NCBI GenBank assembly: GCA_963576565.1
Contig: OY755040.1
Location: 86,025,522-86,089,521, forward strand
Direction of reading: 5' to 3'
DNA: 64,000 nt
DNA from: Aspidapion aeneum
Lineage: Eukaryota > Arthropoda > Insecta > Coleoptera > Brentidae
The stretch's first letter is position 1. Each line of letters opens with the position of its first letter. The notes beneath the pieces are model-generated. The model did not search any database. It had not been told where the DNA came from and saw only the letters and a list, made by a program, of their open reading frames with translations. Shown here piece after piece: positions 1 to 64,000 of this stretch. The position numbers were made by a program, and so were the translations under genes.

Positions 1-306
1 CCACTGCTTGAAAATAATACCACGAAGATCTACTGGGACGTTACCGTAGAAACAGATAGAGCAGTGGAGCACAACCGACCGGATATGGTTGTGTGGAACA
101 AAGCGGAAAAAACGGCAATTATAATTGATTTTACTGTTTCGCAAGATTATAACTTGGCTAAAGCCTATGGAGAAAAAATAACGAAATATCAAGCATTGGC
201 TCAGGAAGTAAAAACCATCTGGAACTTACAAAAGGTGACAATAATGCCAATAGTCATCAGCGCCAACGGCTTGGTACACAGAAAAACCATGCAACATATA
301 ACAGAG
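1..306 (+). pseudogene. R2-like LINE reverse transcriptase, C-terminal fragment (left half)
   Basis: The reading frame is open from base 1 and runs into the Polinton. The protein contains the segment DMVVWNKAEKTAIIIDFTV and, further on, YGEKITKYQAL and VTIMPIVISANG. This is the style of the endonuclease-like C-terminal region of R2/R4-type non-LTR retrotransposons (family assignment from recall). The same frame resumes after the Polinton at 17295 and ends at a stop at 17382-17384. The LINE coding region was therefore open when the Polinton landed in it. The 5' part of the LINE lies outside the window. Confidence 0.7.
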
Positions 307-528
307 AGTAGTAGGTTTAAGCGGGTGCTGGACCACTTTTGAGGAGGGAATGACCTTGAATGACCTTGACGGTCGTTGCCTTGTTTTATGTAGAGACGAA
401 TAGTTTGAGTAGTATATTTGACCTTGAAAAGTTGTGAAGGTCATTATGTTGACCTTGAATGACCTTGACGATCGTTGCGTTTTTTATATGTAGAGACGAA
501 TAGTTCGAGTAGTATTTTTGACCCTGAA
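307..528 (+). repeat. Polinton left terminal inverted repeat
   Basis: It matches the reverse complement of 17067-17288 with only about three differences (one near 415 and two near 524-526). Inside, a roughly 100-bp unit beginning GACCTTGAATGACCTTGACG occurs twice (from about 352 and from 451), so the TIR is itself a diverged tandem duplication. Confidence 0.95.
351..468 (-). promoter_or_regulatory. Cluster of TCAAGGTCA nuclear-receptor-type half-sites in the left TIR
   Basis: TGACCTTGA, the reverse of TCAAGGTCA, occurs exactly at 351-359, 361-369, 419-427, 450-458 and 460-468. This 9-mer is the extended half-site of FTZ-F1/NR5A and ERR-type orphan receptors in animals. The right TIR carries six copies. 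The sites are seen directly; a regulatory role is inference, and the repeats could simply follow from tandem duplication. Confidence 0.5.
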
Positions 529-777
529 CAACCTTGACCTTGTCTGACCTTAAGCACAAAAAATACCTCTATCTTTGACTCTGATTTGTTTTACACTTTT
601 AAAAGATTTACATTATCCCCACCCTAATAATTGTATTTAAACATATAAAAAGGAAAAACAAACCCACTTGAAGTATTAGTAGATTTCTGTATCTCAACGT
701 GTCAAATCACTCTCTAAAATAAAAATAAAGAAAAAATAGTTTAATTTGCGGAAAAACAATAATTTAAAGGTAATAAT
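529..777 (+). promoter_or_regulatory. Upstream region of the first rightward genes, with a TATA-like box
   Basis: This AT-rich leader lies between the left TIR and the first gene. TATAAAA occurs at 644-650, about 130 bp before the start codon at 778. Further TGACCTT-like half-sites occur around 535-550. It is the only plausible promoter for the two small + strand genes. Confidence 0.45.
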
Positions 778-1125
778 ATGGATATTTCAAAAATCAAACT
801 TGAACAAATAAATTTCGAAATAAACAATGAAGCAAAACTTCAATTAAAATCTTTAGATTCATTAAAAGTTAATACCACATATGTTATTAAAGAAATGTGC
901 ACCATTGATACCCGTTATGGAAAATCTGTTTTAATAACATTGGCTGAAGATGCTGATGTATTTAAAACGTTTTTACCAAAACGTGTGCTTAAATCAATAG
1001 ATGATGATTTTATCGATCTAGTTAATAAAAGTAATCAAAAATATACTCTAACCTATCTGGGGCAAAGTGAACCCACATACATCGGTGCAAAACGTAAATC
1101 CATATTTGAATTTGGAATATACTAA
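778..1125 (+). CDS. Small Polinton protein, possible OB-fold ssDNA-binding protein
   Basis: 115 aa, starting at ATG 778. The core reads as a run of short beta strands: TTYVIKEMCTIDTRYGKSVL, then VFKTFLPKRVL, then YTLTYLGQSE. The pattern 'Y-x-I ... T-x-YGKSV ... FLP-x-R ... Y-x-L-x-YLG' resembles small insect and viral proteins I recall as OB-fold-like. A single-stranded DNA-binding role would suit protein-primed replication. The fold is inferred from pattern only; no catalytic motif is visible. It lies 52 bp before the next gene on the same strand. Confidence 0.55.
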   Translation: MDISKIKLEQINFEINNEAKLQLKSLDSLKVNTTYVIKEMCTIDTRYGKSVLITLAEDADVFKTFLPKRVLKSIDDDFIDLVNKSNQKYTLTYLGQSEPTYIGAKRKSIFEFGIY

Positions 1126-1177
1126 ATTATCTTAAAATTATTGTGTGTTAAAATATAATTCTTAAAGTATTAAAAAT

Positions 1178-1483
1178 ATGAATCGTTTGGAAGAACAAAT
1201 TCACGATTTACGATTCTGGTTGTTTGAGAAGTCGGACGAACTGATGGAGGGTGACCCTTCACTAAGAGATGTAGCTAGAGCAAATAATTTTATGGATGGT
1301 GTCATTCAATGCCAAATGTTTTTTATGGGTAACCAAACACTTCAAGAGTTTTGTAAAAATATGAGATGGCTGAATTTGTTGTACCTTCTGAGGCCATTGG
1401 AAGACATTCCACTGGAGCTACTCTATCCACCGCTCGATGAAGATGAAGATGATGATAGTGGATTCAGTGAGAACGATGATTAA
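1178..1483 (+). CDS. Small acidic-tailed Polinton protein, function unknown
   Basis: 101 aa from ATG 1178. The N-terminal two thirds look helical (EEQIHDLRFWLFEKSDELM; FMDGVIQCQMFFMGNQTLQEF). The end is strongly acidic (PLDEDEDDDSGFSENDD). No membrane segment or zinc motif is seen. It follows the possible OB-fold gene and probably shares its transcript. I do not recognise the family. Confidence 0.6.
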   Translation: MNRLEEQIHDLRFWLFEKSDELMEGDPSLRDVARANNFMDGVIQCQMFFMGNQTLQEFCKNMRWLNLLYLLRPLEDIPLELLYPPLDEDEDDDSGFSENDD

Positions 1484-1792
1484 ATATAAGACATTTATCA
1501 AAAATGTGTATTTATAATTAGTTTATGGATTGTAGTATGGATGTAGTTTTAAATTGATAAAAGCTGTAATAAAATATATTATAATAAGAAATGAAAAACT
1601 ATTTTTTAATTGGATTTGTTTTATTGCAATATTATTTTTATCTTATTTTTTTACAAAATTTTATAATAAAGTAACAATATTAGTATAAAACACAAAATAA
1701 ATATATTATAAAAATTAAGGAAGTGTAAAAAACCTATATTGATTTTCATTTGATGTGAATTTTAAAAAATATATTAAAATTCAAATATTTTT
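1484..1792. other. AT-rich convergent intergenic region
   Basis: This stretch lies between the ends of the convergent 1178-1483 gene and the integrase gene. It is very AT-rich and has AATAAA-type polyadenylation signals on the + strand (around 1568). No ORF or repeat is visible. Confidence 0.6.
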
Positions 1793-2725
1793 TTAAACGA
1801 TATCCGACTTATTTATCCATGAATTATGTCTATCTGTAAAACCTAACCACTTAACAAAGTATTGCTCCAGTTTATTACACTTCCTTTTCTTAATAATTTT
1901 CTCCACTAAATATATTGATGGTACGCTGGTTTTCTGTAGCTCCATTTCATAAAAAGCACCAAGTATAGGTTCTCCGTCAAAACTTTCTATTTCATAAGTG
2001 GGTGGATTCGTTATATTTACTTTTACAATTTTAAATTGTTCCGCTGACCACGATGGTGTGTACCCTTTTTCAAAAATTGACTTATATTTGCTTATACGAA
2101 CTACGTCTCCAACTTTGAATTTAATTTTTTTAGGTACCATTTTTATATTTTCAAATGCGGTAATTCTAGTGGTGGGTTTCACATCAATTGGTCTCATTTT
2201 AATAGTTGTGTGAATTGTTTTATTATATTTATCAACAACATCCTGTAAAATATGAAACCACTTATAGCTTCCTAATGTAGAGAATTCTTTATAAAGATTT
2301 GTTTTTAAAGTTTTGATTACTCTTTCCACAATGGCTGCCTTCTTTACACTATATGTGTGATAGTGATTTACAGACTTCTTTTTCATAAGTGCTTGGAAGT
2401 GTTTATTAAAAAATTCCGTTCCTTGATCAGATTGTATGTTATGGGGGTAATAACCAGCTTGCTTAAAAACATCCCGCATTGCTGCACATATTTCAAGTCC
2501 TGTTTTATTTTTTATTGGTCTAGCCCAGACAAATTTAGAAAAGCAATTTATGCATACTAAAATGTATCTATACCCCAAATTATATTTTGATAATTGTTGT
2601 ATTTCAGCTAAATCAATCTGCCATAGATCCTTAAAACCTTTTATTAAGGTTTTTCTTCGCAGGAAATTTTTTCTTGCAGGTTTATATAGCTCATTAACCA
2701 CTTGAACTTTTTGCTCACTAGCCAT
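1793..2725 (-). CDS. Polinton integrase (DDE, retroviral type) with C-terminal chromodomain
   Basis: 310 aa from ATG 2725. The catalytic triad is D38 (WQIDLAE), D100 (QSDQGTEF) and E134 (AAIVERVIKTLK), with 33 residues between the last two. An SH3-like part follows (KFKVGDVVRISKYK), and the last ~40 residues form a chromodomain (YLVEKIIKKRK ... YFVKWLGFTDRHNSW). The enzyme would insert linear element DNA through its TIR ends and make the 6-bp duplication seen here. The usual N-terminal HHCC zinc finger is absent; the protein begins about 37 residues before D38, and no upstream exon is seen before the next gene. The frame is intact. Confidence 0.93.
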   Translation of the reverse strand: MASEQKVQVVNELYKPARKNFLRRKTLIKGFKDLWQIDLAEIQQLSKYNLGYRYILVCINCFSKFVWARPIKNKTGLEICAAMRDVFKQAGYYPHNIQSDQGTEFFNKHFQALMKKKSVNHYHTYSVKKAAIVERVIKTLKTNLYKEFSTLGSYKWFHILQDVVDKYNKTIHTTIKMRPIDVKPTTRITAFENIKMVPKKIKFKVGDVVRISKYKSIFEKGYTPSWSAEQFKIVKVNITNPPTYEIESFDGEPILGAFYEMELQKTSVPSIYLVEKIIKKRKCNKLEQYFVKWLGFTDRHNSWINKSDIV

Positions 2726-2802
2726 CGTTAAAATAAATACTTTATTTTTTCAATTCAAATGGGTGTATGATATTCTATGCGTCCATCTGACCAAATTATT
2801 GG

Positions 2803-3189
2803 TTACAAAGCGGATTCAAGTGGCTGATGTTTCAAAACTTTTCTTTCTATGGCACTCAATCTCCCATGTAAATTTAACAATAGTTTACCACTTGTCGATT
2901 GTTGCGTTTTTATTTTTTCTAAATTAGTTCTTACTGCATCAACAGATTCTTCTATAGCTAGCTTTAGTTCTTCAACTAGTTTGTTTATACGATTTTCCAG
3001 AAATTCTAGATTGATAGCGTCTTTATGATCTACAGCATCTGCTATATTACATAAACGTTTGTTCTCAATGTGGAAATCATTTTTAGCGGTCAACTTAAAA
3101 CCATTACCCTTCAATCCTTTTATATATGTAATTTTGGAAGTTTTTTTTATACGACCAAACTTGTCAATCGTGTTCTTTACACCTCCCAT
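2803..3189 (-). CDS. Fibre/spike-like coiled-coil protein
   Basis: I take the ATG at 3189, which gives 128 aa starting MGGVKNTIDKFGRI; the frame is open further upstream but with only a TTG. The middle reads NKRLCNIADAVDHKDAINLE, which resembles the 'N-x-I-x-N-V-x-x-P-x-x-x-x-D-A-V-N' linker found in phage and viral trimeric tail fibres. A long alpha-helical, coiled-coil-like stretch follows. A trimeric attachment or spike-associated protein is a reasonable inference. It lies between integrase and the next morphogenesis-type gene. Confidence 0.5.
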   Translation of the reverse strand: MGGVKNTIDKFGRIKKTSKITYIKGLKGNGFKLTAKNDFHIENKRLCNIADAVDHKDAINLEFLENRINKLVEELKLAIEESVDAVRTNLEKIKTQQSTSGKLLLNLHGRLSAIERKVLKHQPLESAL

Positions 3190-3235
3190 GTTAGATAGTA
3201 ACTGAACAATATATGCTACAATCAAAAAGTGAGTC

Positions 3236-3682
3236 CTAATATATAACCCCTTCTTCTCTTAATTCTTCAATTATAGACAAAATTTCACCATCATGACCAG
3301 TATGCCCAGCCATTTTTGAGCTCCATAATAATCGCAAGCGACTAACTAATTCTTTAGCAGTATTCCAATATACATAGTTTACTTTATTATTATTGAATTT
3401 TTTGAGATTTGAAATTTTATTTCTGGTAATACCAGAACCTTCTTTACTTCTGCCATGTTTCGGTGTTAGAAGTGGTTTTATAAAATTTGTAAATTTTACA
3501 GATCGGCTGGTATTTACCCCATATATTTTATTATATTCATTGTAATAGGCATTTGACAAATTAAGTATTTGCTTATAATCGCTGAGTGCTTTTGGGCTAA
3601 TGTCGCCAATGTTTGACATACTTGGTTTTTTAAAAAATAACAAATCGTATAAATCACGATGAGCAGAAAATGCCCCAATCAT
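3236..3682 (-). CDS. Conserved Polinton/adintovirus structural-type protein, downstream part
   Basis: 148 aa, ATG 3682. The C-terminus (ELVSRLRLLWSSKMAGHTG, HDGEILSIIEELREEGVIY) matches a family I recall from many insect Polintons and adintoviruses, of unknown function. In relatives I recall this part as the C-terminal half of one longer protein whose N-terminal half corresponds to the next gene upstream. Here the two frames overlap by 4 bp (ATGA, 3679-3682) right after a run of seven A. The break may be a one-base change in the A run, or a stop/restart arrangement. Confidence 0.7.
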   Translation of the reverse strand: MIGAFSAHRDLYDLLFFKKPSMSNIGDISPKALSDYKQILNLSNAYYNEYNKIYGVNTSRSVKFTNFIKPLLTPKHGRSKEGSGITRNKISNLKKFNNNKVNYVYWNTAKELVSRLRLLWSSKMAGHTGHDGEILSIIEELREEGVIY

Positions 3683-4332
3683 ATTTTTTTACGCCAAAGA
3701 GTTATTAGTTTATCTGGAAATTTTATTGTAGCATTACCTATCTGAAAATTATCATTGTTGGAATTGTACCTAACACCATATATGGTGTCATAGATAGATG
3801 GGTTTGATTTAAGCCCCTCCATATAGATTGTAGATATAGAATTTAAATCTTCCCCAATATCTTGTCTCAGTGATTCATCCATAGCTTCATTGTTGACACT
3901 CTTTTTAGGTGATAAATGAGAACTTGCATCTGCATTAAATGATTTTTGACTTTGATTAGAGTATGAGGATATTGGTGTATCCGGCAAGGGTGGTGAAGCT
4001 GAGAGGTAAGATCCATGATGTGATTTATTTCCACCATCACCATCTTCCGAATCATCAACCATAACATTGGCTGCAACTCTCTTTGCTTTTTTTGCTTCCA
4101 CAGCTATCAAAGGTGTTGCTATATTACTACTTGTCCTTTTTACAATTGCTGCATTTTTAAAATTTTCTGAAATTTTTGATAATGGTTTTGAGATGGGTTC
4201 ATAAAATTTCTCAAGATTTGTTTGATTTTGCGACTCTTCATTTTTTAAAAATTTAAATTTTGTTCTTACTGCATCAGTCATAGCAACAAGATCACGTTTT
4301 AAATCGATCGATCGATCGATCGAATTTGACAT
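3679..4332 (-). CDS. Conserved Polinton structural-type protein, upstream part
   Basis: 217 aa from ATG 4332 (MSNSIDRSIDLK); the frame extends upstream to 4374 only through a TTG. The first 80 residues are charged and helical and the middle is Ser/Pro rich (SASPPLPDTPISSYSNQ), probably disordered. The end (YDTIYGVRYNSNNDNFQIGN) resembles the beta-rich core start of the family continued by the 3236-3682 gene. A (CGAT)n run at 4306-4322 encodes the IDRSID repeat near the start. The stop TGA overlaps the ATG of the next frame. Confidence 0.65.
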   Translation of the reverse strand: MSNSIDRSIDLKRDLVAMTDAVRTKFKFLKNEESQNQTNLEKFYEPISKPLSKISENFKNAAIVKRTSSNIATPLIAVEAKKAKRVAANVMVDDSEDGDGGNKSHHGSYLSASPPLPDTPISSYSNQSQKSFNADASSHLSPKKSVNNEAMDESLRQDIGEDLNSISTIYMEGLKSNPSIYDTIYGVRYNSNNDNFQIGNATIKFPDKLITLWRKKI

Positions 4333-4397
4333 ATTTACAAATAAGATGTTTGCAGTTGTTCGTTCTAAAAGCAACTAAAGTTGTTGCTACACATTTA

Positions 4398-5048
4398 TTA
4401 AACATATATGTAACTATCAAATCCTTTTCTATATCTGCCATTGTATAAATCTGCATCTTTAACAATAACTAGAAAACCATATTTATCGTCCCAACATTTT
4501 CCACAGATTTCTTGAAACTTAGTAAAAGTAAAGTCTGGAGAAACGTGATCTGAAAAAATATATCGCAGATTCATTTCATCTTGTTTAAATACTATTATGA
4601 AATTTGAATTATCTCGAACTAGCTGTTTTGGTACTCTAGAGTAAGTCTGTGCTAGGTAAAAACAATCTATATTTTTATGCCTCCCCATACTGTAGTATGA
4701 TTTTATTACACTCTGACCATCGCAAATTACATCATCGAAAATAAATATCGAATTTGGTTTTGCCTCAGATGGTGGTATAACGCAGGATGTATCATTAAAT
4801 GTGTAGTATCCAAGCCCCTCAATGAACAATGATTTGGAGTATATATATACATTTTCAAATTTTAATCCTAGTGGGTGTGTAATAAGAGTGATAAGCACAT
4901 TGGTTTTACCACAATTTGATGGCCCAATTATTAATCCACGTATGGAATTGGGTAGTAAAGATCCATGACGTTGATATGTAATACCACAACCCGTCTTTTC
5001 ATCCCAATTTATAATTGAGATTCTGTCTTGTTGCTGCACTATGCGCAT
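4398..5048 (-). CDS. A32/FtsK-like genome packaging ATPase
   Basis: 216 aa from ATG 5048. The Walker A motif is IGPSNCGKT (residues 41-49) and Walker B is IFIFDDV (101-107), followed by the sensor-like segment FYLAQTYSRVP. This is the small packaging ATPase typical of Polintons, adintoviruses and virophages, expected to pump DNA into the capsid. Length is normal and no lesion is seen. Its start lies 60 bp from the divergent PLA2 gene start (5109), so the two share a short bidirectional promoter. Confidence 0.93.
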   Translation of the reverse strand: MRIVQQQDRISIINWDEKTGCGITYQRHGSLLPNSIRGLIIGPSNCGKTNVLITLITHPLGLKFENVYIYSKSLFIEGLGYYTFNDTSCVIPPSEAKPNSIFIFDDVICDGQSVIKSYYSMGRHKNIDCFYLAQTYSRVPKQLVRDNSNFIIVFKQDEMNLRYIFSDHVSPDFTFTKFQEICGKCWDDKYGFLVIVKDADLYNGRYRKGFDSYIYV

Positions 5049-5108
5049 TTTTATATGAACTATCTTTTAGTATTTAAGCTGACTTGTATTTATATCAAAA
5101 TCAGTTCG

Positions 5109-5924
5109 ATGTCATCTATCAACAGAAAAAGTTCAGTAAAAAAGGGGCGAGGCGTATTTAATTCACTTTTAAATAAACTTCCTGTAGAATTACACATCCC
5201 GGGTTATCAATATTGTGGTCCTGGAACTAAACTAAAGACAAGATTAGCGAGAGGTGATCCTGGAATAAATGCACTAGATAGAGCCTGCAAAAAACACGAT
5301 ATTAGTTACTCTATTAATTTGGATAATTTAGAAAAAAGACACAAATCTGATCGCGAACTAGAAGAAAGTGCGTGGCAAGTTGTTAAATCAAAAGACGCTG
5401 GAATAAAAGAGAAGGCTGCTGCTTACTTTGTTACAAATTCAATGAAAGTTAAGCGAAGAATTGGAATGGGGTTAAAAAAGTTAAAATCGAAAACTCGAAA
5501 GGTGGCTTTTGGGTCTGCGATATGTCGAAACGTTCAAACAAAAATTAAATCGATCTTGAATCAAAATAAGGGGAAATTTCAAGATATTTCAAAAATTTCA
5601 AAAATTGCTTTGATCGCAGCGCGTAAGCATTTAAAAGCTTCTGGTGGCAAAAAGAAGATTAAAACCCCAAGAGTAATTCCCATTCCTAAAATGGGGGGTA
5701 TTTTACCTCTTATACCAATTTTTGCGGGGTTATCCGCCCTAGGATCATTAGCGGGTGGCGCTGCTGGTATAGTTAAAGCAATAAAAACCGTTAATCATCT
5801 TAAAAATAGTGTTGCTGGTGTTAAAAACTCTCAAATGCTTGTAGAAAGTAAAAAAGGGGGAGGTTTATACTTAAAACCGTATCGAACTGGGTTAGGACTT
5901 TATTTAACAAATCCAAAAAACTAG
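5109..5924 (+). CDS. Phospholipase A2-domain minor capsid protein
   Basis: 271 aa from ATG 5109; the frame is open to 5028, but that stretch overlaps the ATPase gene. The viral-type PLA2 motifs are the calcium loop YCGPGT (35-40) and the His-Asp dyad in ACKKHDISYS (H63, D64), as in parvovirus VP1u and insect Polintons. A basic region follows, then a hydrophobic segment (about 196-224, GGILPLIPIFAGLSALGSLA) and a glycine-rich tail (GGGLYLKPYRTGLGLYL) of the kind seen in adenovirus-like minor capsid proteins. It would breach membranes during entry. The last sense codons AAA AAC lie in a frameshift heptamer before TAG 5922-5924. Confidence 0.88.
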   Translation: MSSINRKSSVKKGRGVFNSLLNKLPVELHIPGYQYCGPGTKLKTRLARGDPGINALDRACKKHDISYSINLDNLEKRHKSDRELEESAWQVVKSKDAGIKEKAAAYFVTNSMKVKRRIGMGLKKLKSKTRKVAFGSAICRNVQTKIKSILNQNKGKFQDISKISKIALIAARKHLKASGGKKKIKTPRVIPIPKMGGILPLIPIFAGLSALGSLAGGAAGIVKAIKTVNHLKNSVAGVKNSQMLVESKKGGGLYLKPYRTGLGLYLTNPKN

Positions 5925-5946
5925 TAAAGCCCTTACCAGCAAGGGC
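5915..5946 (+). promoter_or_regulatory. Candidate -1 programmed ribosomal frameshift signal
   Basis: The heptamer A AAA AAC (5915-5921) sits exactly in the PLA2 frame (AAA AAC, then TAG 5922-5924). After a 7-nt spacer comes a perfect 6-bp hairpin, GCCCTT-ACCAGC-AAGGGC (5929-5946). This is the standard layout of retroviral gag-pro shift sites. A -1 shift enters precisely the frame of the adenain-like protease. Efficiency cannot be judged from sequence; the stem is short, and any pseudoknot is not obvious. Confidence 0.7.
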
Positions 5947-6310
5947 ATTATCAAATATTGATTTGGAAAGATATGCAAAACAATATCAAATTGCAAATTT
6001 CGTTGGTGTATTTATGAGAGATAGTCTTCCTAAAAGTGGACCTCGCAAAACTGAATCGGCCATCATAAACTTAGACAGTGTAAATGGACCAGGAACACAT
6101 TGGGTTGCCTACAGAAAGAAAGCTAGAAAAGTAATTTATTATGATAGTTTTGGAAACTTACCCCCACCTTTGGAATTCATAGAATACATGTATAAAGGAT
6201 GTAATTATGCCACAGAAATTTGGTATACATATAAAAACCAACAAAAATTTAATACAGTATATTGTGGTCAGCTGTGTCTACAGTTTCTCTTAAAAAATAA
6301 CTTATTTTAG
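5921..6310 (+). CDS. Adenain-like (Ulp1/C5-type) maturation protease, likely reached by -1 frameshift
   Basis: The frame is open from 5852 to the stop at 6308-6310. Conserved family sequence starts well before any ATG: ALSNIDLERYAKQYQIANFV lies upstream of the first in-frame ATG (6013), and no in-frame ATG exists between 5852 and 6013. Catalytic residues are visible: His in GPGTHWVAY, Asp in YYDSFGN, and Cys in YCGQLCLQFL. The enzyme is expected to cleave capsid precursors during maturation, as in adenovirus. It lies in the -1 frame relative to PLA2, directly after the slippery site. Starting at ATG 6013 would remove the conserved N-terminus. The product may therefore be a PLA2-protease fusion. 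Confidence 0.85.
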   Translation, partial: LVKPLPARALSNIDLERYAKQYQIANFVGVFMRDSLPKSGPRKTESAIINLDSVNGPGTHWVAYRKKARKVIYYDSFGNLPPPLEFIEYMYKGCNYATEIWYTYKNQQKFNTVYCGQLCLQFLLKNNLF

Positions 6311-6325
6311 TAGTAATTTTAAAAA

Positions 6326-6712
6326 ATGAATCGAAATAATTCCGAAAGTGAGTATGCAAAACTAAAAAAAATGTATAAATCACTAAAAGCATTTAGCAAT
6401 GCAAAAAGTTTGCTACCGATGACAAGTGACGAACTATGTGGTTTACCTAAAGAAGTAATGATAGCATGTGCACCAAACGAAATAGCTTTGGTGTGGGAGA
6501 AGTTGCCAGAAGAAGTTAAAGAAGACATTGATATTTTAAAATATCAGTATTGCTACGACCATTACTCTACAAACAACTCTAACGATCAAATTGATGGTCC
6601 ACCACCAAAAAAAATATTTTGTTGTATATGTAATGCAAACGGTTCAAAAGTGTCTAAATCTGAGGAAATTGTAGATTGTGACATTATATCCAGTTGTTGT
6701 AAGACACAGTAA
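6326..6712 (+). CDS. Small cysteine-tailed Polinton protein, function unknown
   Basis: 128 aa from ATG 6326, 15 bp after the protease stop. The N-terminal part is helical and charged (EYAKLKKMYKSLKAF; LPEEVKEDIDILKYQY). The C-terminus carries six cysteines (FCCICNAN ... DCDIISSCCKTQ) that could bind zinc or form disulfides. It lies within the capsid gene block and ends 4 bp before the penton start. I do not recognise the family. Confidence 0.65.
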   Translation: MNRNNSESEYAKLKKMYKSLKAFSNAKSLLPMTSDELCGLPKEVMIACAPNEIALVWEKLPEEVKEDIDILKYQYCYDHYSTNNSNDQIDGPPPKKIFCCICNANGSKVSKSEEIVDCDIISSCCKTQ

Positions 6713-6716
6713 AAAA

Positions 6717-7442
6717 ATGTCTTATACTTTTACATTAAGTGGTTATTCAAGTATTTTAAGTGCCAACTTCTATCCTCCTATAGAGACAAACAACAGAGAA
6801 AAATATGGACTGGGTCTTATAGGATTTTATTCATATAATTCAATTTTTAACATAGATGAAACTAACAATTGGTTTGGATTTAGTAAGCCAAACTGGGGAG
6901 GGCCAGTAATGTTAAAAATACCTCCTGGTGCATACGAAATAACCCAAATACATGATGCAATGCTTAAAGCTCTTCAAAAAGGTGCAAAAGATCTAGATGA
7001 AAATATTTTTAGCTTACGTGCAAACAATAGCACTTTGAAATGCGAAATTAAGTCAAAGTATGTACTTCACTTTAAGCACTACAACTCAATTGGACAGTTG
7101 TTGGGATTTGCAAATGAAGATCGACTAAAGCCCAATGAGATTCATGAATCTTCAACAATAGTTGATATTACAAAAGTTCGCATTATAAGAGTAGATTGCA
7201 ATATAACAACCGGTGCATATTTAAATTCAGAACAGGCGCACTCTATTTATGAATTTGACATTGATGTGGAACCTGGGTATAAGCTAACTAAAGAACCAAC
7301 AAATATCATTTATATGCCAATTCAACCAGAGGGTCGTCAGTTTATCGACAACATTACACTAAGGATCGTGGATGATAGAGGAAAGCTCATTAATTTTCAA
7401 GGAGAAAAAATAATTGTTAAATTAGAGCTTAAAAGGTTATAA
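6717..7442 (+). CDS. Penton-type minor capsid protein (single jelly roll)
   Basis: I take ATG 6717 (MSYTFTLSGYSSILSANFYP), which gives 241 aa; the frame is open further upstream only without an ATG. The opening FTLSG-x-SS-x-L-x-x-x-FYPPI, the segment YGLGLIGFYSYNSI with NIDETNNWF, and IPPGAYEI match the Polinton penton family as I recall it. It would close the five-fold vertices of the capsid. It sits four bases after the upstream stop and five before the next gene, consistent with one late transcript. Confidence 0.88.
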   Translation: MSYTFTLSGYSSILSANFYPPIETNNREKYGLGLIGFYSYNSIFNIDETNNWFGFSKPNWGGPVMLKIPPGAYEITQIHDAMLKALQKGAKDLDENIFSLRANNSTLKCEIKSKYVLHFKHYNSIGQLLGFANEDRLKPNEIHESSTIVDITKVRIIRVDCNITTGAYLNSEQAHSIYEFDIDVEPGYKLTKEPTNIIYMPIQPEGRQFIDNITLRIVDDRGKLINFQGEKIIVKLELKRL

Positions 7443-7447
7443 CGAAA

Positions 7448-7648
7448 ATGGGTTATTGTTTTGATCATCACAGCTATCCAGTGTCGCAAAAAAAAGATGT
7501 TAAGACTTATATTCCAAATAAAAACCGATGCAGAAGCAGTAGAAAAACCATTCATGTTAAAGACTTGTCAAGAGAAAGATCTAAATTGTCCACAGAAGAA
7601 AAAGTGTTTTTGAAATCACTTGGTTTACATTTAAAAAAAACTGTTTAA
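7448..7648 (+). CDS. Short basic virion-type protein between penton and major capsid genes
   Basis: 66 aa from ATG 7448, rich in Lys and Arg (YIPNKNRCRSSRKTIHVKDL) with the C-terminal motif LSTEEKVFLKSLGLHLKK. Short proteins ending in 'FLKSLGL' occur at this place in Polintons and adintoviruses (recall). A DNA-condensing or capsid-cement role is possible but not shown. Its stop lies one base before the major capsid ATG. Confidence 0.65.
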   Translation: MGYCFDHHSYPVSQKKDVKTYIPNKNRCRSSRKTIHVKDLSRERSKLSTEEKVFLKSLGLHLKKTV

Positions 7649-7649
7649 A

Positions 7650-8876
7650 ATGATTTCAACTAGTGAAAAGTTAGAAGCATTTAATGAACCAATTTTTGAG
7701 AATTCAATTATAAGTCTGGAAGAGCATAGTTATAAACCCTATGGAACACCATCTTTTAAAAACTCAGATGAAATTCGTATCCCAATTCAATTTCAAGATC
7801 TAATTATGGATGTTTCCGAAAGTTATATTTATATAGAAGGAAAGTTTACACCAAGTGATGCATCTAAAAGATGCTACTTATCAAATAATGCTCTTGCTTT
7901 TTTATTCGAAGAAATTCGGTATGAAATGGGTGGTGAACAAATTTGCGTTGTTCGAAAACCAGGAATTACTTCAGCACTAAAAACCATTGTTTCATTTGGA
8001 AGTAGTCAAGAAAAGCTTCTTTCAACATACGGTTGGGGTTTAACAGAAGCCAATCAATGCATATTGGACAAAACAAGTCATGTATTTAGTGGAAGACTCC
8101 CATTAAAATACTTGATGGGATTTGCAGAGGACTATAGAAGGGGCATTTTTAATCAAAAACAAGAACTGATTCTCGTAATAGCTCACACCTTCAATAATTG
8201 TTATATTGGTGAAGTTGATGCGGAAATCTCCATAGATAAAATCGAATGGAAAATCCGGCACATAATTCCAGAGGATCGTCAAAGGATTAAAATTCTATCT
8301 AAAATTAATAAGGGTGGTAATAATGTTAATATCAAAGCTGCCTATCGCATGTGGGACCTATATGAATTGCCTCTTCTTCGGAGCACAGCTTCTGATACGT
8401 GGGCAGTAAGAAGTAGTACGAATTTGGAAAAACCACGATACATTATTATTGGATTTCAAAAAACTGAAAATTGCAATGCCAGAGACAAAGATGCCACAGA
8501 ATTTATCTCTGCTGATTTGGCTGATATTAGATTATATATTAATTCGATAGTTTTCCCCTATGAGAGGTGGAGTCTCGATTTTTCAAAAAGATTATGCGGT
8601 CCTGCCTACTATGCATATCAAAATTTTCAAAGCAGTTACTATGGAAAAACATGTAATGAACCAATGCTTGATTTAAATAGTTTTATTCAAAACCCATTAA
8701 TTGTTATTGATGCTTCGCATCAACAGGATTCAATAACCTCATCAACAGTGGATATTAAATTGGAATTTAACACCAGAAAATCTAAATTTCCAAATGATGT
8801 AAAAGTGTATGCTTTACTTATTCATGATTCCCTAATTTCCTATAATATTCTAAATGGTACTGTAACAAGGGGTTAA
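7650..8876 (+). CDS. Major capsid protein (double jelly roll, hexon-like)
   Basis: 408 aa from ATG 7650, intact. Family-like segments include YKPYGTPSFKNSDEIRIPIQ near the start, FLFEEIRYEMGGEQI in the first jelly roll, and IRLYINSIVFPYERWSLDF with CGPAYYAYQNFQSSYYG in the second. It is the trimeric shell protein of Polinton capsids. It is the last gene of the + strand morphogenesis block and is followed by AT-rich DNA with several AATAAA signals (around 8932 and 8991). Confidence 0.9.
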   Translation: MISTSEKLEAFNEPIFENSIISLEEHSYKPYGTPSFKNSDEIRIPIQFQDLIMDVSESYIYIEGKFTPSDASKRCYLSNNALAFLFEEIRYEMGGEQICVVRKPGITSALKTIVSFGSSQEKLLSTYGWGLTEANQCILDKTSHVFSGRLPLKYLMGFAEDYRRGIFNQKQELILVIAHTFNNCYIGEVDAEISIDKIEWKIRHIIPEDRQRIKILSKINKGGNNVNIKAAYRMWDLYELPLLRSTASDTWAVRSSTNLEKPRYIIIGFQKTENCNARDKDATEFISADLADIRLYINSIVFPYERWSLDFSKRLCGPAYYAYQNFQSSYYGKTCNEPMLDLNSFIQNPLIVIDASHQQDSITSSTVDIKLEFNTRKSKFPNDVKVYALLIHDSLISYNILNGTVTRG

Positions 8877-9699
8877 TTTCAATGTAATTTTATTTATAAT
8901 ATTTTTGAATGTATTTTAATGATTTAAATGAAAATAAATGTTTTGAATTTTGTATTTTAAAATGATTTAGATATAAATATATTTTTCTTAAATAAAGTTT
9001 AAATAAAACACATTTTATAGAATACTATTTGTTTTTATATTTTTATACTTATGATTAAGCTATAACAAATTTGAATACTCAATTGCACACCTATTCACAT
9101 AATAAAATTGATAAGACACATATTTACTTGGAGAATAGATGGTAAATTATTCAATTAAAATAAGTGTAGTCTCCAAACTAATAAAGCTATTACAAAAATA
9201 ATTCATTCCATCGATTCAACAACCATATCCAAACAAATTTTATCATATAAAATTTTTTGGAAAAGTTTAATTTTTGGAGATATTTACATAATAAAACAAA
9301 TAAAAACACATTTTGTCAAGTGGGGTAGATGTCTATTCAGTTACAAATGGGTCTAGCTTCTAAACTAATAAGGCTATTACAAAAAATAATTATTTCAATC
9401 GATTAATCAAGAATGCGTTGACATTTCTTATCATATAAAAATTTTTGCTGGACTTTAATTTTAGGAGATAATGACATAATAGCCCAATTAAAATTGTTAC
9501 TATTTTAATTAAATTGATCATAACTGTTAAAATAATATTAATATCACAATAAAATTTTAACAGATCGAAAGCTAACCTATTTTTTCACAATTTTTATCTC
9601 TTAAAAATTTTCAATTAAGACGCTACTTTACAAGATATTAAGAAAAAACGTCTATTTTAAGACATGAAAAAAATTACAAGTCTCAATTTTAATTGATAC
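8877..9699. repeat. AT-rich convergent intergenic region with a diverged direct duplication
   Basis: No gene is visible. A segment of roughly 150-170 bp occurs twice in direct orientation, about 9165-9310 and 9350-9490. Each copy has 'CTAATAA(A/G)GCTATTACAAAAA', then an ATCGATT and TTATCATATAAAA further on. The copies are strongly diverged. The region holds the 3' ends of the capsid block and of the leftward 9700-10122 gene. Confidence 0.55.
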
Positions 9700-10122
9700 T
9701 TAAAAAAAAAACCTATTGGACCCCCCCTGGGGCTCTGCAGCTCCGGGTGACCAAGCAGCGATGCTTGGTGATTCCAAAAACTGTTGCCTTTCACCGTCAC
9801 TTAGTTTTTGATTAAAGTCAATCATGTACTCACGCATGGGTGCCAAATCGTTATCCGCAACCTCACTTGCACCTGCCACCACATTCACATTTGTCGCCAT
9901 TTCCGCATCCGCGGACACGTTACAGTTCGCGAACGCGTTAAAGTCCGCGACCATATCCCCGCTCGCGACCGCATCCGCGGACAAATTAAAGTTCGCGAGT
10001 GCGTCCGCGGACAAATTAAAGTTCGCGAGCGATTCCGCGGACAAATCAGGTAATGCATCCGCAATCATCACCACATTCTCGATCTTCACATAACTTTCAC
10101 TTGAACTACTAAATGAGGCCAT
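9700..10122 (-). CDS. Repeat-containing Ala/Asn/Asp-rich protein, function unknown
   Basis: 140 aa from ATG 10122. The centre has near-repeats of about ten residues (LSAESLANFN, LSADALANFN, LSADAVASGD, then VSADAEMA). The DNA here is much richer in CpG than its neighbours (repeats of CGCGGACAAATTAAAGTTCG). The C-terminus is Gly/Pro rich and ends NRFFF. No homologue is recognised. Hydrophobic residues spaced along an acidic chain suggest a helical or disordered acidic protein. It lies in the same orientation as, and downstream of, the polymerase gene. Confidence 0.55.
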   Translation of the reverse strand: MASFSSSSESYVKIENVVMIADALPDLSAESLANFNLSADALANFNLSADAVASGDMVADFNAFANCNVSADAEMATNVNVVAGASEVADNDLAPMREYMIDFNQKLSDGERQQFLESPSIAAWSPGAAEPQGGSNRFFF

Positions 10123-10817
10123 TTTCGAAAAAAATTACTTAAACTTTTTGAAAAAAAGGAGGAGTTGTTGCTTCGACTAAGAGAAGAACGAGAAAGAACG
10201 CTTACCGCCACATCATGCATCCAAGTAAGCAATTTTACCCCCACTACCATTTACCCCCTCTACCATTTATCTCACCCTATCAACATCAGCGCCACCTATT
10301 GATAAGATTTACAAACACCCCTGGTGTTGAGATTTTCAGTTTTAAATTTAATAAGGTCACTAAGCAAACAATTATAGAATATTAGTTTCCTTAAACTGTT
10401 TTAGAATTATGGTGCCCTTAATTTTGAAAAGCGCCATCTATCATAATTTTTTCAATTATTTAAATATATTCCGAAATAGCGCCACCTATCATCAACTTGA
10501 TGCACTAAATTATTGATAATTTTTTTAAATCCTAATAATTCAACTATTCATCAGTTGGAAATCAATCAATAATAACTGCTCCATCATCGACTGTATAATT
10601 TGAGGGTGAATTCATAGGATTTGGCTATATACATCTGTCATCATTTCACTTTCTGTAAATATTTTCATGTTCTGCCAAAAATGCCATTTCTCACTCACAA
10701 AAAGGTTGTAGAAAAATGAAAAAAAAAACATTTTTGTATTTTAGAATACTTTTTATTTTTATATATTTTCGAAAACTTAAAATTAAGCCATACGCTTATT
10801 AAAACATAACTAATATT
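10123..10817. other. Intergenic region upstream of the 9700-10122 gene
   Basis: This is AT-rich sequence between the polymerase stop and the leftward repeat-protein gene. The motif 'GCGCCA(C/T)CTAT' recurs (around 10290, 10431 and 10480), suggesting old short repeats. No ORF or RNA gene is seen. Confidence 0.4.
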
Positions 10818-13800
10818 TCATTTTTCATATGACTTGATATGTGGATGCCCCCAGGGTAGTGTATGACTTGTGTTAGGTATAACAAACCTTTTATCATCAT
10901 GGTAAGATAATGCAATTTTGTTTCTGGTTTCTGTGTATATATTGTGTAGATCACTTTTAAATGATTTCATTTTTCGAAATAAGTAACCACCTTTTTCAAC
11001 AACTTTTTTATAATCATTAATGGATAAATGCTTATCGATTACACTTTTTTTAACCCCCTTTGCTTTTTTTACCTCCGTTGAGACTGAGTTTATATAGTAG
11101 GCTTTAGCTCCTGTTCCATAGAAACTTAGAATTGGATCTTCAGGAAATTCATCCTTCATTCTACCCAAAACAGATTCGTTTTTACTTATATTAAACCTAT
11201 TTACTTTCTTATAATTAGATGTATCGAATTTCTCAGGGTTTTCAATCATAAATTTATAGAAATCATCAGTGTAAATTTTAAGTACTAGAGAATCTGTATC
11301 TGTATACATTAAACTTGCACTATTGTGAAACTCTTTTTTTATAGTATTATAAAAAAAGTCATACAAAACTGTTTTAGACAAATCCAGAATACAAAAACCC
11401 AAATATATTGGTTTATTGTATACAATTTTGAGTTTACTCATATGAACAGCAATTAATTCTTCGGTAAATATCGAGCAATTGTTAAAATTGGGTCTACTGA
11501 TTAGAGCACGAGCACCGGCCCTTCTACGAATACTCTCCCAACTTGTAACTAATTTTATATCTTTATGATTCTCAACATTTTCCATAGTTTTTCCGAATAC
11601 TGCATTATTAAAAAGCTTGTATAAATCTTTTTTAAATTTTGTATCAGCAGAGTTTCGAAGCTTTGTGTTAGTATCGATATTCTTTTTTAACCAGGGTGAT
11701 TGTTCAAATTTTAACATTCTATGAGTTTGAATGACTATTAACCCATTTCTTACTGCCTGATTTAAAGTTTTATAGTGTACAATATACCTTATTTTATCAT
11801 GCAAATTTGGAATGAGTTTGGGGAATTTGGATGATGAATCTAGAGGGATTATATTTTCCATCAAAAATGGAAAATCAGCATGAGCTTCATGCAACTCATT
11901 TGGATAATACACATCTACTTCAAGAATGTATCCTATGGGACTGTCATCTGGTACATTATGAATATTTAAATTTATCATTTCTTCTTGTGAGAGCCATTTA
12001 AAACCTTTTGTGGGTAGTGGTTGTGACATACTATGCCCATATAAATTTGTTGCATCCAAATACATTATAAAGGATGACTTTATACTTGGATCATAATTTG
12101 GAAGGTACTTATTATTTGCTATATGCATTCTATCAACACATTGACTAACACCCCCTCGAATCCCTTTTTTAAAGAAATGAATCATGTCAATTTCAGTCAA
12201 TAGCTCTAATTCTACTTCTGTCATTCTAAGCATACAATCAAATGATAATGATGGCAACGTGTAATATTGAGCTGGATCTAGGTTATAAGTCTTTAAAGAA
12301 TTTCTTCGAAATGCTTCAAAAACATCAGTTAAAATTAAAACATCAGTTTTCAAATATAAATCCGAATAGTCTCCTAAAGTTTTACAATTAAATAGACTCC
12401 ATACTTTTTTCCCTCTATCATATTCTAAATCTGTAATATGCTGATCATTTAGATCATCGAAGAAGTGGTTTTTCGTGGGTAGATTAGTAACGTCTAATTT
12501 GTCTAAGTCAGAGATAAATCCATATGGAAACACACCTTTTTGTCTCATTAAACTAAATTCTTCTTCAGATGTAAAATGTTTGTGTGTTTCTAAAAAGGAG
12601 TCTGAATCTAAACCTTTACTTAACTCATCCAGGGATGCAGCTAAAAATTTGTAGCTATCTATAAATCTTAGACGTAGATATTTTTTTATGATTTTTCCTT
12701 CAGAATTCATGTAATCATGTACATATATGGATTTTGTAAATGAAATATATTTTTCCTTGTTTTCTGCAATAACATCTATTTTATCGCCATGATGACACAA
12801 TTTCTTAATAAACATGTGACAATCATAACCACTTAGATTGTGAAAAATTATTGGAATGAAATTTGGTAATTGATGTTGTAAGTTACAAGTTGAATGTGCA
12901 GCTAAAAATCTTTTTTTTCCCGTTATGTGACAATGATCGGTTACTTTTTTATCAAATAAGTTAAAAGGTTTACCACAAATTCCACATTTGTCACATGTTT
13001 CCACTATGTCTCTTTCTTCAGGTGTTAGTGGTGTCATTGGGACTATATCTCTTAAATAATTATTGTGAAGCTCTCTAAGATCACGTTCAATACATGCTAC
13101 AAATTCTTCTGCTGCGCTTGAACCACGGAATAATTTAAATTTTGTTAAATCATCATTGAATGAACATTTAATTATGTATGCAAATGAATATGGTTTATGT
13201 ATGATATTTTTGACTGTGAAAGAATTTAATGGATCTGGTTCACAACCTGCCATTGGTTGTAAAATTGATTCAAAGTCAGCATACACTACAAAGGGAACTG
13301 TTAGCTGTTTTTCATAACTTTCGAACTTTAACATGTTTTCTTGTGTTGTTTTTCCAAATCTATCAGTTTTTAAATCTGTAGATGGGGTTATCGCGTAAAC
13401 TTGCCCACAGTCATATTTTTGATGAAATATTAGTTTTTCTGCTGTTATAAAGTGTACTAAACAACCATCGCAAAAATAAAGTCTACGTTTCGACATTGAT
13501 ATTTGATGGGAAACCAAAGCTGAAAGATTTTTTATCCAACAATAATGTGTTCTATTACAATCGCTATTACATTCATGAGTTTCTTCTTTAATTTTACAAT
13601 CTTCACTTATGATTAATAAGTTTATGTGAGTGTCAAGTTTTCTCTTGGAATAGCGAAGTGGACCAACAACTTCATATTGAATTTTTTTATTTGCAAATCT
13701 GGTTTCCAATGTATAAACATTAATTGAAATATTATTGTTTTGTTCAAACCTAGATATATCAGTCAATTTAACCGGCATTTCCATACCTGCAAGATTTAAA

Positions 13801-14738
13801 ACTGTAGAATAATGGGGGTAGGAAGAAACTCTGTCTACATGAAGTGAAACTGGGTATAAAGCTGATGTAACAGCCCATGCAAAACATGCATTATCCTGAT
13901 TTTTTATATTCACTACAGCATATTTAGATTCAATGAATTTGGGTAACTTGAAGTATGAATTGCCCCCAATAGGGCGAAACTTGTTGATGTTGTTTTCCAA
14001 GTGTAGTATATGTTGTAAAGTCCAACCTGTAAATAAATTAAAACATTATTAATTAAACAACCATATTTAAAAAATGTTTCACTGATTATTATTAAACAAA
14101 AATTATTTATTTTACTAATGAGTAATCTTACCAGAATCTCGCTCCATAAACTCGCTCGCTTGGGAAATTATTTTATCTATAAAAAACTCATAAATATTAT
14201 CCAAATCAGAGGCATCACACACTATTTTATTATTTGTGTTAAATGATTTATCAGCTAGGGTTTCTTTTGATTGGTGAAGAAACGTTGCAAATAATTCCAT
14301 ATTAATTTTTATTGAGGTGTGTTTTGCTATATTTTCTTTTACTAATGTTAGACATTTGGGTTTTATCTCATAAAAAAACCTTCTGTAGTCTTTTTGCTGA
14401 GTTTCTGAAGCAATTCTATAACTTGCTATTCTGCATTTAAGACCACTTCTTACCACACATACACCATTGGAGTATGGTGCACATGAGTTATTTTTATGTT
14501 GAAGTGTTCTACAATGAGCAAAAAATTTATCTTTGGGTATGAAAATCTTGCATTCTCTACACATTTCCAATTGTTTATCACCATCTTTATCAACTTTTAA
14601 ACTAGCTATTTTTCTTTTCTTTAATGGTTGCTCATTGATATTATCATCATTATGTTTATATTTGCAAGCTGTTTTATTATGTCTAACCATATTATCTTTT
14701 CGAGTAAAACTTTTGTCACATTTTGAACACTTCAACAT
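10818..14738 (-). CDS. polB: Protein-primed DNA polymerase B, two exons
   Basis: Exon 1 runs 14738-14132 and exon 2 14026-10818, separated by a 105-bp GT-AG intron. Exon 1 begins MLKCSKCDKSFTRKDNMVRH, a zinc finger, followed by a second Cys/His cluster. Exon 2 has a 3'-5' exonuclease domain (YADFESIL, FHNLSGYD, YLKTDV) and the polymerase motifs A (YLDATNLYG), B (LFNNAVFGKTMENVE) and C (YTDTDS). The YADFES...DATNLYG style is that of Polinton and other protein-primed family B enzymes. Exon 2 has no ATG near its conserved start; the first codon of the long uninterrupted frame is TTG at 14000, so splicing is needed. The gene looks intact. Confidence 0.92.
14027..14131 (-). other. Spliceosomal intron in the DNA polymerase gene
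   Basis: The donor reads CTG|GTAAGA (intron base 14131) and the acceptor TTTATTTACAG|GTTGG (14027). Removing 105 bp keeps the frame between the zinc-finger exon and the polymerase exon and restores the conserved family sequence at the junction. Without splicing the first exon ends in a stop six codons past the junction. Confidence 0.85.
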
Positions 14739-14939
14739 GGTCACTTTACTTGTTACACCTTAAATTATTTATTTATTAGGTGTTTTCATCAACACCTCTG
14801 TTTTAACCACTATGCTTTTTTTATGCCCGTTTTGGGTTTTATAACAGACACCCCACTCCACCTCATTTTCTTCAGCTGTATCTGATAACTCTCAAATATA
14901 TTTTTTTTGATCATAATTCACAGCAAAATCTAAATAGTT

Positions 14940-15199
14940 TGACCTTGAACAAAATTTACAACCAAATGTATTATTTTTTAATTTATTTTTGGTTTTGCAA
15001 AATATTCTCAAGGTGACATTGACCTTCATTTAACCTTGAACAAGATTGATGAGCAATTACATCTTTAACCTTGGAAAAAATTATACAGTGACCTTCATTT
15101 AACCTTGAACAAGATTGATGAGCAATTACATATTTAACCTTGGAAAAAATTGTCAACGATTCACACTGACCTTGATATAACCTTGTAATGGGTATATAT
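14940..15199 (+). promoter_or_regulatory. 69-bp tandem repeats with receptor-type half-sites and a TATA box
   Basis: Two copies of a 69-bp unit start at 15020 and 15089 (TGACCTTCATTTAACCTTGA...), and a partial third starts near 15167. Perfect TGACCTTGA occurs at 14940-14948 and 15167-15175. TATATATA follows at about 15192-15199, roughly 55 bp before the start codon at 15253. This has the look of an enhancer plus core promoter for the 15253 gene. Confidence 0.5.
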
Positions 15200-15252
15200 A
15201 TTTTACTCCTCATTTGGCAAACACTCATTCTTGCTCGATTTGTCTTCCTATA

Positions 15253-15570
15253 ATGTCATCCACCGCTCGCCCTACCCTCATCGTTCGTCCGTTTTTGAAA
15301 AATGGGCATGTGCAGTGCAATTTCTGCAATGTCTGGAAACCGGTAGAGGTTTTTACAATTAATGGACGATGCGATGTCTGTAGTGAGCAATATCAAAGAA
15401 TTATGGAGAGGCAGAGCAATCCTCCATATTCACCCGAATCACCTGTGTACATCTCAGACAGTGATGATTATGAGGTGGTGGAGAGTGATGATGATGATTC
15501 TGATACCAATTATGGTGTGTGGGAAGTAGCGAGAGTGACTCTCCTCCTTCTGAGGAGATGTCTGATGTAG
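15253..15570 (+). CDS. Small four-cysteine (zinc-ribbon-like) acidic protein, C-terminus probably frame-broken
   Basis: 105 aa from ATG 15253; the frame upstream has only a TTG. CNFC and CDVC, about 16 residues apart, form a likely zinc knuckle, followed by a Pro/Ser and acidic part (YISDSDDYEVVESDDDDSD). After about 15515 the frame becomes unlike the rest (VTLLLLRRCLM). The neighbouring frame continues the Ser/Glu-rich character to a stop at 15615-15617, so a one-base indel near 15515-15525 is likely. The function is unknown; the composition suggests a regulatory protein. Confidence 0.5.
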   Translation: MSSTARPTLIVRPFLKNGHVQCNFCNVWKPVEVFTINGRCDVCSEQYQRIMERQSNPPYSPESPVYISDSDDYEVVESDDDDSDTNYGVWEVARVTLLLLRRCLM

Positions 15571-15617
15571 GAAGCGAAAGAGCTGACTCTCCTTTTGAGG
15601 AGGCTCAACGTTGGTAG

Positions 15618-16310
15618 TCTGGTTTAGTTTAATTGGGGTGTACAATAAAAATGGCTGGTACACACAGCTCAGTGCGAGGTTTGGGGCACTGTGGCACTAA
15701 ACCAAACAATTAAAAATTTTCATCTAACAATTTTAAAATGAAACCATTTGTAAAAATCCTATCTTTTGAATCACATCAATATTCAATTTTTAAATTATAG
15801 TAACGCAAATTTTGTTCATTTATGCACAAACTAAAGTTAAAAATGGTAAAAAAAAACGTTTTTAAGTTTCATTTTTATATGCTATTCCAAGCAATCTTGC
15901 TCTCTTATAAACAAACCAAAGTTTAAAAATTCTTTCTAAAAGTTTGTATTTTTTTTAAATTAGATCTTTTCTACAAATTGGTTTATTCTACACTATGAAA
16001 TTTTACTCTTTTATAAACAAACTAAAGTTTAAAAATTATTTTTAATACTTTCTTTTTTGCATTAGCATAATATTCTTTTCTATATTAAAGTTTATTCTAT
16101 AAAGTTCAACTATAAAATAGTAACCAAAATTAAAAAATTATACAAATTTTTTTGTTTGTTATTAAATTACCATAATGTTTTTTTCTTAATATAGATTTAT
16201 TATATTTTACATATTCAAATTGTTTTTTTTTGTTTCATAAAGTTATATATTGGCTAACTAATAATTTTATATAAAAACTAAATATGTTACAATAAAAAAA
16301 TGTTAAAAAT
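15618..16310. other. AT-rich intergenic region, no gene seen
   Basis: This is low-complexity AT-rich sequence with repeated phrases such as 'AAACAAAC(C/T)AAAGTTTAAAAATT' near 15910 and 16015, probably diverged short tandem repeats. No supported ORF or RNA is present. Confidence 0.5.
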
Positions 16311-16520
16311 TTAAAGAAAAGCATAAAAAAGATCCTTTAGCTTATTGTAGTCATTTAATTTTGCTTGGAATTCTTCCTCCACACCTTCGGTCTCTCTTTG
16401 TAGTCGTTGAATCTCTGCTTTGAGTAGATCCACTCTTTGTTTAAGCTGCTCCACGCAGCTTCTTTTCACCCGTAGGATTTGGATAGCCTGCTCTATCGTT
16501 TGGCTTTCTATTGTTGACAT
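16311..16520 (-). CDS. Short coiled-coil protein near the right TIR
   Basis: 69 aa from ATG 16520. Heptad-like leucines and a charged helix (VEQLKQRVDLLKAEIQRLQR ... FQAKLNDYNKL) predict a coiled coil. It starts inside the last 13 bp of the upstream frame (16508-16855), so the two are either coupled overlapping genes or two parts of one acidic/basic/coiled-coil protein separated by an indel. No family is recognised. Confidence 0.45.
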   Translation of the reverse strand: MSTIESQTIEQAIQILRVKRSCVEQLKQRVDLLKAEIQRLQRETEGVEEEFQAKLNDYNKLKDLFYAFL

Positions 16521-16855
16521 TTGCGGCTACGGTTTGTTGGACTAGCTGATCCCTCGATGTTGAGAGAATTGCTATTGGAATTGCTGTCGGAGTTGGAGCT
16601 GTTGATAAAATGCTTGTCTTCGTTTTTTTTAATGTACTTTCTTTTACCAACTCTTCCATTTTTGATTTTATGTACGTCACGTTGTAGCTCCATTTGTAGC
16701 TGCGGCTGTGATTCTGGCTGTGGTTCTAGCTGTGGCTCTAGCTGTGGCTCTGGCTGTTGTTCGGCTTGAAACTCATTCCCAATATCTTTTAACAAATTGT
16801 CGATGTCTTGACTGGTGAAATCATCCAAATCAATAATTTGCTGCTTTGAATTCAT
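16508..16855 (-). CDS. Acidic/basic low-complexity protein, function unknown
   Basis: 115 aa from ATG 16855. An acidic N-terminus (IDLDDFTSQDIDNLLKDIG) resembles an activation-type segment. Then come Gln/Pro/Glu repeats (PEPQLEPQLEPQPESQ), a basic patch (KNGRVGKRKYIKK), a Ser/Asn run and the end NRSRKCQQ. With the coiled-coil frame that follows, the whole recalls a transcription-factor-like layout, but I see no firm bZIP consensus. The next ORF overlaps its end by 13 bp. Confidence 0.45.
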   Translation of the reverse strand: MNSKQQIIDLDDFTSQDIDNLLKDIGNEFQAEQQPEPQLEPQLEPQPESQPQLQMELQRDVHKIKNGRVGKRKYIKKNEDKHFINSSNSDSNSNSNSLNIEGSASPTNRSRKCQQ

Positions 16856-17066
16856 TTTCTACTAATGTGAAATTCGCTGTTGAAGTAAAGAAACTTTAAT
16901 AGTACTCTTCTGATATTTATTTTTCTTTAAATACTTGTTGGGTGTTAGTTTAGTGGGGGTAAAGTCTACAGAAAATAATATATCTAAAAAGCGGGCAAAT
17001 AAAGCAATGTTAAAGATTCTGAAGGTTAAAAAATACACATCTTTACTATAATTTTGGATTATTTTT

Positions 17067-17288
17067 TTCAAGGTCAAAAATACTACTCGAACTATTCGTC
17101 TCTACATATAAAAAACGCAACGATCGTCAAGGTCATTCAAGGTCAACATAATGACCTTCACAACTTTTCAAGGTCAAAAATACTACTCAAACTATTCGTC
17201 TCTACATAAAACAAGGCAACGACCGTCAAGGTCATTCAAGGTCATTCCCTCCTCAAAAGTGGTCCAGCACCCGCTTAAACCTACTACT
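17067..17288 (-). repeat. Polinton right terminal inverted repeat
   Basis: This is the reverse complement of 307-528. TCAAGGTCA occurs at 17068, 17127, 17137, 17168, 17226 and 17236. The outermost bases read CCTACTACT, followed directly by the target duplication ACAGAG (17289-17294). Confidence 0.95.
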
Positions 17289-17294
17289 ACAGAG

Positions 17295-17384
17295 CTTAGC
17301 ATGCCAAATAGTGCCACATGGATGCAGAAAGCCGTTGTACTTGGGACCGTTGGAATTATTCGACGGACTGTCTCGCCGTATTGA
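17295..17384 (+). pseudogene. R2-like LINE reverse transcriptase, C-terminal end (right half)
   Basis: The frame continues the left fragment after the second copy of ACAGAG. It encodes TWMQKAVVLGTVGIIRRTV and stops at TGA 17382-17384. The segment 'QKAVVLGT...IIRR' is the usual end of these LINE proteins as I recall them. The flank beyond is LINE 3' sequence or host DNA. Confidence 0.65.
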
Positions 17385-17449
17385 GCAGTGTCCTTGGCGA
17401 CAATGAGCGCCCGAACACTGTTAGCCAAAACCACGTTTGTGAATTTAAA

Positions 17450-17452
<3 letters not shown>

Positions 17453-17506
<54 letters not shown>
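17453..17506. repeat. (TA)n microsatellite
   Basis: About 27 uninterrupted TA units follow shortly after the end of the LINE fragment. Confidence 0.95.
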
Positions 17507-17510
<4 letters not shown>

Positions 17511-18308
17511 CATGAACGCTTTAACGTAAAGCGATGAAACTTTAAACATGAACATGAATGAATAAACATGATGAAGGTGAAATAGGGGAAAATCGTCAAA
17601 AATTTCCTTTTTCCGATGTACCTCGGTTGGCTCACTATAAGTGTCCAGAAACTTGAAATTTTCCAAGTATAATCCGAGGTTGTTTTTGATCCGGATCGGA
17701 AAAAGACAAGTGCCCCATTTAGGGGCATTTCTGAACCCCTGCAGTGCCGCATTTTTATCATACGGTAAAATTAGTCCAAATTTAGCTTATTTTTTGCCGT
17801 TTTTTAAAATATAAAAGGCCATTACTCCAAAATTAATTGACCCTTTTAAATTGTATTTTGCACGTTTATAACCCTAAATAAGTGCTCAGTAACTGTCTAA
17901 TTGGTTTTTAAGTTCAGTTTTTGGCTTTTGAGTTTTGAGGATTTTTCAAAAACTATGCAAGAATATTGTAGGCAAAAATACTGAATCGAGAAAATTTTTT
18001 TCTTTTTTGACGGTTCTTGAATTGCTTTCAAGAAAAGTTCAAAAGATTTTGTAAAAAAAGTTTGACTTTTCGAACTTGTACCGTTTTTGAATTTGATTTT
18101 TTTTTAAAACACGCAAAAAAGAAGGAAAAAATCTATAAAGTGCCATATGTCATTTTTTAGTCACAGCAAATTTCCAGTTTCTAGGTTTTTTTTAGCATTT
18201 ACCTCGAAAAATGAAGCGTTTACAAAATAGAATATTATACACAAAATAGTTCAAATTGAAACTTTTTTCAGGCATTAATTCTGTAGCATGAGGAGCGAGA
18301 GGTACAAT
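17507..18308. other. Non-coding AT-rich DNA
   Basis: No supported gene or clear repeat boundary is seen between the TA microsatellite and the foldback element. Confidence 0.5.
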
Positions 18309-18520
18309 TAGTAGTAGAGTAAATTTGTAGGGTATTTCAAGAACAAGCTGCAAAAAGGGTATATTTTAGCTCACACATATACTATACTATAGTAGTGTGA
18401 GCTATGGTGATCCTAATTTTTTCGAGAAAAAAAAAGTTGCTCCGATTTCAAAAATGTTTATATATCTTTGTGTTTCAGATGATTTTGAAACTTTTTTGTT
18501 GCGCCGTCTGTCTGTCTGTA

Positions 18521-18591
<71 letters not shown>

Positions 18592-19168
18592 ATGTCTGTA
18601 ACGACCAACGCGCATAACTCAAAAACCGCTTGGTCGATTTTAATGAAATTTGGTACCTAGGCTCGGTCTTGGGTCGAGATGGTCCCATTTAAAAATGATC
18701 AAAATCCACCGAACAGAAACCAAATAAAAGGGTGGGGGTAGATTTTAAAAATTAGAGTTTATGTGAAAATATGGCGTGTGTGATATCAAACGAAAGGTAA
18801 TTGAGTCTGCAGTTGAACAAAATACATTTTAATTTATTTAAAAAAAAGGGTGGGGGTATATTTTAAAAATTAGAGTTTAAGTGAAAATATGGTGTGTGTG
18901 ATATCAAACGAAAGGTACTTGAGTCCGGAGTTTAACAAAATACATTTTAGTTTTTTGTTTTTTTTAAGGGTGGGGGTAGATTTCAAAAATTTGAGTTTAA
19001 GTCAAAACATGGCTTGTGTGGTATCAAACAAAAGGTAATTTAGTCTGGAGTTAAGTTAGTACACTATAACTATAGTACCTAGTGTGAGCTTAGGGGCCCA
19101 TATATTGGCAGAGTATTTATATATCTTTGCGTTTCAGATGATTTTAAAACTTTTTTGTTGCGCCGTCC

Positions 19169-19238
<70 letters not shown>

Positions 19239-22200
19239 ATGTCTGTCTGTCTGTCTGTCTGTCTGTATGTCTGTCTGTAACGACCAACGCGCATAACTCA
19301 AAAACCGCTTGGCCTATTTTAATGAAATTTGGTACCTAGGCTAGGTCTTGGGTCGAGATGGTCCCATTTAAAAATGAACAAAATCCACCGAACACAAACC
19401 AAATAAAAGGGTGGGGATAGATTTAAAAAATTAGAGTTTATGTGAAAATATGGCGTGTGTGATATCAAACGAAAGGTAATTGAGTCTGGAGTTAAACAAA
19501 ATACATTTAATTTATTTTTAAAAAAGGGTACCCACACCCTTTTACGACGAATTGAGTCCGGAGTTTAACAAAATACATTTTAGTTTTTGTTTTTTTTAAG
19601 GGTGGGGGTGGATTTCAAAAGTTTGAGTTTAAGTCAAAACATGGCTTGTGTGGTATCAAACAAAAGGTAATTTAGTGTGGAGTTGAATAAAATATATTTC
19701 AGTTTTTAGTTATATTAGCTCACACGTACACTATAACTATAGTACCTAGTGTGAGCTTAGGGGCCCATATATTGGCAGAGTATTTTTATATTTGGCATGG
19801 TGGTAGCTAACAACAAGAGCTAAATTCTGTGTCGAGGATCCCTTATTTTCCGGCGTCAGAATCCAAGATGGCGGCTGCCAAAGTTAAGAAAAAAAATTAA
19901 TTCCCTGTTTTAAGTGAAATTAAATTAAATTTGATAAATTTACTTTAAGTGGGACCCACTTAATTTAAAACTGTAAAAAAAAATTACATCTGTCATTTTA
20001 AAACAAAATAACGGCTATATTTTAAAAAAATGGTTTTTCTTCGATATTTTCTTTAATTTTTGCGCGATATTTATGTTTAATACCTCATATTAAAGTCACT
20101 GACCAGCTCTTTAAACCTACCGAAAAAAAATTATAAGTTTCCCAGCCGACACAAAGATGGCGCTTAATACGTCAAAAATAAAAGAGACCTTTATAACCTG
20201 TAGACCAAAACTTAAAAAAAAAAATGTTTTGTCAAAATTTATAAAAAGTTACAATGTGACATTTAAAATTTTAAGATGGCGGCCGAAGTTCAAATAAAAA
20301 AGTTATTTTTTTGTTCTTGTTTGACTCAACTAGTATGGCCGTGTAATATATCGATTTATACTAAATAGGGGTCGCCAATTTTAAATATTTCATAATAAAT
20401 GTCACATGTCTATTATTAATCAAGATGGCGGCGTTCAAAATATAAAAACAACAGTACCTTCTTGGTTTGGTAATTTTTTTTACCAAGATATATAATTTTA
20501 TATTACCCTTAATTAGTTTTAAATTATAGTGTACAAAAAAAAATAAAATTTATTTATTTTTTAAAGATGGCGGCCGAAAAAGTAAAAAAAAAAAATTTTG
20601 TTTACTTTTTCGAAATTTAACAAAAAAAAAGAACAAGACATCTCGTTAAACAAAACACATATTTTAAAAATGTCAAAAAAGTTGACATATGTCACGTACC
20701 GGGTGATTTGATTGAATTGACCATATGTTACTTAATAGCTATCTCCGGTAATATTGATCTAACAGTAACGTTTATATAAGCAAAGTTAGATAATTTTTCC
20801 TAGATTATCAGAATCTGATGTCAAAAATGACATATGTCATACATTTGTCAAACTTTTGACATATGGTTCATTCTTTTAAATAAAACATCCTAAATATAAT
20901 TTTTTTTAAATTGATAGGGCACCTTTTTCTGATTTCAAAAATATATCATATGTTGACATTTAGTCCAGCCGTTATTGAAATATTTACATTTTAATAACCT
21001 AAATAAACAATAAGGATGTTGCCATTTTGTTAATGAATATAATTTTTAAAATGCAAATATTTCAACAACGGCTACACTAAATGTCAACATATTATATATT
21101 TTTGAAATCAAAAAAAGGAGCCCTATAAATTTAAAATATTATATATAGGGTGTTTTATTTAAAAAAATTAACCATATGTCAATAGTTTGACAAGTGACAT
21201 ATGTCATGTTCGTCAAACGCTAGATCAATATTACCGCTAGCTATTAAGTAAAATATGGTCAATTTATTCAAATCACCCGGCACGTGACATGTCAACTTTT
21301 TTGGCATTTTTAAAATATCTGTGTTTTGTCTAACGAGATGTCTTGTTTTTTTTAGTTTTTTTTGTTAAATTTCGAAATATTAAACAAAAATGTTTTTTTT
21401 ACTTTTTCGGCCGCCATCTTTAAAAAATAAATAAAATATATTTTTTTTGTACATTTCAATTTAAAACTAATTAATGTAAATATAAAACTACATATCTTGG
21501 TAAAAAAAATTACCAAACCAAAAAGATACTGTTGTATTTATATTTTGAACGCCGCCATCTTGGATAATAATAGACAAATGTCATTTATTATCAAATATTT
21601 AAAATCGGCGATCCTCATTTAGTATAATTCGATATATTACACGGCAATACTAGTTGTGTCAAACAAGAACAAAAAAATAACTTTTTTATTTGAACTTCGG
21701 CCGCCATCTTAAAATGTTAAATGTCAAATTGTAACTTTTTATGAATTTTTACACAATCTGGCTTACGACTGATAAAACCCAAAAAAATTTTTTATTAAAA
21801 TTTTATTTGGTGTACAGGTTGAAAAGGTCTGTTTTATTTTTGACAAATTAAGCGCCATCTTTGAGTCGGCTGGGAAACTTTTCATTTCTTTAAGGCATGT
21901 TTAAAGAGCTGGTCAGTAGCTTTAATATGAGGTATCAAAAGTAAATATGGCACAAAAAATACAGAAAATATCGAAGAAAAACTATTGTTTTAAAATATAG
22001 CTGCCATTTTATTTTTCAGTGACAGGTGTAATTTTTTTTTACATTTTTAAATTGAGTAGGTCTCACTTAAAGTAAATTTATCAAAATTAATTTAATTTCT
22101 CTTAAAACAAGGAAATCATTTTTTTTCCTAACTTTGGCAGCCGCCATCTTGGATTCTGAGGCCGGAAAATCGGGGATCTTCGAATGAAAATTTAGCTTTT

Positions 22201-22280
22201 GGGATTAGGTACTACTATACCAAATATAAAAAAATATACCCTTTTTGCAGCTTTATTTTACAAATTTACTCTACTATAGT
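18309..22280. mobile_element. Foldback (large inverted repeat) element, left arm interrupted
   Basis: The outer boundary TAGTAGAGTAAATTTG (from about 18311) recurs inverted near 22280. The inner left arm, about 19790-20985, matches the reverse complement of about 21040-22245, with roughly 1.2 kb per arm around a centre near 21,010. Matching landmarks are CCAAGATGGCGGC motifs and the CACGTACCGGGTGATTTG / CAAATCACCCGGCACGTG pair. The left arm is split by a 1.4-kb insertion (18368-19790). There is no coding capacity. A transcript across it would fold into a long double-stranded RNA. Confidence 0.8.
18368..19790 (+). mobile_element. Hairpin-ended CTGT-microsatellite element, tandem dimer
   Basis: The left end is the hairpin AGCTCACAC...GTGTGAGCT (18368-18403), followed by a constant leader (GTTGCTCCGATTTC), a (CTGT)n tract, a core (ACGACCAACGCGCATAACTC) and repeated ~115-bp units with GGGTGGGGGTAGATTT. 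The right end reads CTAGTGTGAGCTTAGGGGCC. Here a first unit's end (near 19,110) runs directly into the TATATCTTTGCGTTTCAG leader of a second unit, making a dimer that shares a TTATATAT junction. It has no ORF; the superfamily is unclear. Confidence 0.75.
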
Positions 22281-22389
22281 TAACTAATAAAAAAATAAAA
22301 AAATATTTTAGGATCTTAGGTTTAACGCAAAATATTTGAAGAGCCAACCTTTGATGAAAATTATACTATTCGCTTAATCAAACTTTTTA

Positions 22390-22872
22390 CCTTCCTAGCT
22401 CGCGCTGCAATGGCTGGAAAAGGTATTATTTTTGAAAAAAAATTTTTTAGATATGATGGTAATGTGTTATTTGGGTGTATTTTGACCTATCCTAGCAATA
22501 TCGTCGTGATGTCTGTCTGTGTGTATATTATTTCTGTCCGTAACCCGATAGCTCCTAAACCGCTGAACCGATTTTCATAAAATTTTCAGGTAAAGTAGTA
22601 TGTGTCACTCTGACGAGCTTCTGGTCAAAATTCATTAATTCTAATGACAGTTTTTCGACAATTAAAAACTTTAAAAAATGCTACCTTTCTAACGGAGCAT
22701 CGTATTAATATACAGTTTTTGGAATATAGTAGACTATATTTTGGTCAATAATTTATGTTACCAAAAACTTTGTAAGAGCTTTAGTTTCTAAGATATTTAC
22801 AAAAAACTGTTTTCAAGGCTGATATATTATTATGGCTTCACTTGAATTGTGCTAATAGGCTAGCTAGGAAGG
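22390..22872. mobile_element. Tc1/mariner-type MITE
   Basis: It is 483 bp with TIRs CCTTCCTAGCT / AGCTAGGAAGG, flanked by TA on both sides (22388-22389 and 22873-22874). The interior has a short GTCTGTCTGTGTG tract and no coding region. Confidence 0.7.
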
Positions 22873-22966
22873 TATTAGATCCGTCACGGATCCATTTGTT
22901 TACATAACAATCCATTACCACTTTTAGTCTTAGAGCGCGCGTAGCATGATAGTCAATAGGCCAGTC

Positions 22967-23275
22967 CATTGGCGGATCCAGGGGGCCTACAGGGGCCCGG
23001 GCACCCCTCCCCCTCCCTGACATAAAACTTTTTTTAGATCAAGGGAAGAAAATGCCAATGCATTGACCGCAAGTTTGAACAAAATTTACTCGCAATACCA
23101 CTTTTTTATTAAAAAAAAGTGAGTGTTTCACAAATTTTCAAATGCGGCGCATTGCGTTGCCTGTTCTTTAAAATTTCAGACCTAAAAGTTAATAAAAACA
23201 CTCGCAAACAAAGAAATATTTAATTTTTGCTTCCTCTTTGGCCCATCCCTCCTGGAAATCCTAGATCCGCCACTG
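22967..23275. mobile_element. hAT-type MITE
   Basis: It is 309 bp with TIRs CATTGGCGGATCCAGG and, reversed, CAGTGGCGGATCTAGG. The 8-bp flanks are GGCCAGTC (22959-22966) and GTCCAGTC (23276-23283), a 7/8 match. It is non-coding. Confidence 0.65.
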
Positions 23276-23984
23276 GTCCAGTCATTAGAGCGAAAAAAAT
23301 ACCCAAAAGTTTGCAAAAGGTGGTGTAGTCGCGATTTTGACAATATGTTATTCACATTAAAGTCTTTAAAAAAAATTTTGACTTTGGGCGGGGCGGCTCC
23401 TCCCTCCATCTTGGATTTAGTGTGCACGAAAATGTATTTTTTAAATTAGTTGGTTTCTGTATATTTTAGAAAAAAAAGGTTTAAACCAAAATTAAAGACA
23501 ATAAAATTTCCTACAAAAGCTGATACACATTTCCGTCAGGCGAATGGTTATTATTATTATGTTATGAGGCTAAACATTTTTTTAGAAGCGTTTAACTTAG
23601 AAATGCTTTATTTTGACAAAATCTGCAATAATATAAAGACTAATTAACAGCCTAAAAAATAAAATATCACTGAATAGTCTGGGTAGTACCCTTGCTAAGA
23701 TACGAGCCTTGATGTGGTAGAAAGATAAACTGAAATTATTAATTTATTTATATCATTTTCACACAAGGTAGGCATTTTACAGAAAATATGTAATTAATTG
23801 TAAAAATATTCACGGTGTTTCTTCTAAAAAAATAGACTTGATTGTAACACCCTGTACAGGGTAGTCCAAATTGGACACTTTTGATAGGAAATGCCCATTT
23901 ATAGAGGAGCTAGAAAAACTAACCTATATGTTAGGAGCCCGATTTTCGTAAAGTAATTTTAGCCCGTAGTCTTGCACCATTCCC
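23276..23984. other. Non-coding DNA between MITEs
   Basis: No supported gene is present. A CACCCTGTACAGGGT palindrome at about 23850-23864 resembles two abutting CAGGGTG-type mariner MITE ends. Confidence 0.4.
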
Positions 23985-24200
23985 AGGTAGCAAGGTGACG
24001 TTTTTTTAACGTCAAAAAATGGTAATTTTTAATGTCCTTTGACGTCTCTAACCTGACGTGTAAATGACCTTTTTATGACGTTCAAAAGACGCACCAAAAA
24101 TGACGTCATTTTTATACGTCTTTAAGACGTCAGCAATATGACGTATTTGGGACCAAAACAGAACATCAATGACTTTTTTTAAACTCGTCTGAATATATAG

Positions 24201-25176
24201 TGGGCTGAATGCAATAGTTGGGTAACTCGATTTTTGTAGTTTTGAGAAAATCGATAAAATGTAATTGGTGGTATAAAAGGAGTCGCCTGGAAAAGGGTTG
24301 TTTGCACAATATGAGATAATTTTTATTTTTAGGGTTTACACATTTGTCTTCTTTTATAAAATAAAAAGACCAGAAAATAGAGAAAAACATACTAGTATCT
24401 AAAGTTATCTATTTATAGCTCCAAAAAAGATTACATGTTTGAAATGTCTACTTTTTACATTTGCAGATGGATGTCGCCAGTTTAGAATAACGTATTATCC
24501 AGCTTTTGCATTCGATGGCGCTTAATTCCCACTACAGTGAAACCACCCATAAGCGGACACTCACAGTTCCGTCGATTTTGTCCGCTTATTGGAGGTGTCC
24601 GCTTAAGAGAGGGAACTGCGAAATGTTGATATATATTTATTAACTATTTCCGCTCCTTGAGATTTTGGGATATTAAATTTTTCAGCGATCTTTCGTACTG
24701 ATAGATGTTCCTTCTCCGAAACGTTAACAACATCCATTTTTCCAGATAAACTAAAAAGTTTTTTTACTAGGCACCTTTTCAAAAAGATCCATTATTACCC
24801 AACTGAACAATAAAAACAAACACAGCAGTCCTGCCCAATAAAATAATATACATCAATAAATAATGTAAATACGACAGAAGAATTTAGTCTCCTCATTAAA
24901 ACGGAAAGAGGTAATACTACATAATATTTATGCCCATGTTGTCCAGCGCTACGTCCCGTTGTCAGAGGTTCGCGTCCGGTTATTAGAGTGTCAGTTTATA
25001 GGAGGGAATTTTACATGTGAAGACATAGGCAAAAGCTTGGTTCCTACAAATTTGTCCGCCTAAAGGGAGTGTCCGCTTAATAGAGGTGTCCGGAAGGAGA
25101 GGTTTCACTGTATATGAAAAAGTAGATAACGCAAAATTACGAAATCTCGAGTTACCCAACTATTGCATTCAGCCCA
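24201..25176. mobile_element. Nested TIR element inside the GACGT-rich element
   Basis: It is bounded by 30-bp TIRs starting TGGGCTGAATGCAATAGTTG (24201-24230) and inverted at 25147-25176. It lies wholly within the GACGT-rich element and itself contains a pogo/Tigger copy. I found no clear target duplication. Confidence 0.6.
24535..25110 (-). mobile_element. pogo/Tigger-type deletion derivative
   Basis: The ends are CAGTGAAACC...GGTTTCACTG flanked by TA, and subterminal words such as TAAGCGGACA and GTCCGCTTA are typical of Tigger elements. The minus strand of about 24640-24780 keeps remnants of a CENP-B/pogo-type helix-turn-helix, similar to the copy at 51095-51731 (NVSEKEHLSARRIAEKF). It is 576 bp and no longer coding. 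Confidence 0.8.
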
Positions 25177-25537
25177 CGATATGAAATATTCCCTCCAGTT
25201 GAGACATCTCCAACTGGAAGCGAAATAAGCCTTGAAGTTTGTCTTGCTTTAATATTTAATTTATTTTACATACATACCCCCACATCTCGTATAAATCCGG
25301 CCAAGTACTGACTAGGGCACCATCTATGTAAGTATGAGTGTATTTCCCTTGGACAAAGTGTGCAGTGTGGGTAGTGACTAATATATGACGTGTTTAAGAC
25401 GTCAAAAACTACACAGCGAAAAGACGTCAAATAACTGACGCCTTAAAGAGAACATTTTTTGGTAGATGACTTGCTGGTCATCCAAATGACCACTTTTCGA
25501 CGAAAAAAAGACGTCATTTACTGACCGCTTGCTACCT

Positions 25538-27060
25538 AAAATTTTTATATTATTAGGCGACATCAGGGTAAAAAAATTTAATTAAATATTTCAAGAGCCA
25601 AAAATAATTTTAAGAGCTTTTTCAGATATTTTACCGTAACTATTAGTAAAATGGGTCTAGTTTCATTATAAAAAGGAGAAAAATATTTGTATAATTACCC
25701 TAGACCTACACACAGCCTAGTTTATAATAATCAGATTAATTTTTTGGATTCGGTACCATGCTACATTTTTGACAATATATTAATAACATTAGCATTTTAC
25801 ACGTCAATGGTGATGACACTAACATTAAGTTTTAAACATGAGCGGAGCGAGAGCTATATTTTTAAAGGATAAAAAAAAACCTTTTCTTTATACAAGGTTG
25901 TGTATAAAATCGGTATAAAATCCACACCATAAATGTCCAGGAGATTATTCTATAAAATTGGAATTTTGCAAAAGTATAAGTACTCTGATCTGTGGTCAAG
26001 AAGCCTATTGTTTTTCAGGCATTCGAAAATAATATTTAATTAAAAATATTTAAAAACTTATACTTAAATGGCAAAAATACCATTTATATTTAAATCACGT
26101 TTTGTTACAGTCGTAAACGTCAACGTATTCTATTCTGTGATACTGCTCTAAATATTTTGTATATTTTGTAAACAGTACCAGTGGCATTCGTGCGGGGTTT
26201 GCCCCAGGTATTTATCATTGATTTTTCTCGTAAAAGATCAAGATGCAAACGAATAAATTTAAAATTTTTATACGAAAACTGTAGGTGAAGGCAACGCGGT
26301 GACGTATATATAGTCTGATTGCTATGACATTACAAATGGCCAGTCAGGTTCAATATCCTTTCAAATTCTGTAGGTAGGTTCCAACGATATTGAATAGGGA
26401 AGATGCGCTGCATCAATTCGATCTGGCTAGCAAAAGTGGTTGCACTAGGCGGAGCCTATCCTGGCATCAACATGGCGCTGATTCCAGAGCCGGACTACAG
26501 TAATTTCCGTTTTAATAGAGCATCGCTATTAAGAAATTGGGCATTGAAATGCGTATGAAAGAGATTTCTACATATAAAATGTAAGCTTTATTAAATGGAG
26601 GGATGGCCAAGTATATATTTACCCTGACCAACGAACCTGCAGAATATTTCGCCTGCGATGCCAATGATGCCATAAGTACCTACTTACCTGTCAATATGAT
26701 AAAAGTATAAAAATATTAAAAATCAGGAATGAACACTGACAGATCAAGGTTTAGAAAAAAAAACAGAAATTAAAAAGGACCGTTTTGGGAATAAAAAGTA
26801 AAAATTAAAGATGAAAAGTGCCAGATCAAAGATAAAAAGTAAAAAGCCTTAAGAAAAACTAAAAAAAACCTAAAAACTCAAAAAAAAAATTCAAAAAAGT
26901 CCAAAAAAAAGTGTTAATTGCCTTTTTAACCCTTGACAATTGTAGCCCTCGCCACGCTCGTAGTACAAACTTTTCGCCTTGGAATAAAAAGTCCCCAGCT
27001 TATTCCTCAAAACACAAAAAAAGCAAAATCTGGGGGTATCTATACAAGGCTTAGAGAATC
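25538..27060. other. Non-coding DNA, no feature supported
   Basis: This is AT-rich sequence with one GC-richer stretch (26,280-26,560). I see no convincing ORF, RNA gene or repeat boundary. Confidence 0.4.
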
Positions 27061-27239
27061 AAAATATAAACAAGGTAACTTGGTACATTAGCCCAAAAGT
27101 TGCTATTAGCTGAGATACAGAGTGTTAAACTTTATTCTTTCATTTCAATTTTTTTCAGTAAATTTTGCACTAATCAATATTTTTACTAAAAAATTTAAGG
27201 TTTTTTTGAATAGAGCGATTCGATTTTGATAAAATAAAT

Positions 27240-27660
27240 TTGGTGTATATTGTACAGTGTGTTCTCTGGATTACTACCATTACATTAAAATCGGTGTAAC
27301 TTTTTGTGCCTTGGTACCTAATATGTAAAAAAGTTATACTGTTTTTATGCCGCTCAGAGCAACGGTTTTCGAGTTTTTTTGGTCGAGCATGGGTCAGAAG
27401 TTATTAAAAAAAATAAGAGGTGAAATAACAAAATTTTTAACCATGCAATAAAAACTTTGAATGCAAATATCTTGAAAACCGTTGCTCGGGGCGACATTAA
27501 AGCATTTTACCTTTTTTTACATAAAAATAATAGGGAAAATTATATTTAAAAAAAACTAGTATATACCGAGGCACAAAGAAGTTACACTTATTTAAATGTA
27601 AGGCTAGGAACCCAGAGAACACCCTGTACAATTTACACCAAAATTTTTAGCGAAATCGAA
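27240..27660. repeat. Inverted-repeat (foldback) element with CAGGGTGTTCTCTGG-type ends
   Basis: GTACAGTGTGTTCTCTGG (about 27252) and its inverse CCAGAGAACACCCTGTAC (about 27611) bound a palindrome centred near 27,420. The arms share GTTGCTC-type and AAGTTACAC-type words. A further diverged arm copy continues from 27,730, where the hairpin-ended element has inserted, and on to about 28,620. Confidence 0.6.
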
Positions 27661-27784
27661 TCGCTTGTTACAAAAAAAATGCCTACCCAATTTTTTTTTT
27701 AATATTAATTGGTAAAAAAGTTATTAAGGAAAGTAGACGTCTCGAAAGCTGTTGCTCCAAGCGACATCAAAAAGTATAACTTTT

Positions 27785-27946
27785 AGCTCACACATATACT
27801 ATACTATAGTAGTGTGAGCTATGGTGATCCTAATTTTTTCGAGAAAAAAAAAAGTTGCTCCGATTTCAAAATTTTTTATATATCTTTGCGTTTCAGATGA
27901 TTTTGAAACTTTTTTGTCGCACCGTCTGTCTGTCTGTCTGTCTGTA

Positions 27947-27985
<39 letters not shown>

Positions 27986-28545
27986 AACGACCAACGCGCA
28001 TAACTCAAAAACCGCTAGGCCGATTTTAATGAAATTTGGTACCTAGGCTGGGTCTTGGGTCGAGATGGTCCCATTTAAAAATGAACAAAATCCACCGAAC
28101 ACAAGCCAAATAAAAGGGTGGGGGGAAGATTTCAAAAATTAGAGTGTATGTGAAAATATGGCGTGTGTGATATCAAACGAAAGGTAATTGAGTATGGAGT
28201 TAAACAAAATACATTTTAGTTTTTTTTTCTTCAAAAAGGGTGGGGGTAGATTTCAAAAATTAGAGTTTACGTGAAAATAGGGCATGTGTGATATCAAACG
28301 AAAGATAATTCAGTCCGGAGTTAAACAAAATACATTTTAGTTTTTGTTTTTTTAAGGGTGGGGGTAGATTTCAAAAATTTGAGTTTAAGTCAAAACATGG
28401 CTTGTGTGGTATCAAACAAAAGGTAATTTAGTCTGGAGTTGAATAAGATATATTTCAGGTTTTAGTTTTATTATCTCGCACATACACTATAACTATAGTA
28501 CCTAGTGTGAGCTTAGGGGCCCATATATTGGCAGAGTATTTTATA
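27785..28545 (+). mobile_element. Hairpin-ended CTGT-microsatellite element, most complete single copy
   Basis: It has the AGCTCACAC...GTGTGAGCT left hairpin, the leader, a (CTGT)n tract of about 19 units (27924-27985), the core ACGACCAACGCGCATAACTC, three ~115-bp GGGTGGGGG...GGTAATT units and the right end CTAGTGTGAGCTTAGGGGCC. It serves as the reference copy of about 760 bp. No protein is encoded. Confidence 0.75.
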
Positions 28546-28968
28546 TAAGAATGAAGGCAAAAATCATATTATAAATAAAAACTGGTTTACACCTAGGCAC
28601 AAAAACATTACACCGATTTTAATGTGACACAAACTAATCGCTATATTTTCAAAATTTTTACATGGTTGTAAAGATATTTCAGAGACCATCCAAAACAAGT
28701 TATCACTAAACCCATTTTCCCTATTCAAAATTTAAAAGCACCTAAAGTTTATCTCTCTCAAAGGGGGTCTGTGCAAGGAAAATTTCAAAAAGTGCCCCCT
28801 CGAAAACAAAATCGTTTCTAAGTTTTCGAGAGTTTTTCAAAAAACTTACAAAATATACCCAAAAGGCCTATGTAACCTTTGAAAAAATATTAATCTGTGA
28901 GCTCTGCTTACGTTATTTACACTAGGTGTTGGTTTAATTTATTTTTAAGTATATTATTTAGTTTTTTT

Positions 28969-29131
28969 AGCTCACACATATACTATACTATAGTAGTGTG
29001 AGCTATGGTGATCCTAATTTTTTCGAGAAAAAAAAGTTGCTCCGATTTCAAAATTTTTTATATATCTTTGCGTTTCAGATGATTTTGAAACTTTTTGTTG
29101 CGCCGTCTGTCTGTCTGTCTGTCTGTCTGTA

Positions 29132-29164
<33 letters not shown>

Positions 29165-29490
29165 TTATGTCTGTATGTATGTCTGGAAGGACCAACGCGC
29201 ATAACTCAAAAACCGCTTGGCCGATTTTAATGAAATTTGGTACCTAGGCTGGGTCGGTTCGGTTCAGAACCGAACCAGACAGAAAGACATCATTAAATAG
29301 ACAGTATTTAAAAATAAACAAAATCCACCGAACACAAGTCAAATAAACGGGTGGGGGTAGATTACAAAAATTAGAGTTTATGCGAAAATATGGCGTGTGT
29401 GATATCAAACGAAAGGTAATTGAGTCTGGAGTTAAACAAAATACATTTTAGTTTTTTTTTTCTTCAAAAAGGGTGGGGGTAGATTTCAGA
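28969..29490 (+). mobile_element. Hairpin-ended element, 3'-truncated copy
   Basis: It starts with the same hairpin and leader and ends inside the second GGGTGGGGG unit, where the CCGAA array begins. In place of the usual 'GGGTCTTGGGTCGAGATGG' it has GGTCGGTTCGGTTCAGAACC (29246-29265) followed by GAACC, a small inverted repeat of the same pentanucleotide as the array. Confidence 0.7.
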
Positions 29491-29493
29491 AAT

Positions 29494-29846
29494 GAACCGA
29501 ACCGAACCGAACCGAACCGAACCGAACCGAACCGAACCGAACCGAACCGAACCGAACCGAACCGAACCGAACCGAACCGAACCGAACCGAACCGAACCGA
29601 ACCGAACCGAACCGAACCGAACCGAACCGAACCGAACCGAACCGAACCGAACCGAACCGAACCGAACCGAACCGAACCGAACCGAACCGAACCGAACCGA
29701 ACCGAACCGAACCGAACCGAACCGAACCGAACCGAACCGAACCGAACCGAACCGAACCGAACCGAACCGAACCGAACCGAACCGAACCGAACCGAACCGA
29801 ACCGAACCGAACCGAACCGAACCGAACCGAACCGAACCGAACCGAC
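29494..29846 (+). repeat. (CCGAA)n satellite array
   Basis: About 70 copies of the 5-bp unit CCGAA, virtually perfect, pass into the GACA array through ACCGACCGACAGAC. Long open frames through this array and the next are artefacts of stop-free repeats. Confidence 0.97.
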
Positions 29847-29847
29847 C

Positions 29848-31534
<1,687 letters not shown>

Positions 31535-31656
31535 GGCGCAACAAAAAAGTTTCAAAATCATCTGAAACGCAAAGATATATAAAAAATTTTGAAATCGGAG
31601 CAACTTTTTTTTCTCGAAAAAATTAGGATCACCATGAGAATATGTGTGAGCTAAAA
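31535..31656 (-). mobile_element. Hairpin-ended element, inverted 5' end
   Basis: This is the reverse complement of the leader (GAAACTTTTTTGTTGCGCCG, TTGCTCCGATTTC) and the AGCTCACAC end. It faces the truncated copy at 28969 across the two arrays. The left hairpin is shortened (AGCTCACACATATTCTCATGG), lacking the inverted half. Confidence 0.75.
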
Positions 31657-31874
31657 ATATTACGGACAGAGTTCTGTGCTGTCGCAATATATATTAACCG
31701 CTACTCTTGGTATATTTTGACAATTTGTTTTTCATTTTGACTGACATTGACCTTGGCAAAATAAATAAAAATATGACGGTGATGTAATTCCATTTTACAT
31801 TTTTCCGTTGTGGATGCAGTTTTTCGTTATTTTTTGACTTTTTATCTTGTTTTTTATGGTGTTTTTGCTAAATT

Positions 31875-32000
31875 ATGGTCAATCGGTATTTTGAGCATTT
31901 TGATGGGGGCGATCCATCGCTTAAGAAATTGAAAAGAAAACAATGTTGTGTTCGTGGGTGCAAAGACTATGTTTGCAAGCGTCATCGCTTTCCCCAATGG
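31875..32000 (+). pseudogene. THAP-type zinc-finger-like fragment
   Basis: A short frame from ATG 31875 encodes KRKQCCVRGCKDYVCKRHRF. The CC-x-x-x-C ... H-R-F-P pattern recalls the first half of a THAP (C2CH) DNA-binding domain, common in P-element-type transposases and host factors. The match ends at about 31,998, exactly where an inverted-repeat element begins. Too short for certainty. Confidence 0.3.
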
Positions 32001-32623
32001 TCTACTACGTTATACCTCGCTCGTCAAAACGCCCTATATAACGATTTTTTTGTATGGAAATGATTCTTTGGACTATTTTTAGTCGATTTAGATACGGGAA
32101 ATTAAAAAAAAGTATGGTTTTTTTGAAAAATAATTTTTTAAAAAACGTTACATAGTGATTTTCTTTGACTTGTTTTGGTTGAAAAAAATCAATTTCTATC
32201 ACTGCATCGTCAAATTTTCGACATAAATTTGTATATTAGCTTAGGATTAATAATTTAACAATTTTAAATTAATTACATACCTAGTTTTTCGTGTTTTTTC
32301 GCGGTTTATTCACATAATTTTGAAAATTTGTACAATTGACCTTCCCACAGTTGTTTTGACACATTGATAGACATTTTTTGCTAGACTGTTATCAGGTCAT
32401 TCGGCCATATCAAATTTCCCAATTTGATTTGCTTACGCTGACTTACCCTCAGATATATATAATAAGCACTTAAGCGCGATCATGGGTTAATTCGCGATTA
32501 AGTCCTTGTTGCTCACATACAAAACAACAGAGATTGAGAATGCATTAGCAAAGCCTTGTTACGGGGCATCTGACGGTTCAAGGCCCAAATTATAGGAAAT
32601 TATTCATTTAGAACTATTCACCC

Positions 32624-32644
32624 AGAATCGGCGCAGCCGATTCT
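32624..32644. repeat. Hairpin left of the TTCGG array
   Basis: AGAATCGGC-GCA-GCCGATTCT is a perfect 9-bp stem with a 3-base loop. It lies 17 bp before the TTCGG array and shares the GCGCAGCC core with the longer hairpin on the other side. Confidence 0.85.
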
Positions 32645-32660
32645 TGCTTATTGCTTGTGC

Positions 32661-33757
32661 GGTACGGTTCGGTTCCGTTCAGTTCGGTTCGGTTCGGTTC
32701 GGTTCGGTTCGGTTTGGTTCGGTTCGGTTCGGTTCGGTTCGGTTCGGTTCGGTTCGGTTCGGTTCGGTTCGGTTCGGTTCGGTTCGGTTCGGTTCGGTTC
32801 GGTTCGGCTCGGTTCGGTTAGGTTCGGTTCGGTTCGGTTCGGTTCGGTTCGGTTCGGTTCGGTTCGGTTCGGTTCGGTTCGGTTCGGTTTGGTTCGGTTC
32901 GGTTCGGTTCGGTTCGGTTCGGTTCGGTTCGGTTCGGTTCGGCTCGGTTCGGTTCGGTTCGGTTCGGTTCGGTTCGGTTCGGTTCGGTTCGGTTCGGTTG
33001 GTTTGGTTCGGTTCGGTTCGGTTCGTTTCGGTTCGGTTCGGTTCGGTTCGGTTCGGTTCGGTTCGGTTCGGTTCGGTTCGGTTCGGTTCGGTTCGGTTCG
33101 GTTCGGTTCGGTTCGGTTCGGTTCGGTTCGGTTCGGTTCGGTTCGGTTCGGTTCGGTTCGGTTTGGTTCGGTTCGGTTCGGTTCGGTTCGCTTCGGTTCG
33201 GTTCGGTTCGGTTCGGTTCGGTTCGGTTCGGTTCGGTTCGGTTCGGTTCGGTTCGGTTCGGTTCGGTTCGGTTCGGTTCGGTTCGGTTCGGTTCGGTTCG
33301 GTTCGGTTCGGTTCGGTTCGGTTCGGTTCGGTTCGGTTCGGTTCGGTTCGGTTCGGTTCGGTTCGGTTCGGTTCGGTTCGGTTCGGTTCGGTTCGGTTCG
33401 GTTCGGTTCGGTTCGGTTCGGTTCGGTTCGGTTCGGTTCGGTTCGGTTCGGTTCGGTTCGGTTCGGTTCGGTTCGGTTCGGTTCGGTTCGGTTCGGTTCG
33501 GTTCGGTTCGGTTCGGTTCGGTTCGGTTCGGTTCGGTTCGGTTCGGTTCGGTTCGGTTCGGTTCGGTTCGGTTCGGTTCGGTTCGGTTCGGTTCAGTTCG
33601 GTTCGGTTTGGTTCGGTTCGGTTCGGTTCGGTTCCGTTCGGTTTGGTTTAGTTCGGTTCGGTTCGGTTCGGTTCGGTTCGGTTCCGTTCGGTTTGGTTTA
33701 GTTCGGTTCGTTTTGGTTCAGTTAAGTTGCGTTCGGTTTGGTTTTAGGTTAGGTTTG
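32661..33757 (+). repeat. (TTCGG)n / (GGTTC)n satellite array
   Basis: About 1.1 kb of the pentanucleotide GGTTC, mostly perfect, with scattered variants (GGTTT, GGCTC) that increase towards the right end. Near 33,742-33,756 the sequence reads TTTTAGGTTAGGTTTG, i.e. two TTAGG units, the common insect telomere repeat. It is the same repeat as 29494-29846 but on the opposite strand. A short CCGAACC tail lies at about 33846-33866. Confidence 0.95.
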
Positions 33758-33761
33758 TTGA

Positions 33762-33820
33762 GTCTTAAAGTAATTCAGCAGGAGTCAGCGCAGCCGGCTC
33801 CTGCTGAATTACTTTAAGAC
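33762..33820. repeat. 23-bp-stem hairpin right of the TTCGG array
   Basis: GTCTTAAAGTAATTCAGCAG with GAG pairs perfectly with CTCCTGCTGAATTACTTTAA with GAC, around the loop TCAGCGCAGCCGG. Outside it the palindrome continues imperfectly (AGGTTTGTTGA / ACACAACCAACCT) into TTCGG on the left and CCGAA on the right. Confidence 0.9.
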
Positions 33821-33868
33821 ACAACCAACCTAATCTAAGTTCGACCCGAACCGAACCAAACCGAACTG

Positions 33869-34649
33869 CTGAATTTCTGTAAATCATCATTATCATAATT
33901 GTTTCTGCATCATTTTTTTCATTATAAATTCTCAATAGTCGATTTTGGACGATTTTATGGAGTCAAAAATGCGCGACAAATTAAAATGTTGGAGCAAGAT
34001 GTCATTTCGAATGTTAGATTTCAAAAATATGGTGTAACCATTTTTCTATGCGTAAATACATTTCTAAAAAACCATAACTTTTTATCGCCTCTTGCCAGAC
34101 AGTTCATTCAGTCGATTGTGAGCCGTCCCTCTCTTTCTCGAAATAACAAACGTCAAATAAATTCTTTCTATAGCCATTTGTATGAGTTTTTACTAATTTT
34201 TTAATTTTGAAATTTCTAAAAAAAATGCGAAAAATCCGCATTTTTTTTTCTTGAAAACAGTATAAAACGACCTCAACTTATCATTAAAAAAAGAAACACC
34301 CATTTTCAAGCATCGAGGTAAAACGTAGTAGACCCTTACATTAAATATATGTATAGTGTGTGATGGACACTTTAAACCAGGACAGAGTTTTAAATGTTTA
34401 GTTTTAAATTTTAATATTTAGAAAACAAGCGCGGATCAATAAATAGGGGGGGGGGTTATTTTCGACGATATTTTTTTTATTAAAATTTTTTTTTAGGGAG
34501 TGGTAATTTTCCTGTTTTCCCTTTAATTATTAACAAAAAGTGCATATTTTTTATTCCAGGGGGGTAATTACCACGCTACCTCCCCTCAAATCCGCGCTTG
34601 GAAAAACATAGTTTATTTCTCTATATTTATATACAGGGTCCGGCATAAT
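33869..34649. other. Non-coding DNA
   Basis: No supported gene. A run of nine G lies near 34,446. A CAGGGTCCGGCAT word just before 34,650 resembles the CAGGGTG MITE ends seen elsewhere in the window. Confidence 0.4.
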
Positions 34650-35077
34650 GATCTACCACATTAAAAACGCCATTGTAAATGCTATTAAAAAAAAAAATTT
34701 ACTGAAACTATTCTATACCATTTATTTTTAATAATTTTTGAAATTTACAGAATTCATGGGGCGGCCTTTTTTTTCTATACACATTCGAAGCTGATTTCTG
34801 AAAGTTTCACTCCTACAGTAACTTAAAAGCGATATTTCTGTAATTCCTTGGCGAATTGAAAGCAGCAATGCGCCAAGGAATTACAGAAATATCGCTTTTA
34901 AGTTACTGTAGGAGTGAAACTTTCAGAAATCAGCTTCGAATGTGTATAGAAAAAAAAGGCCGCCCCATGAATTCTGTAAATTTCAAAAATTATTAAAAAT
35001 AAATGGTATAGAATAGAGTTTCAGTAAAAAAAATTTTTTTAATAGCATTTACAATGGCGTTTTTAATGTGGTAGATC
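34650..35077. mobile_element. Near-perfect 428-bp palindrome (foldback element)
   Basis: Arms of about 205 bp start GATCTACCACATTAAAAACG and are inverted at the right end, with a spacer of about 13 bases (AATTGAAAGCAGC...) around 34,863. Only a few differences separate the arms (the poly-A stretch and ACTATTC versus AGAGTTTC). No coding region. Confidence 0.9.
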
Positions 35078-35081
35078 GGGG

Positions 35082-35318
35082 TTAGTGTTTAGGTATCCAC
35101 AAAGGATCTGGAACTAGAGCATGTCCACCAAGTGCGACGTGAGTACGAAAAGTTTTTTTTTGCATCGTAATCACAGATTCGTTACCTACTTTTAATAAAT
35201 ATTTGGATAACGAAGCCACGATGGCTAGAAAATGGCAAGCCGCGAGGTACCAACCGACTACGCTAAGCTCTCTCAGTGATTCGGGATAGTGGTGGTGCAA
35301 AATATGGGAGATCATCAT
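35082..35318 (-). pseudogene. Possible transposase helix-turn-helix fragment
   Basis: A minus-strand frame of 78 codons directly flanks the palindrome. Its part VGNESVITMQKKTFRTHVAL loosely resembles the N-terminal helix-turn-helix of DUF4817-type mariner transposases ('ESV...Q-x-x-FR-x-x'). The similarity is weak and the frame is short. Confidence 0.25.
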
Positions 35319-36248
35319 GCCGGTGTCTGTACAATTAAATGAACATCCAGAAATATTCCATTAACGACATTGCAGCTTTAGTTTAATTTAAAAAGCTTAC
35401 GTTACATTTTTTTAAACACCCATTAATACCTAGTTAATATAGGTTAAGAGTGTAAATTTATATATAAACTAAAATCTATTCAACACCTAGCTAAAATTTA
35501 CCAAATCCATGTTTATATTAATTTTCATTAAAAAATAATTAAAAAAGTCCCCGGTGATAGAAAAATAAGCTATATTTGCAACATTATTATGTATAAAGCA
35601 TTATAATAATTAAGTTAATGTATTCTATACCCTAATAAAAAGGAATTTACTGCAGGATATTCGCCAAACAGTTTTTTTTTACTAGAAAATTATCCTCTCA
35701 TGGAAATTTATGTACCTATATCAATGGGAAATAAACTTCTGAACCTTAGATTTAATTTAAAAAATTCAATCTTCCTTTTTATTGTTGCTAGTAGTCATTA
35801 CTAAAAAAAAATTCTTTGATTAAGCTTCCTTAATAATTGGTGTTTATAGAGTGATTTTAGGAAAATTGAGCATTGACACAAAATAACTCATTCTTATCAG
35901 CGCGCAGTTTAAATTTAACACTATGTATTTAATTGACGAGTAGGATGGGTCTTTTGGTGTCAAAATTTAATTTGATAAAAATTATTCAAAACACCATATT
36001 ATAAGATGTAGCTTGATTGGAGAACGATTGCATTAATGGCTATGAGCATCCGGTATACAATAATTTAAAAAGCCACCCTGTAGCATAGAGACAAACTGCG
36101 CAAGCGTTATATTGTTTCAAATCCCCCTGTAAATGTTTAGTACGGAGTACAACGTTGGAGAGGCGCTAGTTTTTGCACGGCACCCCGGTATACTGCGCCA
36201 ATTGAGTAATAAAACTCCCTGTGTCTGGTCTATCTCTGTCATTCGTCT
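35319..36248. other. Non-coding AT-rich DNA
   Basis: No supported gene until the LINE fragment at 36249. Confidence 0.4.
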
Positions 36249-36729
36249 ATGGATATATCTAAAACATTTGATAAAGTCTGGCATGAAAATCTGCTCAACA
36301 AGCTCAAAGCAATGGAATTGTCGCCAAAACTTTGCACTTGGTTTGTAAGTTACCTTAAGGATAGATCCATTTATGTTGTACTGGATGGCCAGAACTCCAA
36401 CTCTTACCAAATAAATGCTGGTGTGCCACAGGGAGCAATCCTTTCGCCAACACTTTTTCTGGTTTACATAAATGACCTCATAGATAAAACAGTAAATCCA
36501 CTTTATTGCTTTGCAGATGATGGCAATGTAGTCTTCTCATGCAGTCATACCACCCACATGTCTCTCTGCACGTGAATTCCATCATCTTAGACTAACTTAA
36601 ATATCGCAGAAAACCCAAGCAACCCAGTTTTCAAAAAAGACCATCACCGGTGGGCCAAACATCAAGCTATCTGGAATTTCTGTCACATTGCAGAGCCAGT
36701 TGAACATCTTAGGAGTCACTGCAGAGACC
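36249..36729 (+). pseudogene. Jockey-type LINE reverse transcriptase fragment
   Basis: The frame encodes MDISKTFDKVWHENLL, then NAGVPQGAILSPTLF and LYCFADDGNVVFSC. These are the RT core motifs, the last containing the catalytic ADD. A frameshift follows near 36,570, and the thumb-like segment SGISVTLQSQLNILGVTAET continues to the target duplication CAGAGACC (36722-36729), where a 4-kb transposon interrupts it. Confidence 0.8.
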
Positions 36730-39700
36730 TAAGGTCACTAGATCACGAAGTTCCTTTTAAAGGTACCGACATAGATTTTTACGTTTTAAAAACCCTCGTA
36801 TACAAATGGTTACCCATTGGCTTTGAGGCAAAACTTAAAAATTATTTATAATAAAATTGTATTGTCAACAATCTGACTTGTCAGTGACTTTTGTTTGTTT
36901 ACTATGTCATAAAAAGAGATTATGAAGCAATTATTTAGCAAATTTTTTCGCAAATTTACTAAGGGTATTTGTAGTATCTATCCAAAGTTAAAAATATCTA
37001 GTTGTTGATGTGTCTTGCAACCCCAATGAGTCAGTAGTCAGGTCTATAAAACAGGTAGTCGATAGTAGAGACCCTGTATGTATGACATACATACCGGGTC
37101 TCTATAAAAAAGGAAAACTCAGGATAAAAGAGTAAAACTCAGGAGTACCTATATGATTTAAGCAAGCCCGAGGCACAGTCTAGAACAAGTCATAGCGTGG
37201 CTTGGCCCCATAACCACAACTAAGGCCAGGAATTAAGGGAGTCCTGGACTTACAAATTATTAGACTATACAAATCCCTTTTTTGTCCTCTCACCAATTTG
37301 TTATTTATTGTGTTTTTATTTTCTGCGTAGTATTACTATAGTAAAAAATATGTGAACCGGGTATTGTATAGAATTAATCTTTTATATAATTATTTTATTT
37401 ATTAAATTATGGTTTTCGAATTAATTTGTTACTTATTTTAATAGGAATACCTTTTGTTTGTTTTCTTAGCAATACGACATGCTGTTCTACTGTCTTACTA
37501 AAAAAAACAATACATATTTGAAATAAGAATAATTATTTTGCAAAAATATGTTAGATATACAACCGTTCACCCGATTGCTAACTTTTTTATTATTAAAGAT
37601 ACTAATACAGTCAACTCCGGATAGAGTGAACTCGAAAATTGCACGGACACTGGTTCGCTATATCCGAGGTTTACTATAAGAATAAGACATATATACTATT
37701 GTATACCTAAGTAAAAATTTTTTTGGGTATTTTGAACGAGGTTTGCTATAAGCAAACATCCTTTAAGATGGTAAAATTTAAATAGAAGCCTTGAGGTTTA
37801 AAATTTAAAAAATAAAAATATTCCTATTAGACAAAATTTAAAATGTTATTTTGTCAAATAACTCGAAAACGCTTAATTCCTTTCTCTAAATTTTACCATA
37901 AAAGTCTGTTAAAAATGCTACCTAATTTGAATTGCTTCCTTTCTTTAATAATCTTTAACAGCCTAAATATGTAGAGACGTCGCATCAGTTTTTCTAGAGT
38001 ATTTTTAAAAATTTACGGCCCGAGTTCTTTTTTCATTTGGGTGTCATTGGCTGCTAGGGTCATGGCATACAATGTGCGATATGGTTCTGGCAGTCAACGG
38101 TACCCGAACAAGAATAAAAAAAAGAAGAAATGGAGCCGGCAACTATTAGAAGTCCCAAAAAATTTATGGATCTTAGGTACCAATATTATACAGGGTGTTC
38201 GGCACATGAAACGTCAAAATTTTTTGGGATATTGTTGGGGTCATTTGCTACCTTTTCAACCTAGGCACTTGGGTCCTAAGAGTCACGGCTAAAGAGATAT
38301 GAATTTTTAATTTTTTTCTCTTAAATTATTAAAAATCCAACCTTTAAACCCTCGTAAGCTTTTTATTAATGTTTGGAAAAGCACCATTTTTTAAAGATAA
38401 TTCTGTAATCTTATGCTTCTTTAACTAATTAATAGATTTGTTAAAATTGATGTAGCAAAGGGACATACGAGGTTTTTTATTGAAGAACATTAGTGATTTT
38501 GTGAAAGAAAATCAATTTCAAAATTAAAAATCAAAAAAAGTATCGACAATCGAGAACTTCATTTTCTTTTAAAAACTTCTTTAGTTGATAACCTTGCTAA
38601 CGGTATGCTACACATTGATAAACAAAACATTTTTGCTTTAAAATACGGATATTCCGTCAGAAGGGCGAGACTCGCTCGGAATTGGTAAGAAAACAATTTG
38701 ATGTGTATGATCGTTTACCTACTTAAACAAAAGTTAAACTTTTCACAATAATGTATTGTGTTCTTTATTTATAAATTTTGTATATATAATCATAAACATC
38801 AAATTGTTTTTCTTATCAAGTCCGAACGATTATTGTCCGTCTCACAGAATATCCGTATTTTAAAGCAGAATTGTTTTTTTTTTAATCAATGTGTAGCATA
38901 CCGTTAGAAAGGTAACCAACTACAGAAGTTTTTAAAAGAAAATGAAGTTCTCAAGTGTGATACTTTTTTTTTTAATTTTTAATTTTGAAATTGATTTTCT
39001 TTTACAAAATCACTAATGTTCTTCAATAAAAAACCTCGTATGTCCCTTTGGTACATAAATTTTAACAAATCTATTAATTAGTTGAAGTAGCATAAGATTA
39101 CGGAATTATAAAAAAAATGGTGCTTTTTCCAGACATTAATAAAAAGTTTACGAGGGTTTAAAGGTGCGATTTTGGGTAATTCATATCTCTTTAGCCGTGA
39201 CTCTAAGGACCCAAGTGCCTAGGTTGAAAAGGTAGCAAATGACCCCAACAATATCCCAAAAAATTTTGACGTTTCATGCGCCGAACACCCTGTATTTTAT
39301 AACATACATTTTAAAATATTTACATTTTTAAATATTTATAAGTACCTGCATACTATTTTGATAAATAACACAATAATAATTTAAAATATTTTTTATTAAT
39401 TTAGACTTATCGACTATTGCACACACAAATAAATATTTTAAAGTTAGTAAAATATATTTAATTGAATATATTCGAAAATTGTTTTAGTGTTCTTTTTTCG
39501 ATTTTTCTAATGAAGCAAACATAATATGTGTGTCACCTTTTCCTGTAACAGTTTTTTAATTATCAAATCGTTTTCACCATACCTAAAAAATAAAAATAAT
39601 TCAAAAAATATCAGTAAATGTTTTTTTTTAATGAACCTAGAAAGTTGAGAACTTTGAATTATTGAATATTGTATTATACCCAAAGTATTATAAACCTCCG

Positions 39701-40770
39701 TTTAATATCAAACAGTACTTTTTAATATTTCTTTTGACCAGCCCGCAGCGGTTCACAAACACAGATAGGGAATAAAACGAAATTGCTAATTTAGGACATT
39801 CAAATATCAAATTCGCTTTTCTAATTAAGTTAAAGAACACCTCAAATTAGAACTATACAGAATGGTAAAAAGTTTATCACTCACCTAATACACCATCACT
39901 TCGTGAAGTTTTAATTTTATTTCCATTTTTCGCTTAAGCCGCTGTTTGACTCTAAAAATAAGTACTTAAATTCAGCTAAATTCAAAACAATAACCACCTC
40001 GGGTCCTAGGCACACCTAGCAAAATGTCTGGCTCTCCTACTTCAAAATCCATATAAAAATATTAATAAATTCTAAATTAGGTAAGTAGGTAGTAAAAAAA
40101 TTATATTCATGTTTTGGATTCCTTTCTTCACATAAATTTATAACTTTTATAACTGGTGGTCATCCAGTGCCCAGGCCCTCAGCGAATGGCTAGTGAATAA
40201 ACCAGCGCTAACAAAATGGCCAGCCTGGAACAGGATTGATCTAAGTAACATTTTTATTGTTTGCAGATACCTACATATATAGCAAGATAGTGTTTTGATT
40301 CACTATCATTTTGTATGTAAAATAAATTTATTAAAGAACAGAAGCACTATAGTTGTTCTTTGACATTAAAAATATGGCTCTAACTTAATTATATACACAG
40401 CAAACAGGATTCTCCCTCATGTACAAAATTAGTTGACTCACGTCGGTTCTACAGTATTTACTACAATATTTCTTACCTTTTGATATTCAGAAAAGGGAAA
40501 ACCCTTTCATGTAGGATTTTCGGCACCCGCAAACGCATTAAACAACGGGCATTTTATGTTTTTAGCCTTTTTTAATTCAAAACTAGCCCATATCAAAGTT
40601 TTTGTTTTTGCTCCTTTGGCAGTGACAAAATGCCAGAATGTTGACAAATAATAACATTATTTCATAAAAAAAATCTACACCAATGGGTAACCAATTGTAT
40701 ACGAGGTTTTTTAAAAAGTAAAAATCTATGTAGGTACCTTTAGAAGGAACTTCGTGATCTAGTGACCTTA
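36730..40770. mobile_element. 4.04-kb hAT-like (8-bp TSD) non-coding transposon
   Basis: The ends are TAAGGTCACTAGATCACGAA and its inverse. The TIRs extend about 100 bp (36730-36830 versus 40690-40770, sharing CATAGATTTTTAC and GTATAC). The insertion is flanked by CAGAGACC on both sides (36722-36729 and 40771-40778), an exact 8-bp duplication, and splits a LINE. No transposase frame is seen inside; a TA-flanked foldback is nested at 38191-39292. The same TIRs define the 49-bp element at 62601. Confidence 0.8.
38191..39292. mobile_element. CAGGGTGTTCGGC foldback MITE
   Basis: It is 1,102 bp with ends CAGGGTGTTCGGC / GCCGAACACCCTG flanked by TA (38189-38190 and 39293-39294). The arms are about 490 bp each, highly similar, around a short centre near 38,740. 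Tc1/mariner-type by TSD. Non-coding. Confidence 0.8.
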
Positions 40771-40778
40771 CAGAGACC

Positions 40779-40868
40779 ATCATGTCTTGGCGCAGTCACG
40801 TGGCAGATATAGCTAAAAGGGTGTCCCAAAAGCTTGGGGTGCTATTTCGTACAAGACATCTGAATCAT
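40779..40868 (+). pseudogene. Jockey-type LINE fragment, continuation after the 4-kb insertion
   Basis: After the second CAGAGACC the reading continues MSWRSHVADIAKRVSQKLGV LF, typical of the region after the RT core of jockey-like LINEs. It ends near 40,868, beyond which the similarity is lost. Confidence 0.7.
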
Positions 40869-41611
40869 TTTCTCGCGTTGCAACGGTTTTAAAAGACTGT
40901 TTCAATAAAATACGTCATTGATTGGTGACGTCACAACTCTGAAATGTCGTGTTATTAATGCTCAAAAACAATTGGGTAACTTCCAAAAAAAGTTAAAAAA
41001 GTTTTGTTTTTTTAATTATTTATTGTTTCAGTTTAAATAATGATATTTCCCGCCCGTTAGCTTTAGTTTTAAACCAGCGCATGCGTTTTTTGCCTAAAGT
41101 CCACATGCTACTTTTTTTATATCTTTTATAATGCTTCTCACTCTTTTCGACAAAGACAGAAATAGAAGACGTTCGTTGTGGACGAGCCATGGTAGCTTAC
41201 TTCTCGTCCAAGACTGTTATAATGTTTTCGACAAATCTTGCGTTCTAGACGTCTATTCTTGAAATATTTTTCCCATGGGAACGTTCTACTGAAATCACAC
41301 AATCCGTATTCTTGAGCTCCTATAGGAGAGATCACTTCTACTAAATTTTAAGAGAACTTTGTTCTATTGGGTCGACCCAGTAGAACAAAGGCATTTTGTG
41401 TTAAAAGCATTCGCATTACCACCGAGAAAACAGCAAACTTTATCGTAAACGTGTTCTTCGAGGTGGTCAAGTACGAGTACTGGGACCTAAAAATTGTGTA
41501 AATTTTCCCAACTTCACTGTGTGTGTCTGCTAATTTGTCCTTTCGTTTAGTTACGTAAAAACAACTTTTTTCTCCTTCGTAACAATACTCTGCTAAGAAA
41601 AAAAAAATGTA
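40869..41611. other. Region between LINE fragment and mariner-type element
   Basis: No intact gene. A small palindrome TTTGTTCTATTGGGTCGACC / CAGTAGAACAAA lies near 41,360-41,390. Frames through 41,130-41,590 are broken. Confidence 0.35.
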
Positions 41612-42025
41612 CAGGGTTTTCCCGTATATTTTTACACCATATCTAAAACGTTTATTTGAATAGATATCAAAATATGATAAATACAAAAGTTTCATAATTT
41701 TTTACGAATTTTAAGAATCTTTGTGTCAGAATGTCAAAAAAAAATTGTAGAAGTCAAAATTTGACAGGTCGATGGTTTTTTTAAAGGAAACACCCTATAC
41801 ATTATTTCAGACTTTTATAGATCCTTTTTTCCTGATTTCAAAAATATATATGGTGGGATTATTTCGTTTAATAGTTTTGGAGATATATGCGTTTAAAAGT
41901 ATAAAAAACTTAAATTGGTACTTTTTAAAACATCAAGGAAGCCATGAAAAAAGCAATCGCATTGACACAAAAGTGATGCTATTGTTTTGTCACCTTGCCA
42001 AATTCAGTTTTAAGAGCGGTTAAGT

Positions 42026-42812
42026 ATGATTTTTACCGAGGAAGTAAAACTGGATATTATTAAATTATTTTACTCAAATAATGAAAATGCATCTGTAGCT
42101 CGCAACCAGTATTATATTCAGTTTCCCGACAAAAGACAACCAACCCGCCAAACCATAGTAAATATAGTAAACTCATTAATAAAAAAAACACTTAAAAGAA
42201 AAACCAGAACAGTCGAAAGAAACGCTGAAGAGGACCTAAATATTTTATTATATTTTCAAGGTTAGTTTTTCTTTATAAGTTAGTTTATCATATTTAAAAA
42301 AAATGTTTTTCCTTGTTATTTTAGAGAATCCTGGACAGTCTATTACGGATGCAGCAACTTTTTTAAACAAATCATGGCATAAAATTCACTCTTATAAAGT
42401 TTTACCCGTGCAAAATTTAAGCAACGAAAATAAAATAAACAGATTACATTTTTGTCAGGAAATACAACGAAGGATAGCGGCAAATCAAATAAATTTGTCA
42501 AATATAATTTTTACTGATAAGGCAGCATTCACCACGGTGGGAATGTTCAATAGAAAAAATAAGCATATTTGGTCAAGAGAAAACCCGCATGCTTTACAAG
42601 CTGTCAAAATTCAAGGACGCAGATCCCTACATGTTTGGTGCGGTCTCCTGAATATTTTTAAATGGTAACTTAACCGAAAAAAAATACCATGATGAAATAC
42701 AAGAGCTTTTAGAAGAACTCCCTGTTAATAACTATAGAAATTTAATATAACAACAGGACGGTGCCCCCCCTCATAACATCCAGCCAGTAACGAATTTTTT
42801 AAATAATAGATG
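42026..42812 (+). pseudogene. DUF4817/Tc1-mariner-type transposase, N-terminal part
   Basis: The first exon (42026-42260) encodes a helix-turn-helix (MIFTEEVKLDIIKLFYSN, then RQPTRQTIVNIVNS). A 64-bp GT-AG intron (42261-42324) leads to a second exon with ENPGQSITDAATFLNKS and the first catalytic region, NIIFTDKAAFTTVGMFNRKN, followed by HIWSREN. A frame break occurs near 42,665. QQDGAPPHNI around the second catalytic Asp follows an in-frame stop. The LTR element interrupts the frame at 42813; the rest is at 50728-50985. Confidence 0.75.
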
Positions 42813-43265
42813 TGTTATATGAAAATATCCTACCTACACTTAGAAGAAACCAGAACCTTCTATGAAACCCGAGAACCTTCCTGATAAAAAGATTATTCTG
42901 CTGACTTGCATTTCCCATGAAATAAACAACACGTGCATTCAAGCCGAATCAGCACTTTATTTCTCAGGACCTTTCAAGATAAGAAGACCATTCTGCTGAC
43001 TTGCGTCTCTCATGGCATAAACAACACGTGCATTCCTGCCGAATTGCACTTTAGTTCTAAGAAGTTTAAATCTAGAATATTAAGGAATTATTCCATTGCT
43101 TAATCAGCACCTTTTCTTTATATAAACTCAAATCATTGTAATGTTTAATTATTCTCTTTAGAATCGTTCTTAAGTACACGTTCAATTATAACGTTTAAGT
43201 CCTATATTGTATTTAATCAAAATAAAGTTTTTTAAAAAGTTAAAAGTAAACTTTAAAGTATAACA
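42813..43265 (+). repeat. Errantivirus 5' LTR
   Basis: 453 bp. It contains two diverged copies of a roughly 95-bp unit (TTCTGCTGACTTGC...AACAACACGTGCATTC), a TATATAAAC box (about 43,121) and AATAAAG (about 43,221). The 3' LTR has lost the segment holding the last two. Confidence 0.9.
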
Positions 43266-43267
43266 TT

Positions 43268-43278
43268 TGGCGCAGTCG
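43268..43278 (+). other. Primer-binding site
   Basis: TGGCGCAGTCG starts two bases after the 5' LTR. It is complementary to a tRNA 3' end and matches the type I recall as serine tRNA-primed in errantiviruses. Confidence 0.6.
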
Positions 43279-43763
43279 TACGGATAGTTTAACACACGCG
43301 AAAACACGAGTATTCTAATTCGCCAGTGGTGAAGCTCCAGCTTTTTAAGCTATCAAGAACCTACAGCAACCAAGAAGTTACACAAGCAACAAAGAAGTTA
43401 CATAGCAACCAATTAGTTACATAAGCAACCAAGAGGCTAGACAGCAACGAACCAAGCGTCCTCGCAACCAACGGATACGGAAGGAACACCCAGTGAAGCC
43501 CCTGGTAGCCGAACACGTGGAGACAAATGGTCCAGCTAAAGCTTTTGTGAGTAAGACAATTGAATCATCACGTTTTATTTTTTTTCAAATAAGTTGATAT
43601 TTTGAAAAATCTGTTCGATTTTCTAACACTGACTTTTACAATTTTGAATTTTTAAGAAAATTTTTTCAATTTAAAAGAAGTAAAAAAAAATAGTTTTAAG
43701 AAACAAAACCTAAAAAAAGTTTTAATTTAAGTTTAAAACACAAGAAAACAAAAACCATCAAAA

Positions 43764-44713
43764 ATGACTGAACCTCGTAATCAACCAGCAAACGTACCAG
43801 CAAACCAACCTATAGTTGAGGTTGAACCTTATCGTTTATCGGAAATTTTCTCAATAATCCCTGAATACGATGGAGATCCAATATTTTTAGGAACTTTTAT
43901 CAATGCTTGCGATTGTGCTTATAACATGGCTCTCAGAGATCAACGCGATTTATCGGTCATACACATTAAAAATAAATTATAAGGAAAAGCCGCACAATTA
44001 ATTAACTCTCGAAATCCTCTTTCTTGGATTCAAATTAAACAATTATTAACAACATACTATGGAGACACGCGAGACCTTTCTTCATTAATTCAAGATCTAC
44101 AAAGACTTACACAACAAACAAACGAATCACCTCTAATGTTTTTCAATAGATTACAAGTCATGAATTCAAAAATGCACGCTTGTATTCAAAAATCAAATTT
44201 AAATATGCTTTAAAAAGATGCACAAATCCAAATTATAGATTCTATGGCATTAACCCAGACCCAGACCCAATTTTGCCCAAAATCAACCAAGCACCTCTAG
44301 AAATTTTGTACCACAAAACCAACAAAATAATTTTAGACCATCAGTAATTAAAAGAAATCCAAATTACAATTCCCCACAACATAGAGCACATGTAGTAAAC
44401 TATTTTTATGAATATTTTAATAATTTTGACAACTACAATTATGATCCAAATTTTGAAAATTTTAACAATTTTAACAACTATGAACCTTATGATCCAAATT
44501 TTAAAAATTTTACCAATTTTGACAATTATGATCCTTATGATCCAAATTTTGAAAATTTTCAGTATGAAAAACAGTTTCATTACAAAAATGAAATCTCACA
44601 AGAATAATTTTAATGAACCCGGAGTATATCAAAATTTTGAAAATCAAAATCAAATTTTGCCGCCAGAGAACCAAAATTTTCAAATTACATCCAATCAAAA
44701 CCATCCACCCTAA
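43764..44713 (+). pseudogene. gag: Errantivirus gag remnant
   Basis: ATG 43764 opens MTEPRNQPANVPANQPIVEV, followed by the gag-like segment IIPEYDGDPIFLGTFINACD. A stop lies at 43980-43982, another near 44,211, and frameshifts follow. The C-terminal part is Asn/Gln/Pro rich with tandem NFENF/YDPNF-type repeats (44,400-44,570), which in DNA are repeats of TATGATCCAAATTTTGAAAA. It is not functional as it stands. Confidence 0.75.
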
Positions 44714-44750
44714 TCGATTCAAGAAACAGATACCCAATTAGAACAAACTA

Positions 44751-45167
44751 TTGCGAAGATCCAATGTATGTCAATCAATCAAACCTCAGAACAAACATTC
44801 GTGTAAAAAAAATCTTCTTTATATTAATGACGCAACAAATAAATTTAAACTTTTAATTGACACCGGCGCAGGAATTTCAGTATTGAAAGAAAAAACAGTC
44901 GAAAATTATAATAATCGATTTGCAGAAAATGTAATAGTACAAGGAATAACCGATGAAAAAATTCCAATCACCCAATCAGTTTTAATCCCTTTCGCTAAAG
45001 ACGATCCACTAAAAGTCTATATTTGTAATTTAGACATAGAATTTGACGGAATATTAGGACTCGATTTTCTTGAACATTACAAGTGCGTAATTGATTTAAA
45101 TTCGAAACAGCTATGCACCAATTTTAAAACAATTCCTTTAATTCAAGTTACAGAAAAAATTTTCTAA
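44751..45167 (+). pseudogene. Errantivirus aspartic protease region
   Basis: The frame encodes KFKLLIDTGAGISVLKEKTV, the retropepsin active site (DTGA), and later FDGILGLDFLEHYKCVIDL, the second conserved segment of errantivirus proteases. It ends in a stop at 45165-45167, before the pol linker. Confidence 0.8.
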
Positions 45168-45639
45168 CAAAATCTTGAAAATAATCAAAATCAAATAAAT
45201 CAAAACATACCACCAATACCGAAACCAAGATTAATTCAACATCAAAAAACGCCACCAATACCAAAACCGCGAATAAATATAAATCAAAATAATTTTCAAA
45301 ATCAAATATTTCTAGAACCGCGAACCGAACAAGTTTTCAAATTAAGATGTAATTTAAAAAACATAGATGCAATTTTAATTGGCCAAGAAATAGAAAAAGT
45401 AAGATTACCAAACGCCCTAGTCCACATTAACGAAAATGGTGAATTTTATACATCAGTAATAAATCCCAATGCTATTCCTAAAACAATAAATTTTAATAAC
45501 TTGTCTTTCGAACCCATACCAAGTGTTCACGATATTTTAAATTTTAATACCAATGAAGACGAACTCATGGATAGAATCGACCTTTTTAAAAATCAATTAA
45601 GACTGGAACATTTAAATTACGAAGAAAAATAACTAATTT

Positions 45640-46990
45640 CAAATCTTTGTTTTGAATTTTCTGACATGTTCTATATCGAAGGAGATCAATTAACTTTCAC
45701 TAATGAAATCAAACATACATTTGAAACCAACAATGCTCATCCAATTTTTACTAAATCATAGTGGTACTCTCAAATACACAAAGAGGAAGTAAAAACACAA
45801 ATTAATAAAATGCTCGATCAAAAAATAATCCGCCCATCAATTTATCCGTGGTCATCACCTGTTTGGGTAGTCCCAAAAAAACTTGACGCCTCTAACAAAC
45901 AAAAATGGAAAGTAGTAATCGATTATAGAAAACTGAATGAAGTAACAGTTGACGATAAATATCCACTTCCAAATATTTCAGATTTATTAGATCAGTTAGG
46001 TAAATGTCAATATTTTACAACACTTGATTTAGCATCCGGTTTTCACCAAATTGAAATTGATCAAAAAGATATTCAAAAACAGCCTTTTCTGTCGAAAATG
46101 GACACTACGAATTTGTTCGTATGTCATTTGGTTTAAAAAATGCACCCTACACATTTTAACGTGTGATGGATAATATTTTATTAGGCATTCTAAATGAACG
46201 TTGTTTAGTTTATATGGACGACATTATTGTTTATTCACCCACTATTCATGAACACATTTCACGTCTTTCCGAAGTTTTCCAAAGATTACAAAAACAAATT
46301 TAAAAATTCAACCTGACAAATGCGAGTTTTTACGAAAAGAAGTAGCATACCTCGGACATGTAATTACCGAAAATGGAGTAAAACCAAACCCTGATAAAGT
46401 AAAATGTATTCAAAACTTTCCAGAATTAAAAAATCCTCGTGACGTAAAATCATTTCTCGGACTTGCCGGATATTATCGAAGATTCATACCGAACTTCGCG
46501 AAAATCTCAAAACCCTTAACAAAACTTCTTCAAAAAGATACAAAATTTATTTTCTCTAAAGAATGTCAAGAAGCTTTTGAAACACTCAAAAATGCATTAA
46601 TTTCTGATCCAATAATAATCTATCCAAATTTTGAAGAACCCTTCATTTTAACTACAGACGCGAGCGCATTTGCGATAGGAGCCGTACTTTCACAAGGTCC
46701 AATTGGTAAAGACCTTCCGATAGCTTTTGCATCGAGAACCCTTTTTAGTGCAGAAACTAAATACTCCACTATTGAAAGAGAACTATTAGCAATAGAATGG
46801 TTCGTAAAACACTTTCGACCTTACCTTTTTGGTAGAAAATTCACTATAGTCACCGATCACAGACCTCTAACCTGGCTACTTTCAATTAAAGACCGCAGTA
46901 GCAGATTAGTACGTTGGCGATTAAAATTAGAAGAATATAGTTTTTAAATCATTCATAAACCCGGTAAAATTAATAAAACTGCAGACTTTA
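45640..46990 (+). pseudogene. pol: Errantivirus reverse transcriptase/RNase H, broken
   Basis: RT begins with FEFSDMFYIEG and has KWKVVIDYRKLNEVTV, YFTTLDLASGFHQIEI and, in another frame, LVYMDDIIVYS, the catalytic YMDD. It continues with FLGLAGYYRRFIPNF, and RNase H shows LTTDASAFAIGAVLSQG with STIERELLAIEW. Lesions: an in-frame stop near 45,759, a frameshift near 46,085, further stops near 46,158 and 46,302, and one near 46,947. No single frame covers the enzyme. Confidence 0.85.
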
Positions 46991-47196
46991 AATCAAACAT
47001 TAAAATTTTTGCAAATGACGATCCAGAACCAGTTTTTAACGAAGACGATGCTCAAAAAATCACAGATGAATTTAACAGATTTGTTGAACTTTACAAGACG
47101 CGATCCCTAATTGATTATTCTAAAATCGAAACCTCGAATGATCAATTATTAGATAAATCAAATAAATTAATAGTAACCTTTTTTTGACAAAATAAA

Positions 47197-48531
47197 ATGG
47201 AAGATTTACATTTCAAAATCATTGACGATATTTTTGAAGAAGAATTCCACCTTGAAGAATTAAAAATTAATATTGTTTCTAGCAAAACAGTTAAAGAACG
47301 TAAATATTTTATTATAGCCCTACCATTCGATAATGATGATTGTTCACAACACTTATTTTATTGCCTTTTTAAAGACCAAAATGAATTTGAAGTTAACAAA
47401 ACATACTGCATCGAAAACAATCTAGATTTACCAACTTTAGAGATGCTATCTTACATCTTTTCTGATAAAGACATAAAATTAAAAATTTGCCAAAATATAA
47501 TAACAACCCCCCGCGAAAATGAAATCCCAATAATTTTAGAAAATTATCACTTAGGAAAAAGCAACCTACACCGTGGAATAAATGAAACAGTTAGACGCAA
47601 ATATAGTTGGCGTGGTTTAACAAAAAACGTAGATTTCATAACAAAATGTGAAACTTGTCAAAAAGTAAAAATTGTTCGAAAAAATCTAAGCAGACCCTTC
47701 GTTGTTACAGAAACACCACGTACCCCTTTTGAACGAATTAATATTGATATTTTCGAATACCCTACTAGAAATTATGCGTTAACAATACGGGATGAACTAA
47801 CAAAATTTACACAAGCTTACGCAATGAGTGATAAAAAAGCAAGTACAGTAGTTAGTACTATTTCACTATTTTTCCAACACTTCGGTGTACCCTTGCGAAT
47901 ACATTGCGATTATGGCAAAGAATTTGATAATACCCTTTTAAAAGATTTATGTACCCTATACGATGTTAAGTTAACATTTTCTAGCGTAGCACATCCACAG
48001 TCAAACGGTTCACTAGAACGATTTCACGCAACCCTTTGCGAAATGATTAGAATCAATAAACAAGAAAACCCTGAAGATCATTGTTTTAGCGTTCTTCCAT
48101 ACGCAGTAATTTGCTATAATAATACAAAAAACAAAACACACGGATTTACCCCTTACGAACTCGTTTTCGGACATACAACAAGTAGACCCCCCGAAAAACT
48201 TTATAATCAAGAACAATTGATATCTAAATATGTACGCGATTTAAATAATAGAATGGACTATTTTTACAAACTAGCTAGAAATAGAACTGATCAATCGAAA
48301 CAAAAATCGAAAGAACGATTCGACGAACACGTACGAAAGAATCTCCCTGAATTTAATGTAGGAGACAAAGTTTGGCTTAAAGAATCACAAATCAAATCAA
48401 AATCAGAAAACTTATTTAATGGTCCTTTTGAAATTTTAGAAATACATCGTAATTCTGCAACACTTAAGAACCCACAAACAAATCAATTAACCAAAGTTAA
48501 TTTTGATAGGTTAAAACCGTGCTTTGAATAA
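47197..48531 (+). CDS. Errantivirus integrase, uninterrupted frame
   Basis: 444 aa from ATG 47197. An HHCC zinc domain (YHLGKSNLHRGINE ... KCETCQKVK) precedes the DDE core: D184 (NIDIFEYP), D238 (HCDYGKEFDN) and E274 (SNGSLERF), with 35 residues between the last two. A C-terminal part (NVGDKVWLKESQIKSKS ... NGPFEIL) follows. In an intact element it would be the end of the pol polyprotein, not a separate gene. It is the only long open part of this copy. Its end overlaps the env frame by 8 bp. Confidence 0.85.
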   Translation: MEDLHFKIIDDIFEEEFHLEELKINIVSSKTVKERKYFIIALPFDNDDCSQHLFYCLFKDQNEFEVNKTYCIENNLDLPTLEMLSYIFSDKDIKLKICQNIITTPRENEIPIILENYHLGKSNLHRGINETVRRKYSWRGLTKNVDFITKCETCQKVKIVRKNLSRPFVVTETPRTPFERINIDIFEYPTRNYALTIRDELTKFTQAYAMSDKKASTVVSTISLFFQHFGVPLRIHCDYGKEFDNTLLKDLCTLYDVKLTFSSVAHPQSNGSLERFHATLCEMIRINKQENPEDHCFSVLPYAVICYNNTKNKTHGFTPYELVFGHTTSRPPEKLYNQEQLISKYVRDLNNRMDYFYKLARNRTDQSKQKSKERFDEHVRKNLPEFNVGDKVWLKESQIKSKSENLFNGPFEILEIHRNSATLKNPQTNQLTKVNFDRLKPCFE

Positions 48532-50219
48532 AATAAAAATCTTTTATTTTAAATTAATGGGAATAATCTCAATCGTTTCCAGTCAATATTCAATATTACC
48601 AAAAAATAATACACTAGGACTATTTTATCATGAAGAATCCCTTATCAGAATTTCTAATAATGAATGGACACTTGTTGTTTACAAAGATCTTTTACCCTTT
48701 AAGAAAGCAATTGAGCATAATGACAAAATTTTAGATACCTTTATGGATCAATTTTCAATTAATAGTAATCAAATTGCAAATTTCAAATCGCAAATTAAAA
48801 CGCATGTTAGCCTTTTAAAACAAATTTCTAATTACGTTAATATTAAATACGAAGAACTTTTCTCGGATACAAAAGAAAAATCATATAGGCAAAAACGTGG
48901 AATATTTAATGGCATCGGAACTATTTAGAAATCTATTACAGGAAATTTAGATGCATCAGACGGAGAGTACTTTAATGATTGTATTAATAAAGTATCGACT
49001 GATGAGAAAAATATTGAAAAATTATTGCAAAAACAAATTTCAGTAACAACCTCTGTTATTAAAAGTTTTAATACGACTTTACAAAAATTACAAATTGATG
49101 AAGAAACGTTTAATCATGATATTAAATTAATTCAATATTTAGTTACTTCGATTTCTGATAACGCTGCCTATGCAGAAGCACAAATAAAAGCATTAGATTT
49201 ATGCGAATCGCTTATGGAAAGTTACACCTTTATTAAAGATTCATTAAATGACGCGTTAAACGCAGAAACTTTTGCACGTTTAAAAATATTGCATGGTTCA
49301 ATAATAAAACCATCGGATTTGGTAGATTCATTGAAAAAGATTTCTCATTCATTACAAAAAAATAATTTGCCTTTACCAATATCAATCTCAACGGTAGCCC
49401 AATACATTAATTTAATTGAACTTAGTGCTTTTCAAACTGAATCAAAAATAGTATTTGTTCTTAAAATACCCCTTATAGACCCTTCGACTTATACTTTATA
49501 CAGACCCAATACCAATATTAGATAATCGAACAGGTCTTCACGATGATTCAATGTTTTTCGTCACCTTCCACAACGTGGACCACTGCAAGATCATCGAAAG
49601 AAGAACGAAGCTCTGTTCCAAAGTACTTCCGTATCCCATCGACAGTGATGCTATTTGTGAAGCTCAAGTATTGAAGCAACAAACTCAGCTGCCGAAAACA
49701 TGTCAAACAACCATTTTCTATGCACAAGGCTACAATGTTCAACCACTAGAAAAAAATCAATGGCTCGTTACGACATCAGAACCAGTACCTACCAATATTA
49801 AATGCAAGAATCAAGAAATCATTACGGAATTAATTGAAACCAATAGTATAATTCGTTTCAAATCAACATGCAGTGCTTTTATTTGAAGTACGAGAATTCA
49901 TTCTGAAACCATACTTCAAGAAAGTATCTTCGAAGAAATAAATTCACCAATAATCAATATTCCATATACTTGTAAAGATATGCCTGAAATCCCCAAAATT
50001 CAAGGCCTAAAACCACTAAAGTTAAGCAAAATAAACGTCGAAGATCTGAATATTGCACAACATAATCTTAACCAATATTCAGAAGAATTAGATAAAATGA
50101 TCAATCAACCATTCATTCAAAAACACATTGATTGGTTTACTATCATTACAATAACATTGATAGTACTACTAGTAATTCTTTACATTATTAACAAATGTCG
50201 AAGACGCCGAAGAACATGA
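48524..50219 (+). pseudogene. env: Errantivirus envelope gene, broken
   Basis: ATG 48524 begins with a hydrophobic signal-like stretch (LMGIISIVSSQYSIL). A furin-type site RQKRG followed by a fusion-peptide-like start lies at about 48,890, as in baculovirus F-related insect Env proteins. A C-terminal transmembrane segment (WFTIITITLIVLLVILYIIN) with a basic tail ends at 50,219. Lesions: a stop near 48,926, loss of frame near 49,525, and a stop near 49,884. It cannot make a full protein as it stands. Confidence 0.8.
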
Positions 50220-50434
50220 AATGGTAATAATACCAATAACGATAATGATAATGGTAATGACTTTCCACCATGTCCAAAACCTAATCTACAAAGAATTAGG
50301 AATTTATCGAATATCTTACCAAGAAGAAGACCTAGCATACACATCGAAGATCAAATCGAAGAAATCGAACCCAATGCAAAATTAATAATCAATCAATCAT
50401 CTTAATAAAAGTTGCCGTATAACGCCAACTTTTT

Positions 50435-50449
50435 TAAAAAGAAGGGAGC
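50435..50449 (+). other. Polypurine tract
   Basis: AAAAAGAAGGGAGC lies immediately before the 3' LTR, where plus-strand priming is expected. Confidence 0.75.
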
Positions 50450-50727
50450 TGTTATATGAAAATATCCTGCCTACACTTAGAAGAAACCAGAACCTTCTAT
50501 GAAACCCGAGAACCTTCCAGATAAGAAGCTTATTCTGCTGACTTGCGTTTCCCATGAAATAAACAACACGTGCATTCAAGCCGAATCAGCACTTTATTTC
50601 TCAGAACCTTTCAAGATAAGAAGACCATTCTGCTGACTTGCGTCTCTCATGGCATAAACAACACGTGCATTCATGTCGAATTGCACTTTAGTTCTAAGAA
50701 GTTAAAAGCAAACTTTAAAGTATAACA
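50450..50727 (+). repeat. Errantivirus 3' LTR with internal deletion
   Basis: 278 bp. It matches the 5' LTR at both ends but lacks about 175 bp that in the 5' LTR run from the AAGTT near 43,065 to the AAGTT near 43,240. The join lies at that shared AAGTT. The missing part includes the TATA-like box and polyadenylation signal. Confidence 0.9.
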
Positions 50728-50985
50728 GATATATATATTGGATAGGAAGATACGGCAAATAGCCCCGATTTGTCTCCCTTCGATTTTTTTTTGTGGGGCT
50801 ACCTAAAAAATAAGGTATATTATAACAGGCCGCAAACACTTCAAATTTTACAACAGAAAATAGAGCAAACAATTGTTGATCTTAACGAAAATTTTGCGAA
50901 CTCTTTCTTTCAAGTTATCCACAGAAAATTTGTAAGAATAATTCAAAATTGTATCAATAATCAAGGAGGCTATGTAGAAAATTGA
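50728..50985 (+). pseudogene. Mariner-type transposase, C-terminal part
   Basis: It resumes the transposase after the errantivirus. The segment MSPFDFFLWGYLKNKVYYNR contains the third catalytic acidic position region (SPFDFFLWG) typical of this group. It ends at 50,985 and is followed by the right inverted repeat. A stop lies just upstream (near 50,760). Confidence 0.75.
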
Positions 50986-51094
50986 AAATGAAGTAATAAA
51001 TATTTTTTTCTTTCACAAAAATTGCAGAATTTTTTGTTTTTACTGGCTTCCGGCACCACACATTACCGCGCAGAATCATCCCGGATAGTAAATA

Positions 51095-51731
51095 CAGGTA
51101 AACCTCCTATAAGCGGACACTCATGGTTCCGTCGATTTTGTCCGCTTATTGGAGGTGTCCGCTTAACAGAGGGAACTACTGCGAAATGTTGATATACAAT
51201 TTCCACTGCTTGAGATTTTCCGATATTAAATTTTTCGGCGATCCTTCGTGCTGATAGATGTTCCTTCTCCGAAACGTTAACGACTTCCATTTTTTCACCT
51301 AAACTAAGAAGTTTTTTTACTAGGCGCCATTTCAAAGAGATCTTTTATTACACAACTGAACAATAAAAATAAACACAGCAGTCCCGCCGAATAAAATAAT
51401 GTTGTAAATAAGACAGAAGTATTTAGTCTCTGCATTAAAACGGAAAGAGGTAATTCCCCGGCTGCAGAGTGCATTGTTGCCAACATACTACATAATATTT
51501 ATGCTCATGTTGTGCAGCGCTCCGTCCCGTTGTCAGAGGTTCGCGTCCGGTTAAGGGAGGTTTCAGAATTTTTTTACCAAAAAAAATTGTCCGCGTCCGG
51601 TTATTAGAGTGTCCGGTTATAAGAGGGAATTTTACATGTGAAGACATAAGCAAAAGCTGGGTTCCAACAAATTTGTCCGCCTAAAGGGAGTGTCCGCTTA
51701 ATAGAGGTGTCCTCAAGGAGAGGTTTCACTG
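51095..51731 (-). mobile_element. pogo/Tigger-type deletion derivative, second copy
   Basis: It is 637 bp with ends CAGGTAAACC...GGTTTCACTG and TA on both sides (51093-51094 and 51732-51733). The minus strand keeps a CENP-B-like N-terminal helix-turn-helix, NVSEKEHLSARRIAEKFNIG, without the rest of the transposase. It sits at the inner edge of the mariner element's right repeat. Confidence 0.8.
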
Positions 51732-52130
51732 TAATAATTAATTTTATATCTTACAAAAGCAACAGCATCACTTTTTGTGTAAATGCGATTGTCTTTTTCA
51801 TGGCTGCCTTGATGTTTTAAGGAGATCAATTTAAGTATTAAACATTTAAGCGCATATATCTCCAAATCTAATGCATAAAATAATACAAAGATATATATTT
51901 TTAAAATCAGGTACAGGGTGTTCCCTTTAAAAAAATCATCGACCTGTGAAATTTTGACATTTAGATTTTTTTTTGACATTCCGACTTAAAAATTCTTAAA
52001 CTTAAAAAAATAAGAAATATAAATCTATTCAAATAAACATTTTAGTGTAAAGATATAAGTACGGGAAAATCATGTACTTGCAAAAAATACCAATGTTACC
52101 TAGTTTTTTAAAGTTTTTAATTCTCGTTTT

Positions 52131-52662
52131 TTGTTTGCAATGATTTACAGACACCCAAGTATACATACTCATTGCATGGAGATATTGTTTGTCCATTTTC
52201 TAGTACTAACTCACTGGATTCGTTTCCAATGTACTGTACTGTATCTTGTCCACGTTCACTGTTTATCCCCACTTTTGGTGGCTATGCTTTTAAACACCGT
52301 GCAAAAACGAGCTATCAAGCTGATCAATGACCCCGCACTTACCCGTAGCTTGGATAGTCTCGAACATCGAAGAACTGTGGGCGATCTATCTCTCTTCTAT
52401 AGGTATTATCACGGAAAATGCTCTGAAGAGTTGGCACGTATGATCCCCCCGGCAGTAGCACTTACTAGGCGAACACGTCATCAATTTACTGTCAAAATAG
52501 AGGCACAAAGAACCTCATTATATCAGAATTCATATCTCTGGAGAACAGCATCGCTGTGAAATAAACTCCCTGCGACAGTTTTCCCTGCAGGTTACAACCT
52601 GAACCGTTTCAAAACCAAAACCAAAGCCGCTTCCCGAGCGGGATCTATTTACGAGTACGCAT
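52131..52662 (+). pseudogene. Jockey-type LINE ORF2 C-terminal fragment
   Basis: The frame encodes LLNTVQKRAIKLINDPALTR, SLFYRYYHGKCSEELARMI and, after a stop at about 52,557, NKLPATVFPAGYNLNRFKTK, the usual end of jockey/CR1-type LINE proteins. A short poly(A) at 52,670-52,680 may be the LINE tail. It may be the far end of the same LINE copy broken at 36,729 and 40,868. Confidence 0.75.
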
Positions 52663-53057
52663 AACCGTAGAAAAAAAAAGTTCCGGGTTCTATGTAGGTA
52701 CTGGTTTACTACTGTAAGCCTGAAATAAAATGATTTTTTTAAATTTTTTTAGTTTTTTTTTAAGGGGTTGATCAATAGCAAAAATGTTGTACCTACTGGT
52801 ACTGACGTTAAGGACCAAATGCATATGAAGGGTACATGGGTAAAAGCGGCTTATGAACATTTTTTATTCTTTCTACAGGAAAGCAATTTCTAGGTTTTTT
52901 TAAGCACCTTTTTTCCTTGTACACTTTAATTTTATTTGAGAATATATCTGCAATGAGTACTCTATTTCTAGTTTCTGGAGTATTGGGCAATAGAACTTAA
53001 AAATTTTACACAATGTAGCAATATCCAAATTTTTGATAAAATGTTGATTAGTCCCGT

Positions 53058-54470
53058 TTTTCTGTGTACCCTTCATATGCGTGTTGGTCCTGCCAAGCCC
53101 TGCCAGGTCCTGCCAAGTTCTGCCAAGTCCTGCCAAGTCCTGCCAGGTCCTGCCAGGTCCTGCCAAGTCCTGTCAGGTCCTGCCAAGTCCTTATGGGTCC
53201 TGCCAGCTCCTTATCGTTCATGTTTGTTACTATACTGGTGCCTAGAGTTTCTTTCCAGTAGTACTCACCCAAAGTTTCTCATATTTATTTATTTCTACTT
53301 GTAAAAAGAAAAAATTTGCATTTTGAGCCTCCTGTAAACATTGCACTCGTAACTACACAGAAAGTCATAGTTTATTTTTACCATAAGGCTGTTTTTCTTC
53401 TTGTATAGCAAGTCCTTAAAAAACCCAACTGAACACTCCAAAAAACACAAAAACATTTATCGAGCTAAAAAAATACAGGAAATACAAAGGAAAAAAAAGT
53501 AGATTATGGGCATTCTACCCTAGAAAAAGGCTGCTTGTCATTTGGTTAGTTGAGAAGGAACAAAAATTGGTTGCGCGGTTGACAAGCGGAGAAAAGATGG
53601 CACACGCCAGTCCATCCCTTGAAATTTGACAGATAAGGGCTGCGCAGTCGTTCAAAATGTCTTCTACGCACCCTTCTTTTTCTAAGTTTGCATCCGATCA
53701 AATCGCGGAGCCCACGGATTTTTGATCAGCAGATTGGTACTTAGAAAAAGAAGGGTGGGTAGAAGACGCTTTGAACGACTGCGCAGCCCTTATCTGTCAA
53801 ATTTCAAGGAATGGACTGGAGTCAGCCATCTTTTCACCGCTTGTCAACCGCGCAACCAATCTATGATCCTTCTCAACTAACCAAATGTAAAGCAGTCTTT
53901 TTCTAGGGTATAGAATGCCCAAAACCTACTTTTCTTCCTTTGTATTTCCTGTTTTTTTTTTAGCTCGATAAATTTTTTTGTCTTCAGTTGTGTTTTTTAG
54001 TAACTATACAAGAAAAAAAACAGCTTTATGGTAAAAGTATACAATGATTTTCTGTGTAGTTACAGAGTGCAATCTTTACAGGAGGCTCGAAAAGCAAATT
54101 GTTTATGCGGAAGGAAACTCTAGGCACTAGTGTAGTAACAAACATGAATGATAAGAAGCTGGCAGGATCCATAAGGACGTGGCAGGACCTGGCATGCCTT
54201 GGCAGAACCTGGCAGGCCTTGACAGGACCTGGCAGGCCATGACAGGACCTGGCAGGCCTTGACAGGACCTGGCAGGCCTTGACAGGACCTGGCAGGCCTT
54301 GGCAGGACCTGGAAGGCCTTGGCAGGACCTGGCAGGCCTTGGAGGACCTGGCAGGTCTGTACAAGACCTGGGCAGGACTGGGCAGGACCTGGCAGGACCT
54401 GGCAAGACTTGGCAGGACTTGGCAAGACTGGGCAGGACCAACGCACATATGAAGGGTACACAGGAAAAGT
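53058..54470. repeat. 1.4-kb palindrome with TGCCAGGTCC minisatellite in both arms
   Basis: The outer words GTGTACCCTTCATATGCGTG / CGCACATATGAAGGGTACAC and a central pair (AAGAAGGGTG...GACTGCGCAG) give arms of about 650-700 bp around 53,720. The left arm carries about 13 units of the ~10-bp repeat TGCCA(A/G)GTCC (53,085-53,210). The right arm carries about 27 units in inverse form, GGCAGGACCT (54,165-54,440). Confidence 0.8.
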
Positions 54471-54826
54471 AGTCAGAGCATATTATTTTAAAAGGCTTTC
54501 CGTTTTCGGTCTAGAAGCCAATCATATTACTTTTTGGCAACAGACCATTTCCCCTTAATTCGACCCCGTTAAATATGAATATCTCTGTTGCAAACTCAAA
54601 AGGACGGAGAAAATCCCCCCCAAACCCCCAAAAACCGGTTTTTTTCAGTACTATTCAATTTTCTCGAAAACTAACCTTTTTATCAAAAATTGCAAAAAAC
54701 AGTTTTTTGTGGAGAATAAAATTCCCTTTCGAACGATGTATTGGTCAGTAAGGTTAGGAAAAGCAAGTAGCTCTTCAGTGGCGTACGTAAATTGGGATTG
54801 TTTAGAAAAAACATGTTTATTATAGG

Positions 54827-55308
54827 TGTTCGCTCTAGGCGTAATTCAAAGGACCGTAAATTATTTCCAATAGGATTTACCTATTGGTTTGCTGGAATGA
54901 TATAAAAGTTTAGAAAAAACTGTGTCGAACGCACAAGATTGCTGGCACTTACCCCTTAATCTCGTCGGAGCTGTTCTTGGTTGGCCAACCCTTCGATGTT
55001 CTTGTAGCCCTTTTTCCAGCTTGCACACACTAGTGAAAATATGTCGAAAGACAGTAATAAAATTTAAATTATAAGTACAAGAAAATTGTTGGCAGCATGC
55101 CGGTATCGCAGATTTGACCCAAGTCATTTTTCGTCGTCACAGGTATGGGGCGCGCAGGTGCCGGGGCAGACCTGTGCGTCATGATTTCGCGCGCTTATTT
55201 GAATTTTAAAAACTAAGAATATTTTACGGTACTCTGAAAGCAGCCGAAAACGATTAATTAAAACTAAAAATTATAAATAAGAAAAAAATGCAGAACGTCA
55301 GTTCGACA
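54827..55308 (-). repeat. BEL/Pao 3' LTR
   Basis: 482 bp, nearly identical to the other LTR; on the minus strand it starts TGTCGAACTGACGTTC and ends AGCGAACA. It differs from the 5' LTR by a 2-bp gap near its start and roughly ten substitutions. Confidence 0.93.
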
Positions 55309-55444
55309 TTCCACTCGCCAAAAACATAATAGGTTTTTCTAACGTAATTAAAAACACCGAAAACGATTAGACCGCTAAAATCCCGGGTCTAATTAAAAGA
55401 AAAAAAATAATAACTAATTCTAAACTAAGAGCAAGAGGTTCGAC

Positions 55445-57853
55445 CTATTGCTCAGGCAAAGGACATAATTTTACTACGGGACGTTGTAAGGTGCCAAATT
55501 GAGTTTTGACAGTTACAACGCGAACGATTCCATCTTCATCCGGATGGACGCGCATTACACGACCGAGAACCCACTCTCGGGGTGGTTTTTGTTCATTTTT
55601 AATAACGACGAGTTTGTTTGGAGCTTTAACAGCAATATGAAAGCATGAAGGCTTTTCTTCAGCCGCAGCTTCGGGAAGTTTATCCAAGATGATAGCTGGT
55701 TGGTCTGGCCAGCTGCTGTAGTCTTGAACTAGAAATTCGGGACCATGCCACCACAGTGGATGTTCGAGTAGCTCTAAAGGAGATACTCCTCTAGAGGCAC
55801 AATCAGCCGCATTTAAGGCTGTAGGTACATATTTCCATGATTGGATAGGAACAACCTCTTGGATGTGGGCGACCCTGTTGGCCACAAATGTCTTCCAGCG
55901 GTGGGGAGAGCTGGTTAGCCAAGCTAATGCCACTTGCGAGTCTGACCAAGCGTAGACCGCGTCGAATGTAAGTAAGTTACTATAGGAATCTTTGACAAAT
56001 TGCAAGAGATTGCTTAACAAATAAGCAGAACAAAGTTCTAAGCGTGCCATAGATTGAGTCTTGAGTGGCGCCACCTTTGATTTTGCCATGATGAGACAAG
56101 TTTCTATTTTTCCTATATGAGTAGTGAAACGAAAATATATACAACAACCATACCCTATGGTACTGGCGTCGCAAAAAGCATGAATTTCTAATCGTGAATA
56201 TTTATCAGAAATGATTAAGCGTGGAAGCTGTATTTTAGAAAGTGAGGGTAGCTCTTGTTTAAATCCCAAATATCTACAATAACTTCAGGAGCTATTTCAT
56301 CCCAATCTCGCTTGGAGATGAAGATTTGTTGCGAAATGTGTTTTGCAAGCAGAACAACAGGAGAAAGGAAACCCTGAACATCAAAGATTCTAGCGATTTG
56401 AGATAGCACATTTCTTTTAGTACAAATAGCTTCAATAGGAGTACAAGAGTAAGTAAAACAATCAAGTGTAGGATTCCACTGAAGACCCAGGACTTTTATG
56501 TAGTCCGGACCCTCGGTATCAAAACTTATTTTCCTGTGAGAGCTTGGTACGGAAGCAAGAAGAGCTGGGTGGTTACTAGCCCATTTCCGAAGTTCAAAGT
56601 TTCCCTTTTTTAATAAGGAAATAAGTTCTGCTTGTAAATGAAGTGCTGAGGCGACAGAATCGGCGCCGCTCACAATCATCCACATATACGGACTCTTGAA
56701 GTACTTGGGATCCAAGGGGGTGGTTCTCCCTTTCAAGGGTAGCTAACTCTTTAATAGTTCGTAAGGCTAAGTAGGGTGCAGAAGAAACACCAAAAGTGAC
56801 TCGATCTAGAGTGTACTCTTTAATTTCCTCAGCCTTAGAAAAACGCCAAAGGAATCTCTGATAGTTCCTATGTTCAGGAGTTATAATAATTTGATTATAC
56901 ATTAGACGAATGTCTGAAATAAAACAAACAGGATATGTTCTAAATTTTAATAAAATTGCAGATAAATCTTGATGCAGTTTGGGACCAGGAAAGAGTGTTT
57001 CGTTAAGGCTGACGCCCTTAGACCCTTTTGCACTGGCGTCCCAGACTACCCGTACTGATAAGGTAGAACTGGTATCAGATTTTCGAACACAGTAGTGTGG
57101 CAAATAAAAAGCTGATTGAGAACAATAATCTGAGCGAGGCACTTCAGAAATGAAGTTCTGCTCGAGATATTCGTTTATAAACTTAGAATATGCAAGGTGC
57201 AAATCTGGATTTTTATAAAGCCGGGACTCCAGATAGGTGAAACGCCGAAGGGCTTGTGAATGTGTGCCACCAAAGCCCGGTTGGGGATGTTTGAATGGAA
57301 GTGATACTACAAATCTTCCTGATGATTCCCTAGAAACAGTTTTCTTATATATATTTTCACATTTAATTTCATCAGGAGACAAAACATTGCATAACTTGGG
57401 TGGTTGTTCGATTTCCCAGAATTTTTGCAAAATCACATCTACCTGAGGTTCTAGTGAAATATGATAGCTAAGAAGGGGATCACGAAAACTAGATGTAGAA
57501 ACTTTGCCTTGTAAAATCCAGCCAAAGACGGTCTCTAGTGCAACAGGCTGGTCGTGACTACCGAAGATGCGTCCAGGACCTAGCATGTAGGCTACTAGAT
57601 CTGCACCTAACAGGAGGTCGATAGAACCAGGTCTGTGTAGTTTACTGTCAGCCATAGATAAGCCTTTGATATATGACAAACTGGAAATGTCAACAGAAGT
57701 TCTAGGTTGACATGCAATTACAGAAGGCAATATGATAGCTTCAAATGTAAAGGTTGGCTCAGGTTTATCTTTTGGCCTGATGAGACAATGAGTAATTCCT
57801 TTAGCATATGAAGTGACGCCATTGATTCCTTGGATAGGAACTGAATAATGCTA
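55445..57853 (-). pseudogene. pol: BEL/Pao RT, RNase H and C-terminal DUF5641-like region, broken and lacking integrase
   Basis: After a TAG (57851-57853) that interrupts an otherwise continuous frame, RT follows with VWDASAKGSKGVSLNETLFP, FISDIRLMYNQIIITPEHRN, TFGVSSAPYLALRTI and SVYVDD. A one-base frameshift directly after YVDD (near 56,690) and another near 56,262 split the rest. RNase H shows EIHAFCDASTIGYGCCIYF and WSDSQVALAWL. The frame then goes from PLWWHGPEFL straight to PPREWVLGRVMRVHPDEDG and RPVVKLCPLP, the domain that normally follows integrase. Confidence 0.85.
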
Positions 57854-59112
57854 TCGTTTTAACCCTAAGCGATTTACACAGGGTTCAGAAATTAAAGTCA
57901 CCATACTTCCGGAATCAAGAAGTACTCGTACTGTACAAAAATTGCCATGACCATCCTGAATTTCAACCTCTGCTGTGGGTAACAGACAAGTAAACTTGTA
58001 GTTGGTCGATGAGCATGTATTCACTGAGTCCGGTTGGGTCGAGTAAGTGCTGCTTTTTGATTGTAGCTGAGTGGCTGGAAAATATAGCTGAGTAGCTGAC
58101 TGTGTATGATGCTGATTAGCATGTGTAGGTTGCTGCTGTATAGCCGGTTGCATACCTACAGATGATTGGGAAACGCCTGATATAGACTGTAGCTGAGTAG
58201 CTGGGAATTGTAGCTGAGTAGCTGAAAACTGATTGTTAGCAGGAAGCTGTTGTTGCCGATAGTTAGATGTAACTAAATAGCTCTGTGGTGATGAGGATAG
58301 CTGAGTAGCTGTGGATACTGGTTGTAGCTGAGAAGCTTGTCGAGTTTTCAGATCAAGTTTTTTGTATAACATATTAAATGTTAAAAAACTCCAAGCCTCA
58401 ATTTTAAATTTAAGAGCCTTGAGAGCTAAAAGATTTTCTGAGAAAGTGTCAACGAGATGACGCATGTCTTTAGAACTAGGGTAAGTTTTTAAACATGGAG
58501 CTTCATAAAATGAATTGAAATAAAATGTTGCCAATATTCTTTTGTTTTGATAACGTTCCTGTAACATGTCATAACAAATATAATAGTTTTCCTCTGAGAT
58601 AACGACATTTTTAATGAGATTCAGAGGTTCACCTGTCAAACGAGTTAATAAATACCTGAATTTTTCAATGCCTGGTATATCTGTATTATGACAGAGACTA
58701 TTATATAACTGAAAAAATGTAGAAAATGTTTTCAAATCGCCGTTCCATTGAGGGACAGAAATATCTAACTTTAGACATGGTCGGTTAACATTTGAAGAAG
58801 AATGTTCTTGACTTACCAAAGGCGATGGCCCTGGGATCAAGCCTAAACCTGATTTTTTAGAGCGGATTTCCCACAAAGAACTGTCACAAGAAGCTCCTCA
58901 AATGCTGCCTCAGTAATGAGAGAAATAATTTCATTGTGTATTTCCTGAAACTGATCATATATGGAGTCTACAAATTCCATACGCGCCAACAGGTTTTGTT
59001 TATAAAATGTATCAGCTGTTTTATTGTTAGCATAATCACTGATTTCTTGCATCTGTGCAAGAGGTATTTTTCGTCGAAGCACTAGTTTCGCGATTTTATC
59101 TTTATCTGACAT
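57851..59112 (-). pseudogene. gag: BEL/Pao gag and protease region
   Basis: ATG 59112 opens MSDKDKIAKLVLRRKIPLAQ. A frame change near 58,860 leads to the DUF1759-type core (PQWNGDLKTFSTFFQLYNSL, LTRLTGEPLNLIKN). A Gln/Ser/Thr-rich linker has repeats of SATQLQFPATQLQ. The retropepsin-type active site is in TVRVLLDSGSMVTLIS. In autonomous BEL elements gag and pol form one frame; here both the frame change and the terminal TAG are lesions or would require recoding. Confidence 0.8.
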
Positions 59113-59555
59113 TTTTATTTACTAAAGAAAATAGGTTTTTTAAATAAAAATGTACTTACCACAAAAATATTTACAACAAACAGGTGGTGGACCGCGCTGC
59201 AAATGAACCGTACGCGAAACATGAAATTTTCTTTATTTTAAAAAAAAATTGAGATTAACCACAGTTGTTTTTGTGTGGTTAGAAGCACACGACGTCACAC
59301 GTAGATGTGTTCAATGTTGAGTGCAAATTCACGGGAGATTTGTTTGAGTGGAACTCTGAACCTGCGTTAGACAAAGATAGAATATGATTCGATCATTTCG
59401 AATGACTTTAACGGAATCGAATTAGTTTTGCACGTGTTAAGGATGAGTTGGGTGACCTTGTGCAAACCCCAAACGATCACACCTAATTATGAATTTAATT
59501 TTTAATTAATTTTTATGTGCTGGTTACCTATCACATCTGGTTCGAGAGGCCAAAA

Positions 59556-60039
59556 TGTTCGCTCTAGGCGTAATTCAAAGGACCGTAAATTATTTCCAAT
59601 AGGATTTACCTATTGGTTTGCTGGAATGATATAAAAGTTTAGAAAAAACTATGTCGGACGCACAAGATTGCTGGCACTTACCCCTTAATCTCGTCGGCGC
59701 TGCTTTTGGTTGGCCAACCCTTCGATGTTCTTGTAGCCCTTTTTCCAGCTTGCACACACTAGTGAAAATATGTCGAAAGACAGTAATTAAATTTTAATTA
59801 TAAGTACAAGAAAATTGTTGGCAGCATGCCGGTATCGCAGATTTGGCCCAAGTCATTTTTCGTCGTCACAGGTATGGGGCGCGCAGGTGCTGGGGCAGAC
59901 CTGTGCGTCATGATTTCGCGCGCTTATTTGAATTTTAAAAACTAAGAATATTTTACGGTACTCTGAAAGCAGCCGAAAACGATTAATTAAAACTAAAAAT
60001 TATAAATAAGAAAAAAATGCAGAACGTCAGTTCCCGACA
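59556..60039 (-). repeat. BEL/Pao 5' LTR
   Basis: 484 bp; on the minus strand it starts TGTCGGGAACTGACG and ends AGCGAACA. The next minus-strand bases, TTTTGGCCTCTCGAACC, include a TGG-starting primer-binding site; I cannot assign the tRNA. Confidence 0.93.
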
Positions 60040-62010
60040 ATAGGTTTTTCAAAATTTTCTTAAAAACTACACTTTTTAGGAAAAAATATGTAGTATACTT
60101 TATTGTAGAACATAACATTTTTTTAAAAACTTTATTAAAATGTCGGGTTGTTGCCATATTTAAGGCTTCAGGGGCGTACTAATATAAACTTATTTTCAAA
60201 AATAACTGAAATAATCCTTGCATATTTAAATATATTTTCTAACTAAGATTTTCACAAAAAAATGTGCCTTTAATCTTTATTGAGGATAAACAATTTCTTT
60301 TTATATGATATATTATAAAGTGAGGTTAATATTTCAAAAAGGTTCGTAATTTATACCTACTAAAATAAAATGTTTCCAAATTAAAATAAACTGTTTTTTG
60401 ATTAGATTAGATATTTTCATTTATCTAAATAAGTTCTTTAAAGCAAAAAAACACCGGTGGTTGTAAGGGGAGGCGGCATAGGGGCCATGGCCCCCCTAAG
60501 CAATATTTTTGTGCAGAAAGTAACAGTAGTAACTTTGACACAGGTGTAACAAAAATAATATTTTTTGGTAATTATTGCAATTTACGGACGCCCCTGTAGA
60601 GTTTTCTATAATATGGGTCACATTTTGTGACACACTGTTTAAAAGGACATTTTATTATCGGGCCGCCGCCGAAGCCATAAAAGGTCGAAAGTACAAAAGG
60701 TCGAAAAAAAATCGACAAGGCAAAATATTAAAAATAGAAATTTACTGTATCAAGTCGAATTGACCTGTCCAGTCGATGTGGACCCGCGGCCGTACTTTCG
60801 ATCTTTTGTACTTTCGATCATTTGTACTTTCGACCTTTTGTATTTTCGACCTTTTGTACTTTCGGCCTTATTTTTTCGACCTTTTGTACTTTCGACCTTT
60901 TATCCGCCGCTCTTTATTATCCACCGAAAAGACACAAAATTGATTAGTTTGGATTGATCTTAAATAATTTCTTTAAAGTAATAACACCACTGGAGCGGTA
61001 AATATAAAATAACTTCCACTTTGTTATACACCATTTAAAAGGAAATTTCATTGGCTATGACGAAGTATGCAACACATTTTTTGATAAAGAGATTGGTTTT
61101 TAAGAAAATTGAATAAAACGTATGAAAAACATTTTTTTTTAATGATTTGTTGAGATCACCCCCATTGACGGACGTCGCTGAAGAGTTTGCTATAAGTCAA
61201 ACCCCACCGAGTTTCACATCTTTAAAAAGGGAATTTCCCTGTCTACAAAAAAGTATAGAACAAATTCATGTTAAGCTTAGTTTTTGAGAAAATTAGATAA
61301 AACCTGTAACAAAAATGGTTTATTTTCTGTTTTTTCAAAATTAATTTAATTTACGGATGCCCCTGAAGTTTTATTTCTATAACCGATTTAATCATGTTAT
61401 ACGTAATTTTAAAGAAAATTTTATTGAGTATACCAAAATGTAATAATTGGTTTTCTGTAGATATTAGTTTTTTAAAAAATTAAATAAATCTTGGAAAAAA
61501 CATAGGTATTTCTTCAACTTTTTTTAATTACTTCAATTAACGGACGCCGCTGGAGAGCTTGTTATTAGTCTAACTTTATTAAGTTATACCATGTTAAAAA
61601 GGGAATTTTATTGTCTATAATAAAGTATATTATACATTTTTCACTTAGAAGATTAGTTTTTAAGAAAATTTGAAAAAACCTCAAACTTTCAGATTATGGG
61701 GGGTCTGGGGGGGTTTTTGGCGGTTTTTGCAGCCATTAAAAAAAATTATATGTTATTTTTTTTAAATTATACAAATATATATTTTTAATGTACACCTGTG
61801 ACAATTTGGGCTTTCCAGCGGCAATTTAAAATTCCGCCGCCATTTTGGCCGCCATCTTAAATATCTCAGCCCCTATCAATATTTTGAGTTGGCAAAAGGG
61901 ATATTCGGATTCAGCGGGGTTAAAATATGGGGAATTGCCCATTTGCCAAAAAGTAATATTAGATGCTCCTAGAAAGTGGATTTTCCCGAATCTTGCCTGA
62001 ACTAAAAGGG
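60040..62010. repeat. Diverged tandem repeats of about 190 bp
   Basis: A recurring phrase, 'AATTTACGGACGCCCCTG(A/G)AGAGTT...TATAA' followed by 'TTAAAAAGGGAATTTTATTGTCTA' and 'TAGTTTTTAAGAAAATT', appears near 60,580, 61,165, 61,350 and 61,545. Related units lie left of the BEL insertion (54,640-54,820). The region is non-coding. Confidence 0.55.
60660..60912. mobile_element. MITE with 16-bp minisatellite and 9-bp target duplication
   Basis: It is flanked by TTTATTATC on both sides (60651-60659 and 60913-60921). The termini share ATAAAAGGTCGAAAGTAC and CAAAAGGTCGAAAA in inverse orientation, with GC-rich tips (GGGCCGCCGCC / CCGCCGCTC). The right half repeats TACTTTCGACCTTTTG about six times. 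A 9-bp duplication suggests a Mutator-like type. Non-coding. Confidence 0.7.
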
Positions 62011-62600
62011 GCTCATCAACATTTTATTAAAATTTTTTATATTTTTACATTGTGTAGAATTTTTAAGTTCTATTGCTCCATACTCCAGAAACTAGAAATA
62101 AAGTGCAGATATATTTTCTATTAAAATTAAGGCGTACAAGGAAAGAAGGTGCTTAAAAACACCTGGAAATTGCTCTCCTGTAAAAAAGAATAAATGTTCA
62201 TGAGCCCCTTTTTCCTGTGTACCTTTTGTATGCATTTGGACAAAATTTTTGCTAGTGATCAGCCCCTCAAAAATATTAAAAAATAAAAAAAATTCATTTG
62301 TTTCAGGGTTACAGTAGTAAACCAGTACCTACATAGAACCCAGAACTGTCTAGAGGAAATGCTGAGAACACGAAAAGGGCTAGAGTGGATATGAATTTTA
62401 AGTTTATCATTTTGTGTTTTGATGAGCTCCAAAAACAATAGAAAATATTCCCCCAAAAATTGTAACATATGCCGTATTCCATTGGGAAAATGAGTGCAGC
62501 ACTGGTGGTGCACTGACACTGAAACGGTGCTGTCAAAAATTTGCACCGAGTGCAGTTTCAATGGAACACGCGGAAAATGAAAAATCGCACTCGTGTGGTA

Positions 62601-62649
62601 TAAGGTCACTATATCACGAAGTTCCTAACATCATGATATAGTGACCTTA
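62601..62649. mobile_element. 49-bp micro-element with exact 8-bp target duplication
   Basis: The ends are TAAGGTCACTATATCA and its near-inverse TGATATAGTGACCTTA, with only 17 bases between them. The flanks are GTGTGGTA on both sides (62593-62600 and 62650-62657). The ends match those of the 4.04-kb hAT-like element at 36730-40770 (TAAGGTCACTAGATCACGAA). Confidence 0.85.
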
Positions 62650-63681
62650 GTGTGGTATGCCATAATGAGCTGTAGAACTTCTTTTTTATTCTTGCTTTAA
62701 GCAACGTTAATATAACATTTTCTTGCAAATAATTTTTTATAGTATATCCATTATGAATAGGGCAAATTGATTATGCAAAAATCTCATTTTTGGAAAAAAT
62801 GTCACACAACCTGTAGTTTTATCAGGCCAACGACGATATCCATTTTTATTTGTTTCAAAGTTACACGCCGATAAATATTATCCTAAGATAAATAAAATTC
62901 GTCAAATAAATAAATAATGATTTTATTTAAAAAAAGTTAATAAGAATATTTTAAAAATGCAGGCTTGTGCTCGTATACCAACAGATAGAGTAGTTATCTA
63001 TATTTCGCGCTTGTTTTTCAAAAAACCCTAACCAGAAGTGTACTTTATGCTCCCAAAATTTGAACATAAGTATTCGAAACACCCTGTATACATATATGAT
63101 ATTTCACAAGTTTCTTTCAACTAAACCTAACTTTCCTGCCTTGCAGAATTTGGTCAAAAACATGTTGTTCAAAATCCATTTGTTCGAAAGTAATATTAAT
63201 ACTTCAATAACATTTTCTTGAAAAGGAAAATTATTTAAAAACATTTCCTTCAAACAAAAAATTGTTTGAAAACATTTTATTAAAATTTTTTTGTTGAAAA
63301 ACATTTTCTTTGAAAGTCATTTTTTTTTCATAAGGAAAATTGTTCAAAAAAGTTTTTGAAGAAAATATTTTTGAACAAATTTCCATTCAGCAAGAACATA
63401 ACCTAACCTAACAGCTAAGCGTAAGGGTGTTTTAACATACCATAAAAATGGCAAGACATGTGCCTCAGCGTTAATGGGGTTTCGTCCCCCTTGTTCTTTT
63501 TTTGGACAAAATTGAGGCTACTTGAATTTATTTATGAGGAATTCTGCAGTGCTCATCTCGAGCCGAAAGTGTTTCTTGAACTAAAAAATACATTTATTTT
63601 TACTTATAATCATAGCTGCCAGAAAACCCCAACTGTCGGAAAATTAGCCCCAGTCAACCAGATCCATACAAATCTACTTAC

Positions 63682-63852
63682 CTGTTTGTTGTTAAATCGG
63701 TAAACCACATTTTCAATAAAGTTTTTTATTTTTGGGGTTTCCGTTCTCATTGTTTTTATTGCACAGAACTGTTCTTCTTCATCTTCATCGCTGCTACTAC
63801 TTAGCAGCGAAGAAAATAATAAAAAATCGCTAACAACTTTATTTTCACTCAT
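63682..63852 (-). pseudogene. Isolated first exon of a PIF/Harbinger-like transposase
   Basis: ATG 63852 opens MSENKVVSDFLLFSSLLSSS, followed by an acidic run and PKIKNFIENVVYRFNNKQ, which resembles the start of insect Harbinger transposases ('KI-x-N-[YF]-[VI]-E-x-VV'). A consensus donor CAG|GTAAGT follows at 63682/63681. No further exon is visible to the left, so this is probably a remnant in a deleted element. Confidence 0.4.
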
Positions 63853-64000
63853 TTTTACATCCCATGACAATAATAAGCGTTTAAAATTAATGGCGGGAAA
63901 AAGTTTTCGGTGCGGCACGAGCCCTCAGAGCCGGTGTCAAAAAAGCCGCACTCAGTGCAAAACTGAATTCATAAGTTCCTCAATGGAATACGAAAACTGA

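Follow-up and report, generated by a model that had tools for sequence, protein, structure and literature searches.

The protease of retroviruses such as MMTV is expressed through a -1 frameshift at A AAA AAC at the gag-pro junction, while for Polintons we know of no account of how the protease is dosed and packaged. In adintoviruses, hypothetical -1 frameshifts resulting in Penton isoforms and Hexon-Adenain ("Hexain") fusions have been derived from KnotInFrame predictions (PMC11071296, a 2024 preprint); PLA2 does not occur in this preprint, and its single passage with the word "phospholipase" concerns polyomavirus VP2. In the accessible text of a study of vertebrate Polintons (PMC8097293) the word "frameshift" appears in two places, both on decay mutations. 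A PLA2-protease frameshift is not described in the accessible parts of PMC8097293, PMC12721341, PMC12567637, PMC4028283 and PMC11089739, and none was found for Polintons or adintoviruses in the open-access literature searched, which does not prove its absence from print. An initial sequence-only reading of the locus studied here, which knew of no description of such frameshifting in Polintons, holds as far as no report of a PLA2-adenain frameshift was found in the accessible texts, whereas a frameshift into adenain had already been proposed (Hexon-Adenain, PMC11071296).

Here we analyze a junction of these two genes in a beetle Polinton. Positions 5915-5946 are predicted, from comparison of sequences, to be a programmed -1 ribosomal frameshift site giving a PLA2-protease fusion, with a probability of roughly 0.86.

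The element and its PLA2-protease junction

The window (the whole analyzed stretch of 64,000 nt from Aspidapion aeneum) contains one complete-looking Polinton (Table 1). The chromodomain integrase, double jelly-roll capsid protein, A32-type ATPase, terminal inverted repeats and 6-bp target-site duplication are those of Polinton/Maverick elements, and self-comparison of the window revealed no second copy of the element's genes. The 1075-aa ORF is presumably PolB, judging by its position and motifs; it has no Pfam match up to E 0.01 and no PDB match up to E 1, and its residues ~348-389 form an endonuclease VII-like stretch (PHROGs, E 0.0015). Elsewhere in the window there is a tandem array of ~2 kb (29494-31534), with self-matches offset in steps of ~8 nt.

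Table 1. Features of the Polinton and of its PLA2-protease junction (window coordinates).
Feature	Position	Strand	Evidence
Whole Polinton insertion, ~17.0 kb, AGTAGT ends	307..17288		inverted terminal arms, outer ends and flanks
Target-site duplication ACAGAG, 6 bp, left copy	301..306		flanks, by eye
Target-site duplication ACAGAG, 6 bp, right copy	17289..17294		flanks, by eye
Left terminal inverted repeat	307..531	+	99% complementary to right arm
Right terminal inverted repeat	17064..17288	-	pairs with left arm
PLA2 gene (0 frame), phospholipase A2-like domain, C-terminus NPKN-stop	5109..5924	+	Pfam PF08398, E 2.5e-12; 2756 homologues
Slippery heptamer A AAA AAC	5915..5921	+	own sequence and recurrence in families
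0-frame stop TAG, immediately 3' of heptamer	5922..5924	+	sequence
Hairpin GCCCTT/AAGGGC, 6 bp, candidate stimulator, families A and B only	5929..5946	+	
Protease, -1 frame, adenain fold, 129 aa post-slip, stop 6308-6310	5921..6310	+	
First ATG of protease frame, end of the fold's first strand	6014..6016	+	
ORF of unknown function 3' of protease	6326..6712	+	one weak match below Pfam cut-off
ORF between protease region and major capsid gene, place of minor capsid protein	6717..7442	+	no Pfam match
Double jelly-roll major capsid protein	7650..8876	+	PF21738, E 1.6e-77
Packaging ATPase (A32-like)	4398..5066	-	PF04665, 22.9 bits, cut-off 22.8
Retroviral-type integrase and chromodomain	1793..2749	-	PF00665, PF00385
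1075-aa ORF, presumed PolB	10818..14045	-	place and motif

The PLA2 frame ends with CCA AAA AAC TAG, the heptamer being in phase at the final sense codons, and is followed by a spacer of 7 nt (5922-5928) and a perfect 6-bp hairpin comprised of GCCCTT (5929-5934), a loop (5935-5940) and AAGGGC (5941-5946). The adenain-like protease lies exactly in the -1 frame, which is open from 5852 to 6310. All these features had been noted in the sequence-only reading (the in-frame heptamer with the adjacent TAG, the spacer and hairpin, the frame of the protease and the lack of an ATG back to 5852) and are confirmed here; its first protease ATG exists as well, but starts at 6014, not at 6013. The junction has the composition of a frameshift signal, i.e. 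an in-phase heptamer of the X XXY YYZ type and a downstream -1-frame ORF without a start at its head; in this element there is also a structure within 5-9 nt downstream, the 6-bp hairpin after 7 nt, as a candidate stimulator.

The protease has an adenain fold with conserved His and Cys, which we take to be the catalytic residues. The predicted start of the fold is at most a few codons away from the slip site, and the first ATG corresponds to residue 32 of the post-slip protein, inside the fold, so that initiation there would cost the first helix and nearly the whole first strand.

In the seven ORFs of the element that were counted (2642 codons, not including the protease ORF and the end of the PLA2 gene) no further in-phase AAAAAAC was found, while looser canonical slippery heptamers occur 31 times, giving a chance of ~3.5% that one falls among the three final codons of a gene. 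The observed site stands well above chance, since it recurs both in diverged families and in PLA2 homologues of other hosts, and by this recurrence a chance in-phase slippery site was rejected at the family level.

Families of junctions in the host genome

In the host genome (1.29 Gb) there were 796 first-look candidates, of which 150 were scored. The 100 junctions compared are not a random sample, consisting of the 30 best matches (all from the family of the window, L014 being the window's own junction) and 70 junctions hand-picked for diversity. They form six families, A-F, with counts derived from the protease frame alone. Families A-E have diverged down to 49% protease identity, with families C and D resting on 2 and 3 copies, respectively, and are not fully independent, as A and B are close kin, and so are C and D.

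Of the 84 copies that belong to families A-E, 74 keep the in-phase heptamer (48/53 in A, 12/13 in B, 2/2 in C, 3/3 in D and 9/13 in E); in family F it is kept in 0/16. Most of the inspected copies among the ten lacking it in families A-E are visibly decayed; for instance, L036 has AAGAAC, L087 has lost one A, and L079 carries a deletion. Five copies in which the upstream protease frame is open for 288-430 codons (L050, L072, L073, L074, L075) were taken as products of decay or indels, and not as evidence of fusion.

The base following the heptamer is T in all 74 heptamer-bearing copies. The distance from the heptamer start to the F-x-G-V-F motif of the protease equals 84 nt in 73 of them and 66 nt in the remaining one, and the -1 frame is open from the heptamer to the motif in 73/74 copies. 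The stop codon of the PLA2 frame directly follows the heptamer in families A (47/48), B (11/12) and C (2/2), and is shifted by one codon in family D (3/3) and by two codons in family E (8/9); the PLA2 tails also vary among families (NPKN, NSKN, YSKNF, KTKNFQ). As the 84-nt distance is fixed, while the PLA2 stop position and tails differ, it is the protease to which the heptamer is anchored. In the -1 frame, the representative copies of families A-E encode K-K-L followed by LP or IP, any residue, R or K, A or P, and L.

In family F none of the 16 copies (including L058) has the heptamer, but 14 of them have a protease-frame ATG at -117, and the PLA2 end of this family, where read, is QKTKT. It can be considered as a natural control, frameshift versus AUG. 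The expectation that heptamer, -1 frame and absence of an AUG at the protease head are conserved in related copies is borne out in five families, while the sixth lacks the heptamer.

The hairpin is less general. Its folding energy is -10.5 kcal/mol in a 39-nt segment (z -3.1), with z of -1.8, -3.2 and -1.1 in segments of 61, 79 and 119 nt, respectively, and Rfam yielded no match up to E 1 across 5700-6400. The stem is intact in 47/53 copies of family A and 13/13 copies of family B, and, being kept, offers no compensatory changes to compare; copies representing families C, D and E have no comparable downstream hairpin that could be found (z above 0). Since the hairpin is found in family A and its sister family B only, it is the heptamer, not the stem, that constitutes the conserved signal; the "textbook" hairpin of the sequence-only reading is as described in these two families, but is not a general feature.

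Between families A and B (10 and 6 copies) the PLA2 part has diverged by 17%, the protease by 15% and positions -30 to +36 by ~7%, this 66-nt stretch having the 9th lowest divergence of 754 overlapping stretches. Synonymous change between the slip site and the first Met is 0.067 per site, compared to 0.39 before and 0.33 after this segment (4 x 6 A/B pairs), with non-synonymous change of 0.117; the two other frames of the segment, which contain stops, have pS of 0.18 and 0.21. Based on few sites and two related families, the low synonymous change agrees with an RNA-level signal superimposed on the coding sequence of A and B.

Relatives in other hosts

The named hosts of the PLA2 homologues are, as far as we can judge, mostly beetles. 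Among the best 120 of the 2756 homologues, K-N is found within 0-2 residues of the C-terminus in 119, the exception being P0136, and 39 of the 40 clusters formed by these proteins at 70% identity consist wholly of K-N proteins. The residue preceding the terminal K-N has an A-ending codon available in 119/119 cases, while internal K-N of the same proteins are preceded by a residue without such a codon in 32/192 cases. The codon after the terminal K-N must begin with T in 106/119 cases, compared to 3/192 for internal ones, and cannot do so in 2/119. In the neighboring P0104 clade K-N near the end is present in just 5 of 14 PLA2-only proteins (counted by eye, after removal of three listed proteins that are not PLA2-only). 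Five proteins of this clade (P0313, P0319, P0330, P0345, P0349) end in a run of lysines at the place of K-N, which may represent a different slip site of the A-run kind.

Among the best 120 of 430 protease homologues, at least 10 residues precede the motif in 80, and 40 have no such upstream stretch; Met within ~5 residues of the LPxR block is observed in 66 of these 120. Hence, many relatives elsewhere may be able to start at an AUG, although these Mets could also be ordinary residues within a fusion.

PLA2 and protease also occur fused in frame, in 22 of 116 proteins by pattern (among 120 listed of 784 found). This count is rough, as the pattern misses some fusions (e.g. P0241 and P0252) and admits some partial-protease gene models (e.g. 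P0258, P0315 and P0352). Half of the fusions (11/22: P0104, P0244, P0247, P0248, P0250, P0259, P0261, P0266, P0269, P0276, P0280) come from lgn, ena or jgi sources, taken for unspliced contigs; the remaining ones, taken from gene models of named hosts or from UniRef, may contain predicted introns. K-K-N is located exactly at the join in P0243, P0245, P0246, P0247, P0261, P0276 and P0280, as if the slip site were kept, and there it could act in reverse, with the 0 frame yielding the fusion and the -1 frame a stop.

Scans of viral contigs with the window protease and queries A1 and A2, and of genome contigs with query A1, retrieved no relative, while the genome-contig scan with query A2 retrieved one, L001, which is distant and has an ATG of its own for the protease. 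Several Polinton-type proteins occur in records named after bacteria (L001, P0077, P0151, P0281; a Balneolales MAG, Staphylococcus aureus, a Rickettsia MAG and Escherichia coli), probably as eukaryotic contamination.

Proposed frameshift, its rivals and known systems

In the proposed mechanism, ribosomes finishing PLA2 would slip back by one base on A AAA AAC before the stop and enter the protease frame. The majority would terminate, producing PLA2, and the minority would continue via K-K-L, producing the PLA2-protease fusion. By analogy with retroviruses and with the natural in-frame fusions, the fusion would set the dose of the protease and carry it into the particle along with the PLA2 protein, as the sequence-only reading also supposed. 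The hairpin probably assists in families A and B, while families C-E would depend on a different stimulator or do without. A -1 slip would account for the phase, the heptamer, the next base, the fixed distance, the absent AUG and the swap with AUG in family F, and a programmed -1 frameshift seems by far the best explanation of the junction. The original frameshift reading is strongly supported by comparison (five families, and AUG in the heptamer-less family F), whereas strict lack of AUG does not extend to relatives elsewhere, given the Met in 66 of the 120 listed protease homologues.

The same fusion would arise if RNA polymerase slippage, known to add an A in potyvirus PIPO, inserted an extra A in the A6 run and thus put the protease in frame in a part of the mRNA. 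The protein outcome would be identical, and the six-A run is kept in 74/84 copies of families A-E, but polymerase slippage is indifferent to the reading phase, yet the run is phased as A AAA AAC; neither K-N in 119 of the 120 listed PLA2 homologues nor T as the next base in 74/74 copies is expected from it, and we consider this mechanism improbable. An intron joining the two frames, where CTA/GTAAAG at 5921-5929 resembles, by eye, a weak 5' splice site and some named host gene models join both genes (possibly as spliced predictions), has hardly any probability: the next acceptor-like stretch found by eye ends after just 16 nt, which is less than an intron requires, the same place reads AACTGATTGG in family C and AACTTTTAAG in family D, with no GTAAAG, and no splice sites common to the families were seen by eye.

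Alternatively, the protease could be translated on its own, through re-initiation past the PLA2 stop, from a non-AUG codon or from the ATG at 6014, with the heptamer being incidental. The ATG of family F and the Met just ahead of the LPxR block in 66 of 120 listed homologues agree with a separate start, as does CTG, a common non-AUG start, as the first post-slip codon of family C. However, the first post-slip codons are CTA, CTG and CTT, with no near-AUG codon common to the families; there is no ATG between the heptamer and the motif in 65/65 heptamer-bearing copies of families A, B, C and D, the single ATG of family E lies within the first helix in 9/9 such copies, and a start at 6014 would break the fold, as described above. 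Since a separate start also leaves the conserved heptamer and the 84-nt distance unexplained, it is about as improbable as polymerase slippage.

If the programmed frameshift is real, it would form a translational switch on a membrane-active PLA2 protein, keeping the supply of protease proportional to a particle protein. It would also explain possible truncation of the protease at the inner Met by gene finders, and the junction peptide would provide a handle for demonstrating the actual production of Polinton proteins. A broader generalization, which we tentatively favor, is that one branch of the Polintons of animals brings the maturation protease into the particle in the retroviral manner, fusing a small share of PLA2 to adenain via the conserved A AAA AAC, in several lineages without a nearby RNA structure, with related lineages using a permanent in-frame fusion or a separate AUG. 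If true, it would be an independent invention of the Gag-Pro strategy in DNA viruses and one more convergent case of the retroviral rule.

Among the related systems, the in-frame fusions (e.g. P0104, P0244, P0247, P0248, P0261) have the same two domains in the same order with a corresponding join, but as a single ORF with no -1 step, so that each PLA2 copy would bear a protease unless cleaved. Vertebrate Polintons/Mavericks, according to the accessible text of PMC8097293, share the protein-primed polymerase, integrase, ATPase, capsid proteins, adenovirus-type protease and AGT-repeat ends, and the protease is assigned there to the capsid module. The adintovirus Hexain, as presented in the accessible part of PMC11071296, belongs to the same broad group of elements and also joins a structural gene to adenain at a predicted -1 slippery site; there the upstream gene is Hexon or Penton and the case is hypothetical, while here it is PLA2, and the evidence for phase, position and replacement by AUG comes from sequence comparison.

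The retroviral gag-pro junction has the identical in-phase heptamer just 5' of the 0-frame stop, an AUG-less protease ORF in the -1 frame, a presumed virion protein as the upstream ORF and, as in families A and B, a spaced hairpin. Unlike it, the Polinton junction belongs to a DNA transposon or virus, its protease is of the cysteine type with an adenain fold and not aspartic, the upstream protein is PLA2 and not Gag, and the downstream structure was not found in families C-E. As aspartic protease and Gag are absent here, the Polinton junction can be said to work like the retroviral gag-pro junction, rather than to be one.
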